In this document: in pieces, positions 1-40,702 of the stretch
Layout: the number at the start of each line of letters is the position of its first letter
How positions within the stretch are numbered: position 1 is the stretch's first letter
IMG/VR virus record: IMGVR_UViG_3300043449_000907
Span: 1-40,702 of that record
Length of the DNA stretch: 40,702 nt
Strand: one strand, 5' to 3'
Source: a virus
Program-made: the position numbers and the translations under genes
The notes under the pieces: model-generated
Database searches by the model: none
Seen by the model: the letters and a program-made list of their open reading frames with translations, nothing else
What the model was told of the DNA's origin: nothing

Positions 1-106
1 ATTCTTCCATGAATTCCCTAAGATATTTAATCTTGAGTGGCTGAACCTCTATGAGTATTCCGTCAATAGTCTCAACAGTGGTTTTTTCTTGTATGCGTGT
101 AGCCAT
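1..106 (-). CDS. Probable tail assembly chaperone, 5' end only
   Basis: Only the first 35 codons lie in the window; the gene runs off the left edge. The start MATRIQEKTT follows the major tail protein gene on the same strand after a gap of about 70 nt. In long-tailed phages the gene after the tail tube is usually the tail assembly chaperone, often with a programmed frameshift, which cannot be seen here. The call rests on position only. No domain is recognisable in 35 residues. Confidence 0.5.
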   Translation of the reverse strand, partial: MATRIQEKTTVETIDGILIEVQPLKIKYLREFMEE

Positions 107-178
107 CTTACCATTATAGCAAAAAAAGAAAAGCTGCCCCAAGATAATCTTAGGACAGCCTCTCTATATATCTAGTTA

Positions 179-799
179 TTAGATTGTGCGGTCAACGATC
201 TTACCATAAGATGCGTTGTCGTTTGGAAGCAGACGGAAAGAAACGTCAAACTGAGTTGCTGCGTCACGCTTTGCTGCGACAGACACGCTGTCGATAGACA
301 ATGCACGATAAGCTGCATAAATTCTTTCTTCATTTGCTGCACAGTCACCTGTGCCTGGACCTACTGCAACAAGACCACGTTCAACTGGGCATTCGCCAAG
401 TTCACCTGCGGAAAGGTTGAGAGTCTGGAGGCCTGTTGCTGTTGTGAGATTCGAATCTTTGCTGGCGAGTGCAAAAAGTAGATTCTCCAGAGTAGCCTCG
501 GCAAAAGTAGTCTTTAGGTTAACCTTCATGCCCTGCTTGAAAAGCTTAGCTGCGTCAAGAACCTGGTCAACTGTAACCTCACCGAAGTCAGGTTGGAATT
601 GTAGTTCAAGACCGTTTGAAGTATAACCTACGTTACGGAAGTCTGCATCGTCTGCAAGTGTATCCTTGTAAGAATCACCTTCAGCGTATGCTGGCAAATC
701 AGCCTCGGTAAGAGCTGTGTTCGCTTCATATGTGAAGAGAGCAGCAGCACCAACGATGATGTTTGCACTAGTACCACGTGTATATGCCATATATTTCAC
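179..799 (-). CDS. Major tail (tube) protein
   Basis: A 206-residue protein. Its N-terminus (MKYMAYTRGTSANIIVGAAALFTYE) and the later stretch in which a reference state (VGYTSNGLELQFQPDFGEVTVDQ) precedes LAAKLFKQG-type helices match the layout of siphovirus tail tube proteins. It follows the tail terminator candidate and precedes the probable chaperone, the usual position. A better-placed start is the internal M4 (MAYTRGTS), because an AAAGAGGTGAAATAT ribosome site lies just upstream of the first ATG and serves either. It would polymerise as hexameric rings around the tape measure. No separate Ig-like domain is evident. Family membership is inferred from position and character, not from a search. 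Confidence 0.72.
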   Translation of the reverse strand: MKYMAYTRGTSANIIVGAAALFTYEANTALTEADLPAYAEGDSYKDTLADDADFRNVGYTSNGLELQFQPDFGEVTVDQVLDAAKLFKQGMKVNLKTTFAEATLENLLFALASKDSNLTTATGLQTLNLSAGELGECPVERGLVAVGPGTGDCAANEERIYAAYRALSIDSVSVAAKRDAATQFDVSFRLLPNDNASYGKIVDRTI

Positions 800-872
800 C
801 TCTTTTTATCTATAGAATAAAGGGCGTGTTTCCTCAAGTTCAAGTATACCGCCATTTATGTTAATTTTGCTT

Positions 873-1421
873 TTAAGCGTTGGTCAGATCAGGCATTCTG
901 TGGTAGTCAAAGTCAATAATAAACTTGTTAGCACCAATTGTCCTGGCTGTACCAAAGTCTACGATATCCCTAGTTTCCTGGAGCTGGTAGACCTTAAATC
1001 TGTGGAAGTAGAATAGTGGTGGGACTCCAGCGATATCCTTGCCCCTCATCCACTTGTTAATCTCTTCTGCTGTCTCGTCCTCACGGTCCATGAGTCTAGT
1101 GATGAGCTCTTGAATTCTCAAAATGTGATCTGTAGCACCATTTGCAGTTGCATAGATATAGTAAACTAACTCTTCACACTTAATGTGTGGAAATGGAGAT
1201 CTTCTCATTCTGCCCATTCTGTCGTAAACACAAATGACTCCATTTTGAGCAGATTGTACTGACTGAGTCAAATCATCAATTGTTGTTGGACTTGTTGGCA
1301 TAAAAGCTGGCATCTCAAGGCCTAGGTCTGTGCCTATCTTTTCATGTAGGTATTTATTAATCCATAATACTGGAGTAGTTATTACTCCTGTAGATTCTTC
1401 TGCTGGATGCTTTATTGTCAT
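873..1421 (-). CDS. Probable tail terminator / tail completion protein
   Basis: 182 residues from MTIKHPAEESTG. I prefer this ATG to the one 27 nt upstream because it forms a 4-nt ATGA overlap with the stop of the preceding gene and has GGCAGGAAC about 9 nt before it. The body (ITTPVLWINKYLHEKIG, YIYATANGATDHILRIQELITRLMDREDE, a final IDFDYHRMPD) has the mixed alpha/beta character of tail-completion proteins that cap the tail tube and join it to the head. It sits between a neck protein and the tail tube protein, which supports this. The exact family is uncertain. Confidence 0.55.
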   Translation of the reverse strand: MTIKHPAEESTGVITTPVLWINKYLHEKIGTDLGLEMPAFMPTSPTTIDDLTQSVQSAQNGVICVYDRMGRMRRSPFPHIKCEELVYYIYATANGATDHILRIQELITRLMDREDETAEEINKWMRGKDIAGVPPLFYFHRFKVYQLQETRDIVDFGTARTIGANKFIIDFDYHRMPDLTNA

Positions 1422-2089
1422 AGTGATGTTCCTGCCTTTGATAGCCATTCGTAGCCTTGTCGTACTCCTGCTGATCTACCGCCAACCTTTGCAGAAGAAA
1501 GTCCAGACTTAAAGTGTGTTGGTTCTGAAAGATACTTGTCTAGCCCTGTTGCATGCAAAAATGACTGAGAAAAATAGCTTTCCATAAATGATCTAATTGT
1601 AGACTCATATCCACCTTGTGCTTGTGGTCCACCAGGGTCCTTAACAGTAACTGGCTTTTGTGTGAATACAGTCTCGCCATTATCATTAAATACTAAAACT
1701 TTTCTCTTTGGCTTAATCGTAACAGGAATCCCATCCTCCATTATTTTTGCCTTATTATAAAAAATATATCCAGATTCTCCAGCCACTGATGACTGTCTGA
1801 AAGATGAGTTTATGGATAGGCCATTTCCCGAAGTGCGGTAATTGATATCGAACAATCTACCAGACTCTGTACCATTCATACCAAATTCATATACATGCTT
1901 TAGCTTCTGTGGCTCTAGTCTTGCCATTACATCTACATATTCCCCTATTTTTTCTTGAATAAGTGAGCCAAGATTATTTAGAAAAACTGGAGTAGCTTTT
2001 TTAGCACCATCGATAAAACCAAGAGAGTACTCAATAATACTATTCATATCATTAACAAATTTGGAGTCATCAAATTTTACAGTTATCAT
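1418..2089 (-). CDS. Head-tail connector / neck protein (HK97 gp10-like position)
   Basis: 223 residues. The N-terminal part (MITVKFDDSKFVNDMNSIIEYSLGFIDGAKKATPVFLNNLGSLIQEK) is a helix-rich start like HK97 gp10-type neck proteins, which are made immediately before the tail terminator. It later carries a basic, Gly/Ser-rich tail (KSGLSSAKVGGRSAGVRQG). Its start overlaps the stop of the upstream gene by one base (TAATG), so the two are translationally coupled. It probably sits at the portal-tail interface. No catalytic motif is seen. The assignment is from order and helix pattern only. Confidence 0.5.
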   Translation of the reverse strand: MITVKFDDSKFVNDMNSIIEYSLGFIDGAKKATPVFLNNLGSLIQEKIGEYVDVMARLEPQKLKHVYEFGMNGTESGRLFDINYRTSGNGLSINSSFRQSSVAGESGYIFYNKAKIMEDGIPVTIKPKRKVLVFNDNGETVFTQKPVTVKDPGGPQAQGGYESTIRSFMESYFSQSFLHATGLDKYLSEPTHFKSGLSSAKVGGRSAGVRQGYEWLSKAGTSL

Positions 2090-2538
2090 TAAATGTCAAC
2101 GCCTTGGTTTTCTGATCTTCTAATGACTAGTTTATAATATTCAACTGAACCGAAGGGGCCAACTACTGGCTCCTGTGATGCAATTTCAAAAATTGTTGCC
2201 TTGCCTTGGCGAGCACCAGAAGTTTCCATGTATATCTGGTTACCATGTGCATCCTTGATGTTTGTAAGAACAATGTTGGTATACGCTTCTCCAACGTCTT
2301 GCTTAGAAATCCTAATGTCAGATCTGGTTCTACCAACTAGAATCATATCCTTGGTAATGTTAACGTTTGGAACAATTTCTTCTTTAGACTTTTGAGTTGG
2401 TGCTGCAAAGCTACATGCTACTGTCTTATTGTGCATCCATGTCTTTTTGACGTTTCCATATACACCCTGCTCTACTGTAGGGTAATAAACATCAGCACAT
2501 AGAGGAAAAACAAAATCTGTAGATTCGCAATAAACCAT
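2089..2538 (-). CDS. Head-tail joining protein (stopper-like position)
   Basis: 149 residues, beta-rich, e.g. KKTWMHNKTVACSFAAPT and a middle segment with alternating hydrophobics (DMILVGRTRSDIRIS). The final part ends in YYKLVIRRSENQGVDI. Size and position between the adaptor candidate and the gp10-like gene fit a head-completion stopper. It is coupled by one-base overlaps at both ends. No signature motif was recognised, so the function is inferred from gene order. Confidence 0.45.
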   Translation of the reverse strand: MVYCESTDFVFPLCADVYYPTVEQGVYGNVKKTWMHNKTVACSFAAPTQKSKEEIVPNVNITKDMILVGRTRSDIRISKQDVGEAYTNIVLTNIKDAHGNQIYMETSGARQGKATIFEIASQEPVVGPFGSVEYYKLVIRRSENQGVDI

Positions 2539-3446
2539 TAGAGAACTCCAATTTTCTTGATAGTTTTAACATACTTATTAAGTATCTTATCAACTACAGA
2601 ATTTCCAGTTCCCTCCATCAGTCCTTTATTGAATTGAATTGTAAACTGATCAGTCTGATAGCTATCGACATATCTCTTATAATAATCTAGCTTATTGCAC
2701 TTAATATCCTCAACAAGCATTTTAGTTGCTGCCTCTACATCTGCTGGAATTGTTCTATACCCTTCGTCAAGGACGAATAGGTAGTCTGCACCCTTTTTGA
2801 ATGTTCCATAATTACGTGCATCCCAGACTAGATCTCCAGCAGCATAAGGCATGTTAATCTGTGTTGATGAAATTAGATTGGCCTGACCAGTCCACTCTTT
2901 TACAATTGCAGAGTTATCTAGCGTAACTCTAAAATTAAAGGCATTTGTTGTGGGGGTTTCAATATCATATACAAGAACGTTATTCTCGTACACCTTTAGC
3001 ACACGGTTAGCATCTCTCCAAATAGGAAGGTAGTCTAGACCATTTCCCTGGACTTGATAAATAGATTTGTGGTTATAAAAGCCATCTTCTGTAAAATCAT
3101 CAATGAGCGAACGAGCAATTAGCTCATACATCTTGTACTCTTCAACCTCTGAGGGGAGAGTTCCCATCTTTTTAGGATCTACATAGGGCCTAACAATGTC
3201 TAAGTTTTCTTCATAAATAATATGTTCATGTTCAGCATCATAGAAACGAAGCAAGAACTTTCTATCGAACTGTACCTTGCTTATTGGCAGAACATATGTT
3301 ACTACACCATCTGAATTAGATGTGATTGTTGTCTCTTCTATTGAGTGGTCCACCAAATCCTCAACATAGAGAATGTATGCGTAATTAGCATCTGGCAAAT
3401 TCCATGTTGTTGTTAGTGGATATGGTGGAACCCTCAATATTTCCAT
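2538..3446 (-). CDS. Putative head-tail adaptor / structural protein
   Basis: 302 residues. The N-terminal third reads like an Ig-fold beta domain (VPPYPLTTTWNLPDANYAYILYVEDLVDHS). A helical middle follows (SEVEEYKMYELIARSLIDDFTEDGFYNHK) and a further beta segment. The C-terminal helix region (AATKMLVEDIKCNKLDYYKRYVDSYQT) resembles the helical core of gp6/gp15-type adaptors. That would place it on the portal ring. It shares one base with each neighbour's start or stop. The arrangement of an extra beta domain in front of an adaptor-like core is an inference that a structure prediction could test. Confidence 0.45.
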   Translation of the reverse strand: MEILRVPPYPLTTTWNLPDANYAYILYVEDLVDHSIEETTITSNSDGVVTYVLPISKVQFDRKFLLRFYDAEHEHIIYEENLDIVRPYVDPKKMGTLPSEVEEYKMYELIARSLIDDFTEDGFYNHKSIYQVQGNGLDYLPIWRDANRVLKVYENNVLVYDIETPTTNAFNFRVTLDNSAIVKEWTGQANLISSTQINMPYAAGDLVWDARNYGTFKKGADYLFVLDEGYRTIPADVEAATKMLVEDIKCNKLDYYKRYVDSYQTDQFTIQFNKGLMEGTGNSVVDKILNKYVKTIKKIGVL

Positions 3447-3904
3447 TATAGACCGTAACCCTTAGCTACTTCTTTTGCGTCTGCAATGCGTACGTGCTCC
3501 TTTGTAAGCCACTTATCAGCAGCTTCCTTAGACACGATGTTATAGCCCTTAGAAAGCTTTCCTACGCCCTCCCAGTGCATGTTGCGACCTGAGTATAGGG
3601 CGACAACGTCCTTCTTTGCCTCTGGGGCAGCAGGCTTTGCAGCTGGCTTTGGAGTGTTAGCCTTCTTGTCTGCTCCAATTACACCATTAGCTACAGATCC
3701 TAGAACCTGTACTTCTTCCTTTGGTGAACCCTTTGGACCAGTAATTACTGAGTCGTCTGGCTTTGGTGCTTCTTCAATCTTGGCTTCTGAAAGAATCTCC
3801 GCTACAATCTCTTCTGCCTTTTCAGCAGTTTCTGTAGCAATGATTGGCTCATTCTCTACGATTGTTGCTGGGACTACATCTTCATTTTTAATATCTTCAG
3901 ACAT
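3446..3904 (-). CDS. Structural protein with acidic disordered N-terminus
   Basis: 152 residues in two parts. Residues 1-98 are acidic then Ala/Pro/Lys-rich (AEKAEEIVAEILSEAKIEEAP; TPKPAAKPAAPEAKK), so probably disordered. Residues 99-152 form a compact domain (VALYSGRNMHWEGVGKLSKG, then YNIVSKEAADKWLTKEHVRI) of a type I associate with small head-module proteins in actinobacterial phages. The gene sits directly after the major capsid gene. Possible roles are a capsid-associated protein or a connector accessory. No enzymatic motif is visible. Confidence 0.5.
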   Translation of the reverse strand: MSEDIKNEDVVPATIVENEPIIATETAEKAEEIVAEILSEAKIEEAPKPDDSVITGPKGSPKEEVQVLGSVANGVIGADKKANTPKPAAKPAAPEAKKDVVALYSGRNMHWEGVGKLSKGYNIVSKEAADKWLTKEHVRIADAKEVAKGYGL

Positions 3905-3953
3905 AATGCCTCCTTAAATTGTCTAGTTATATTATACATTAATATATGGATAA

Positions 3954-3981
3954 GGGGCAGGAGCTTGGATGCCCCTGCCCC
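3954..3981 (-). terminator. Strong hairpin downstream of the capsid gene
   Basis: Inverted repeat GGGGCAGG ... CCTGCCCC with a loop of about 12 nt, in the 98-nt gap after the major capsid gene. No T-run follows on the minus strand, so it is more likely an mRNA-stabilising or attenuating hairpin than a full terminator. This would help make more capsid mRNA than downstream mRNA. Confidence 0.55.
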
Positions 3982-4002
3982 CTAAAAGGTACCAACTACA
4001 GA

Positions 4003-5136
4003 TTATGAATCTGAAGCAGCGTCTGCGAACGCAATAGCGTCCTGCTCTTCCCACTGGATACCAAAGCGTACGAATACTGTATATTCTACAGTGTCCTTCT
4101 TTGGCTTGTATTCACGGTTTACAGTGATGTCTCTCTGGAAACCCCAAACACGGTTGGTTGGGAATGTAAGGTCAACGTAACCTTCTGGGTAGTAAGGAAC
4201 TTCCTGTACGTCAATTCCTAGAACACGAGTTGTACGTGCTCCACCGAATGTCTGACCATTACCATCAAGGTATGCCTGACGGTTTGCAGGTGTACCAGCA
4301 GGTGTACCAGCAAATGCTTCAGCGATTGCGTCAGCAAGAGTACCATTGTGCTTTACGATACCAGCAAATGCGTCTGTACCAGCGTAGAACTTAAGGTTAT
4401 TCTTAAGTGCACGGTACTTACGAGGCATAGCAAGGATGAGCTTCTGCATAACTTCTGGAGTCCATGCATTGTCAGCAACTGTTACGATTGCTTCGTGTGC
4501 ATCTCCGCCAGTCTTAACCTTCTTAACAAAACCAGTCATGATGTTCAAGAAAGCATCATTTCCTGTTCCTGTACCATTAATGGCAAGGTCTTCGATGTCA
4601 TTAGCAAAAGCGTTTGTCATAAGACGTACTAGGTGATCCTCAAGAGCACCACCCTCAATACCATCTTCCATAGCTTCAGCAGATACTTCCCAGTCAAGAC
4701 GAATCTTCTTGGTTGTAAGCTCTACCTTAGAGAATGTAGCACCAGTGTTTGTGTAGTCACCGTTTGCCTGTGCAGCAGCACGGATAACACGCTCACCAAC
4801 GTTAACCTTCTCAAGTTCCATGGTGTTGGCTCTCATTGTTACCTTGCGACCATCCTGTGCAAGAACGGTAGCGTCCCAAACATAATCAATAAATCTACGA
4901 GCCTGTTCTGGGCGAAGAATACCACTACCTGCATCACCTGAAGGGTTGACGGCATTTGGTCCTGTTGTTACACCATAGTTTGCTGTTGGAATATTTCCTA
5001 CGGCACCACCTGTTGAGTAGTTACCTGGAATGTTCGCACCAGCGTCTGATCCTGATGCGAATGCACCCTCACCGTTGTATAGGCCTGAGTCTGCACCGTC
5101 TGCATCTGGATTATTTTTCTTAATTTCTTCCGACAT
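4003..5136 (-). CDS. Major capsid protein (HK97 fold)
   Basis: 377 residues, preceded by AGGAGGTGAC, the best ribosome site in the head module. The first 70 residues are Gly/Asn-rich and lead into RPEQARRFIDYVWDATVLAQDGRKVT. The middle (GERVIRAAAQANGDYTNTGATFSKVELTTKKIRLDWEVSAEAMEDG) and ALEDHLVRLMTNAFANDIEDLAINGTG are typical of the E-loop and spine-helix regions of HK97-type capsid proteins. A large A-domain-like section (MPRKYRALKNNLKFYAG) and a beta C-terminus (YTVFVRFGIQWEEQDAIAF) follow. It lies directly after the protease gene, the usual order. It would assemble the icosahedral shell. Confidence 0.88.
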   Translation of the reverse strand: MSEEIKKNNPDADGADSGLYNGEGAFASGSDAGANIPGNYSTGGAVGNIPTANYGVTTGPNAVNPSGDAGSGILRPEQARRFIDYVWDATVLAQDGRKVTMRANTMELEKVNVGERVIRAAAQANGDYTNTGATFSKVELTTKKIRLDWEVSAEAMEDGIEGGALEDHLVRLMTNAFANDIEDLAINGTGTGNDAFLNIMTGFVKKVKTGGDAHEAIVTVADNAWTPEVMQKLILAMPRKYRALKNNLKFYAGTDAFAGIVKHNGTLADAIAEAFAGTPAGTPANRQAYLDGNGQTFGGARTTRVLGIDVQEVPYYPEGYVDLTFPTNRVWGFQRDITVNREYKPKKDTVEYTVFVRFGIQWEEQDAIAFADAASDS

Positions 5137-5159
5137 ATTGTCACCTCCTAAGTGATGTA

Positions 5160-6455
5160 TTACTTAAATAGATCGGCTGTTTTGAGGAAACGTCCGCCCC
5201 ATATGGATTTTTCAACCTGTGTCTCAGGCTGTTCCTGAACGATCTCGCCTAGATCGCCAGACTTTCGGAAAGCTGTGTCTGCTTCTACAGCGTCTACTCT
5301 CTTTCCAAACTCATTAAATGTTCCCTTCGCATCGGCAACTTCTGCCTTAACTGTTTCTAGGGACTTTGTCAATGATTCAATTTCTGATTTCATTGACTTT
5401 ACTGTTGATACAATGTCGCTAAAGGCTGATGTTACAGTATCCTTAATGTCATTAATTGACTTTGAAAGATCCTCAGCATCATCTGATTTCTTAGCCTTAT
5501 CCTCTTCTGCTTCAGCTCCTGGCATTTCGCCAGCATCTTCTGCAGGAGTCTCCTCATCTGCGTGTGGCTTCATAGCCTTTTCTGCATTTTCGTCATCTGG
5601 AGTTGACTCAGCTTTTGCCTCTGGAGCGACCTCAACAGTATCTACAACTGCATCAGTCTTTTCAACTGTTGCTTCGGCTGTTGTTTCTTCTGTCATAGGA
5701 CTTACCTCCTTTGTCATCTTAGAAAGATTAATGCCTTTAGCACTATCAACTAAGAACTTTACTACTGTTAGTTTTTCGTTATCATCTTTTTCAACGAAAC
5801 CTATATTTTTCATTGGCTCACCACTTACTGGACTTACCAATGATTCTTGATCTGATATCTTTACAATACCATTGTCAGCATCATAGAATACATTCTCAAT
5901 AGAGACTTCTGCTGCTGGTCCTGACACTACATCCTTACCGTCCACCTTCTGGACAGAAAGAATATTAGCAAATTGGTTAGCTGGGTTATCTACCAACGAA
6001 AGTTCGACTAGGTCGTAATCCTTAATAATTCTAATAGGGCTATCCATCTTTGCATCGTATGCATCATCCCACTCATTCATACGACCACCGATTGAAAAAC
6101 CTGAGAGAGTTCCGTCAAGAACCTTCTCCCATGTGTCCTGAGCACCCTTTGACACATATGCAGAAACATAAATTCCGCTATACATCTTCTGTGTCTCTGG
6201 ATCAAAATATTTATCTTCTCTGAATGCGACCATCTTGCCTACTGCTAGAGGTTCATGCATTTCACGGATGTTACCACGGAACTTTGAGAAAGCCTTCATA
6301 GAGGCTTCTGGAGTTACAATGTCGCACTGCTTGTCAATGTTATCAAGAGTGGCAAAGCCAGACACAATACGCTTTTCTTGGTCCACTTTTGAGAGTGGCA
6401 TAGAAATTCTGATGTCAGAACCTTCTGAGGTCCAATAAGCCTTTGAGATAGTCAT
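5160..6455 (-). CDS. XkdF-like prohead protease fused to scaffold-like coiled coil
   Basis: 431 residues. Residues 1-170 look like an XkdF/S78-type phage serine protease: VSGFATLDNIDKQCDIV, the His-containing REMHEPLAVGKMVAF, the Ser-containing DGTLSGFSIGGRM and the hallmark VELSLVDNPANQFANI. The middle is a low-complexity acidic section rich in E, A and K. Residues about 330-390 form a coiled coil (SKSINDIKDTVTSAFSDIV...), suitable as an internal scaffold. The protein therefore seems to combine capsid maturation protease and scaffold, as is known for several phages. The catalytic residues are assigned by motif resemblance only. Confidence 0.8.
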   Translation of the reverse strand: MTISKAYWTSEGSDIRISMPLSKVDQEKRIVSGFATLDNIDKQCDIVTPEASMKAFSKFRGNIREMHEPLAVGKMVAFREDKYFDPETQKMYSGIYVSAYVSKGAQDTWEKVLDGTLSGFSIGGRMNEWDDAYDAKMDSPIRIIKDYDLVELSLVDNPANQFANILSVQKVDGKDVVSGPAAEVSIENVFYDADNGIVKISDQESLVSPVSGEPMKNIGFVEKDDNEKLTVVKFLVDSAKGINLSKMTKEVSPMTEETTAEATVEKTDAVVDTVEVAPEAKAESTPDDENAEKAMKPHADEETPAEDAGEMPGAEAEEDKAKKSDDAEDLSKSINDIKDTVTSAFSDIVSTVKSMKSEIESLTKSLETVKAEVADAKGTFNEFGKRVDAVEADTAFRKSGDLGEIVQEQPETQVEKSIWGGRFLKTADLFK

Positions 6456-6528
6456 GGTAATTATATTATAGAGCCCTTTTTGTACTTTTTACTCTTTTTG
6501 TGAGCTTTCCCACAATTATAGCACAATT

Positions 6529-8169
6529 TTATTGAGAAGCTCTACCCTCTCCCTTTGGATTTCTTCCAGAAACTGTTGCAGTGCTATCAGATGCATTATT
6601 TGTTCTTTCTGCATCTCTTGCTCTGTTAGCTGTTTCATTTGCAACGTCCTGTGGCTTCATTTGCATTGGCTTGTTACCTTCGCCATCTGGACGTGCTGGC
6701 TTGCCAAGAATCTCACGTGCTTCGTCAGGAGTAATAATCTGATTCTTAACATAACGCTCAAGAATCTGTGACTGTGCAATTTCATCTGTAAGTGTAAGTT
6801 CCTTAAACTTGAACTCTACAATATCTGTCTTTTCGTGAATAATCTTGTTGATGATCTTTTGAATAACATCTTGTCTAGGACGTGCAACCTGTTCCTTAAA
6901 AGTACGATCTTGAGCGAGTGCAGCTGCAATTGAAGCAGAATCTCCTCCACCAATCTTTGATAGTGGAACCTGATGAGCAACAAGAATATCATCACGATTC
7001 CTTATTCTATACTCATTAAAGGATGCCTCTTGTGCTCCAGTTTCAACAGCTTCCATCTTGAACTCTACCTTATTGGTATCAGTATCTCCAGGAAGTGGAA
7101 TGTATAGAGTTCTATGGTGCTGCCCCTTAAGACTTGTCTGTAGGAATCTAAACATCTTGTCCTCAGCATCTTCTGAAAGCCTTGCACCCTTTAGAGTAAC
7201 GACATAACGAGGAACACCCTTATTTCCAAAGTAGTCAATGTTATATTGAGACGCTAGCTGGTCTCCATGAAGCGATCCAATTGCTGACATAATATCTGGA
7301 ACACCGTAAAAAGTATTTAGTGGAGAGTATGACTTAAAGTGAATAATCTCATTTGGTCTTGGATCACCAGTAATTGGGTTTGCATTCTTTGCACCAAAGT
7401 TACGGAAATAAACTACACGCTGTCCAATAATCTGAACATATCCATCATGTAGCCTTCTAACTCTCATCGTGGTTGCTGGAATATGACCAATATAACCAAT
7501 GTCACCCTTGACAGTTCTACCAACCTCAAGGTATCCATTTCCAGTTGCTTCGTAATCAGTCATAACCTTCATCATTACGTTTGTAAATGACTCATCGGAG
7601 TTTAGGCTTTCTAGCCAGTCACGCAACTCCACCTTAATTCTTTCAATTCTCTTTTTTGCTTTTTCTGTAGCACTTTCACTTGAAGATGCCTCAAGGGACA
7701 TCATAGTTTTCTTTGATACCTCAAAATCATAACCAAGACCAACGATGTTCTCTACCTTGGCATCAATAGCAGCATGGTTAGCAAATGAAGTGTCATAGTA
7801 ATTGGCAAGTTCGTATAGGTTCCATGGTGGGGTGATTACATCGAAGATTCCATATCCATTTCTGAATACTGTTCCTGGATTAATTTCCTTTGAACGTGCA
7901 CCGTCACGACCAGTATTAACAGCAAGTGCTGAATCTTGATATGATGGATTTAGTGTATCAACTCCAGTATTAACAACTCTATTCTGGAGCAGTGGATCAA
8001 TGGCCTTAGCCATTCTCTCAGCTCTACGCTTAAAGTTCTTCTCAATACCACCAATATTCTTAAGTTCATCCCAAGATTTAGCAAATGGGTCTTGATCCTT
8101 AAACTTATCGACAACTACTTCTTTGTCTGAAATACTTGCAGGTATGTATATTGGTGTATCGTCTGACAT
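6529..8169 (-). CDS. Portal protein
   Basis: 546 residues. Portal hallmarks in order: YDTSFANHAAIDAKVENIVGLGYDF, a clip/stem region with GNGYLEVGRT and PATTMRVRRLHDG, then NEIIHFKSYSPLNTFYGVPD, IDYFGNKGVPRYVVTLKG, the RNRDDILVAHQVPLSKIG segment and a C-terminal helix with ITPDEAREILGKP. These match PBSX/HK97-type portals that form the dodecameric DNA channel at one capsid vertex. It is one-base coupled to the small gene upstream and is followed by the protease gene. The large terminase subunit that normally stands before a portal is not found in this window. Confidence 0.9.
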   Translation of the reverse strand: MSDDTPIYIPASISDKEVVVDKFKDQDPFAKSWDELKNIGGIEKNFKRRAERMAKAIDPLLQNRVVNTGVDTLNPSYQDSALAVNTGRDGARSKEINPGTVFRNGYGIFDVITPPWNLYELANYYDTSFANHAAIDAKVENIVGLGYDFEVSKKTMMSLEASSSESATEKAKKRIERIKVELRDWLESLNSDESFTNVMMKVMTDYEATGNGYLEVGRTVKGDIGYIGHIPATTMRVRRLHDGYVQIIGQRVVYFRNFGAKNANPITGDPRPNEIIHFKSYSPLNTFYGVPDIMSAIGSLHGDQLASQYNIDYFGNKGVPRYVVTLKGARLSEDAEDKMFRFLQTSLKGQHHRTLYIPLPGDTDTNKVEFKMEAVETGAQEASFNEYRIRNRDDILVAHQVPLSKIGGGDSASIAAALAQDRTFKEQVARPRQDVIQKIINKIIHEKTDIVEFKFKELTLTDEIAQSQILERYVKNQIITPDEAREILGKPARPDGEGNKPMQMKPQDVANETANRARDAERTNNASDSTATVSGRNPKGEGRASQ

Positions 8170-8579
8170 TATTCTTCATCCCCGTATTTTGCAATAGTAT
8201 CTTTAGCAGCCTGTACAGCACCCAAGTCATTAAGGTTTGGAATAAGACCTTGCTTCATTCTCTCTACCTGCTCTGAATACTCTTCGTCTGAAATCTTCTG
8301 TACACCTGGCTCAAACACTGGTTCGCCCTCTGGCTGTCCATAGTGAGCTGCTGCCTGTCTAAGCTTAGCGATCTGACTAAGGTCGCCCTTCATTGACTGG
8401 ATAGTTAGATAGTTACCCTCTCCATCAGAAAACATTCTTCCTGTAGGCAATTTCCAGAAGTAAACGCCCCAGTCATACTGCTTTGGCACTACCTGTACTT
8501 TTGTCTCGCCAATTTGACCTGGCATTCTTGGTTTTCCGTCTTTACCAATTAATGGCATATTTAAGTCTTTCATAACCAT
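8169..8579 (-). CDS. Hypothetical protein preceding the portal gene
   Basis: 136 residues. It has a compact domain around KQYDWGVYFWKLPTGRMFSDGEGNYLTIQ and a helix pair (GDLSQIAKLRQAAAHYGQPEGEP; SDEEYSEQVERMKQGLIPNLNDLGAV). Proteins with this 'VYFWKLPTGRMFSDGEGNYL' pattern recur next to portals in actinobacterial phages as far as I recall, but I know of no function. The gene is translationally coupled to the portal gene (one-base overlap), which suggests a head-assembly role. Confidence 0.6.
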   Translation of the reverse strand: MVMKDLNMPLIGKDGKPRMPGQIGETKVQVVPKQYDWGVYFWKLPTGRMFSDGEGNYLTIQSMKGDLSQIAKLRQAAAHYGQPEGEPVFEPGVQKISDEEYSEQVERMKQGLIPNLNDLGAVQAAKDTIAKYGDEE

Positions 8580-8591
8580 TAGTATACCATA

Positions 8592-11500
8592 TTATACTGG
8601 AGTAACGACTGAAGTTACCGCAGAAGCAGTATTCATAAGTCTATATTGATAGTACCTAGTACGGATCTTTTGGCCATCGTCAACAATAATTCTATTAGTT
8701 CCAGTATATAGCTGATAGATATCTTCTGGATTAATTCCATAGAAAGACCTACTTGACATGATGAGAACTTCATTCCAGATATATGGTGTCCAGAATAGCC
8801 AGTCTACATCTCCAATTACTGGAGACTCAACCCTAGCCCAACTTCTCTCTGTTGTCACCTGGACTTGCTGTAGCCTGTTAGCTGCGTACATGGACAGGTT
8901 GTCGAATGAAATTGGCCCAGTTATCTTGATGGACCCTTCATGGCCACTGACATTAATATAGCTAGCAAAAACAATACCAATACATGACCACTGCTTAACT
9001 GTTAGAACTGGCTTATTTACTAGCTTACCATTCATGAAGTATGATATACCGTTTTCTACCTGACCAGTGCTCTTATTAATAGCAAAGATCTTTCCTCTAG
9101 TGCCTTCTGGATGTATTGCTTGAACATAAAAAACTATCTCTTCATTGTTTGACTGTATAGAAAATATTTCTTGTGGAGAGTATGGGAAAAAGTCATAATC
9201 ATAAAGTAAGAATGAGTTAATCGCAGCTACCTTATAGTTTGAAGATTTTTCTTTGTTTATTGGAACATAGATACCCCTCTGTACTCTTGGATCAAAGTCA
9301 CCAATTACAGATATACCGTTTGACTTATTTAGATATAGGTGAGGAGTTGATTGCTTTGTGATTGTGATTGGATTCTTACCTTTATAATTATAGTAAAATC
9401 CGTCCTTTTCAAATGGATAAACTCCTGTTCCAAACTTAGTACCAATTTCCTTTGCTGCTGTTTTGTCAAAAGTCTGAGAAGCAAATGAAAGATTATTTAT
9501 GTAGATTGGATTATGCTCAGTTCCATTTACCTTAAACTGAACCTCAAAGCATAGAGCAACCTTATCTACATCAACATTTGGTGGCATAAACACAACTGTA
9601 TTATTTACTACCTCATATTTTGTATTTATCCATTCTTCCCCTGGTGATACAACCCTACTCTTTGGTGCTGATATTTTTTCTGTATAGTATGTTGGACTAG
9701 AAGCAACAGCAGAGTCTATAGTTTTAAAGTAAATAAATGTTTTTACCAATGATCTATCGGTGTTGTATCTATAATAAAATTCTGTATTAATTCTTAGCGA
9801 CTCATAGTCAACATATCCAGTATATAGATGATTATCTAGATCGCTATATTTTTTCTGAGTTGGCAAGGCAAACTTATTCTTAAGTGCTGCATATGTCCAT
9901 TCATCGACATCTCCAGTAGTCTCTACCTTTTCAAAAATATCTGGTGCTGGGTATGACACATTTATCTGTATAGAGTCCACTCCATTTTGAACTATTCCTG
10001 CTTGATCTTTGTATGGCTTAGAGAAATAAGATAGTGGAATATAGTCTGACCATGACCCAGTAGAAGCGATGTCAAGTGTACAAATATCATTATCTTTAAA
10101 TGTTTTTAGGGTATATGCAGAAATATATGGTGCCAGAATAACTTGTGCATAGCCGTTTGGAGATCCACCATCATATAGATAATCTAAGAAACTTTGAGTG
10201 TATAGGTTTGTTCCAGCATCTGCAATTTGAGTAACAACATCCAGGGCTGTACCTCCACTAATAATAGCTTCTGCAACTTGGTTACTATATTCCCACACAA
10301 AACCGATATCACTAAATGCGTCTCTTACCTCATATAGGTTATCTTCATTTAAGAATGAAATAGAGAATATCTTTCCAGTAAAGGTTTGTTTGCCATAAGA
10401 TCCTCCAACATGTACTGATATGTTTGATGAATTTGAAATAAAAGTTCTAAGTGCACCACCAAAATATGATGCAACCTTGTCAAAATCTAGTCCTATATTG
10501 AGTATTTCTCCCTGAACTATTGGTGATTCAAACAATGTAGTTTGTGTACCAGAAGAATTAAAGATGTACGAAACATTATTGTCCAAAATTTTCGCCTCTA
10601 GATATGATGTGCTTAGGTTATCTCTTAGAATAAATACTGTCTGTCCATTATTACTAAATGATGCTTTTGCAGAAACATAAAAACCTTTTGTTGTTTTTGA
10701 GCCAACGTTTATCTTGTCAAATGATAGGTAGGATCCCGAAGGATTAATCGAATTGTCTGGTTTAAATGAAAAGAATAGTCCAGATAGGTCGTTTTGATGA
10801 CTTGCTAAAACTGTCATTAACTGTGTCTCTGTTACCTGCCCAAGAACCATGGTTGGCTTGGCATACTGTGGCAAATGAATCTTATCTGCATCAACTACAA
10901 GGTTTTGAGACCTACCCTTATTCCAAGAAGCCTTTGTTGGATAAGAAAAGTTTTGAGAATACTGAGCAAATTCATAATCAAATGACACTGTTTTTCCACT
11001 ATATGCTGTATTGAGAGCATCTGGAACTACTACGCCTTGTCCATATACAAATCTTTTTTTTGCAACTTCTGTTGAAACAGAATATGGAAATATAGATACA
11101 CAGTCGATTTCAAGTGGCTCTATGCTTTCAGAACCATAAATACCTAGCCAGTCTGCACTCTTACCGTCTATAACTCTTTGTGAAAAGTTGGTATTCTTTT
11201 TATCTACTTCTATATCTATAACCTTAGACCCATTAATTAATAGTTGTGCAGAATCCTGCTGTAAGACAATATGAATTAGCATTGGCCTACCCCACTCTAA
11301 TACGGAGTGAGTCCCTATTTTATTGCCAACTTGTAACTTTATAAATGGTCCTTCAACATAAACTCCATCACTAGAGCCTATTGGTCCAAAAATTCTAAAT
11401 GGATCCTGAAGAGTGTTATTAATTTTTGCCCAAAACTCTACGCTAAGGTTTGTATACTTTGCATAATCCATCATAAACCCGTTTGATGGGAAAATGATAG

Positions 11501-12305
11501 ATGGCAAGCCAGAATCTGCTTGCTCAATAAATGAAGCTGATTGTGCTCCATATACCAACGGAAGTCCATTGCTTCTTGAGTTAATCTTATTGTTTCCGTC
11601 TACAACAATAAATGCGTCTTGATCAGATTCACCTGCACCATAAATTCTAATGCCTTTTTTGCCTTCAGGAAATCCATATATTTTTGATGGTAGATACGAT
11701 ATGTCTGTGCCAAGAGATGTTGCACTGCACTCTTCAGACCATTGACCAAATGATAGTCCATTTGTATAAAATGTTAGTGGAGAGTCTTTATCGTACTTAA
11801 CCTTAATTACCATTTTTATATCATATGTAAAGTCATGTGGTATATCAAAGGTTTCTGCAATATTAATCCATGATCCAGAAACAAAAACTGGAAACTCTTT
11901 TACAATGTCTGTTGTTCCTGCAAAAGGATCTTGATATCTAACACCTATAGAAACTGAAGATACAACATTTTGAGAAAATAACAAAAAGGATGATACAGAA
12001 TATGTTGCTAGATATTTATCCAATGCTGAAAAACTTGTTAGTACTGGACTTTCAATAACAACTAGTCCATCTGATGAGTCTGCTACAAATCTTGTTGTAG
12101 ACGATTCAGAGAATGGTTCAGTTCCAAGCTGTTCTTCCAGTTTAGAAGATGTTGCACCAGTTATTGACCATCCTAAAGAGGTGGTGGCTGCTCTTCTGTT
12201 TTCTTGAATAAAGTTATAGTAGTCTGCCTTCTCATCTATAGGCCAAATAACCAGGGGGCTTTCCTGTAAAATGCGTGAAGCGTATAGATTAAGAGGTTGC
12301 GACAT
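8592..12305 (-). CDS. Large minor tail protein with LamG-like domain(s)
   Basis: 1237 residues. It begins with PLNLYASRILQESPLVIWPIDEKAD, an opening typical of large LamG/concanavalin-fold minor tail proteins of actinobacterial phages. A clear ConA-like stretch is at about residues 290-410 (YTNLSVEFWAKINN ... ARPMLIHIVLQ-type strands, INGSKVIDIEV). Further beta-sandwich segments with W-containing strands follow to the end. No peptidase or glycosidase motif was recognised. It probably binds surface sugars at the tail tip. It is unusual that this gene, not a terminase, stands directly upstream of the portal region. AT content and codon use look like the neighbours. Confidence 0.72.
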   Translation of the reverse strand: MSQPLNLYASRILQESPLVIWPIDEKADYYNFIQENRRAATTSLGWSITGATSSKLEEQLGTEPFSESSTTRFVADSSDGLVVIESPVLTSFSALDKYLATYSVSSFLLFSQNVVSSVSIGVRYQDPFAGTTDIVKEFPVFVSGSWINIAETFDIPHDFTYDIKMVIKVKYDKDSPLTFYTNGLSFGQWSEECSATSLGTDISYLPSKIYGFPEGKKGIRIYGAGESDQDAFIVVDGNNKINSRSNGLPLVYGAQSASFIEQADSGLPSIIFPSNGFMMDYAKYTNLSVEFWAKINNTLQDPFRIFGPIGSSDGVYVEGPFIKLQVGNKIGTHSVLEWGRPMLIHIVLQQDSAQLLINGSKVIDIEVDKKNTNFSQRVIDGKSADWLGIYGSESIEPLEIDCVSIFPYSVSTEVAKKRFVYGQGVVVPDALNTAYSGKTVSFDYEFAQYSQNFSYPTKASWNKGRSQNLVVDADKIHLPQYAKPTMVLGQVTETQLMTVLASHQNDLSGLFFSFKPDNSINPSGSYLSFDKINVGSKTTKGFYVSAKASFSNNGQTVFILRDNLSTSYLEAKILDNNVSYIFNSSGTQTTLFESPIVQGEILNIGLDFDKVASYFGGALRTFISNSSNISVHVGGSYGKQTFTGKIFSISFLNEDNLYEVRDAFSDIGFVWEYSNQVAEAIISGGTALDVVTQIADAGTNLYTQSFLDYLYDGGSPNGYAQVILAPYISAYTLKTFKDNDICTLDIASTGSWSDYIPLSYFSKPYKDQAGIVQNGVDSIQINVSYPAPDIFEKVETTGDVDEWTYAALKNKFALPTQKKYSDLDNHLYTGYVDYESLRINTEFYYRYNTDRSLVKTFIYFKTIDSAVASSPTYYTEKISAPKSRVVSPGEEWINTKYEVVNNTVVFMPPNVDVDKVALCFEVQFKVNGTEHNPIYINNLSFASQTFDKTAAKEIGTKFGTGVYPFEKDGFYYNYKGKNPITITKQSTPHLYLNKSNGISVIGDFDPRVQRGIYVPINKEKSSNYKVAAINSFLLYDYDFFPYSPQEIFSIQSNNEEIVFYVQAIHPEGTRGKIFAINKSTGQVENGISYFMNGKLVNKPVLTVKQWSCIGIVFASYINVSGHEGSIKITGPISFDNLSMYAANRLQQVQVTTERSWARVESPVIGDVDWLFWTPYIWNEVLIMSSRSFYGINPEDIYQLYTGTNRIIVDDGQKIRTRYYQYRLMNTASAVTSVVTPV

Positions 12306-12329
12306 ATAAGTTTCTCCTAGTATATTTTA

Positions 12330-12857
12330 TCATACTATGCGAGTAAACCAACGTGGAGTTGTATATCTTATTCCTTCTGAAATAGGTCTAACACCATGGA
12401 TATAGTCTGGATTGTCTGGGAACATCAAAAGATCTCCAGGCTCTGGCTTATGGCTAATATCGTATTCTGGGAAGTATATATCTCCACCATTGTAATCACT
12501 ATTAATGTAAATAAGGGTAGCAATATCATTTGGCTTACTTGCGTCATAATGTTCATGCATACCCCAGCCTGATTCAAATCTAGCTATGTGAGACATATGT
12601 GGCTCAAAATCTTTAAACTGTCCGCCATATGTTTCTACAACTAGATCATATACCTTTTTGCCCCACGCAGTGACTAAATTAGATACATGAAGAGTTTCTT
12701 GATTTTGATCTTTAAAAACATTTACCGTAAACTCTTTTTCGTTGTTTCCAAATTCAGTAAACTTATCATCATTTTTAATAGAGTAGTCAAGTATTACATC
12801 TACTACATCCTTTGGCATAAAGCCTTTAATATAGTGAATCTTTGATGCATCTTTCAT
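12330..12857 (-). CDS. 2OG-Fe(II) oxygenase (prolyl hydroxylase-like)
   Basis: 175 residues from MKDASKIHYIKGF. This ATG is preferred over one 45 nt upstream because AAGGAGCGAC precedes it and it overlaps the stop of the small upstream gene (ATGA). The double-stranded beta-helix motifs are visible: H103-Y-D105 as the first two iron ligands, then IYINSDYNGGDIYFPEY, PGDLLMFP, distal His154 in DYIHGVRPI and Arg164 in GIRYTTPRWF for 2-oxoglutarate. The family hydroxylates proline or other side chains using Fe(II), O2 and 2-oxoglutarate. It lies in the tail operon beside two further oxygenase-like genes and about 10 kb downstream of a collagen-like fibre gene, a possible substrate. Confidence 0.8.
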   Translation of the reverse strand: MKDASKIHYIKGFMPKDVVDVILDYSIKNDDKFTEFGNNEKEFTVNVFKDQNQETLHVSNLVTAWGKKVYDLVVETYGGQFKDFEPHMSHIARFESGWGMHEHYDASKPNDIATLIYINSDYNGGDIYFPEYDISHKPEPGDLLMFPDNPDYIHGVRPISEGIRYTTPRWFTRIV

Positions 12858-13006
12858 GAGAATGTCGCTCCTTGGTGTTTTGGCACATTTGTTGCACCAC
12901 AATTATTGCAGGTAAGCTTTACTATTCCAGTTACTGGACAAGCTTCGCCCCTGACTACATCATGCGATCTTAGTTTACAAATGATCGCCTTTAACCACTT
13001 CTTCAT
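12854..13006 (-). CDS. Small CxxC zinc-finger-like protein
   Basis: A 50-residue gene, easily missed. It starts at an ATG that overlaps the stop of the upstream oxygenase gene (ATGA) and ends in an ATGA overlap with the next oxygenase gene, so it is doubly coupled. The sequence has a basic N-terminus (MKKWLKAIICKLRSHD), then Cys23 in EACPVTG and a C33-x2-C36 pair in LTCNNCGATNV. Together with C10 this could bind one zinc. A partner or regulator for the oxygenases is a guess from position only. Confidence 0.65.
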   Translation of the reverse strand: MKKWLKAIICKLRSHDVVRGEACPVTGIVKLTCNNCGATNVPKHQGATFS

Positions 13007-13662
13007 GCTAGCTTTACCCAATGGCTTCCAACAAACTTTTCTCCATTTACATCCTTTGGAGATATATCATACGCAATAGTAAGTCTCTTACCGTTCCATC
13101 CCCAATTTTCAATAGCATGTGGATGTCCAGTTTCGGATACAATAAGTCTGTTATTTTTATTAATATTTTCAAATAGATTATTTTGGTCTCTACCAATGTG
13201 ATATAGAGTTGTTGATGGTTCAGCATTGACACAGAAATATCCATGAAATACTGGTGCACCAATACCCTTCATATGGTCATGGAACCACTCTGGGTGGTTT
13301 CTTGGGGACTCGCCACCATAGACACTATTTTCAAATGTATTAAACCATCCATTTATATAGTAGTCTTCAGATTCAAAGTCAATTCCGTAGTACTCACAGG
13401 CCTCTTTAGTTGTTTCTAAAAGGGCATCATATAGTTCCTTTAATGCTGGGTGATCCCATGTAAAAATATTATAGTAATCACCCAACATTGTAGTAAGAGC
13501 ATCTCCACGATCCTTCTTAGCTTTAAAAATATCTTCAGGTGCACCAATTCCATTTGAATAGATAAAATCAGTTTTTTGCCATAGATATTCCGAAAGACTG
13601 TCTAAATCAATAGACAATGTTCTTTCAAAGAATTTATGTGGAGGTTTGCTCATACTAATCAT
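13003..13662 (-). CDS. Putative 2OG-Fe(II) oxygenase, paralogue B
   Basis: 219 residues from MISMSKPPHKFFE; the ATG overlaps the stop of the upstream gene by 4 nt. It is a paralogue of the next gene upstream: both share PHKFFER near the N-terminus, EACEYYG(I/L)DFE, G(Y)F/YxVxAEPSxTxY and SExGHPHA. Candidate iron ligands are H128-D-H130 (WFHDHMKG) and H180/H182 (TGHPHA), with Arg193 in GKRLTIAYDISP as co-substrate contact. The HxH variant resembles oxygenases of T4-like cyanophages (2OG-FeII_Oxy_5 type). The substrate is unknown; a phage tail protein is an inference from the operon. Confidence 0.68.
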   Translation of the reverse strand: MISMSKPPHKFFERTLSIDLDSLSEYLWQKTDFIYSNGIGAPEDIFKAKKDRGDALTTMLGDYYNIFTWDHPALKELYDALLETTKEACEYYGIDFESEDYYINGWFNTFENSVYGGESPRNHPEWFHDHMKGIGAPVFHGYFCVNAEPSTTLYHIGRDQNNLFENINKNNRLIVSETGHPHAIENWGWNGKRLTIAYDISPKDVNGEKFVGSHWVKLA

Positions 13663-14330
13663 GCCAAAGGAATCCAATGCTGCTCATGCTCGTATCCTGC
13701 ATTCTGTAGTGATGCAAGAGGAGTCACATCGTATGCAACTGTGATTCTTGGACCATCCCAGTCCCAACCACCCATCGCATGTGGGTGACCCATTTCTGAA
13801 AGAATTGCACGATTATTCTTGTTTACGTTGATCTTATACTCATCATAAACTTGATAATGTGTTTCTGAAGGTTCTGCAATAACTGCGTAATAACCATGGA
13901 AGTCTGGTGCTCCACGTCCTCCATGCTCATGCCACCCAAGCTTACCGCCCTTAGCATGATTAATGTTGAACCATCCCTGAATCATGAACTGTTCTTTTTC
14001 AAAGTCAAGGCCGTAGTATTCACATGCTTCTCTTGTCATGTCTCCTACTGCCTTGTATAGATTATAGATTCCAGGAATGTGGAACTGAAAGACATTGTAC
14101 TGTCTCCACTTCATTGTAGAGATACTTCCAGAGTCCTTCCATGCCTCCATGGGACCAACTGGTGTAACACCATTGATCTTTGCTTGCTCAATTAGAGCAT
14201 ATCTATCTTGTAATTCTTTTGCCAAAACATCAAGGTCATTGTCCAAAAATCGCTCAAAGAACTTGTGTGGTTGTGGTGATTGGCTGATGCTCTTCATTGG
14301 TGCTTGACCAGGTCTAGATTGCATATCCAT
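13659..14330 (-). CDS. Putative 2OG-Fe(II) oxygenase, paralogue A
   Basis: 223 residues from MDMQSRPGQAPMK. I prefer this start to the ATG 12 nt upstream because GGAG lies 6 nt before it. Candidate iron ligands are H134-E-H136 (GWHEHGG) and H182/H184 (MGHPHAM); Arg195 in GPRITVAYDVTP may bind 2-oxoglutarate. FHGYYAVIAEPSETHYQV matches paralogue B. The C-terminus runs 4 nt into the B gene, so the pair arose by duplication and is co-translated. The first 20 residues are low complexity. What it oxidises cannot be told from sequence. Confidence 0.68.
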   Translation of the reverse strand: MDMQSRPGQAPMKSISQSPQPHKFFERFLDNDLDVLAKELQDRYALIEQAKINGVTPVGPMEAWKDSGSISTMKWRQYNVFQFHIPGIYNLYKAVGDMTREACEYYGLDFEKEQFMIQGWFNINHAKGGKLGWHEHGGRGAPDFHGYYAVIAEPSETHYQVYDEYKINVNKNNRAILSEMGHPHAMGGWDWDGPRITVAYDVTPLASLQNAGYEHEQHWIPLA

Positions 14331-14370
14331 CTCATACTCCATTCTACTAGGTTAATCCTAGTATACCAGA

Positions 14371-15210
14371 TTATCTGAAGCTGAATACTTTGAATGGAGC
14401 AAAGCTAAATACGGAGAAGAATCCAAATACCCCAAAGAAGCCAAATACGCCAAAGAAGCCAAAAACAGCAAATGGGGTAAAGTTAAAGACACCAAAAAAG
14501 TTAAACACAGCAAAGGGCGTAAAGTTAAATACGCCAAAGAAGTTAAACACAGAGAATGGTGTGAAGTTGAACACACCAAAGAAGTTAAAAACTGAGAATG
14601 GGACAAACGAGAACGTGGTGATTGAGTTCGAAGCTGCACCTGCAGATGTACCATTAGCATTTACAGCTGTAATTGTATATGTTTGTGCTGTACCCTGCTC
14701 TTGAGTAACGTTAATTGAGGTAGAGGCTGTTGATCCAGACTTTCCGTCATCAGAAGACCAGCTATATCCAGTAATTGCCTTGCCACCATTTGATGCTGGG
14801 GCAGTCCAGGAAACTGTGTCATAATCTGCACCAGAAGGTGAAGATGCTGATGGAGATACAGGTGCTGATGGAACTGTAGTTACAGTAACTGAAGATGATG
14901 CAGAGGATGCTACAGAGTTACCAGCAGCATTTGATGCAACGACTGTTGCTGTAACTGATGCTCCTGTAGCAATTCCTCCGACAACGATTGGAGATGAAGA
15001 TCCTGAACCAGTCTGTCCACTTGACAGCGTAACTGTGTAAGATGTGGCAGCTGGAGAATCAGCTGGTAGCTCAAATGTAACTGAAACTGCACCATTATCG
15101 TATGCTCTATTAGTTCCAACATCAGATGCTGTTACATTTATTGGTGCTTTTGGCTCCAAGAAGTCATTCGATGATTGCGAATGTCTACCTGCCTTCTTAC
15201 CTGCTGCCAT
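14371..15210 (-). CDS. Fibronectin-III-like minor tail protein with Phe-rich repeat tail
   Basis: 279 residues. Residues about 17-105 and 112-198 are two Ig/FN3-like domains (PINVTASDVGTNRAYDNGAVSVTF; VPSAPVSPSASSPSGADYDTVSWTAPASNGGKAITGYSWSSDDG). Residues about 203-279 are a tandem array of two units, VFNFFG (6) and VFNFTPFS (8), drifting to VFGFFG and ending in VFSFR. About 40% of this array is phenylalanine and there is almost no charge. A second gene (20708-21211) ends in the same type of array. FN3 domains in tail proteins usually help adsorption; the repeat has no function known to me. Confidence 0.8.
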   Translation of the reverse strand: MAAGKKAGRHSQSSNDFLEPKAPINVTASDVGTNRAYDNGAVSVTFELPADSPAATSYTVTLSSGQTGSGSSSPIVVGGIATGASVTATVVASNAAGNSVASSASSSVTVTTVPSAPVSPSASSPSGADYDTVSWTAPASNGGKAITGYSWSSDDGKSGSTASTSINVTQEQGTAQTYTITAVNANGTSAGAASNSITTFSFVPFSVFNFFGVFNFTPFSVFNFFGVFNFTPFAVFNFFGVFNFTPFAVFGFFGVFGFFGVFGFFSVFSFAPFKVFSFR

Positions 15211-15239
15211 TTATATCTCCCGATTTCTATATTCTAAAA

Positions 15240-16883
15240 TTAAGCCATTAGGTCGCCGTAGACAACCCATGTGTTTGCTGCTCTCTTCATAAGAGTTGCA
15301 GATGACCACTGAGTTCTCAGCTTTAGACCTGGTGTTGAATTTACAGTAACTCCACCTGCACCTGCAATTGTTACCTGTCCAGAAGATGTCTGTAGGATAT
15401 CAATTGTAGTTCCGACTGGATAGTCTACTGTTGAGTCTGCTGGGATAGTCAAAGTTGTAGCTGAAGAGCTTCCAACTTCGATAAGTGTATCTCTTTCATT
15501 AAGGTTAGACAGTGTGTATGATGCTGTCTTCTGAGAAATTGGAGTGATAGATGGGACACCCTGCTTTGTCTGTACACCATCTGAGAACTCTACTCCACCT
15601 AGCTTAAGTGTGTCATAAGTTGGTGTTCCAGTAAAGTCAATTGTGTCTGTAGGTTCTGTAGTTACTCCAGAAAAAAGCTTCCACTTTCCATCTGATGCAT
15701 CACGAACAAGACCTGTGTGCTGGTATGTACCATTGTTAAAGTGACCTACAACACCAAGATCCTTAGAATTTGCTGAGTTTCCAGATCCAATGTAGATAAG
15801 TGGATCTGTAACTTCAAGGTTTTGTGAGGATACTGATGTAGTTGTACCATTTACTACCAAGTTACCAGTAATAGTAATGTTCTCTGCTGTTGCATCCCCA
15901 GTCATTTCTGTGTCAATAATTGTTGCATATAGTCCTGCTGCAGAGTTTTCTGCTGCTGACAAAGCATTGTCTGCCTTTGCCTGAGCACCTGTCTGAGTTT
16001 CTAGCTCTGCTGTATCTGCAATTCCATGTACGCTAGTTGTGTCAGAATTGTGTGTTGAAACAGCTGAATCTGCATATGTCTTAGTTGCTAGAGCTGAAGT
16101 GTCTGCAATACCGTGGACATTTGTAGAGTCTGATACGTGTGTAGAAATCTGTGTATCTGTGTATGCATTTGCATTATCTTCAGCATTTCCTACAGCAGTT
16201 GAGATTTCACCAGTGATTGTTGTGTGAAGGTCAGAGTCTGCTTGTGTTGCAAAATTTTGTGCAGCTGTCTGAGCATTTGATATATCCACTCCAAGATCTG
16301 AACGAATTCCTTCGTCAGCAGCAGTGACTGCATCTGTAGCAAAAGTTTGTGCCTCTGTTTTAGCTGTAGCAATTGCCTCGTTTCTCAAAACTACTTCAGC
16401 ATCTACTAGCTCACCAGCTGAAGTAGCTGACTCTGTAGTCGCTGCAGTAATTGCTTCTGTTTTAGCTGTAGCAATTGCCAAATCTCTAGCTGCCATTTCA
16501 ACTTCAATTGCATCTGCAATAGATGTCTGCACGATGCCACCGACATCTGTAATGCTATCTGCAAGCTCTTTAAGTGTATTAAGTGTATTTGGAGCTGAAT
16601 CAATGACATTTGTTAGTTGTGATAGTGGAATAGATGCACTACCATCAAGCGTAGCAACACCATTTGCAGCACCCTTCTCAGTTAAGAGGATGTAGTCATC
16701 CAGGCTTCCACCTAGGTCTTCAAGGTTCTTGAAGTATGAGATGTCGTCCCACGCTGTGGCTCCATCACCAATCTTGAACTGACCTGTATCGGTCTCAAAT
16801 CCAATTTCACCTGCAGAGAGAATAGGGTTTGCAGCAGTCCATTGTGCTGCAGTACCTCTGCGTTGCTGCATTCTTGTTGCCAT
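15240..16883 (-). CDS. Tail fibre with Mtd-like N-terminus and histidine repeats
   Basis: 547 residues. The first 55 (RRGTAAQWTAANPILSAGEIGFETDTGQFKIGDGATAWDDI) match the N-terminal domain shared by Mtd-like and hyaluronidase-type phage fibres. A long Ala/Thr-rich shaft of heptad-like units follows (AIATAKTEA repeated). Around residues 255-290 is a twice-repeated STHxSDxTxVHGIADTxxL motif, common in trimeric fibres. The C-terminal 90 residues (TLIEVGSSSATTLTIPADSTVDYPVG ... TWVVYGDLMA) are homologous to the end of the protein at 21220-21867. It is a probable trimeric receptor-binding or side fibre. Confidence 0.78.
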   Translation of the reverse strand: MATRMQQRRGTAAQWTAANPILSAGEIGFETDTGQFKIGDGATAWDDISYFKNLEDLGGSLDDYILLTEKGAANGVATLDGSASIPLSQLTNVIDSAPNTLNTLKELADSITDVGGIVQTSIADAIEVEMAARDLAIATAKTEAITAATTESATSAGELVDAEVVLRNEAIATAKTEAQTFATDAVTAADEGIRSDLGVDISNAQTAAQNFATQADSDLHTTITGEISTAVGNAEDNANAYTDTQISTHVSDSTNVHGIADTSALATKTYADSAVSTHNSDTTSVHGIADTAELETQTGAQAKADNALSAAENSAAGLYATIIDTEMTGDATAENITITGNLVVNGTTTSVSSQNLEVTDPLIYIGSGNSANSKDLGVVGHFNNGTYQHTGLVRDASDGKWKLFSGVTTEPTDTIDFTGTPTYDTLKLGGVEFSDGVQTKQGVPSITPISQKTASYTLSNLNERDTLIEVGSSSATTLTIPADSTVDYPVGTTIDILQTSSGQVTIAGAGGVTVNSTPGLKLRTQWSSATLMKRAANTWVVYGDLMA

Positions 16884-16939
16884 TGTTATAGTCTCCTCTT
16901 TCAGGACAGCTAGTCCTGTTTTCTATTATATCCTATGTT

Positions 16940-17401
16940 TTAGTTAAAAGTATCAGTTACTGATCCACCATCAAAGATGAGAGTGAACTCAGTAGATGAT
17001 GGATCTCCACCATCGATACCACTAGACATAGGTGATTGTGGTATAGATCCGCCTTCACGGAAGGTAGTTGTAATAAGTCCAGTACCACCAATAGAAGTAT
17101 CGTGAATGTGCTGGGCCAAAGTTAATGTGTCATCAATAGTTGCAATGGTTGTCCAACCAGTATCTTCGTGATAAATATTTACTCGCTTAGTTACTGTGTC
17201 ATACCAGAATGCACCATTTGATGGTGATGAGGGAGCAGTAGAGGCAACAGCAGCCCCACCAGAGTTAGCATCAACGTATGCCTTAGTAGCTACGTGAGTT
17301 GAATCTGTTGGGTCGCTAGCAACGATAGGGCCACCAAAGACTCCACCCTCTGCTACTTGAATTCCATGTTTTACCTTGAAATCCTTGTTTACTGTTGCCA
17401 T
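16940..17401 (-). CDS. Short tail fibre protein
   Basis: 153 residues. It begins MATVNKDFKVKHGIQVAEGG, almost the same opening as the 521-residue fibre just upstream, so both likely dock to the same site. ATKAYVDANSGG and the 'APSSPSNGAFWYDTVTKRVNIYHEDTGW' strand pair are typical of fibre heads. The end GGSVTDTFN is Gly-rich. A role in adsorption is inferred. Confidence 0.62.
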   Translation of the reverse strand: MATVNKDFKVKHGIQVAEGGVFGGPIVASDPTDSTHVATKAYVDANSGGAAVASTAPSSPSNGAFWYDTVTKRVNIYHEDTGWTTIATIDDTLTLAQHIHDTSIGGTGLITTTFREGGSIPQSPMSSGIDGGDPSSTEFTLIFDGGSVTDTFN

Positions 17402-17418
17402 CTACCTACTCCTTTTAA

Positions 17419-18984
17419 TTACTTAATGATTGTTCCAAATACAGTTACAATAGAGTTGTTGTTGGCTGTAGTGACACGAAGTCTTACGTTACCGCCATTA
17501 ACATCTGCTGTAATTGTTGATGCAGAACCGTTAGTTCCTACAACAGCATATTCTGTAATTGCAATGTTGTCTGCAGAGTCAAGAGTAATAATTACCTTTG
17601 AAAGCTCTGTGTGTGAGCCGTAAGCAACCTTTACTGTGTATTCTGCTGAACGGTATACAGCTGAGTCGAACTCATGTGCTGTTACCTGGCTAGCTGTAGC
17701 AACTGTAGCCTGAGTAGCGACATTAGTAACAATGTTATTAAGGTCAATCTCAGTGAAGTTAGGAACTACCGCCTCAAGTGCTGATACTGCACGTGCATCT
17801 GTGAAGTAGAGGTTTGAGCCTTCTACAAGATCAGATGTTGTAGAATCTGCGATACCATTTTCTGCTACAAAGTCGTAAGCACCTGTGCCTGTGTTGTATG
17901 TCACAGAGATGTTTGTCTGAGTACCAAGTGTAAGTGGATCGATGATTGCATTTTCTACACGATTATTTGTGAAGTAAAGGTTATTCTGTCCTTCTTCAAT
18001 AGCATCTGTATCAAGTGCATTGATTGCATTTGTTGCAAATGTTTCTGCATTTGACTGAGCCGTTGAAGCTGATCCTGCTGCATCATAATTACCAGCAAGG
18101 CCATCTGCATAGCCTTTGGCATTATTTTCTGCTGTAGTTGCATATCCTTGTGCTGTGGTTGCAGCTCCAGTAATTTCACTATCTACATAAGTTGTATCAG
18201 CCTTTGTTGCAACTAGGTTAGCAACGTCTGTTGCATAGTTTGGGTTATCAGCAATAGCTGCAGCAAGCTCATTAAGTGTATTTAGTAGATCTGGTGCTGA
18301 ATCTACAAGAGCAGCAACTTCCTGGTCTGTGTAATCTTTTGCATCATTAAGAGCAGTTGTTGCTGCACCAAGAGCATCATATGTACCAGATAGGTTAAGA
18401 TTTGTAATTGCTGTATCTGTGTATGATGCAGCATTGCTTTGTGCTGTTGAGGCAGCACCTGCTGCATCGTAGTTTGAAGCAAGGCCATCTGCGTAGCTCT
18501 GTGCTGCAGTCTGTGCTGCTGAAGCAGATCCTGCTGCATCGTAGTTTCCTGCAAGTCCATCTACATATCCACGTGTTGCAATCTCATTACCAGATGTTGC
18601 TGAGGTAAGGTATGATGTTCCGTCAGCATTAAGAATAATATCTGCATTATTTGCAGTAATATTTACACCAACGTGACCATAAAGATTGAGGTCATTGCCA
18701 GGATTAGATCCAATGTTAAATCCTGAATCTTCAAAAATTGAACCAGCAGTTTGAATCACAACTTCATTTGCTGTGATTTGATTTGCTACAAAGTTACCAT
18801 TACCATCACGCTTTACGACAGTATTTGGTGTATTCTCAGGGGTTGCTGTACCACCAATGAGATCAACGATGTAGTTTTGGTCTTCTTGCTTCTTAGTTAG
18901 AACGTCATAGTTATTGACGGTAGCTGTAGCACCTTCAACAACGAGACCACTCTTAACCTTAAAGTCTTTAGTGACTGTTGCCAT
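17419..18984 (-). CDS. Long tail fibre with NYDAAG coiled repeats
   Basis: 521 residues. It opens MATVTKDFKVKSGLVVEGATATV (shared with the gene downstream). Residues about 135-320 contain five related shaft units of the form AQxYADGLAxNYDAAGxAxxAQ. Then comes a YFTNNRVENAI / LYFTDARAVSAL pair, widespread in fibres. The last 80 residues (YTVKVAYGSHTELSKVIITLDSADNIAITEYAVVGTNGS) are a beta domain homologous to the protein at 19003-19449. Probably a trimer. No enzymatic motif. Confidence 0.75.
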   Translation of the reverse strand: MATVTKDFKVKSGLVVEGATATVNNYDVLTKKQEDQNYIVDLIGGTATPENTPNTVVKRDGNGNFVANQITANEVVIQTAGSIFEDSGFNIGSNPGNDLNLYGHVGVNITANNADIILNADGTSYLTSATSGNEIATRGYVDGLAGNYDAAGSASAAQTAAQSYADGLASNYDAAGAASTAQSNAASYTDTAITNLNLSGTYDALGAATTALNDAKDYTDQEVAALVDSAPDLLNTLNELAAAIADNPNYATDVANLVATKADTTYVDSEITGAATTAQGYATTAENNAKGYADGLAGNYDAAGSASTAQSNAETFATNAINALDTDAIEEGQNNLYFTNNRVENAIIDPLTLGTQTNISVTYNTGTGAYDFVAENGIADSTTSDLVEGSNLYFTDARAVSALEAVVPNFTEIDLNNIVTNVATQATVATASQVTAHEFDSAVYRSAEYTVKVAYGSHTELSKVIITLDSADNIAITEYAVVGTNGSASTITADVNGGNVRLRVTTANNNSIVTVFGTIIK

Positions 18985-19002
18985 GTTGTTATCTCCTCGT
19001 TA

Positions 19003-19449
19003 TTACGCCTTAAGTCCCATACGTGCAAAACGTACGGTGACAGGTCGAATTATTGCATCTGGTGTAACAATCAAACTGACTGTATCTCCAGAGCGAGAGA
19101 CGCTAACGGTGCCCATATTCCCATCATTGTCAATTGTGCCATACTCTGTTACGCTAATATCATCAGCATCACATAGAATGGTCAACTCTGTTGCATAGAA
19201 CTTATTATCTCCAGAAGTAATCTTTGAGATTGAAACGATATACTTAATCATTCTCCATTGAGTTGCATCAAAAGTATCAACTATAGTTGAGCTTTCAATG
19301 CCAGTGATTGTGTTCTCGTTATTACCAAAAGTACCAAGGTCTGTGGCCTGAGCAGTTGATGTATCGATTAAAGCTGCATAGTCACTCTGAGTAGGACGGT
19401 CTCCAGTCTCAAAAAGTGTTTTTACGTTAGGGATTGTAGTTCTAGCCAT
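19003..19449 (-). CDS. Small fibre protein sharing the C-terminal domain of the long fibre
   Basis: 148 residues. The N-terminus (ARTTIPNVKTLFETGDRPTQSDYAALIDTSTAQATDLG) is a short attachment segment of a type common in tail fibres. From residue about 62, the pattern IKYIVSISKITSGDNKFYATELTILCDADDISVTEYGTIDNDGNMGTV matches the end of the 521-residue fibre (SADNIAITEYAVVGTNGS). It is therefore a stand-alone copy of the same receptor- or carbohydrate-contacting beta domain. Function inferred. Confidence 0.62.
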   Translation of the reverse strand: MARTTIPNVKTLFETGDRPTQSDYAALIDTSTAQATDLGTFGNNENTITGIESSTIVDTFDATQWRMIKYIVSISKITSGDNKFYATELTILCDADDISVTEYGTIDNDGNMGTVSVSRSGDTVSLIVTPDAIIRPVTVRFARMGLKA

Positions 19450-19478
19450 GATTATATTATACAGGATATTTATATATT

Positions 19479-19745
19479 TTATAGAATATAGTTACTGTAG
19501 CCAATGATAGCAATACCGACTGATGCTGGATTTGCTCTGTCATACCCCTCAAGTCCTATGCCGCTAAATCTTATCCTAAATGGTAGATGTTCGATTACAT
19601 CTACTCTTGATACATATTTTACATTATAAAAATTTCTATAGCCTTCTGGCGGAAATACATTTTGAACCTCGGCAATGGGGTTCTTAGTAGATACTCCCCA
19701 GAGGTTTGGATTTTTTAGATTATTCTTTATTAATACAAAAGCCAT
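19479..19745 (-). CDS. Small tail-region protein
   Basis: 88 residues, beta-rich and basic, with PFRIRFSGIGLEGYDRANPASVGIAIIGYSNYIL at the end. It is coupled to the baseplate-upper-like gene before it by a one-base overlap. I do not recognise the family. Its place among adhesin genes suggests a structural accessory. Confidence 0.5.
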   Translation of the reverse strand: MAFVLIKNNLKNPNLWGVSTKNPIAEVQNVFPPEGYRNFYNVKYVSRVDVIEHLPFRIRFSGIGLEGYDRANPASVGIAIIGYSNYIL

Positions 19746-20146
19746 TATCGATCAGTTACCTCTGAGATTACAGTCATAATTCCACGGCATACCGTCCAAA
19801 CTACGACAGCATCTGAGAGCTGAACGTCAAAAATATCGCCACTCTGCAGTTGCTTACATTGTGCAGGAGTTATGCTTACTGTGAATTCACCAGCGTTATC
19901 GAATTCTGTTTTTTGTGGGGTTATAGAAAATAGCAATTCTGTTCCACGTCTAAAGTCTGCCTTGATTTGATAGTCTTCTGGAGTAATTGGGTTTCCAGAG
20001 TCATCTTCTACATAAGATCTAAATGCTGCGTAGTCACCCTTGACAACAGTCCATCTAATAACTGGTGGGGTAGCTCCTACCTCAACTTCACCAGCAGCAT
20101 TGACTGCCTGAGTTGATGTAGTAGTTGTTGTACGTAAAATTGCCAT
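19745..20146 (-). CDS. Baseplate-upper-protein-like (BppU_N-like) tail protein, copy 3
   Basis: 133 residues. The pattern PPVIRWTVVKGDYAAFRSYVEDDSGNPITPEDYQIKADF, then FTVSITPAQCKQLQSGDIFDVQL and VVWTVCRGIMTVISEVT is that of the N-terminal beta domain of baseplate upper proteins: a GD-type turn after a W-strand, a xVxD strand, and a YDVxL-like edge. Two paralogues are at 23043-23402 and 24211-24600. Such domains attach adhesins to the tail tip. The similarity is by eye. Confidence 0.6.
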   Translation of the reverse strand: MAILRTTTTTSTQAVNAAGEVEVGATPPVIRWTVVKGDYAAFRSYVEDDSGNPITPEDYQIKADFRRGTELLFSITPQKTEFDNAGEFTVSITPAQCKQLQSGDIFDVQLSDAVVVWTVCRGIMTVISEVTDR

Positions 20147-20164
20147 AATTAATTATACCCCTTG

Positions 20165-20683
20165 TTATGAAAGACCAGCTTTTAGTGAACCCCAGGTACC
20201 ATTGCCCTTAGCTTCAACAATAATTACACCTGCAGAAGAATGCTTAACTGCTACCACTCCAACAGCTGCAGCTCCACCAGATGGCTGAGTTATTGTCAAC
20301 CCTCCAGTTTCTCCAACATATAGTACGCTTCCCACATCACCAAGACCAGATGTATTTACATTGTCAAGGATGCCTGCAACAACAACAATACCATTAGCAT
20401 TATTTGCAATATCCTGCTTAGCCAAACCAAGAATTGGCTTGTTTGCAGGAAGTGCCTTTGCAATAGTTGTCTGACCATTATCAGAAGCAACAGCATACAC
20501 TGGAGTTCCAGCTGAAATAGTTGATCCGCTAGCATTTAATACTGGAATTTGAAAGTTTGAGACACCAAGTGGTGGCAATACTTCTTCAAGCTTGGAAACA
20601 AGCCTGTAAATGTCTCCATGCACATTGACTGGGTCAGTTGCTTCTGGATATGGAAGATTTAGTCCATTTGGAAGGGTAGCCAT
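20165..20683 (-). CDS. Beta-rich minor tail protein (capsid/tail decoration-like)
   Basis: 172 residues. After a short helix (DPVNVHGDIYRLVSKLEEVLPPLG) the chain is beta-rich: QIPVLNASGSTISAGTPVYAVASDNGQTTIAKALPANKPILGLAKQDI, then NGIVVVAGILDNVNTSGLGDVGSVLYVGETGGLTITQP. This 'GTPVYxxxxdNg...IlGla...I..N..G.V' layout is widespread in phage tail adhesins and decoration proteins. The gene stands between the PASTA-repeat protein and the baseplate-like copy. Confidence 0.58.
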   Translation of the reverse strand: MATLPNGLNLPYPEATDPVNVHGDIYRLVSKLEEVLPPLGVSNFQIPVLNASGSTISAGTPVYAVASDNGQTTIAKALPANKPILGLAKQDIANNANGIVVVAGILDNVNTSGLGDVGSVLYVGETGGLTITQPSGGAAAVGVVAVKHSSAGVIIVEAKGNGTWGSLKAGLS

Positions 20684-20707
20684 AGTTTTATTATATCAGA
20701 TTATTAG

Positions 20708-21211
20708 TTATCTGAAGCTAAATACGCTGAATGGGGTAAAGCTAAATACTGTAAAGAATCCGAATACTGAGAATGGGGTAAAGCTAAAAACAAAGAATGA
20801 GAAGTTAAAGACTGTAAATGGAGTAAAATTAAATACACCAAAGAAATTAAACACTGCAAAAGGCGTAAAGTTGAATACACTGAATGGTGTAAAGTTAAAA
20901 ACACCAAATGGTGTAAAGTTAAACACGCCGAAAAAGCTAAATACAGAAAAGGCAGTAAAATTAAAAACTCCATAAGTTAGGTCAATGGATGATTCATACG
21001 GTGCAGATTGTCCAGCTACTGGAGTTTGAGAAACAATCTTTCCATCTTTAGATTGATCAGCAGCATCTGTGTATTGCTGAGCTGTTTCTGTTCCAAGAAT
21101 AAAGCCATCTGTAACTATTTGAGATTCGGCAGTGGACTTAGTCATACCGACATAATCGGTAACAACTTTCATCCCCTTAGAAGATGCCCACAACCCAAAT
21201 GAACCTAGCAT
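20708..21211 (-). CDS. PASTA-domain minor tail protein with Phe-rich repeat tail
   Basis: 167 residues. Residues about 14-80 form one PASTA domain (VTDYVGMTKSTAESQIVTDGF, ILGTETAQQYTD, KIVSQTPVAGQSAPYESSIDLTYG). PASTA domains bind peptidoglycan stem peptides or muropeptides, so cell-wall contact is plausible. Residues 81-167 are a VFNFTPFx/VFNFFG array of about 12 units, again ending in VFSFR and almost free of charged residues. The same array closes the FN3 protein at 14371-15210, although the N-terminal domains are unrelated. Confidence 0.8.
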   Translation of the reverse strand: MLGSFGLWASSKGMKVVTDYVGMTKSTAESQIVTDGFILGTETAQQYTDAADQSKDGKIVSQTPVAGQSAPYESSIDLTYGVFNFTAFSVFSFFGVFNFTPFGVFNFTPFSVFNFTPFAVFNFFGVFNFTPFTVFNFSFFVFSFTPFSVFGFFTVFSFTPFSVFSFR

Positions 21212-21219
21212 CTATTATC

Positions 21220-21867
21220 CTAAGCCGTCAGGTCACCAATAAGTAGCCAGGTATTTGTATCCATCTTTGTAAGAACTGCACCTGAGTGCTGAGCAGCAAT
21301 CTTTTTATTGCCGTTCTTGCTGTTTAGGGTAACTCCACCTGCTGCAGATACAGAAACGGTACCAGTTCCAGATCTTATAATTTCAATCTTTTGTCCAATC
21401 TTAAATGCTGTAGTAGCATTAGTTGGAACTGTAATAGTTATGTTGTTTGAAGAAGAAACATTTAGAGTTGTTCCTGCATCATCCAAAGTAATTTGATAAT
21501 TATTATCTGTTGGATTAATAATTGCTGAAAGCATAATGTGGTCTCCAGATGATCTCCATCTTGATCCATCATAAATTTGAATGTCGTTAATCTGAGTGCC
21601 TGCAGAATTTTGCTGAACAAAAGCTACAAGTCCTGCAACTGGTGCAGTAATAGCTGCATCACGTGCAGTAGGATTTAGAAAATTATTAATACCAGCTTTT
21701 GACTTTACAACAGTTTCAAAAGTTACTGAGGCTGTTGACTCAAAGTTGTGGTCTCCAGTCCATGAATAGTCTGCTGATGTACTAGCAGCACCTGCAATTG
21801 GATACCACTTGTCGGTTGCTTCGTCATATACGTAAGCTACTTTTGAAATATTACTTTTAGTTGCCAT
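21220..21867 (-). CDS. Tail fibre head protein with shared C-terminal beta domain
   Basis: 215 residues. The start KVAYVYDEATDKWYPIAG and SSADYSWTGDHNFEST are fibre-like. A 'DIQIYDGSRWRSSGDH' strand in the middle occurs in receptor-binding proteins. The last about 75 residues (TITVPTNATTAFKIGQKIEIIRSGTGTVSVSAAGG ... NTWLLIGDLTA) are homologous to the end of the Mtd-like fibre at 15240-16883. Its start overlaps the 37-codon gene upstream. Confidence 0.65.
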   Translation of the reverse strand: MATKSNISKVAYVYDEATDKWYPIAGAASTSADYSWTGDHNFESTASVTFETVVKSKAGINNFLNPTARDAAITAPVAGLVAFVQQNSAGTQINDIQIYDGSRWRSSGDHIMLSAIINPTDNNYQITLDDAGTTLNVSSSNNITITVPTNATTAFKIGQKIEIIRSGTGTVSVSAAGGVTLNSKNGNKKIAAQHSGAVLTKMDTNTWLLIGDLTA

Positions 21868-21970
21868 CTGAAGTTATCCCCAATGCTCTCAATTCAGCTT
21901 CTGTTAGCCCCAATGCAACAAGCTTTGCAATTGCTGAGTCTCTTAGCTGTTGTTCTGTTGTCTTAGCCAT
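21857..21970 (-). CDS. Short helical tail-module protein (XkdX-like size)
   Basis: 37 residues, too short for most ORF cut-offs. It starts directly at the stop of the upstream gene (TAATG) and its end overlaps the start of the next gene by 11 nt, so it is coupled on both sides. The sequence MAKTTEQQLRDSAIAKLVALG plus LTEAELRALGI is two amphipathic helices, as in the short proteins that often stand after fibre genes in phages of Gram-positive hosts. Confidence 0.6.
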   Translation of the reverse strand: MAKTTEQQLRDSAIAKLVALGLTEAELRALGITSDGN

Positions 21971-22434
21971 TACACACCTATTTGTCTCCATGATGCAGCT
22001 GTTGCATCATAAACATACATTGCTAGTGGAGAAGAATTCTTATCTACCCATAGCAGTCCATCTACCAAATCTGTAGAAGGTTGTGTATTCTGTAAGATTA
22101 CGCCCTGAACTAGTGGCGTATTTGTTTGTGACTGATCTGAGTCTACCCAGATAAAACCATTAATTGGATTAGTTGGCTCTATTGATTGTACAGATGCAAA
22201 TCCTAGATCCTGTAGAAGTGCAATCTCATCCTTCATTACCTGAAGATGCTTTGCAAGAGATGATCCTGCAGTCTTAATTGCTGTTACTGCATTTTCAGCA
22301 GTTGGGTCAAAATCTTTTGAACCATATAGGAAAACTTTGAGTGCAGCCTGAATGTCAGCTGTCTCATCATAACCTGGAACCTTGGTACTAAAAATACCAG
22401 TTCCATTTTGGGTTCCATCAATATATTGGCTCAT
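21970..22434 (-). CDS. Minor tail protein
   Basis: 154 residues. An N-terminal helix-rich part (ADIQAALKVFLYGSKDFDPTAENAVTAIKTAGSSLAKHLQVMKDEIALLQDLG) is followed by two copies of a 'P..PxNGxxWVDSxxS' strand hairpin (NGFIWVDSDQSQTNTP and DGLLWVDKNSSPLAMYVYDATAASWRQIG), a hallmark of fibre heads of actinobacterial and other phages. Confidence 0.65.
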   Translation of the reverse strand: MSQYIDGTQNGTGIFSTKVPGYDETADIQAALKVFLYGSKDFDPTAENAVTAIKTAGSSLAKHLQVMKDEIALLQDLGFASVQSIEPTNPINGFIWVDSDQSQTNTPLVQGVILQNTQPSTDLVDGLLWVDKNSSPLAMYVYDATAASWRQIGV

Positions 22435-22455
22435 AATACCTCACTATCCTTTAAA

Positions 22456-23043
22456 TTATATCACAGATATCTGGAAAAAGACCTTGTAGTCGCCTGAAAG
22501 ATTGCTCCAGGTATTGTTTCCATTTCTCTTTGTCGCATGGACTGTTATTGGAATTGCAATGACGTTCTGAGAATCAGTTTGAACATCGGCAACAGAGATT
22601 GCAGCAGCTACTGGAGAGTCATTTACGACAGTTGCCAGCACTGCATAACTTGAAGAAAGCAAAGAGGATGCTCTCTGGGTGCTTCCAACAACAGATACTG
22701 CTGGAATGTAGGTTACAGCCTCACCATCAACAAATGTTAATGTTCTGGCTGCGGTGTAGATATCTGGAACAAGCTTAAAAAGGGATACCCAATTCATGCC
22801 AGAAGGAGTATTAATATATTGATAAACATACTGATATTCTGAGTCATTTGAATTTAGATTCACATACATATCGTATGCTTTAGCACTTTCTGGCAGGGTA
22901 ACTTCAGTAGGTTTTCCATTTCCATACAAGAAGTAGCTACCACGATCACCCTTTAGACCATAATCGACAGCAACATTGATTGATGATGCCCCTCCAATTA
23001 CAGAAACGTCAGTAGAAGCTATTGTTGTATAGATGTCAGCCAT
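22456..23043 (-). CDS. Minor tail protein
   Basis: 195 residues. The start MADIYTTIASTDVSVIGGASSINVAVDYGLKGDRGSYFLYGNG contains a short GLKGDRG collagen-like kink before a fibre-like beta domain (KAYDMYVNLNSNDSEYQYVYQYINTPSGMNWV). The C-terminal half (VLATVVNDSPVAAAISVADVQTDSQNVIAIPITVHATKRNG) is an Ig-like beta sandwich. It is translationally coupled (one-base overlap) to the baseplate-upper-like gene upstream. Confidence 0.62.
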   Translation of the reverse strand: MADIYTTIASTDVSVIGGASSINVAVDYGLKGDRGSYFLYGNGKPTEVTLPESAKAYDMYVNLNSNDSEYQYVYQYINTPSGMNWVSLFKLVPDIYTAARTLTFVDGEAVTYIPAVSVVGSTQRASSLLSSSYAVLATVVNDSPVAAAISVADVQTDSQNVIAIPITVHATKRNGNNTWSNLSGDYKVFFQISVI

Positions 23044-23402
23044 TACAGAGCTCCTGTAACCTGATCAGTGATTGTAATAGTTCCAGTAAGCAAGGTATGG
23101 ACAATGCTTCCAGTATTATTCTTAATTTCAACATCGTATACATATTGAATGTCTGCGTCAAGCTGTGAACCAAGTCCTGGTGTAATCTGACACAATATGT
23201 AATTTGGAGATGAAGAAGTGACAATTGAAGAGTTAGCTAAAAATTGTGTAGCACCATTACCACGGCTATCAGCAATTGTAAATTTGACAGATGTAAAGTC
23301 TGTTAGTGGAAATGCTGCACCACTATTATCTTTTGGATAAATCTTAAAATCAAGAGAGTCTCCCTTGTAGTAAGAAATATCAAATGTTCCTGGATATGCC
23401 AT
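23043..23402 (-). CDS. Baseplate-upper-protein-like tail protein, copy 2
   Basis: 119 residues. FDISYYKGDSLDFKIYPKDNSGAAFPLTDFTSVKFTIADSRG, ILCQITPGLGSQLDADIQYVYDVEIKNNTGSIVHTLLTGTITI show the same beta layout as the copies at 19745-20146 and 24211-24600. One-base overlaps tie it to the genes on both sides. Probably an attachment domain protein of the tail tip. Confidence 0.6.
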   Translation of the reverse strand: MAYPGTFDISYYKGDSLDFKIYPKDNSGAAFPLTDFTSVKFTIADSRGNGATQFLANSSIVTSSSPNYILCQITPGLGSQLDADIQYVYDVEIKNNTGSIVHTLLTGTITITDQVTGAL

Positions 23403-24214
23403 TATACTGCCCTCTCATAAGTTCCGCTGATATAGAAAAAGTCTGTTGTGGTCAAAACTTTTGGAGAGTTGTAGTCCATAGTATACTCTTGATTTCCTGC
23501 ACCATACATCAAGTCTGCAGTTGTTGAGTTTACGTCTGCATCTAGGTATACGTTATAGTGATTTCCATTTGAATGCAATCCACCATCTCTAAAAATATAA
23601 TCTGCTACTGGTGCAAATGGAAGTGTAATAGTGTATGCTCCAGTTCCAAAACTTTGAACATTGCTAAGTGTAAATTTAATTCTAAAATGAACGAGGTCTC
23701 CAACAACAACATAGTGACCAGTTACAGTATTTGCACCATAGACTAATCCTGTACCAGACCATACTGGTGTCCAAGTACCTTTTGTTGGTGTACCATCAGC
23801 ACCTGCTGCTCCAGTATCACCCTTTGGGCCAGTTGCACCTGTGGCTCCTGTAGCACCAGCAGAACCAGTATCTCCCTTATCACCTTTAGCACCTGCAGGT
23901 CCAACTAGTGATGCAAGCCATTGAGATTGTGATCCTACAAATCCATTTGAAATTGCAAGCTGATAGGCAGAGGCACCTGTCATACCTGGATTTCCATCAG
24001 CACCTCTAAATCCAGTATCTCCCTTTTCGCCTTGCAAAGATGCAAGCCATTGAGACTCAGTTCCATTAAAACCGTTTCCTAATGCAATTTGATATGCGGA
24101 TGCACCGCTTAGTCCGTTGTCTCCAGTATCGCCCTTTGGGCCTACCTGTCCACGAGGTCCCGTTGCACCAGGTACACCTGGCATTGGGACAATCTTAATT
24201 ATTGGGTTTGTCAT
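23402..24214 (-). CDS. Collagen-like tail fibre protein
   Basis: 270 residues. Gly-X-Y triplets run over residues about 13-39, 62-81 and 105-141. They are interrupted twice by a 'GASAYQxAxxxGFxGxxSQWLASL' insert found in many phage collagen-like proteins. Lysine occupies the Y position in K27, K64, K110, K113 and K131, and proline in P15 and P76, the residues that lysyl or prolyl hydroxylases modify in true collagen. The C-terminal 125 residues (WTPVWSGTGLVYGANTVTGHYVVVGDLVHFRIKFTLSN) are a trimeric receptor-type beta domain. A probable homotrimer. Three 2OG-oxygenase genes are in the same operon. Confidence 0.82.
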   Translation of the reverse strand: MTNPIIKIVPMPGVPGATGPRGQVGPKGDTGDNGLSGASAYQIALGNGFNGTESQWLASLQGEKGDTGFRGADGNPGMTGASAYQLAISNGFVGSQSQWLASLVGPAGAKGDKGDTGSAGATGATGATGPKGDTGAAGADGTPTKGTWTPVWSGTGLVYGANTVTGHYVVVGDLVHFRIKFTLSNVQSFGTGAYTITLPFAPVADYIFRDGGLHSNGNHYNVYLDADVNSTTADLMYGAGNQEYTMDYNSPKVLTTTDFFYISGTYERAV

Positions 24215-24600
24215 AGAGTTCCTCCATAAGTGACATCACCTAGAATGATTATGCTTCCAACTACTGGAGTCCACACAGTTCCATCAATGGTTGTGATTTG
24301 GACATCAAACAGTAGTTCTCCAAGAACTGATCCGTATCCAGTACCCCACAGCTTAGTAACGTCTGCTGGTGCTGTGATATCAACATATCCATTGCCTAGA
24401 TCGGCAATTAGCTCGTCAACAGTGTCTAGTTTAGGGTCATAAGCACTTGCTACGACTGACCAACCTTCTGTTGAGAAAGGTGTCTTTTCGTCTGGGTTGT
24501 AGAATTCTACACGCATGTTGGCAGTATCGCCACGTACAACCTGCCATTTGATAATGACTGGGTCTGCACCAAAGGTTGAGGGTCCGCAAGGTAATGTCAT
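24211..24600 (-). CDS. Baseplate-upper-protein-like tail protein, copy 1
   Basis: 129 residues from MTLPCGPSTFG. This ATG is preferred over the one 21 nt upstream because GGAG lies 7 nt before it. DPVIIKWQVVRGDTANMRVEFYNPDEKTPFSTEGWSVVASAYDP and ELLFDVQITTIDGTVWTPVVGSIIILGDVT are the pattern shared with two further copies in the operon. It is the first gene of the tail operon and overlaps the collagen-like gene by 4 nt. It may dock the fibre to the tail. Confidence 0.62.
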   Translation of the reverse strand: MTLPCGPSTFGADPVIIKWQVVRGDTANMRVEFYNPDEKTPFSTEGWSVVASAYDPKLDTVDELIADLGNGYVDITAPADVTKLWGTGYGSVLGELLFDVQITTIDGTVWTPVVGSIIILGDVTYGGTL

Positions 24601-24647
24601 AGTAACTCCATTATACAGCAATGTAAGCCAAAATATCTAGAAATGGA

Positions 24648-24692
24648 CCAACACCCAGAAAGGTGGGTATGAGAGACAGTCCTGGGTGCTGG
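24648..24692 (-). ncRNA. 5'-leader hairpin of the structural operon
   Basis: CCAACACCCAG (24648-24658) pairs with CTGGGTGCTGG (24682-24692) with one A-C mismatch and a loop of about 23 nt. On the minus strand it would begin within a few nucleotides of the start site predicted from the upstream -10 box. It may protect the long tail mRNA from 5' decay or act as an attenuator. No T-run follows. Confidence 0.5.
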
Positions 24693-24700
24693 CCTTAATA

Positions 24701-24729
24701 AGTATACCATATTAGGATAAAATAGACAT
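24701..24729 (-). promoter_or_regulatory. Probable promoter of the leftward tail operon
   Basis: On the minus strand ATGTCT (24724-24729), 17 bp, then TATACT (24701-24706). The -35 is weak, the -10 is good. It lies just upstream of the leader hairpin and the first tail gene, and an 11-bp tandem operator site (24741-24760) touches its upstream side. Confidence 0.5.
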
Positions 24730-24740
24730 TTTAAAAAAGA

Positions 24741-24760
24741 GTTATCAAATCGTTATAAAG
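24741..24760 (+). promoter_or_regulatory. 11-bp tandem operator-like repeat
   Basis: GTTATCAAATC followed by GTTATAAAG, two half-repeats one DNA turn apart. The same pair recurs next to promoters of the early region (26829, 28481, 29873, 31441, 31556, 32706), here beside the structural-operon promoter. Confidence 0.45.
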
Positions 24761-24873
24761 ATTTTCTCATTTTAAGCCTCACAGATACGAACTCTCTGCT
24801 ATAATTGTTATATATTAAATATTAAATAATATCTCTAAGTAGAATATATCTTATATATTATATATATTATATA

Positions 24874-25140
24874 TTACTTGTCTTTACTAGCTATATATGT
24901 AATTAGCAAATCATAAACACGATCAAGCTTTTTATCCATGCTTCTTCTCATAGCATCTGCTTCGTTAACACGTGCCTCAAGCATATTGACTTTATCTTTT
25001 AAACTTCCGCCACCATTCGGTTTGAGTTCTGCGAAATAATGCTTTACGAGCCATCTGACTCCTGCTGCAGTAAGCGACAAAATAGTAGCTGCGGAAATAA
25101 CAATTCCCATGATCATTTGAGCGGAGTTGAGAGAATTCAT
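24874..25140 (-). CDS. One-pass membrane protein, holin-like (DUF2746-like)
   Basis: 88 residues. A single hydrophobic helix at residues about 9-33 (MIMGIVISAATILSLTAAGVRWLV) is followed by a short loop (KHYFAELKPNGGGSL) and a coiled coil to the end (KDKVNMLEARVNEADAMRRSMDKKLDRVYDLLITYIASK). This is the layout of small membrane proteins annotated as DUF2746 or holin-like near lysis or tail genes of actinobacterial phages. A TATAAT lies 9 nt before the ATG, so its leader would be almost absent. No lysin gene is in the window to support a lysis role. Confidence 0.6.
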   Translation of the reverse strand: MNSLNSAQMIMGIVISAATILSLTAAGVRWLVKHYFAELKPNGGGSLKDKVNMLEARVNEADAMRRSMDKKLDRVYDLLITYIASKDK

Positions 25141-25171
25141 AATAACATAATTATACTTGAGTTTTTAACAG

Positions 25172-25180
25172 TTATCCACA
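25172..25180 (+). promoter_or_regulatory. Isolated DnaA box
   Basis: A perfect TTATCCACA between the membrane-protein gene and the methyltransferase terminator. Other perfect boxes lie at 29.85, 33.84-33.87 and 39.26-39.55 kb. Confidence 0.5.
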
Positions 25181-25265
25181 GTTTGTGTATAAAAGCGAAG
25201 CGGAGAATACGTTTTTAAGTAACGGGGTAAAGTTCGCCGTATAAGTAGTTCCAACCCCAAATAAG

Positions 25266-25292
25266 CAAAAAGCCCACTCTAAAAGAGTGAGC
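25266..25292 (-). terminator. Rho-independent terminator of the methyltransferase gene
   Basis: On the minus strand GCTCACTC, loop TTTTA, GAGTGGGC (one G-U pair), then TTTTT. It lies 20 nt after the stop of the methyltransferase gene. Confidence 0.75.
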
Positions 25293-25311
25293 AGTTGCTA
25301 ATCTAAGGGGA

Positions 25312-25998
25312 TTACTTCTTGATACCGAATGTAAATGAAGGATCTACCAATTCTAGGTTTACGACAAAGTCTTCTACCTGATTGATATTTGTAAGATCTG
25401 AGAAGTTTGCATTTAGATAATCTGCAGCATCATTCTTCTGAAGTCTTGAGTGAAGAGTAGCAATAAGTCCACCCTTCTTAAGATTCTTAACTGCTGAATC
25501 TACAAATTCCTTGTACTTGTCAAATCCCTTGTAACCACCAAAGATGACGTGATCTGGTGCATTCTCCCATGCGTGTGAGATAGGAAGATTCTTGATAACG
25601 TCTGGAAGGTATGGAGGACAAACCAGAATAGCATCAAACTTTGTGCTGACATCTAGTGAAGTGACATCTGCATTAACTGCAGTAAAGGTTACATCCTGTG
25701 ACTGTGCATTTGGAGTAATGAAAGAGTATGACTCTGCGTCATTTTCGTAAGCAGTAACTGTAGCTGTTGGATACATGTGCTTGAGGGCAATAGGAACAAA
25801 TCCTGCTCCAGCACCAAATACAGCAATGTTCTTGCCGTTGAGGTCGATATCATTATCTGTTACATAAGTATGAAGAGCAGCTGCAATGTAAACTGTAGCT
25901 GAAATTGGTGGGAAGACATTGTCATTAGCATATAGCGTAATGCTGTTTCCTTCAGTAACTTGCTTAGTTACGGTATAGTGATTATCTGGAAGGGCCAT
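25312..25998 (-). CDS. SAM-dependent N-methyltransferase (PrmC/HemK-like)
   Basis: 228 residues. Class I methyltransferase motifs: motif I IAVFGAGAGFVPIA at residues 58-71, acidic motif II in TAYENDAE (E85), NAD at 109-111 and the catalytic motif IV CPPY at 127-130. The NPPY family (HemK/PrmC, TrmN6 and related N-methyltransferases) has Asn in the first place; here it is Cys, which is unusual and may alter the substrate. The target could be a protein glutamine, a base or a small molecule; none is proven. The gene is probably leaderless: TATAAT ends exactly 6 nt before the ATG. It has its own terminator and is divergent to 26037. Confidence 0.72.
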   Translation of the reverse strand: MALPDNHYTVTKQVTEGNSITLYANDNVFPPISATVYIAAALHTYVTDNDIDLNGKNIAVFGAGAGFVPIALKHMYPTATVTAYENDAESYSFITPNAQSQDVTFTAVNADVTSLDVSTKFDAILVCPPYLPDVIKNLPISHAWENAPDHVIFGGYKGFDKYKEFVDSAVKNLKKGGLIATLHSRLQKNDAADYLNANFSDLTNINQVEDFVVNLELVDPSFTFGIKK

Positions 25999-26004
25999 GA
26001 AATT

Positions 26005-26030
26005 ATTATATCAGATATTTATGATAAAAT
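26005..26030. promoter_or_regulatory. Divergent leaderless -10 boxes
   Basis: Minus strand TATAAT (26005-26010) is 6 nt before the methyltransferase ATG. Plus strand TAAAAT (26025-26030) is 6 nt before the ATG at 26037. Neither has a good -35 and the two promoters overlap back to back. Confidence 0.6.
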
Positions 26031-26036
26031 GAGTAA

Positions 26037-26246
26037 ATGGAAAACCAGGGTAAAGATGTAACACCACTAGATCTATTTAATCCAAAGGCCCCTAGGAGCG
26101 ATACAGAGCTTAAGGAGCATAGAATGGATATATGTAGAGGCTGTGAGCATTTCAGAGAAAGATCGGAAAGATGTATGAAGTGTGGTTGTTTTATGCAACT
26201 CAAAAGCACCTTGCTTATGGCTAAGTGTCCTATTGGGAAATGGTGA
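26037..26246 (+). CDS. Small zinc-ribbon protein (phage CxxC...CxxCGCF family)
   Basis: 69 residues. The C-terminal 37 residues (DICRGCEHFRERSERCMKCG then CFMQLKSTLLMAKCPIGKW) form a zinc ribbon with CxxC, CxxCxC and a final Cys before PIGKW. This type is frequent in T4-like and other phages, with no known role. It is probably leaderless and is the first rightward gene. A hairpin ACGAAC/GTTCGT follows at 26259-26273. Confidence 0.75.
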   Translation: MENQGKDVTPLDLFNPKAPRSDTELKEHRMDICRGCEHFRERSERCMKCGCFMQLKSTLLMAKCPIGKW

Positions 26247-26289
26247 CTTTGAGTCAAGACGAACTGTGTTCGTTATATACCGTCCAAAT

Positions 26290-26317
26290 TTGACAAATCC
26301 TTAAGTTGTGCTATCAT
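26290..26317 (+). promoter_or_regulatory. Sigma-70-type promoter
   Basis: TTGACA, 16 bp, TATCAT. It drives the gene at 26350, which has AGGAAAAGGAGA as ribosome site. Confidence 0.6.
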
Positions 26318-26349
26318 TGTATTAACCTAATTAGGAAAAGGAGACAGTT

Positions 26350-26544
26350 ATGCTAATGCGTCAAGAAGTCGTAGATCTTATGACTAACGCCATTGAGAAC
26401 ATGAATCGTCAAATGGCTGTTCAGCAGAATGCACCATCAGACCAAGTTGAAGAAGCTATTTCACAGCAAAAGCCTCAGCTAATGTATGTAAATGGATTGC
26501 TTTATGATCTACTAGTAGAAAATGGTGTTATTGTTAATCGTTAA
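26350..26544 (+). CDS. Hypothetical protein
   Basis: 64 residues. Mostly helical (VVDLMTNAIENMNRQMAVQQNAPSDQVEEAISQQK), ending in LMYVNGLLYDLLVENGVIVNR. Preceded by a strong ribosome site, with its own promoter and a strong terminator just after the stop, so it is a single-gene unit. No family recognised. Confidence 0.7.
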   Translation: MLMRQEVVDLMTNAIENMNRQMAVQQNAPSDQVEEAISQQKPQLMYVNGLLYDLLVENGVIVNR

Positions 26545-26707
26545 CAATACCCTTCAAAATTAGACCAGACTCGGTTTCGACTGTATCTGGTCTTTTTTTA
26601 TGATCATTTTCTGATTTGTGAGAACAGCCATTACAGCAAAAATCTGAAAATATTTTCATAGGCCAATTATCGTATTGGGGATATTCTTTATCAAAGCTAT
26701 CTGTCAT
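26534..26707 (-). CDS. Small Cys-containing protein, antisense and probably leaderless
   Basis: 57 residues from MTDSFDKEYPQYDNWP. The ATG stands exactly 6 nt after TATAAT on the minus strand. CCNGC in the middle and a basic patch (HKSENDHKKRP) suggest a metal site. The last 11 nt overlap the convergent plus-strand gene, and a plus-strand terminator stem is embedded in its coding part. That double use lowers my confidence. Confidence 0.4.
   Translation of the reverse strand: MTDSFDKEYPQYDNWPMKIFSDFCCNGCSHKSENDHKKRPDTVETESGLILKGIVND
26562..26599 (+). terminator. Rho-independent terminator
   Basis: AGACCAGA (26562-26569), loop, TCTGGTCT (26586-26593) then a run of seven T. It ends the 26350-26544 unit. 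Confidence 0.85.
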
Positions 26708-26828
26708 GATTCTATTATACCCTGGACAAAATCTGAAAAATTTCATTTTTGAGAAAATCTGAATATTTTTTAAATATGTACGATACACGATTTAGAATGA
26801 AAAAACCTGCAAAAATAGTGAGCACATT

Positions 26829-26850
26829 GTTATCAAAACGTTATCAAAAC
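26829..26850 (+). promoter_or_regulatory. 11-bp tandem operator, best copy
   Basis: Two perfect copies of GTTATCAAAAC, 20 bp upstream of the -30 element at 26871. Confidence 0.6.
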
Positions 26851-26870
26851 ACCCCACTGGGTGCTTGAAT

Positions 26871-26893
26871 TTGTCAGTGGGGGGTGCTATGCT
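26871..26893 (+). promoter_or_regulatory. Fixed-spacing promoter H
   Basis: TTGTCA, exactly 11 bp (GTGGGGGGTGC), TATGCT, 34 bp before the ATG of the next gene. A CACCCCACTG / CAGTGGGG inverted repeat spans its 5' side. Confidence 0.6.
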
Positions 26894-26926
26894 ATAAGCA
26901 TAGAAAGTAAAAAGAAAGGACATAAA

Positions 26927-27274
26927 ATGTCACTAGTAATAACAAAAGAAAACTTCGATGAAGTTCGTACCAATGGAATCGGTAACGGTTTCTCAGTAAT
27001 AAATCCTGCTGATGGTTTCCGTAAGGATAACCGCCTATGGTTTGGTACTTGTTCAGTATGTAATGAATCAGTAACTAACTCTGCTGTATCAGGTAGAGGT
27101 TGGGAACACACTGTGTTTCTAATGAAGGGTTACTTCTCTAAGGATAACTACCTAAAGGGAATAACTAATCACGCTAGTAGTAAGCACGTTACTTACTGCC
27201 CTACTCAAAAGGGTGAATCTATCCCTTGCGAAATCTACTACATGGAAAATGGTGAAAAGGTTATCGTAGAATAA
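26927..27274 (+). CDS. Hypothetical protein with possible zinc site
   Basis: 115 residues from MSLVITKENFDEVRTNG; AGAAAGGA precedes this ATG. Residues about 44-47 (CSVC) together with the later HASSKHVTYC could bind zinc. GNGFSVINPADGFRKDNRLWFGTCSVC is followed by GWEHTVFLMKGYFSKDNYL. Cysteine-rich proteins of this kind are numerous in the early region; no family recognised. Driven by promoter H. Confidence 0.7.
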   Translation: MSLVITKENFDEVRTNGIGNGFSVINPADGFRKDNRLWFGTCSVCNESVTNSAVSGRGWEHTVFLMKGYFSKDNYLKGITNHASSKHVTYCPTQKGESIPCEIYYMENGEKVIVE

Positions 27275-27296
27275 CCCACCATAACACGGCGTGTCA

Positions 27297-27328
27297 GCTT
27301 GACAAATGATCATAAAAGGGCTCGCCCC
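27297..27328 (+). repeat. CGGCGTGTC motif and GGGCTCGCCCC element
   Basis: CGGCGTGTC at 27297-27305 and GGGCTCGCCCC at 27318-27328, both found in further intergenic regions to the right. An AATGTCCGATTTGTAC motif starts right after it and a second AATGTCCG lies at about 27376; it recurs at 28610 and 31461. Confidence 0.5.
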
Positions 27329-27400
27329 AATGTCCGATTTGTACCTTTTATCATGTGATATAAAACACCCTATAAATGTCCGTTTTGTGCGTGTCGAAAC

Positions 27401-27429
27401 TTGACTTTTGGGGATATCTGTGCTAGTAT
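27401..27429 (+). promoter_or_regulatory. Sigma-70-type promoter M
   Basis: TTGACT, 17 bp, TAGTAT with an extended TGTGC upstream. It stands 100 bp before promoter A and would first read a short leader. Confidence 0.65.
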
Positions 27430-27435
27430 TCTACT

Positions 27436-27527
27436 ATAAACAATTAAATAAAGATAAATAAGGTAATGAGCCTAAGCAAATAAATGTGACTAGTATCACA
27501 GTGAGCCTTAGCAAATAAAGCCCCTAT
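27436..27527 (+). ncRNA. Leader between tandem promoters with twin MSLSK mini-ORFs
   Basis: The leader contains ATG AGC CTA AGC AAA TAA (27466-27483) and GTG AGC CTT AGC AAA TAA (27501-27518), which encode the same five residues. Between them is TGTG-8-CACA (27485-27500). A second leader at 28552-28632 shares ATAAA, AAATA, AGATAAATAA and TGTG-8-CACA. Could be a leader-peptide device or a small RNA. Confidence 0.4.
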
Positions 27528-27550
27528 TTGTCAGACCCCTATGCTAGGAT
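27528..27550 (+). promoter_or_regulatory. Fixed-spacing promoter A
   Basis: TTGTCA, 11 bp (GACCCCTATGC), TAGGAT, 34 bp before the ATG at 27584. Confidence 0.6.
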
Positions 27551-27583
27551 AGTCCTATCAGTTAATAAAGAAAGGTTGTCAAA

Positions 27584-27766
27584 ATGATAACACTAGAAAA
27601 AACAATAACATGCGAAAAGCATGTCCCTAATAAGTCTGCTAAGTCATTCCACAATGACACTTGCTACACATTCTGTGAATCATGTGAGCAGAATATCGAA
27701 TCATGGTATATGGACTATGATAGTGACCGACTATCTGGTTGGTCAGATTGGAAGGTATCTAACTAA
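27584..27766 (+). CDS. Small zinc-finger-like protein
   Basis: 60 residues. Cys/His residues C10, H13, C27, C31 and C34 (CEKHVPN ... CYTFCESC) can form a zinc knuckle; the tail has SGWSDWKVSN. RBS AAAGAAAGG. First gene of a three-gene unit with TAATG coupling to the next. Confidence 0.7.
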   Translation: MITLEKTITCEKHVPNKSAKSFHNDTCYTFCESCEQNIESWYMDYDSDRLSGWSDWKVSN

Positions 27767-27942
27767 TGTATAAAGTAAAACTAGAATCGTTCAATGGTAA
27801 TGTCTCTACAATTACCCTACCTAATAAAGAGGCAGTAGAGTCTTTCATCTCTGCCTACCCTGAAAAATTGCCTACTGGTACAGCGATAAAGGTATCGTGT
27901 GACCTACTAGGTATCCGTGGCTCTATTGTAGGAAAGGCTTAA
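27766..27942 (+). CDS. Small hypothetical protein
   Basis: 58 residues beginning MYKVKLESFNGNVSTITLPN and ending CDLLGIRGSIVGKA, beta-rich. The start shares one base with the stop of the gene before (TAATG). No family recognised. Confidence 0.65.
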   Translation: MYKVKLESFNGNVSTITLPNKEAVESFISAYPEKLPTGTAIKVSCDLLGIRGSIVGKA

Positions 27943-27945
27943 TAA

Positions 27946-28107
27946 ATGAAAACATGTAAAGTAATAAATTGCGAAAATACTAACCTAGTATATAGTGGCA
28001 TAGATGCCCTTATGCTGGGGGGTATCCCTACTGAGACCTATTGCTACACCTGTGCAGCTGCCTATGCAGTAATAAGTGCAGATGTAGAAGAATTGCTAAA
28101 TGTCTGA
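27946..28107 (+). CDS. Small double-CxxC zinc protein
   Basis: 53 residues. C4 and C9 (TCKVINC) plus C33 and C36 (CYTC) fit a treble-clef-like zinc site. A GGAAAGG ribosome site lies in the end of the previous gene. Its last codons run into promoter B. Confidence 0.65.
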   Translation: MKTCKVINCENTNLVYSGIDALMLGGIPTETYCYTCAAAYAVISADVEELLNV

Positions 28108-28122
28108 CCCCTGTGTTAGAAT
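28100..28122 (+). promoter_or_regulatory. Fixed-spacing promoter B
   Basis: ATGTCT, 11 bp (GACCCCTGTGT), TAGAAT, 31 bp before the ATG at 28153; it overlaps the end of the preceding gene. Confidence 0.6.
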
Positions 28123-28152
28123 AATGGCATAAAGAAAGAAAGGAAAACTAAA

Positions 28153-28299
28153 ATGTCAAAAGTAATCTGTGTGTTTTGTGAAAACATCTACTCTGAGGGC
28201 GTAATGGTCTGTCAGGAATGTAATGAATACAAGGGGCTTATGCCGTTAGAACAGGCTAAGCAAACCTACGACTTTCTAAACCTAGAAGATGAGGAATAA
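28153..28299 (+). CDS. Small zinc-ribbon protein
   Basis: 48 residues. CVFC at residues 6-9 and CQEC at 20-23 form a compact zinc ribbon, followed by an acidic helix (EQAKQTYDFLNLEDEE). RBS AAGAAAGGAA. Typical early microprotein, function unknown. Confidence 0.7.
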   Translation: MSKVICVFCENIYSEGVMVCQECNEYKGLMPLEQAKQTYDFLNLEDEE

Positions 28300-28304
28300 A
28301 ATAA

Positions 28305-28436
28305 ATGATTTTCTATAACGGATTTAATTTGCTTGTTGATATCGTAATCGGTTTTCTAGTTTTTAAACTTGCGTATTCTAGTGGATACAATAAAGGTTTT
28401 AATGACTCAGAAGATTTGAATGGTCCCCCGTTTTAA
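28305..28436 (+). CDS. Small membrane protein
   Basis: 43 residues with one hydrophobic helix (LLVDIVIGFLVFKLAY), a short N-terminus and a tail with SGYNKGFNDSEDLNGPPF. GAGGA lies 9 nt before the ATG inside the end of the previous gene. Its stop lies in a CCCG-TTTTAA-CGGG hairpin that begins an intergenic element. Confidence 0.6.
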   Translation: MIFYNGFNLLVDIVIGFLVFKLAYSSGYNKGFNDSEDLNGPPF

Positions 28437-28469
28437 CGGGATCCATTTTATCCGAACATCTGTTCGAAA

Positions 28470-28514
28470 GGGCGAGCCCCGTTATCAAATTGTTATAATT
28501 CTTACGGCGTGTCG
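28470..28514 (+). repeat. Intergenic element: GGGCGAGCCCC, operator, CGGCGTGTCG
   Basis: GGGCGAGCCCC at 28470-28480 is followed without a gap by GTTATCAAATTGTTATAATT (28481-28500) and CGGCGTGTCG (28505-28514), just upstream of promoter N. The same parts in changed order are found in six other intergenic regions. Confidence 0.55.
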
Positions 28515-28516
28515 AT

Positions 28517-28545
28517 TTGACTTTTTAAGTTATGTGTGCTAGTCT
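28517..28545 (+). promoter_or_regulatory. Sigma-70-type promoter N
   Basis: TTGACT, 17 bp, TAGTCT with extended TGTGC. It precedes promoter C by about 115 bp, an arrangement parallel to M and A. Confidence 0.6.
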
Positions 28546-28551
28546 TATCTC

Positions 28552-28632
28552 ATAAAATTAAATAGTAGATAAATAAATGTGGTTCAAATCACAATCCCAA
28601 AAGTCGGGAATGTCCGAATTGTACCTCTCAAT
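28552..28632 (+). ncRNA. Leader between promoters N and C
   Basis: Shares ATAAA...AAATA..AGATAAATAA and a TGTG-8-CACA hairpin (28579-28594) with the leader at 27436-27527. It adds a TCCC/GGGA hairpin and an AATGTCCGAATTGTAC motif. It has no MSLSK mini-ORF. Confidence 0.35.
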
Positions 28633-28655
28633 TTGTCAGACCCCCCTGCTATACT
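28633..28655 (+). promoter_or_regulatory. Fixed-spacing promoter C
   Basis: TTGTCA, 11 bp (GACCCCCCTGC), TATACT, 48 bp before the ATG at 28703. Confidence 0.6.
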
Positions 28656-28702
28656 TTCAGGTATAGAAGGTTAAAGAAAGTCTCTTGAAAGGAGAACTAA
28701 AA

Positions 28703-28999
28703 ATGAAAAAGTTTCGTTCTATTGAAATCGGTTCAGCCGTTGCTATCTACAATCGTGCAGGTAGTAAAAAAATCGAAGGTTCAGAAAAGCCTAACGGCTC
28801 TTTCTTAGCCCGTAAAATGTTCTACACTAATCCTGTTGCTGTTGGTACAGTAACTAAGATTCACGGGCACAATGCCCACGCTGTCCGTATCACTCTTGAT
28901 AACGGAAAAGAAATTGAAATGGGTTTAGATACTCACTATCACCTAAATGGTGAAATCGGTGAGTGTGTTGCTCACCAAGATAATTACTCAATTATCTAA
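28703..28999 (+). CDS. Hypothetical beta-barrel-like protein
   Basis: 98 residues from MKKFRSIEIGSAVAIYN, with AAAGGAGAACT before the ATG. VGTVTKIHGHNAHAVRITLDNGKEIEMG looks like an SH3-like or KOW-type barrel with histidines in the loops. Function unknown; single-gene unit between promoters C and D. Confidence 0.68.
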   Translation: MKKFRSIEIGSAVAIYNRAGSKKIEGSEKPNGSFLARKMFYTNPVAVGTVTKIHGHNAHAVRITLDNGKEIEMGLDTHYHLNGEIGECVAHQDNYSII

Positions 29000-29022
29000 A
29001 TGTCAGACCCCTGTTATATAAT
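29000..29022 (+). promoter_or_regulatory. Fixed-spacing promoter D
   Basis: ATGTCA, 11 bp (GACCCCTGTTA), TATAAT, 28 bp before the ATG at 29050. Its first base is directly after the stop of the previous gene. Confidence 0.65.
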
Positions 29023-29049
29023 TAAACTACTAAAGAAAGGTGACAACTA

Positions 29050-29250
29050 ATGTCAGCAAATGTATATACAATCGAAGAAGCCCTAAAGGGAACTTACTAT
29101 CGCTCACACACTCTTAGAGGTGTAATCGAATACGCAGAAAAGCGTGATGATGTTTGGTATCAAGGTGCAGAAGCGTACCTTGTAACTATCCGCCCAGAAT
29201 ACGGAATTGGGTATAAGTATCGTACTATCGCAGTAAAGGTTGGTGAATAA
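29050..29250 (+). CDS. Small hypothetical protein
   Basis: 66 residues (MSANVYTIEEALKGTYYRSH ... YRTIAVKVGE), alpha/beta. RBS AAAGAAAGG. First gene of a unit with 29252 and 29455. No family recognised. Confidence 0.65.
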   Translation: MSANVYTIEEALKGTYYRSHTLRGVIEYAEKRDDVWYQGAEAYLVTIRPEYGIGYKYRTIAVKVGE

Positions 29251-29251
29251 T

Positions 29252-29455
29252 ATGTATCAGATAACTGTTGCCTATGATGGAAATCAAATCCATTTCAATC
29301 AAAACTATGCAGATGCTCTTGAAGCATTTACCGCATTTAATAACTTCAAGGATTGGGGTTGGGCACTTGAATACTCAACTGTTAATCTCTCAATGCCAAC
29401 AGGCAAAATGTACACACGCATTTTTCACCGAGATGGAAAGGTGGTAACACGATAA
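29252..29455 (+). CDS. Small hypothetical protein
   Basis: 67 residues from the ATG of MYQITVAYDGNQIHFNQNY; upstream TTG/GTG codons lie in the end of the gene before. GGTTGGTG acts as ribosome site. Contains DALEAFTAFNNFKDWGWALEY. One-base overlap (TAATG) with the next gene. Confidence 0.65.
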   Translation: MYQITVAYDGNQIHFNQNYADALEAFTAFNNFKDWGWALEYSTVNLSMPTGKMYTRIFHRDGKVVTR

Positions 29456-29562
29456 TGGAAATATTTATCTGTTCTGGGTGCAATACCCTCGCAACTGTAA
29501 AAATGACAGGCGACACGATAACTGTCAATGCTTGCAAATGTCAGACCAATGCACTAAACTAA
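29455..29562 (+). CDS. 35-residue zinc microprotein
   Basis: C6-SG-C9 and C27-K-C29 (ACKCQT) can bind a metal. Coupled to the previous gene by TAATG. The end of its coding sequence doubles as promoter L. Confidence 0.55.
   Translation: MEIFICSGCNTLATVKMTGDTITVNACKCQTNALN
29538..29560 (+). promoter_or_regulatory. Fixed-spacing promoter L
   Basis: ATGTCA, 11 bp (GACCAATGCAC), TAAACT, 38 bp before the ATG at 29598; inside the end of the previous gene. Confidence 0.5.
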
Positions 29563-29597
29563 TAACACAAACCAAATAGAAAAGGATAGAAAATAAA

Positions 29598-29786
29598 ATG
29601 ATGACTCGTAAAGACTATGTAAAGACTGCACAGATTCTAAACAACTATGCAGATGAGATTGACTTTCTAGTATTGCAAGAAATTGCAGACGGATTCGCAG
29701 AAATGTTTGAGGCAGATAACCCAAACTTTAACTATCAGAAATTTATTGACGCTGTTTTTGAGCCAATAAATTCAGACGAAGAATAA
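29598..29786 (+). CDS. Small acidic helical protein
   Basis: 62 residues. The chain is helical (DYVKTAQILNNYADEIDFLVLQEIADGFAEMFEADNPNFNYQKFIDAVFEPI) and acidic. Proteins of this 'FIxAVFxP' type recur in phage early regions as far as I recall; function unknown. Two ATG codons in a row (29598, 29601) are possible starts; AAAGGATAG precedes. Confidence 0.68.
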   Translation: MMTRKDYVKTAQILNNYADEIDFLVLQEIADGFAEMFEADNPNFNYQKFIDAVFEPINSDEE

Positions 29787-29820
29787 AAAAGCTTCCCCTG
29801 TTGGGCGGATCGTAGAAATG

Positions 29821-29849
29821 CGACACGCCCGACTACGGGGGCGAGGCCC
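29821..29849 (-). repeat. CGACACGCC motif and GGGGGCGAGGCCC element
   Basis: CGACACGCC (29821-29829) is the reverse of CGGCGTGTC seen elsewhere. GGGGGCGAGGCCC (29837-29849) is a hairpin-forming version of the GC-rich element. GGGCG (29804) could pair with CGCCC and CGTAG with CTACG in a crossed way, a possible pseudoknot. Confidence 0.45.
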
Positions 29850-29870
29850 TGTGGATAACTTTGTGGATAA
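29850..29870 (-). promoter_or_regulatory. Pair of DnaA boxes
   Basis: TGTGGATAA at 29850-29858 and 29862-29870, start-to-start 12 bp, next to an operator repeat at 29873-29893. Confidence 0.55.
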
Positions 29871-29872
29871 CT

Positions 29873-29893
29873 ATTATAACGTTTTGATAACAT
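29873..29893 (-). promoter_or_regulatory. 11-bp tandem operator, reverse orientation
   Basis: On the minus strand GTTATCAAAAC followed by GTTATAATA. It lies 24 bp upstream of promoter O. Confidence 0.5.
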
Positions 29894-29916
29894 TTACGTA
29901 TTAAGTCATTAAGGAC

Positions 29917-29945
29917 TTGACTTCCTGATTCGAAAATGGTAGTAT
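29917..29945 (+). promoter_or_regulatory. Sigma-70-type promoter O of a leaderless gene
   Basis: TTGACT, 17 bp, TAGTAT, then exactly 6 nt to the ATG at 29952. The clearest case of a complete promoter driving a leaderless mRNA here. Confidence 0.7.
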
Positions 29946-29951
29946 TAAGTT

Positions 29952-30128
29952 ATGAAAAATAAGACTAAGAAATATCAACCAACGGCTAACCCTGCCTATG
30001 CCGAAGGTATGAGAGAGATTCGAAAGTCTAATGCTAGTGGCACTCACCTAGATCGAAGGACACGCCGATTAAGGACTAGACAAAGTGCTATCTATCGTGC
30101 TATTATTGACCAACAGAAAGAAGGATAA
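29952..30128 (+). CDS. Small basic protein
   Basis: 58 residues. N-terminus MKNKTKKYQPTANPAYAEGM, then basic THLDRRTRRLRTRQ. Similar Arg-rich small proteins with 'NPAYAEGMRE.R.S.A...H.DRRT' are, to my recollection, common in actinobacterial phages. It could bind nucleic acid. Leaderless; the stop is 2 nt before the next ATG. Confidence 0.68.
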   Translation: MKNKTKKYQPTANPAYAEGMREIRKSNASGTHLDRRTRRLRTRQSAIYRAIIDQQKEG

Positions 30129-30130
30129 CT

Positions 30131-30418
30131 ATGGGAAGCAACATGGCAACGGAATTGGCTGATAAAGACCTATTCCCTAATCTAACACTAGAAGACGCAA
30201 TTGGTATGCACTTACGTGGCAACCACTATCCACCTGTACCTCTAACTATGGTACAGCCTTGTATTGAAGCTATTAACGCTTACAATGAGGATGAAGGCTC
30301 ACGTATGATTACCCTGCCCGAAGGCGTATCTTGGCGTGGAGCAATTGAGGCACCTGCCTATGCAATTATTGAGGCACACCACCTTGACGCTTGGCTTGAC
30401 TTGGATGAAGATTACTGA
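30131..30418 (+). CDS. Hypothetical protein
   Basis: 95 residues: MATELADKDLFPNLTLEDAI, then a middle with YPPVPLTMVQPCIEAINAYNEDEG, LPEGVSWRGAIEAPAYAIIEAHHLDAWL. Family name not recognised, although the PPVP..MV.PC..AI pattern is familiar from actinobacterial phages. GAAGGATAAC precedes the first ATG. A promoter for the next gene lies in its last 25 nt. Confidence 0.7.
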   Translation: MGSNMATELADKDLFPNLTLEDAIGMHLRGNHYPPVPLTMVQPCIEAINAYNEDEGSRMITLPEGVSWRGAIEAPAYAIIEAHHLDAWLDLDEDY

Positions 30419-30424
30419 TAAAAT
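30396..30424 (+). promoter_or_regulatory. Sigma-70-type promoter
   Basis: TTGACT, 17 bp, TAAAAT, embedded in the end of the previous gene, 25 bp before the ATG of the GP88-like gene. Confidence 0.6.
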
Positions 30425-30449
30425 AGTTTAAAGAAAGAAAGGAACCCCT

Positions 30450-31166
30450 ATGCTAACTCGTTCGAAAGATAGGAAAGTAACTAATGCCGTATCCCCAAAT
30501 GGAAAAACCCCAACTATCGCCAACACTTTTGGATTACCTAGTGGAAAGGCTTACTCGTGCCCTGGTGCAACCACTGTATGTGAAAGTGTCTGCTACGCAG
30601 GAAAACTAGAGAAAGTCTATAAAGGCGTAAAGAATGTATTGCTATCCAATTGGGAGCAATTGAAAGACGCTGATTATCTAACTATGTATAATCTATTGGA
30701 TGAAATGATTATTGCATTCAAGAAAGATTGTGATAAGCGTAGTGCAGAAAAACTATTCCGTATTCACTGGGATGGTGATTTCTTTAATGAGACCTATGTA
30801 TTAGCATGGAAGGATGTAATCCTTAAGCATGTAGATACACAATTTTGGGCCTATACCCGTTCAGACTTTGCCGTTGAACCATTAACAGGTATTGCTAACC
30901 TATCACTTTATTTTAGTACTGATAGTGCTAATCGTGTATTGGGTATTCAACTCAAGAAGAAGCATGACGTTAAGTTAGCATACCTTGCTAAGACTTTTGC
31001 AGAAGGTAAGGCAGACTTTGAAGCAATTCAAGATAAGGCTGCCATTCCATGCCCCGAAAATGCTAAGAAGATAAAACTGATTAGTGATAAGGGCAGTGCA
31101 TGTGTAACTTGTTCACAATGTGTATTTAATCGCAATGACATTCTATTTAGTGCAACTAAGAAATGA
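30450..31166 (+). CDS. GP88-family cysteine-rich protein
   Basis: 238 residues. Cysteines are in two groups: C37, C44 and C48 in SCPGATTVCESVCYAGKLEK, and C201, C218, C221 and C224 near the end (IPCPEN ... ACVTCSQC). This and the 'IHWDGDFFNETYVLAWKDVI' and 'FWAYTRS' motifs match the 'gene product 88' family common in mycobacteriophages and other phages. A seven-cysteine pattern with CxxCxxC suggests an iron-sulfur or zinc centre, but the function is not known. RBS AAGAAAGGAAC. It is transcribed from its own promoter together with 31173. Confidence 0.82.
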   Translation: MLTRSKDRKVTNAVSPNGKTPTIANTFGLPSGKAYSCPGATTVCESVCYAGKLEKVYKGVKNVLLSNWEQLKDADYLTMYNLLDEMIIAFKKDCDKRSAEKLFRIHWDGDFFNETYVLAWKDVILKHVDTQFWAYTRSDFAVEPLTGIANLSLYFSTDSANRVLGIQLKKKHDVKLAYLAKTFAEGKADFEAIQDKAAIPCPENAKKIKLISDKGSACVTCSQCVFNRNDILFSATKK

Positions 31167-31172
31167 GGAACT

Positions 31173-31328
31173 ATGCAAACCTATACAGTTGAAAAACTAA
31201 CCAATGATATCTATGAGGATAACTATTCTCATATTGACTTTATAGAAAACATGAATAGCGGTGATTGTGATTGTAGCATTCATGCTGCCATGGATTTAAT
31301 TGGGACGTATTGGGGAAAGAATTGTTAA
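31173..31328 (+). CDS. Small hypothetical protein with CDC motif
   Basis: 51 residues (MQTYTVEKLTNDIYEDNYSH ... SGDCDCSIHAAMDLIGTYWG). GAGGAA lies before the ATG and the gene follows the GP88-like stop by 6 nt. No family recognised. Confidence 0.6.
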   Translation: MQTYTVEKLTNDIYEDNYSHIDFIENMNSGDCDCSIHAAMDLIGTYWGKNC

Positions 31329-31387
31329 TCCTTGGAATATGCCTAGCTCTATTAACAATTTTTCTGATCCAATAAATGTCGGTGGGA

Positions 31388-31458
31388 GGGGCTCGCCCAT
31401 TTTTATCTGTTTGTCAAGTTTTACGTATTTACGGCGTGTCGTTATGAAATCGTTATAA
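31388..31458 (+). repeat. GGGGCTCGCCC, CGGCGTGTCG and operator cluster
   Basis: GGGGCTCGCCC (31388-31398), CGGCGTGTCG (31432-31441) and GTTATGAAATCGTTATAA (31441-31458) in a row, followed by AATGTCCGATTTGTGG. The 334-bp gap 31329-31662 otherwise holds only promoters Q and F and a second operator. Confidence 0.55.
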
Positions 31459-31492
31459 ATAATGTCCGATTTGTGGCGTTTTGGATTTGCTA

Positions 31493-31515
31493 TTGTCGGA
31501 GGGTTTCGCTATAAT
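31493..31515 (+). promoter_or_regulatory. Fixed-spacing promoter Q
   Basis: TTGTCG, 11 bp (GAGGGTTTCGC), TATAAT. It stands 95 bp upstream of promoter F, so the two are in tandem. Confidence 0.6.
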
Positions 31516-31555
31516 TGTAGTAGTTGGAAATCAGCAGACAAAAAAGTAAATAGTT

Positions 31556-31575
31556 GTTATCAAAATGTTATCAAA
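31556..31575 (+). promoter_or_regulatory. 11-bp tandem operator
   Basis: GTTATCAAAATGTTATCAAA, 12 bp upstream of promoter F and downstream of the start site expected for Q, so it could repress Q and act on F. Confidence 0.55.
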
Positions 31576-31587
31576 TAGACTTGATAA

Positions 31588-31610
31588 ATGTCAGAGGTAT
31601 CCGCTACAAT
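31588..31610 (+). promoter_or_regulatory. Fixed-spacing promoter F
   Basis: ATGTCA, 11 bp (GAGGTATCCGC), TACAAT, 53 bp before the ATG at 31663. The element starts with an ATG in frame with the gene, but the ribosome site argues for the downstream start. Confidence 0.55.
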
Positions 31611-31662
31611 AGTATTATCAACAAAAGTTGGTATAAAACAACAGAAATGGAAAGGAAGCAAA

Positions 31663-31815
31663 ATGACCGCAACTTACAAGATTGGTGACACTTTCACCAC
31701 CCTCAAGTCAAAGGTTACTGGAACTATCGAAGAGATTGTTCCTAACGCATCTGGCTCGGTGCGTGTTCGCCTAAATGTAAATGGTAATCCACGCTGGACT
31801 ACCTACAAGGCATAA
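31663..31815 (+). CDS. Small beta-barrel-like protein
   Basis: 50 residues from MTATYKIGDTFTTLKSKVTG. GGAAAGGAAGC precedes this ATG; upstream ATGs lie in the promoter. The sequence (VTGTIEEIVPNASGSVRVRLNVNG) is a short SH3-like barrel. No family recognised. Confidence 0.65.
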   Translation: MTATYKIGDTFTTLKSKVTGTIEEIVPNASGSVRVRLNVNGNPRWTTYKA

Positions 31816-31861
31816 CGGGTATGATGTGCTGGGTATCACAATAAACTACCCACCCACCAAC

Positions 31862-31891
31862 TTGACTTATTACCCCAAGTCGTAGTAAAAT
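31862..31891 (+). promoter_or_regulatory. Sigma-70-type promoter K
   Basis: TTGACT, 18 bp, TAAAAT, 35 bp before the ATG at 31926. Confidence 0.55.
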
Positions 31892-31925
31892 AGTATAAAC
31901 AAACAAATGAAAGAAGGAAGAAATA

Positions 31926-32372
31926 ATGGCAAAATCGCTAGCAGTAAAAATCCCAACGACTTCTCTTATCGCAGAAGTTGAGTCACAAATCGCAAAGGTA
32001 GAGCAGGACATTGACAACTACTCTGCCCTCCGTAAGCAGTATGACCTTGATGTAAAGCAGTATGAGAAGGAAGTTATCGCTCACGCTATCAAGGCACTAT
32101 CTGACCCAACAAACATTGGAACTGAGAACGGCTCACTTGTTCGTGTAACAGGTAACTATCGCTACAACGGCGTATCTGTTGAGTTCGATACAGAGGCACT
32201 AGGCTTCCCTAAGCGACCTGAAGAACCACAGCGACCAAACGAAAAGACTTACTATGGTCGTGACTACACTACCAAGTTGGACTTGCTCAAAAAGAACCTA
32301 AAGGTTCTCAAGATGACTACGCAGGAAGAAGTAAATGCTTCGACCTACAACTCCGTAATGGAACTTCTCTAA
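31926..32372 (+). CDS. Hypothetical coiled-coil protein
   Basis: 148 residues. Residues about 15-57 are a coiled coil (VESQIAKVEQDIDNYSALRK then QYDLDVKQYEKEVIAHAIKAL). A short beta section follows (GSLVRVTGNYRYNGVSVEFD), then a proline-rich RPEEPQRPNE and a second helix (KLDLLKKNLKVLKMTTQEEV). RBS GAAGGAAG. Related proteins occur in other actinobacterial phages as I recall; role unknown. Confidence 0.72.
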   Translation: MAKSLAVKIPTTSLIAEVESQIAKVEQDIDNYSALRKQYDLDVKQYEKEVIAHAIKALSDPTNIGTENGSLVRVTGNYRYNGVSVEFDTEALGFPKRPEEPQRPNEKTYYGRDYTTKLDLLKKNLKVLKMTTQEEVNASTYNSVMELL

Positions 32373-32387
32373 ACTGAGAAACTGACC

Positions 32388-32413
32388 TGAGCAAGTCAAT
32401 GATAAAAGGCTCA
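32388..32413 (+). ncRNA. 3' RNA hairpin TGAGC/GCTCA
   Basis: Stem TGAGC (32388-32392) with GCTCA (32409-32413) downstream of the 31926 gene. GACCTGAGCA-GTC-ATG...GCTCA is shared with the hairpin at 33779, where the stem is one pair longer. Confidence 0.4.
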
Positions 32414-32448
32414 CACTAATAATCCCAACAAAGAACAGGAAAATAAAA

Positions 32449-32628
32449 ATGGCTCGTAAGAAGATTGTAATCGCAACAGAAAAGTGGAACACCAAGAACG
32501 GTGAAATCTACAAGGCAGTAGTTCGTGATGCTAATGGACACTTCATTGGTGCTACTAATCAGACCAAGAACATTCCCGTAAAGCAGAAGCGAAAGTCGCC
32601 AATGACTCTCTTCCTTGTTGGGAAGTAA
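32449..32628 (+). CDS. Small basic protein
   Basis: 59 residues: MARKKIVIATEKWNTKNGEI, VVRDANGHFIGATNQTK, then basic KQKRKSPMTLFLVGK. The 'Y-V-V-RD..G.F...TNQT' centre resembles small DNA- or RNA-binding phage proteins. AACAGGAAAA serves as RBS. Probably read from promoter K with the previous gene. Confidence 0.65.
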   Translation: MARKKIVIATEKWNTKNGEIYKAVVRDANGHFIGATNQTKNIPVKQKRKSPMTLFLVGK

Positions 32629-32641
32629 GAAAAACTAACCT

Positions 32642-32704
32642 AGGTATGTTATTAAACTGCCTCCCCTTGTGGGGTTGACAAATGGATCAGCTGAGGGCTC
32701 GCCC
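32642..32704 (+). ncRNA. Paired hairpins plus GGGCTCGCCC element
   Basis: Stem 1 AGGTA / TGCCT (32642-32662, loop ends TAAAC), stem 2 CCCC-TTGT-GGGG (32663-32674), then GGGCTCGCCC at 32695-32704. The hairpin at 35014 has the same length and loop end but stem AGGCA / TGCCT, so pairing is kept while the sequence changes. Confidence 0.5.
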
Positions 32705-32705
32705 T

Positions 32706-32750
32706 TTATAACGTTTTGGTAACATTTAAGAAAAAGCTTACGACACGCCG
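32706..32750 (-). repeat. Operator repeat and CGGCGTGTCG motif, reverse orientation
   Basis: On the minus strand GTTACCAAAACGTTATAAA (32706-32726) and CGGCGTGTCG (32741-32750), directly upstream of promoter E. Confidence 0.5.
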
Positions 32751-32765
32751 ATGTACGATTTGCAT

Positions 32766-32788
32766 TTGTCAGACCCCCTATGTATAAT
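32766..32788 (+). promoter_or_regulatory. Fixed-spacing promoter E
   Basis: TTGTCA, 11 bp (GACCCCCTATG), TATAAT, 30 bp before the ATG at 32818. One of the best copies. Confidence 0.65.
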
Positions 32789-32817
32789 TATAGGTATAAA
32801 GAGAAAGAAGGAAAGAA

Positions 32818-33339
32818 ATGGGTACAAGAGGTATCACACAGGTAATCGATTCAAATGGTCAGACCGTTGTTGCACAGTATGGCCAATGGGACCACTATCC
32901 AGAAGGACAGGGTTTAAACATTCTATCATTTTTGACCTCAAGTCACAACATTATTGAACTACTTGAGAAGTCACTATTTAAATGCTACTTCGCAACTGAA
33001 TCAGAGTTGGAAGAGATGTACAAGCCATTCGTTACCGCTGATGGCATGATGACAATGGATAACAGCGATAAGTTTGCTGTAATGTATCCTAGTCTAACTA
33101 GAAACACAGGTTCAGACATTCTTAAGGTAGTTACTTATTCGACTGGCCGTGTTCCACTATCTAATCAGATTGACTTCATTGAGGACGACCTGATGTGTGA
33201 GGGTATCTATACAATTGATTTCCAGACTAGACTATTCACTTCACAGTATGGTGGAAAAAAGGTTGTGTTTGCTCTTGACAAACTCCCTACCGCTGATTTA
33301 TACTTGAATGAGTTCGCAAAGGAAGAGGTAATGGCATAA
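32818..33339 (+). CDS. Hypothetical protein of the MGTRG...AQYGQWDxYPEGQG family
   Basis: 173 residues. The start MGTRGITQVIDSNGQTVVAQ with YGQWDHYPEGQGLNILSFL is a conserved opening found in many actinobacterial phages and also in plasmids, without known function. Residues about 40-70 are helical; the C-terminal half is alpha/beta (FTSQYGGKKVVFALDKLP). RBS GAAAGAAGGAAAG. First gene of a three-gene operon with one-base overlaps. Confidence 0.75.
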   Translation: MGTRGITQVIDSNGQTVVAQYGQWDHYPEGQGLNILSFLTSSHNIIELLEKSLFKCYFATESELEEMYKPFVTADGMMTMDNSDKFAVMYPSLTRNTGSDILKVVTYSTGRVPLSNQIDFIEDDLMCEGIYTIDFQTRLFTSQYGGKKVVFALDKLPTADLYLNEFAKEEVMA

Positions 33340-33530
33340 TGGAAAAGACAGAATACACAATCCTAACAGGTGAGTCATATAGCGTTATGGCCACAAGCGA
33401 AGACGAAGCAATGGCAAAGTTCTTTGTTCATCTAGGTTTTTCAGATGAGGAAGACTACAAGGATTCAGGATTTAATTTTTCTGATGAGAATGATGTAGAA
33501 TATAGCGAAACACTAACGGAGGTATTGTAA
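33339..33530 (+). CDS. Small acidic protein
   Basis: 63 residues. YTILTGESYSVMATSEDEAMAKF looks like the strand-helix start of a small alpha/beta domain; the rest is very acidic (SDEEDYKDSGFNFSDENDVEYSE). Coupled by TAATG to both neighbours. Confidence 0.65.
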   Translation: MEKTEYTILTGESYSVMATSEDEAMAKFFVHLGFSDEEDYKDSGFNFSDENDVEYSETLTEVL

Positions 33531-33727
33531 TGAGTAAGTATCAAACGGTAACCGTCAAACTAACTGGCAATGATGGGAATGCATTCTCAATCATGGCCCA
33601 AGTCTCAAAGGCACTGCGTAAAGCTGGAGCTAGCTCTGAAGAGGTAGAACAGTATATGTCTGAGTCTATGTCTGGAGACTACAATAATCTTCTACGTACC
33701 GCAATGAAATGGGTTAACGTAGAGTAA
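33530..33727 (+). CDS. Small conserved phage protein (LTGxDGNAFxIMxxVxxALRKAG family)
   Basis: 65 residues. TVKLTGNDGNAFSIMAQVSKALRKAGASSEEVEQYMSESMSGDYNNLLRTAMKWVNV is a small conserved protein found in phages of very different hosts and in plasmids; function unknown. An ACGGAGG ribosome site ends the gene before it, and the start overlaps that stop. Confidence 0.78.
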   Translation: MSKYQTVTVKLTGNDGNAFSIMAQVSKALRKAGASSEEVEQYMSESMSGDYNNLLRTAMKWVNVE

Positions 33728-33778
33728 GGGGTACTGCAGGCCGTTCATCCTTTCTTTCTGCCTGCATGCTAAGGGACC

Positions 33779-33839
33779 TGAGCACGTCCATGTAAACTGC
33801 TCATTACCCTTGCACTGGGGATCGAAAAGTGCTCGCCCC
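33779..33839 (+). ncRNA. Hairpin, possible pseudoknot and GCTCGCCCC element
   Basis: Stem TGAGCA / TGCTCA (33779-33803) with a loop ending TAAAC. Then GCACT and AGTGC pair around GGGGATCGAAA, and the GGGG in that loop could pair with the CCCC of GCTCGCCCC (33831-33839), an H-type pseudoknot. A TGCAGGC/GCCTGCA stem lies a little upstream at about 33735-33766. Confidence 0.45.
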
Positions 33840-33897
33840 TGTGGATAACTCTGATCAGCCTGTGGATAACTTTGTTACGAGATCGTTACGACACGCC
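33840..33897 (-). promoter_or_regulatory. DnaA box pair, operator and CGACACGCC motif
   Basis: TGTGGATAA at 33840-33848 and 33861-33869 (21 bp apart), a degenerate GTTACGAGATCGTTACGA at 33874-33891 and CGACACGCC at 33889-33897, all upstream of promoter I. Confidence 0.5.
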
Positions 33898-33924
33898 CAT
33901 GATTTTTGGCTATTTGATTTGACA

Positions 33925-33947
33925 TTGTCGGTGGGGTCATGTAAGAT
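33925..33947 (+). promoter_or_regulatory. Fixed-spacing promoter I
   Basis: TTGTCG, 11 bp (GTGGGGTCATG), TAAGAT, 41 bp before the DUF932 gene. Confidence 0.6.
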
Positions 33948-33987
33948 TATAGTATTAGAAAAACCCTACAACAGAAAGGAGCCTCTC

Positions 33988-35001
33988 ATGGCTCATTTGC
34001 TAGAATCAGACGCTAACGGAAACACTGCTTTCGCATCTTTGCGAGAGCCTGCATGGCATGGTCTTGGAACTGTGTTCAATGAAGAAGTTACTACATCTAA
34101 GATGTTGGAACTCGCTCACCTAGACAACTGGAATGTTCGTCTTGAAGACGTATCAATTCCTGACACATTCGCAAGTGACAAGAACTATTTCTTCGTTACT
34201 CGCACAAACCCATTCGACAATTCTCAGAACGATGTTCTTGGCGTTGTTGGCGAACGCTACAAGGTTTTGCAGAATGAAGATTTGTTCTCATTCGGTGACA
34301 ACATTCTTGATGGTGGCGGACGTTGGGAAACTGCTGGCTCAATCAAGGGTGGTCGTGTTGTGTTCGGCTCTCTTGCTCTTGAACGTGAAACTGTTCTTGA
34401 CCCTACTGGCGTTGCAGATAAGGTAAAGACTTATCTTCTAATCAACACCTCTCACGATGGTTCAATTGCAATTCAAGCAAGCATTACACCTGTTCGTGTT
34501 GTGTGTGCTAACACTCTCAACCTTGCTCTTGGCTCACGTGGTCGTGGTCCTAAGCAATCTTTCAAGATTCGTCACACTCAGACTGCAGAAGGCAAGATTG
34601 CTGTTGCACGTGAGACTCTTGGCTTGGCTAACAAGTACATGGACGAATTCGACAAGATGGCACACGCCATGATTCAGACTGAGGTCAATGCTAAGCAATT
34701 CAACGACATCATTCTTGCTGCTTATCCTAAGCCTGACAAGGACACTAAGGGTGCTGTCAAGAAGTGGGAAAACAAGGTAGATGTTATCAATGACATTTAC
34801 ACTGGTCAATTCAACGGCATGATTGCTGGCAACGCTTGGGGTGCTTTCAATGCACTAACTGAACGTCTTGATTGGTATCGCTCAGCACGTGGTGGTTCTA
34901 ACGAATCTATCCTTGCAAGTGCAAGTGGATTTGACCCTGCTATCAATGCAGAAAAGAATCGCCTGCTCAAGATTGTGCAGAACACTTTGCAGACTGCATA
35001 A
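33988..35001 (+). CDS. DUF932 / phage-plasmid-like protein
   Basis: 337 residues from MAHLLESDANGNTAFASLREPAWHGLG, the typical start of the DUF932 family. ACAGAAAGGAGCC precedes this ATG, and the open frame upstream is promoter and DnaA-box DNA, so the longer reading is wrong. Later hallmarks: VVGERYKVLQNEDLFSFGDNILDGGG, ERETVLDPTGVADKVKTYLLINTSHDGSIAIQASITPVRVVCANTLNLAL and the RHTQTAEGKIAVARETLGLANKY helix. The family is common in phages and plasmids of Gram-positive bacteria; the biochemical role is not known, though DNA or nucleotide binding is often guessed. The codon third positions differ somewhat (more C/T) from its neighbours, so it may be a more recent arrival. Confidence 0.85.
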   Translation: MAHLLESDANGNTAFASLREPAWHGLGTVFNEEVTTSKMLELAHLDNWNVRLEDVSIPDTFASDKNYFFVTRTNPFDNSQNDVLGVVGERYKVLQNEDLFSFGDNILDGGGRWETAGSIKGGRVVFGSLALERETVLDPTGVADKVKTYLLINTSHDGSIAIQASITPVRVVCANTLNLALGSRGRGPKQSFKIRHTQTAEGKIAVARETLGLANKYMDEFDKMAHAMIQTEVNAKQFNDIILAAYPKPDKDTKGAVKKWENKVDVINDIYTGQFNGMIAGNAWGAFNALTERLDWYRSARGGSNESILASASGFDPAINAEKNRLLKIVQNTLQTA

Positions 35002-35013
35002 TTATGCACTCCT

Positions 35014-35086
35014 AGGCATGAGTATAAACTGCCTCCCTCTGGGGATCGTGTTGAGCTTGACAAACGCACGAAAAGGGGCTCGCCCC
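35014..35086 (+). ncRNA. Paired hairpins plus GGGGCTCGCCCC element
   Basis: Stem 1 AGGCA / TGCCT (35014-35034), then CCC / GGGG (35035-35044), CGTG / CACG further on, then GGGGCTCGCCCC at 35075-35086. It follows the stop of the DUF932 gene and is the counterpart of 32642-32704. Confidence 0.5.
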
Positions 35087-35114
35087 AAATTGTTTTATTT
35101 GTCAAGTCAATTTA

Positions 35115-35216
35115 AATTACGATAGTATAACATTTTCCTGGGATTACGTACACTAGGACAAATAGTCACAAATTGGACATTACGTAGCTTATTTGATCCA
35201 TTTGGAGGATTACGTA
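35115..35216 (+). repeat. Cluster of ATTACG repeats
   Basis: ATTACG occurs four times in about 100 bp: AATTACGATAG, GGATTACGTACACTAG, GACATTACGTAGC and GGATTACGTACAGC. Four more lie near 38579, 38883, 39024 and 39165. Nothing else is visible between 35087 and promoter J. Confidence 0.4.
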
Positions 35217-35230
35217 CAGCCTACTTGACT

Positions 35231-35253
35231 TTGTCAGGGGGTAGGTGTAAAAT
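35231..35253 (+). promoter_or_regulatory. Fixed-spacing promoter J
   Basis: TTGTCA, 11 bp (GGGGGTAGGTG), TAAAAT, 32 bp before the ATG at 35285. Confidence 0.6.
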
Positions 35254-35284
35254 TGAAGTATCAGAAAGTAGAAAGGAAAACCCC

Positions 35285-35815
35285 ATGCATGTATTGCAAA
35301 ATATAGCAATTAAGGCAGAATCAAAAGATGAGGCTGCTGAAATTGTCAAATCTAAGTTCGATAGTATGTATTCAGAATCTGAGGGCTTAGGAGGCTGGAG
35401 TGATTGGTTCGTTGTTGGTGGTGGGCGTTGGAACAGCAGTTCTTCTAATCAGTACCACGATAGTAGTAATGACGTTATCTCTTATGTTGATAACATGGAA
35501 CAATTTAATCTTACCGTTAGCAACTCTCTTCAATACCGCCGTGAAGAAGTGGAGAGAATGAAGGAACGTATTGACTTCGATAAGTTCCAGAATGTGATTG
35601 ATAAGTTTATTTCAAATGACTTCTCAAATGAGGATAGGTTTGATATGAACACATGGTATATCAAGAAGATTGCTAGTATTATTAATGGCGAATGGAACTC
35701 AGACAGTTATTTCTACGACCTAGAAAACTATTCGACATCTTCAGAATATATGCAGGAGAACCTTGACAAGGGTTCTAAAAAATGGTATCTTGTACCAGTA
35801 GACTTCCACTTCTAA
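35285..35815 (+). CDS. Hypothetical phage protein (SDWFVVGGGRWN family)
   Basis: 176 residues from MHVLQNIAIKAESKDEAAEIV; AGAAAGGAAAACCCC precedes the ATG. The N-terminal domain ends in GGWSDWFVVGGGRWNSSSSN, a motif I know from uncharacterised phage proteins. A helical region follows (YRREEVERMKERIDFDKFQNVIDKF), and the C-terminus is WYLVPVDFHF. First gene of a run of overlapping genes up to 36943. Confidence 0.7.
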   Translation: MHVLQNIAIKAESKDEAAEIVKSKFDSMYSESEGLGGWSDWFVVGGGRWNSSSSNQYHDSSNDVISYVDNMEQFNLTVSNSLQYRREEVERMKERIDFDKFQNVIDKFISNDFSNEDRFDMNTWYIKKIASIINGEWNSDSYFYDLENYSTSSEYMQENLDKGSKKWYLVPVDFHF

Positions 35816-35833
35816 GAGAAAGTAGATAAACAA

Positions 35834-36013
35834 ATGGGACTATACAACGTAAAGGTAGTAGTTGAGTACGAGTATGAGGTAGAGGCTGATAGCCTTGAAG
35901 AAGCAGAAAAGCAAGGCTTTGAGTATGAGGACTATTCTTATACTGCTGACATTTATAGCATAGACGCTGAAGAACTTCCTTCTGATGAAGATGAGGAGGA
36001 TGAAGATGAGTAA
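35834..36013 (+). CDS. Small acidic protein
   Basis: 59 residues. A beta-alpha start (MGLYNVKVVVEYEYEVEADSLEEAEKQG) is followed by an extremely acidic tail of D and E. The start of the next gene lies inside the acidic tail. Confidence 0.65.
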   Translation: MGLYNVKVVVEYEYEVEADSLEEAEKQGFEYEDYSYTADIYSIDAEELPSDEDEEDEDE

Positions 36014-36200
36014 GTATATTACCAATGTTAATGGTGATTGGTGGGAGCTTAACCCTACCGACCCAGTTTGGGTACTAGACACTAACAATTTGACGGCAGA
36101 GCAATTTTCTGCTATCATTGATGAACATGACGGATTTGGCAATGACAAGTTCGAAGACGTAATTCGAGAGTATGGAAGAGAGACCCCACTTAATGTCTAA
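36006..36200 (+). CDS. Small hypothetical protein
   Basis: 64 residues from MSKYITNVNGDWWELNPTDP; the ATG is 8 nt inside the previous gene with GAGGAGG upstream. An ITNVNGDWWELxPxDPVWVL pattern followed by a helix (LTAEQFSAIIDEHDGFGNDKFEDVIREYG) is familiar from actinobacterial phages. Function unknown. Confidence 0.68.
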   Translation: MSKYITNVNGDWWELNPTDPVWVLDTNNLTAEQFSAIIDEHDGFGNDKFEDVIREYGRETPLNV

Positions 36201-36621
36201 GTTTTATACATATGGCTCTTGGGTAGATACCTTTAAGCCAATCAGAAATAATATCAGTAAGTATCAAGACGACAGCCTTATCCACTTTGAGACCTACGGT
36301 GAAGAAGTAGATTTTGTAAAGAAGGCTGACCCTAAGCACATCTGGACTGAAGTAGATGGTGACGAGGGTACTTATATCGTAGCAGGCTGGCACTTCGTCA
36401 ATCGTATTCACTACTACATCACAGAGAATCCTTGGGAAGATGAATACACAGAGATTCCTACTTGGACCTATCGTCCATGTGATTGTAGTGATGAGACTGA
36501 AGACGGAGAGTATAATCCTGAATGCCCTGAGTGTGATGAGGGCCTAGTAGATATCGACTGTGACACCGTAGAAGCCCTTAAGCAGATTTATGGAGAAGAC
36601 AATGCTGACATTATTTCGTAA
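36193..36621 (+). CDS. Hypothetical protein with a DnaJ-like cysteine cluster
   Basis: 142 residues from MSKFYTYGSWVDTFKPIRNN; an ATG 21 nt upstream is an alternative. The middle (ETYGEEVDFVKKADPKHIWTEVDGDEGTYIVAGWHFVNRIHYYIT) is a folded domain; near the C-terminus PCDCSDETEDGEYNPECPECDEG gives four or five cysteines that can bind zinc. Overlaps both neighbours. Confidence 0.68.
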   Translation: MSKFYTYGSWVDTFKPIRNNISKYQDDSLIHFETYGEEVDFVKKADPKHIWTEVDGDEGTYIVAGWHFVNRIHYYITENPWEDEYTEIPTWTYRPCDCSDETEDGEYNPECPECDEGLVDIDCDTVEALKQIYGEDNADIIS

Positions 36622-36943
36622 GAAGACTAAGACTATGATTGACTATGACCTGAACATCTTCATGCTGGAGATTCAGGACCCAATGACTGATGAATGGTAC
36701 TACGACCCTACCTCGTGGCATGTGCACGTATACAAGGTAGATGGAGCTGGGCACCATGAGGTTGACGTTGCAAGGCCACTAACACCCGAAGAGATTAGAG
36801 GCCTGGCCCTTAACAACGATCCATATTTTGATGGTGGCGATGCCTGGTATGGAATGTATGGGTACCTGAAGGACTATGAGTCAATCATCCCTAATACTAT
36901 TAAACAATACTTGGAATCATTCCCAATGTATGAAGCTTCCTAG
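36602..36943 (+). CDS. Hypothetical protein
   Basis: 113 residues from MLTLFRKKTKTMIDYDLNIF, with GGAGAAG 4-10 nt upstream. The rest (QDPMTDEWYYDPTSWHVHVYKVDGAGHHEVDVARPLTPEEI and DAWYGMYGYLKDYESIIPNT) is alpha/beta with no known family. The first 20 nt overlap the gene before. Last gene of the 35285-36943 run. Confidence 0.68.
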   Translation: MLTLFRKKTKTMIDYDLNIFMLEIQDPMTDEWYYDPTSWHVHVYKVDGAGHHEVDVARPLTPEEIRGLALNNDPYFDGGDAWYGMYGYLKDYESIIPNTIKQYLESFPMYEAS

Positions 36944-36964
36944 TTGAGCTTAGCTCCTAGGATA

Positions 36965-37040
36965 TGGTACAGCTAAGGGGTTGGCTGTATCACCAAGGAG
37001 GGGGGCAGGTGGACATTTCCTACTTTCACCACTTGCCCTC
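36965..37040 (+). terminator. Two strong hairpins downstream of the 36602 gene
   Basis: Stem TACAGC / GCTGTA (with flanking pairs, 36965-36992) and a long stem GGGCAGGTGG / CCACTTGCCC (37003-37012 with 37029-37038, one G-U pair). The second stem contains the -35 of the next promoter, so it may be an attenuating terminator or a switch. No T-run is present. Confidence 0.45.
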
Positions 37041-37061
37041 TTCCCCAATTTTTGGTATAAT
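37033..37061 (+). promoter_or_regulatory. Sigma-70-type promoter
   Basis: TTGCCC, 17 bp, TATAAT, 18 bp before the ATG at 37080. It drives the 37080-38474 operon. Confidence 0.6.
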
Positions 37062-37079
37062 CAACTGTGAGGTATAACT

Positions 37080-37283
37080 ATGAGAAAAATGCGACATAGC
37101 ATAACAAATGAAGAGAAGGTGGCTCAAAAGATAGATAGTTTGATTTCAGATGTAAGATTAGACATTGACTCCATTGGAATGTATTTTGGACAGATGTCAT
37201 CAATCACTGGCTACTATCGTCTTGAGAACATCGTAGAAGCAGCACGAGCAGAGAGAGAAGAAAATGGCAAACGAATCTGGTAA
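37080..37283 (+). CDS. Small helical protein
   Basis: 67 residues (MRKMRHSITNEEKVAQKIDS ... YRLENIVEAARAEREENGKRIW), all-helical and charged. Preceded by GAGG. Overlaps the next gene by 20 nt. Function unknown. Confidence 0.65.
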   Translation: MRKMRHSITNEEKVAQKIDSLISDVRLDIDSIGMYFGQMSSITGYYRLENIVEAARAEREENGKRIW

Positions 37284-37536
37284 GACAGCAATAGAAAATA
37301 AGATGGCTATTCTTTCAGAACTATGGCTTAACTATAGGAACGAAGAAGAGTTTAATGATTTTATTACTTATAACGACTTGGCACTGCCATTGGCGTTTGC
37401 TGTAGATGCTGGTATTGTAGAGGTTAATCCTAAGATTGAGACATTCGTCAATGAGTGTTGGGATTTGCTGCTTACAGGACTAGACACTAAAGACACAGGC
37501 TTTGATACACTTGACGATTTGTTAGATTCGGAGTAG
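37264..37536 (+). CDS. Small acidic helical protein
   Basis: 90 residues. Helices with conserved-looking ELWLNYRNEEEFNDFITYNDLALPLAFAVDAGIVEVN then a C-terminal acidic part. GAGAGAGAAG lies before the ATG. Proteins with 'LWLNYRDEEEF..F..YNDLGLPLAY' are known to me from several actinobacterial phages; role unknown. Confidence 0.72.
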   Translation: MANESGKTAIENKMAILSELWLNYRNEEEFNDFITYNDLALPLAFAVDAGIVEVNPKIETFVNECWDLLLTGLDTKDTGFDTLDDLLDSE

Positions 37537-37545
37537 AATAGAACT

Positions 37546-37899
37546 ATGACAACCCCTACATTAGAACATAGAGATGAACTAGACTCTATCATTAATAAAC
37601 TACATACACTAAATGATGTCCTTTTCCCTAGCCTTGTATGGCTATGGGTATGGGATGTTATCAATACCTTCTATACAGATGAAGAACTATATATTCGTAC
37701 ATCAGATATTGTATGGGAAGCCCTGGTCTCCAATACCCCTGCCTTTACCCTTGAGTATGGTACAGAACAACTCTACGAAGAGGTAAGAGATTGGATGTTC
37801 AATAATAATCTAATGATTGATATCTCAGATATGGATTCAGTAGAGATTGAAAAATGGACGGCAGACAAGGAGCATGGAACATATGTCCAAGGTAGATAA
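37546..37899 (+). CDS. Hypothetical helical protein
   Basis: 117 residues. All-alpha (LDSIINKLHTLNDVLFPSLVWLWVWDVINTFYTDEELYIRTSDIVWEALVS). An acidic end (ISDMDSVEIEKWTADKEHGTYVQG). Follows the previous stop by 9 nt. No family recognised. Confidence 0.68.
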   Translation: MTTPTLEHRDELDSIINKLHTLNDVLFPSLVWLWVWDVINTFYTDEELYIRTSDIVWEALVSNTPAFTLEYGTEQLYEEVRDWMFNNNLMIDISDMDSVEIEKWTADKEHGTYVQGR

Positions 37900-38086
37900 G
37901 CACCTAAGAGATTATACAGAAACAGAACTATTAGAAACGATCTGTGAGTTCTGCCTAGACCCTGAGATGAATATGGCAGAATATATGTGTCCTAACTGCA
38001 GCAAGGATAATGAGATTATCTGTGTTGAGTGTTGTGGTTGCTTTGAGGACGAAACCATGTTAGACTATGTAATGTCAATAAGTTAG
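37883..38086 (+). CDS. Zinc-ribbon microprotein
   Basis: 67 residues from MSKVDKHLRDYTETELLETI. AAGGAG precedes this ATG by 9 nt and decides it against an upstream ATG. Cysteines: CEFC, CPNC and CVECCGC, enough for two zinc ions. Overlaps the previous gene. Confidence 0.72.
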   Translation: MSKVDKHLRDYTETELLETICEFCLDPEMNMAEYMCPNCSKDNEIICVECCGCFEDETMLDYVMSIS

Positions 38087-38095
38087 GAGAAAAGT

Positions 38096-38362
38096 ATGGG
38101 TATGAAAGACGAGTCTTGGTGTGCTGGATGTGGCAAGGGTATTCACTATACCCCTGACCAAAATGCAGAATGTGGAGAATGCTCTACAATAACTGCACAA
38201 TCAGAGATTCTATTCTTTATTGAGGTTCGTATCAATGAACTGAAGGAAAGCCTAGAAGGACTGGATATCAATGATAGTCTTAATGACTATATTGAAGGGG
38301 CTATCGATGCCTATGAAATTATCAAGCACAAATTTGAAAGAGGGTATGCAGATGTCGGATAA
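38096..38362 (+). CDS. Zinc-ribbon protein with helical tail
   Basis: 88 residues. WCAGCGKGIHYTPDQNAECGEC is a CxxC-CxxC ribbon at residues 8-30; then helices (EILFFIEVRINELKESLEGL and IEGAIDAYEIIKHKFERGY). RBS AGGAGAAAAG. Overlaps the next gene by 11 nt. Confidence 0.72.
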   Translation: MGMKDESWCAGCGKGIHYTPDQNAECGECSTITAQSEILFFIEVRINELKESLEGLDINDSLNDYIEGAIDAYEIIKHKFERGYADVG

Positions 38363-38474
38363 GGTATATTACTGGTCAGACCTAGCTGAACTAAACCATG
38401 ATACACAGGTAGAGGAATTTGGCTTCTGCCTATGTGAAGATGGACCACCTAGTTATAGTAACTGTCCTAAATAA
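38352..38474 (+). CDS. Small Cys protein closing the operon
   Basis: 40 residues from MSDKVYYWSDLAELNHDTQV; an ATG 6 nt upstream is equally possible. FGFCLCEDGPPSYSNCPK gives CxC plus a late Cys. GAAAGAGGG precedes. It is followed by the strongest terminator of the window. Confidence 0.6.
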   Translation: MSDKVYYWSDLAELNHDTQVEEFGFCLCEDGPPSYSNCPK

Positions 38475-38478
38475 GATT

Positions 38479-38504
38479 AGCCACCTTCGGGTGGCTTTTT
38501 CTTT
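38479..38504 (+). terminator. Rho-independent terminator
   Basis: AGCCACC-TTCG-GGTGGCT followed by TTTTTCTTT: perfect 7-bp stem with a UUCG tetraloop, ending the 37080-38474 operon. Confidence 0.92.
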
Positions 38505-38608
38505 ACCCCAAAGGGCGTGGTAATTTTTAGCCTCCTTTACGAAGGACCTCAAAAAATCGCTGGAACTTTTGGATTATAACATTACGATCCCCCATTGTCA
38601 AATTGGTG

Positions 38609-38614
38609 TATAAT
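38609..38614 (+). promoter_or_regulatory. -10 box of a leaderless gene
   Basis: TATAAT followed by exactly 6 nt and ATG at 38621. A TTGTCA lies only 8 bp upstream, and an ATTACG before that. Confidence 0.6.
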
Positions 38615-38620
38615 AATATT

Positions 38621-38821
38621 ATGAGTCCTAGAAACCATTTCTTCCAAGTGTCATATCCAAAAGCTGCTCAACAGCAAAGAGATGATCACAATGATCTGTC
38701 TCTATTTGTATGGCATGCCTTTACGAAGTATACTGGGATTCAGAAGCTCTTTTCATTTACCGTGCTACCCCTACAGAGCCAGGAATATGATAAGACTAAC
38801 TCTAACTCAAATGTAAAGTAG
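38621..38821 (+). CDS. Small hypothetical protein, leaderless
   Basis: 66 residues from MSPRNHFFQVSYPKAAQQQR. No ribosome site, but the -10 spacing matches the other leaderless genes. It has an aromatic middle (LFVWHAFTKYTGIQKLFSFTVL). No family recognised. A possible 13-codon ORF with GAAAGGATCT upstream (38833-38874) follows; its stop lies in a CCCC/GGGG hairpin. Confidence 0.55.
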   Translation: MSPRNHFFQVSYPKAAQQQRDDHNDLSLFVWHAFTKYTGIQKLFSFTVLPLQSQEYDKTNSNSNVK

Positions 38822-39311
38822 AAAGGATCTCAATGATCATGGTAGAACTACTACCTGGGGTGGTCCCCATTTAACGGGGGGATTACGAAGAAGCATCTAT
38901 ATCCCCTATAGTACTAATAAGAGAACATTCTCTGAGGTTTGTCCAAATAAGGATATTGTTATATTAAATTATTTAATTTTTATATAACGTTATTCCAAAT
39001 TTGGACAAATTTCTTTTTACAGACATTACGATGCATAGCACAATATTTCTGATTTGTCAAATATAACAATTTGATAACTATGACAAATGTCACAATTTGG
39101 TAACAATTGGGGATATTCCGATTTGACAATTTGGTTATTTTGTGGTAGGGGCTGTCCAGGAAATGATTACGAAGCCTATTAAAGATGCTCAATACTCCAC
39201 TATCATCCACTTCCACCCACTTTAACCCTGTATAACAAACTAAACAGTAATATCTACTTGTGGATAAACCTGTGGATAACTATATACACAAGTCTTCGGA
39301 TAGCCGAATAG

Positions 39312-39408
39312 AAGTGTCAAAACCTAACAAATCACACATCTCAAACCTAACAATCAAGTGTCTACAACACCTTAAAACCTAACAAAATAAGTGTCTATAA
39401 CACCTTAA
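39312..39408 (+). repeat. Iterons of 32-33 bp
   Basis: AAACCTAACAA at 39320, 39343 and 39375; AAGTGTC at 39312, 39356 and 39389. The last two units (39343-39374, 39375-39407) are near-identical: AAACCTAACAA, 2-3 nt, AAGTGTCTAYAACACCTTA. The first unit is partial. Confidence 0.75.
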
Positions 39409-39439
39409 GCTGTGGATAACTATATGATATGATTAGCAA

Positions 39440-39538
39440 ATGGATCTAGCCCTACTCTATGTTTACTGGATATACGCTATGTTAGGCGTATCCGTCATAG
39501 CCATTATTGAGGCTATATACCTATACTTCAAAGAATAG
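39440..39538 (+). CDS. 32-residue membrane protein, leaderless
   Basis: MDLALLYVYWIYAMLGVSVI followed by AIIEAIYLYFKE: one hydrophobic helix with a charged end. TATGAT stands exactly 6 nt before the ATG. Lies between DnaA boxes 3 and 4. Confidence 0.5.
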   Translation: MDLALLYVYWIYAMLGVSVIAIIEAIYLYFKE

Positions 39539-39565
39539 TCTGTGGATAACTGCTATACTAAAAGT

Positions 39566-39655
39566 ATGTTTAAAAACTTTCTAAAATACTTTCTAGTATC
39601 CTTCACAGCCACATTGGTTATTTTGTCGGGGTACGTTTATTTGATATCTCTATAG
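39566..39655 (+). CDS. 29-residue membrane protein, leaderless
   Basis: Begins MFKNFLKYFLVSFTATLVIL: short basic start, one transmembrane helix. TATACT stands exactly 6 nt before the ATG. Its end overlaps the convergent GIY-YIG-like gene by 38 nt. Confidence 0.45.
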   Translation: MFKNFLKYFLVSFTATLVILSGYVYLISL

Positions 39656-39956
39656 CCTTATTGACCATACGGATCAAAGTCTTCTTACGTATCCGTCTAG
39701 CATCAAATGTCTCCGTATAACCTGATTGAGGCATATCCTTCTTACTGAGATAATAACCATGTCTTTCTCTTAGTGTTTTTAGTACTATAGATTCTACGTG
39801 TCTTGCCTTATCCCGTTCGAAAAAGTGCCAATAGGATACTAGCTTCCATCCCTTGGTCCTATGGGCCTTGAACCTGCTATTAGCTATGTCTGCTATCCCA
39901 ATTTTGATAGCATTGAACTCCTCGTGATAGAGGATGTACAGGATAGCTTCGTTCAT
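39618..39956 (-). CDS. GIY-YIG-like endonuclease domain protein
   Basis: 112 residues from MNEAILYILYHEEFNAIKIG; this ATG is exactly 6 nt after TATACT, so I prefer it to one 18 nt upstream. The fold start 'ILYILYHEEFNAIKIGIADIANSRFKAHRTKGW' is a divergent GIY-YIG (T5orf172/actinobacterial type): YIL in place of GIY, IKIGIA for YIG, R28 in NSRFKAH, and E55 (ARHVESIVLKTLRERHG) as metal ligand. MPQSGYTETF closes the domain, as in a family common in actinobacteria. Some members are nucleases. A homing or repair role is not shown. Confidence 0.68.
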   Translation of the reverse strand: MNEAILYILYHEEFNAIKIGIADIANSRFKAHRTKGWKLVSYWHFFERDKARHVESIVLKTLRERHGYYLSKKDMPQSGYTETFDARRIRKKTLIRMVNKAIEISNKRTPTK

Positions 39957-39988
39957 AGTATAAGTATAGTCCATGCTATAATTGAATT

Positions 39989-40111
39989 ATGGAAAAATGT
40001 GCATACTGTGATAAGCCAGCAGCGTTCTGGGACATAGCAGAGATTAAGAAGGATACCTTCGGCTATGTTGATGTATGTCGTTGCCACCTAAACCTAGAAG
40101 CAACTTCATAA
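39989..40111 (+). CDS. 40-residue zinc protein, leaderless
   Basis: MEKCAYCDKPAAFWDIAEIK ... VCRCHLNLEATS: C4, C7 and C31-R-C33-H34 (about) form a zinc knuckle of the CxxC/CxCH kind. TATAAT is exactly 6 nt before the ATG. Divergent to the GIY-YIG-like gene. Confidence 0.6.
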   Translation: MEKCAYCDKPAAFWDIAEIKKDTFGYVDVCRCHLNLEATS

Positions 40112-40124
40112 TATGGAGCTTATC

Positions 40125-40376
40125 CTATTCTACGGATTCTTCTTTGTCCTTGGTCTCATCAGTATCTACCATCAAATAAGTAAGCTTAGAAAGGTCATAG
40201 TACCTTTCAAAAATGATGTAGAACTTAATTAAATCAAGAGTCAAGGCTTTCTCATGAAGATCAACCTCAAAGCCAAGTCCCCATCCACCTTTTGTGCCTA
40301 GATAAATAGCTAGCTTATTAAATACATTGACATGGATAGACCCATACCAAGTCTTACTGAATGTTATTTTTGACAC
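40125..40376 (-). CDS. Hypothetical protein
   Basis: 83 residues starting with GTG (MSKITFSKTWYGSIHVNVFN). GGAAGGAC lies 11 nt upstream in the end of the gene before, which it overlaps by 23 nt. KLAIYLGTKGGWGLGFEVDLHEKALTLDLIKFYIIFERYY is a compact beta-alpha domain; the C-terminus is acidic. No family recognised. Confidence 0.65.
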   Translation of the reverse strand: MSKITFSKTWYGSIHVNVFNKLAIYLGTKGGWGLGFEVDLHEKALTLDLIKFYIIFERYYDLSKLTYLMVDTDETKDKEESVE

Positions 40377-40578
40377 CCATAAGTCCTTCCGCTAGTTCTG
40401 CAGCATAAGCACAAGTCTCATGTTCGCATTCATTATCTGCCTTATAGTCATCACAAGGCTTCTTATCTAGAATCTTGATTACTGTCTCTAGGGCTGAGAG
40501 GAATCCTCTATTGTATTCCTGTTCCCCGATTTTATTGAAATCCTCTAGTCGCATGTTTGCTAGGTTATTGATGTCCAT
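40354..40578 (-). CDS. Small hypothetical protein
   Basis: 74 residues (MDINNLANMRLEDFNKIGEQEYNRGFLSALE...). Several cysteines (PCDDYKADNECEHETCAY). Helical N-terminus. It overlaps the gene before by 14 nt. Function unknown. Confidence 0.62.
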   Translation of the reverse strand: MDINNLANMRLEDFNKIGEQEYNRGFLSALETVIKILDKKPCDDYKADNECEHETCAYAAELAEGLMGVKNNIQ

Positions 40579-40702
40579 TGTCTTCCTTTACGTTAAATTG
40601 TGTTCTTAGGTACTGTGCGTACTTCCTTCCAAACTGGAAGCACCACTCTTGTGGCATATTAGAGCTCTTCTTGATGTCTAGACCAAGATTACGCTCTATA
40701 TG
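40565..40702 (-). CDS. Partial gene at the right edge
   Basis: The last 45 residues of a leftward gene whose start is beyond the window: HIERNLGLDIKKSSNMPQEW then CFQFGRKYAQYLRTQFNVKEDNGHQ. Probably the same operon as 40354-40578. Too short to identify. Confidence 0.6.
   Translation of the reverse strand, partial: HIERNLGLDIKKSSNMPQEWCFQFGRKYAQYLRTQFNVKEDNGHQ

Follow-up and report, generated by a model that had tools for sequence, protein, structure and literature searches.

The closest described counterparts of the promoters reported here are those of PafBC in mycobacteria and other actinobacteria. Their published actinobacterial (RecA-NDp) consensus is tTGTCRgtg-8nt-TannnT (PMC5656591), and they occur in the forms TGTCGG, TGTCAG or TGTCAC followed by 10N and TA-3N-T, with orientation being essential (PMC8151990). 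PafB recognizes the -26 motif through its HTH, PafC attaches to SigA domain 4, and ssDNA activates the complex (PMC11804915), which is present constitutively (PMC10693628). This mode of action is termed sigma adaptation. A related case is the dinS operon of M. smegmatis, where the WYL activator SiwR senses ssDNA and needs the -26 region, but this promoter differs from those described here in its palindromic operator, its conserved GGA and its restriction to a single operon (PMC10693628).

Two phage systems also invite comparison. At T4 MotA/AsiA middle promoters, as would be the case here, an activator element at about -30 to -23 replaces the -35 box and is followed at a fixed short gap by a sigma-70 -10. 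The MotA box is of the TGCTT type. In contrast, the box is TGTCAG across the relatives of the phage studied here, and the probable activator is the host's. Mycobacteriophage stoperators are short asymmetric sites in the phage genome that are bound by the phage repressor, whereas the present elements keep a fixed distance to the -10 and occur only at promoters.

The window analyzed is the whole 40,702-nucleotide stretch of the IMG/VR virus record IMGVR_UViG_3300043449_000907. The carrier is apparently a phage of (probably freshwater) Actinobacteria and belongs to a virus group that is apparently abundant in lakes. All eleven sites of the original prediction were found where it had placed them, all on the + strand and in the orientation of the + strand genes they serve. 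With the W of the element at position p, TGTCNG occupies p+1 to p+6, ten bases follow, and TANNNT occupies p+17 to p+22; the gap previously given as 11 bp from the hexamer end describes the same geometry. The start codon, or the next such promoter downstream, lies 27-52 bp from the end of the -10; the claimed figures were 28-53 bp. The core is TGTCAG or TGTCGG at 10 of the 11 sites and TGTCTG at one, and core position 5 is an A in 86% of 176 non-redundant sites. The predicted +1 is an A in 73%, and start sites predicted from this A peak put the element at -28 to -23.

In the window and its relatives, the element is identical to the PafBC consensus in bases, spacing and orientation, and its location is predicted to be near -26. 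Because the phage switch matches the DNA-damage promoter of actinobacteria, the virus probably borrows PafBC from its host. We put the probability that these are phage early promoters using host PafBC, many of them as -35/-26/-10 hybrids, at roughly 80%. They differ from the described PafBC promoters in being phage-borne, with about ten in one early block, in that many have a TTG -35 directly upstream, and in that the bases 3' of TGTCAG are ACC/CCC as often as TGG.

The spacing is far from random. On the + strand of positions 26,000-40,702 there are 13 matches to TGTCNG-N10-TANNNT, as opposed to 0-3 for each other spacing scanned between 0 and 25, and the minus strand of the same region has no N10 match. 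Dinucleotide shuffles (n = 500) gave a mean of 0.094 and a maximum of 1, so equally frequent matches in shuffled sequence, the outcome named beforehand as a refutation, did not occur. The two additional N10 matches (29050 and 33668), which the original prediction omitted, fall within coding sequence and probably arose by chance. The same gap recurs in related phages: 80 related IMG/VR loci contain 618 matches at N10, compared with 10-40 at most other spacings. Minor peaks at N5, N15 and N16 stem for the most part from these very promoters, where TANNNT occurs a second time. A 17-base version of the motif occurs in at least 119 stretches of viral contigs at N10, and in none at N9 or N11. Shuffles and spacing scans together rule out a chance origin of the class. 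In the relatives (90-117 kb), the N10 sites are restricted to a single block of roughly 5-12 kb. The class is predicted to drive about ten genes, whose early status is probable.

Several of the sites are preserved in front of orthologous genes. The first (26871..26893, TTGTCAG-N10-TATGCT) has TTGAAT at 26865-26870 and a predicted start at 26900, precedes the gene at 26930 and is found at 5/5 orthologues. Three promoters are the only ones in the window that lack a TTG -35: 27528..27550 (TTGTCAG-ACCCCTATGC-TAGGAT; gene 27584, 36 of 46 orthologues), 28633..28655 (TTGTCAG-ACCCCCCTGC-TATACT with an extended -10; gene 28703, 5/5) and 29000..29022 (ATGTCAG-ACCCCTGTTA-TATAAT; gene 29050, 64 of 67). 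The weakest member of the set is the TGTCTG variant at 28100..28122 (ATGTCTG-N10-TAGAAT; gene 28153), which has a TTGCTA -35 at spacer 18 and no site upstream of the five orthologues found. ATGTCAG-N10-TAAACT (29538..29560, gene 29598) follows TTGCAA and is present at only 6 of 67 orthologues. The site at 31493..31515 (TTGTCGG-N10-TATAAT, with TTGCTA) is the upstream half of a tandem pair that is also seen in the related loci L004 and L005; as predicted, it precedes another promoter of the class, 31588..31610 (ATGTCAG-N10-TACAAT, TTGATA at spacer 18; gene 31663, 36 of 72). Further downstream are 32766..32788 (TTGTCAG-ACCCCCTATG-TATAAT, TTGCAT; gene 32818, 6/6) and two hybrids, TTGACA-TTGTCGG-N10-TAAGAT (33925..33947, gene 33988) and TTGACT-TTGTCAG-N10-TAAAAT (35231..35253; gene 35285, 6 of 9). 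The gene at 33988..35001 (+) encodes a DUF932 protein (Pfam PF06067). A strict site is found upstream of 73 of 80 DUF932 orthologues, or 79 of 80 when variants are counted, and nearly all DUF932 promoters have a TTG -35.

The claim that these promoters have no consensus -35 did not hold, as 8 of the 11 window sites carry a TTG-type -35 at spacer 17-18. TTGNNN adjoins the element at spacer 17 in six (26871, 29538, 31493, 32766, 33925 and 35231) and lies at spacer 18 in two (28100 and 31588). Across 160 non-redundant sites, 69 (43%) have TTG at the -35 position, and 53% have an extended -10 TGn; a trade-off between the two was not significant (Fisher p 0.15). These frequencies would fit a spacer or extended -10 variant of ordinary sigma-A promoters that acts with no added factor. 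However, six bases at -28 to -23 are nearly invariant, and we know of no sigma-A contact that matches them. The six-base element is absent from the canonical promoters of this block, and orthologous genes swap promoter types, making this explanation extremely improbable.

The -35 boxes, nearly universal at the DUF932 promoters, also bear on an operator model, in which a phage-immunity or host repressor would bind the spacer of ordinary -35/-10 promoters in the manner of stoperators. The element is indeed asymmetric and located between -35 and -10. Yet a strict N10 spacing, with more than half of the sites lacking a TTG -35, is unexpected for an operator, and the same element and spacing also mark host recA and DNA-repair promoters. 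The sites are confined to the early block at a fixed position relative to the -10, unlike stoperators, and no repressor was recognized in a partial search of a genome most of which is missing. We consider an operator very unlikely. A dyad across -10/+1 at 26871 and 28633 was separately considered as an operator and showed no clear excess over column shuffles.

Orthologous genes exchange canonical TTGAC and -26 promoters. The GP88 protein (30450..31166, +; Pfam PF17338) has a canonical TTGACT promoter (30396) in the window, but a -26 type promoter serves its orthologues in 44 of 70 relatives. The gene at 31926 likewise has a canonical TTGACT promoter here (31862..31926, +), but in L005 and L008, two close relatives, a -26 promoter stands before its orthologue. 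It looks as if the two types replace each other.

The candidate host is linked to the phage by a single contig (4.7 kb) from an Actinomycetota MAG, for which mis-binning is possible; the promoter of the DUF932 gene on this contig is canonical and lacks the -26 element, which counts against the PafBC reading. All 61 genomes of the candidate host family encode WYL proteins, mostly as adjacent pairs of about 310 aa. One pair matches PafB and PafC of 7P5X/9FND (E 1e-45 and 1e-24) and carries HTH_PafC, and the RMFERDK stretch of the PafB HTH is identical. TGTC[AG]G-N10-TANNNT occurs upstream of recA in 9 of 29 host-family genomes, always at N10 although N8-N12 were allowed; the other 20 lack a strict match there. 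At these nine recA genes, the element and its spacing are the same as in the phage. The motif also precedes two genes that have SOS boxes next to it, one DnaE2-like and one encoding DUF6504, as well as carD, dnaB and a DEDD exonuclease gene. Against the PafBC reading stand the 20 recA regions without a strict match and the genome-wide counts: the strict TTGTCAG pattern is only about twice as frequent in host genomes as an N11 control (29 vs 16), and about equal in number to the pattern read backwards.

Another host WYL activator could instead read the element through the -26 region, as SiwR does. Many host genomes do contain a third WYL match besides the pafBC pair, but it mostly lies within an open frame of about 735 aa, which is not a SiwR-like size, and SiwR reads not TGTCRG but an imperfect palindrome in which GGA is conserved (PMC10693628). 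A SiwR-like reader is highly improbable.

These results support a genuine promoter class whose element has a set position around -26 and which probably depends on an activator. The original prediction had left open a phage or host activator or an altered polymerase; the host option, with PafBC as the factor, is the likely one, and the phage-protein and altered-polymerase options are unlikely, as no WYL protein was found in 30 related phage records and sigma region 4 was absent from 19 records, some incomplete. The latter result also led us to reject a phage sigma factor promoter. The likeness of the class to T4 MotA promoters would be one of mechanism, namely takeover of sigma region 4 with replacement of the -35, because PafBC acts by sigma adaptation. 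Membership in the MotA system was rejected given the different box and the lack of MotA/AsiA matches in 12 records, a weak negative since control genomes gave no match either. A true MotA analogue, i.e., a phage-encoded activator with PafBC-like specificity and geometry, draws some support from the WhiB proteins encoded in 14 of 19 related records and from many small early proteins without a family match. The WhiB family binds sigma-A region 4 in actinobacteria. Against such an activator, in addition to the negative searches, the element is already present at host recA, and an activator of early genes must be made before it can act. We regard it as unlikely.

By homology to the M. smegmatis complex, host PafB would read WTGTC(A/G)G at a predicted -28 to -23, exactly 10 bases from the sigma-A -10, and PafC would contact sigma-A domain 4, allowing RNA polymerase to fire without a good -35. 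As PafBC is constitutive and ssDNA-activated, the ssDNA that forms when the genome enters or replicates, or when host DNA is broken, would switch on the phage early block. About half of the promoters keep a TTG-type -35 and thus probably fire basally with sigma-A alone, with a boost by PafBC; given the many sites with a -35, PafBC need not be essential. We lean towards the broader view that a large freshwater actinophage lineage uses the host ssDNA sensor PafBC as its early on-switch, with hybrids that run before and after the alarm. PafBC is then predicted to be a host factor for infection, and DNA damage or UV in surface water to modulate early phage transcription.

That phages respond to LexA, the SOS repressor of their hosts, is known; no phage was found in the literature searched that places an entire early block under the second damage response of actinobacteria, which is activator-based. 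The relatives offer hundreds of natural PafBC-type promoters, including -35 hybrids, for dissecting sigma adaptation, and orthologous phage genes that swap canonical and activator-type promoters. Two synthetic 42-base consensus queries of low sensitivity found no isolated phage with the class, and, as a point against the PafBC reading, it is missing from the related Streptomyces phages Riptide and Circinus and from Mycobacterium phage D29, although PafBC is expected in the hosts of all three. In Riptide and similar Streptomyces phages, a DUF932 homologue (55% identity) is encoded as gene 2, near the genome end, and it is found at two places per record.

The phage lineage carries a conserved class of promoters with strict -26/-10 geometry that is identical to the promoter consensus of PafBC, the WYL-protein activator of actinobacterial DNA-damage promoters. 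All eleven originally predicted sites (26871-35253) are present as described and, counted from W, follow the rule W-TGTCNG-N10-TANNNT. A spacing scan of 26,000-40,702 identified 13 matches at N10 on the + strand, two of them inside coding sequence (29050, 33668), while every other spacing gave 0-3 and the - strand none at N10. Dinucleotide-preserving shuffles of this putative early region gave a mean of 0.094 and a maximum of 1. The proposed lack of a -35 element was wrong, as six sites have TTG at spacer 17 and two have it at spacer 18.

In actinobacteria, the LexA-independent response to DNA damage uses the promoter tTGTCRgtg-8nt-TannnT (PMC5656591), also given as TGTCGG/TGTCAG/TGTCAC-10N-TA-3N-T, in which orientation is essential (PMC8151990). 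The phage element matches it in core and spacing, and in position as judged by the predicted start. PafBC sits between DNA and domain 4 of SigA; the PafB HTH engages the -26 motif and the PafC HTH contacts SigA domain 4 (PMC11804915). The suggested likeness to T4 MotA promoters holds for how the promoters would work, but not for what they are.

The window is a virus record of 40.7 kb, and its left arm encodes tail, capsid, protease and portal proteins on the - strand. The capsid protein (43% identity) and the DUF932 protein (gene 33988; 55%) are closest to those of Riptide, NootNoot, Circinus and similar Streptomyces phages of 130 kb; Circinus is classified under Stanwilliamsviridae. A search of 50,697 phage records gave no relative at the nucleotide level. 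Most of these Streptomyces phages carry DUF932 and GP88 homologues within the first 6 kb, in two copies per record, as expected of terminal repeats. Because of this synteny, the site-bearing block is probably the early region. The Streptomyces phages are without the promoter class, which points to its gain or loss within the wider family. An ORF with a T5orf172 (GIY-YIG-like) domain (39618-39974, - strand) lies at the right end.

Related phages share the motif. Across 80 IMG/VR loci that carry DUF932 at 82-93% identity, 618 sites occur at N10 versus 10-40 at most other spacings, and the smaller peaks mostly reflect a second TANNNT in these same promoters. The profile built from 176 non-redundant sites is A-A/T-A/T-TGTCAG-(T/A)(C/G)(C/G)C...TGnTAnAAT, and 73% have A at the predicted +1. 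TTG is found at spacer 17 or 18 in 69 of 160 non-redundant sites, other positions having 1-5 each. Sites in 90-117 kb records are confined to one block of ~5-12 kb, nearly all on the same strand. Across the full set of 2.9 million IMG/VR contigs, a scan for TTGTCAGACCCC..TGnTANNNT returned at least 119 stretches at N10 and none at N9 or N11; 197 of the 222 loci from two such scans have genes in common with the window. N10 sites also occur in L280 (5016, -) and L231 (8911, 11492), contigs of 65% and 52% GC with no gene in common with the window, and other actinophage groups may have the same class. TTGTCAGTGGTGACTGATATGAT, within a near-identical stretch of three contigs (L308, L384, L360), has no obvious gene close downstream and could be a coding coincidence.

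A site lies within 150 bp upstream of most orthologues of DUF932 (73/80) and of genes 29050 (64/67) and 27766 (53/65), and is also found at GP88 (44/70) and gene 31663 (36/72). For GP88 and gene 31926, the window (promoter regions 30396-30450 and 31862-31926) and some relatives have a canonical TTGAC promoter, whereas other relatives, even near ones, have a -26 promoter (L004-L008 compared). The two types seem to substitute for one another over evolutionary time.

The element is probably not read by a phage-encoded factor: WYL proteins are absent from 30 related records and sigma region 4 from 19, several being incomplete and the window a fragment. WhiB, encoded in 14 of 19 related records, is a possible partner. 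A RecA-like gene occurs in 10 of 12, apart from the early block.

PafBC is constitutively present (PMC10693628) and switched on by ssDNA bound to its WYL domains (PMC11804915). We infer that host PafBC drives the phage promoters, with ssDNA arising during infection as the activating signal. Our search of the open-access literature found no paper linking PafBC to phage promoters.

Among 84,980 species genomes, the DUF932 query matched only a contig of an Actinomycetota MAG, a weak host link. All 61 searched genomes of its family encode WYL proteins, mostly as adjacent pairs; one pair, when checked, corresponded to PafB and PafC in the solved RNAP-PafBC complexes and was found to carry the PafC HTH domain. 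The PafBC consensus stands at recA in this family too: TGTC[AG]G-N10-TANNNT lies upstream in 9 of 29 genomes, and no other spacing among 8-12 was found there. Further sites precede genes for a DnaE2-like polymerase, DUF6504, carD, dnaB and a DEDD exonuclease. Counting against this evidence, the strict pattern is genome-wide only ~2x the N11 control and does not outnumber the same pattern read in reverse.

Perfect inverted repeats of 6-7 bp stretch from the -10 box to beyond the predicted start at 26871-26915 (CTATGC..GCATAG) and 28633-28680 (CTATAC..GTATAG), and reach 7-8 bp in a few relatives; they show no clear excess over column shuffles. Two tandem -26 promoters (31493-31610) lie ~95 bp from each other, and no gene is evident in the interval. 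Close relatives show the same arrangement (L004, 7490-7610), and the pair may produce a short leader RNA.
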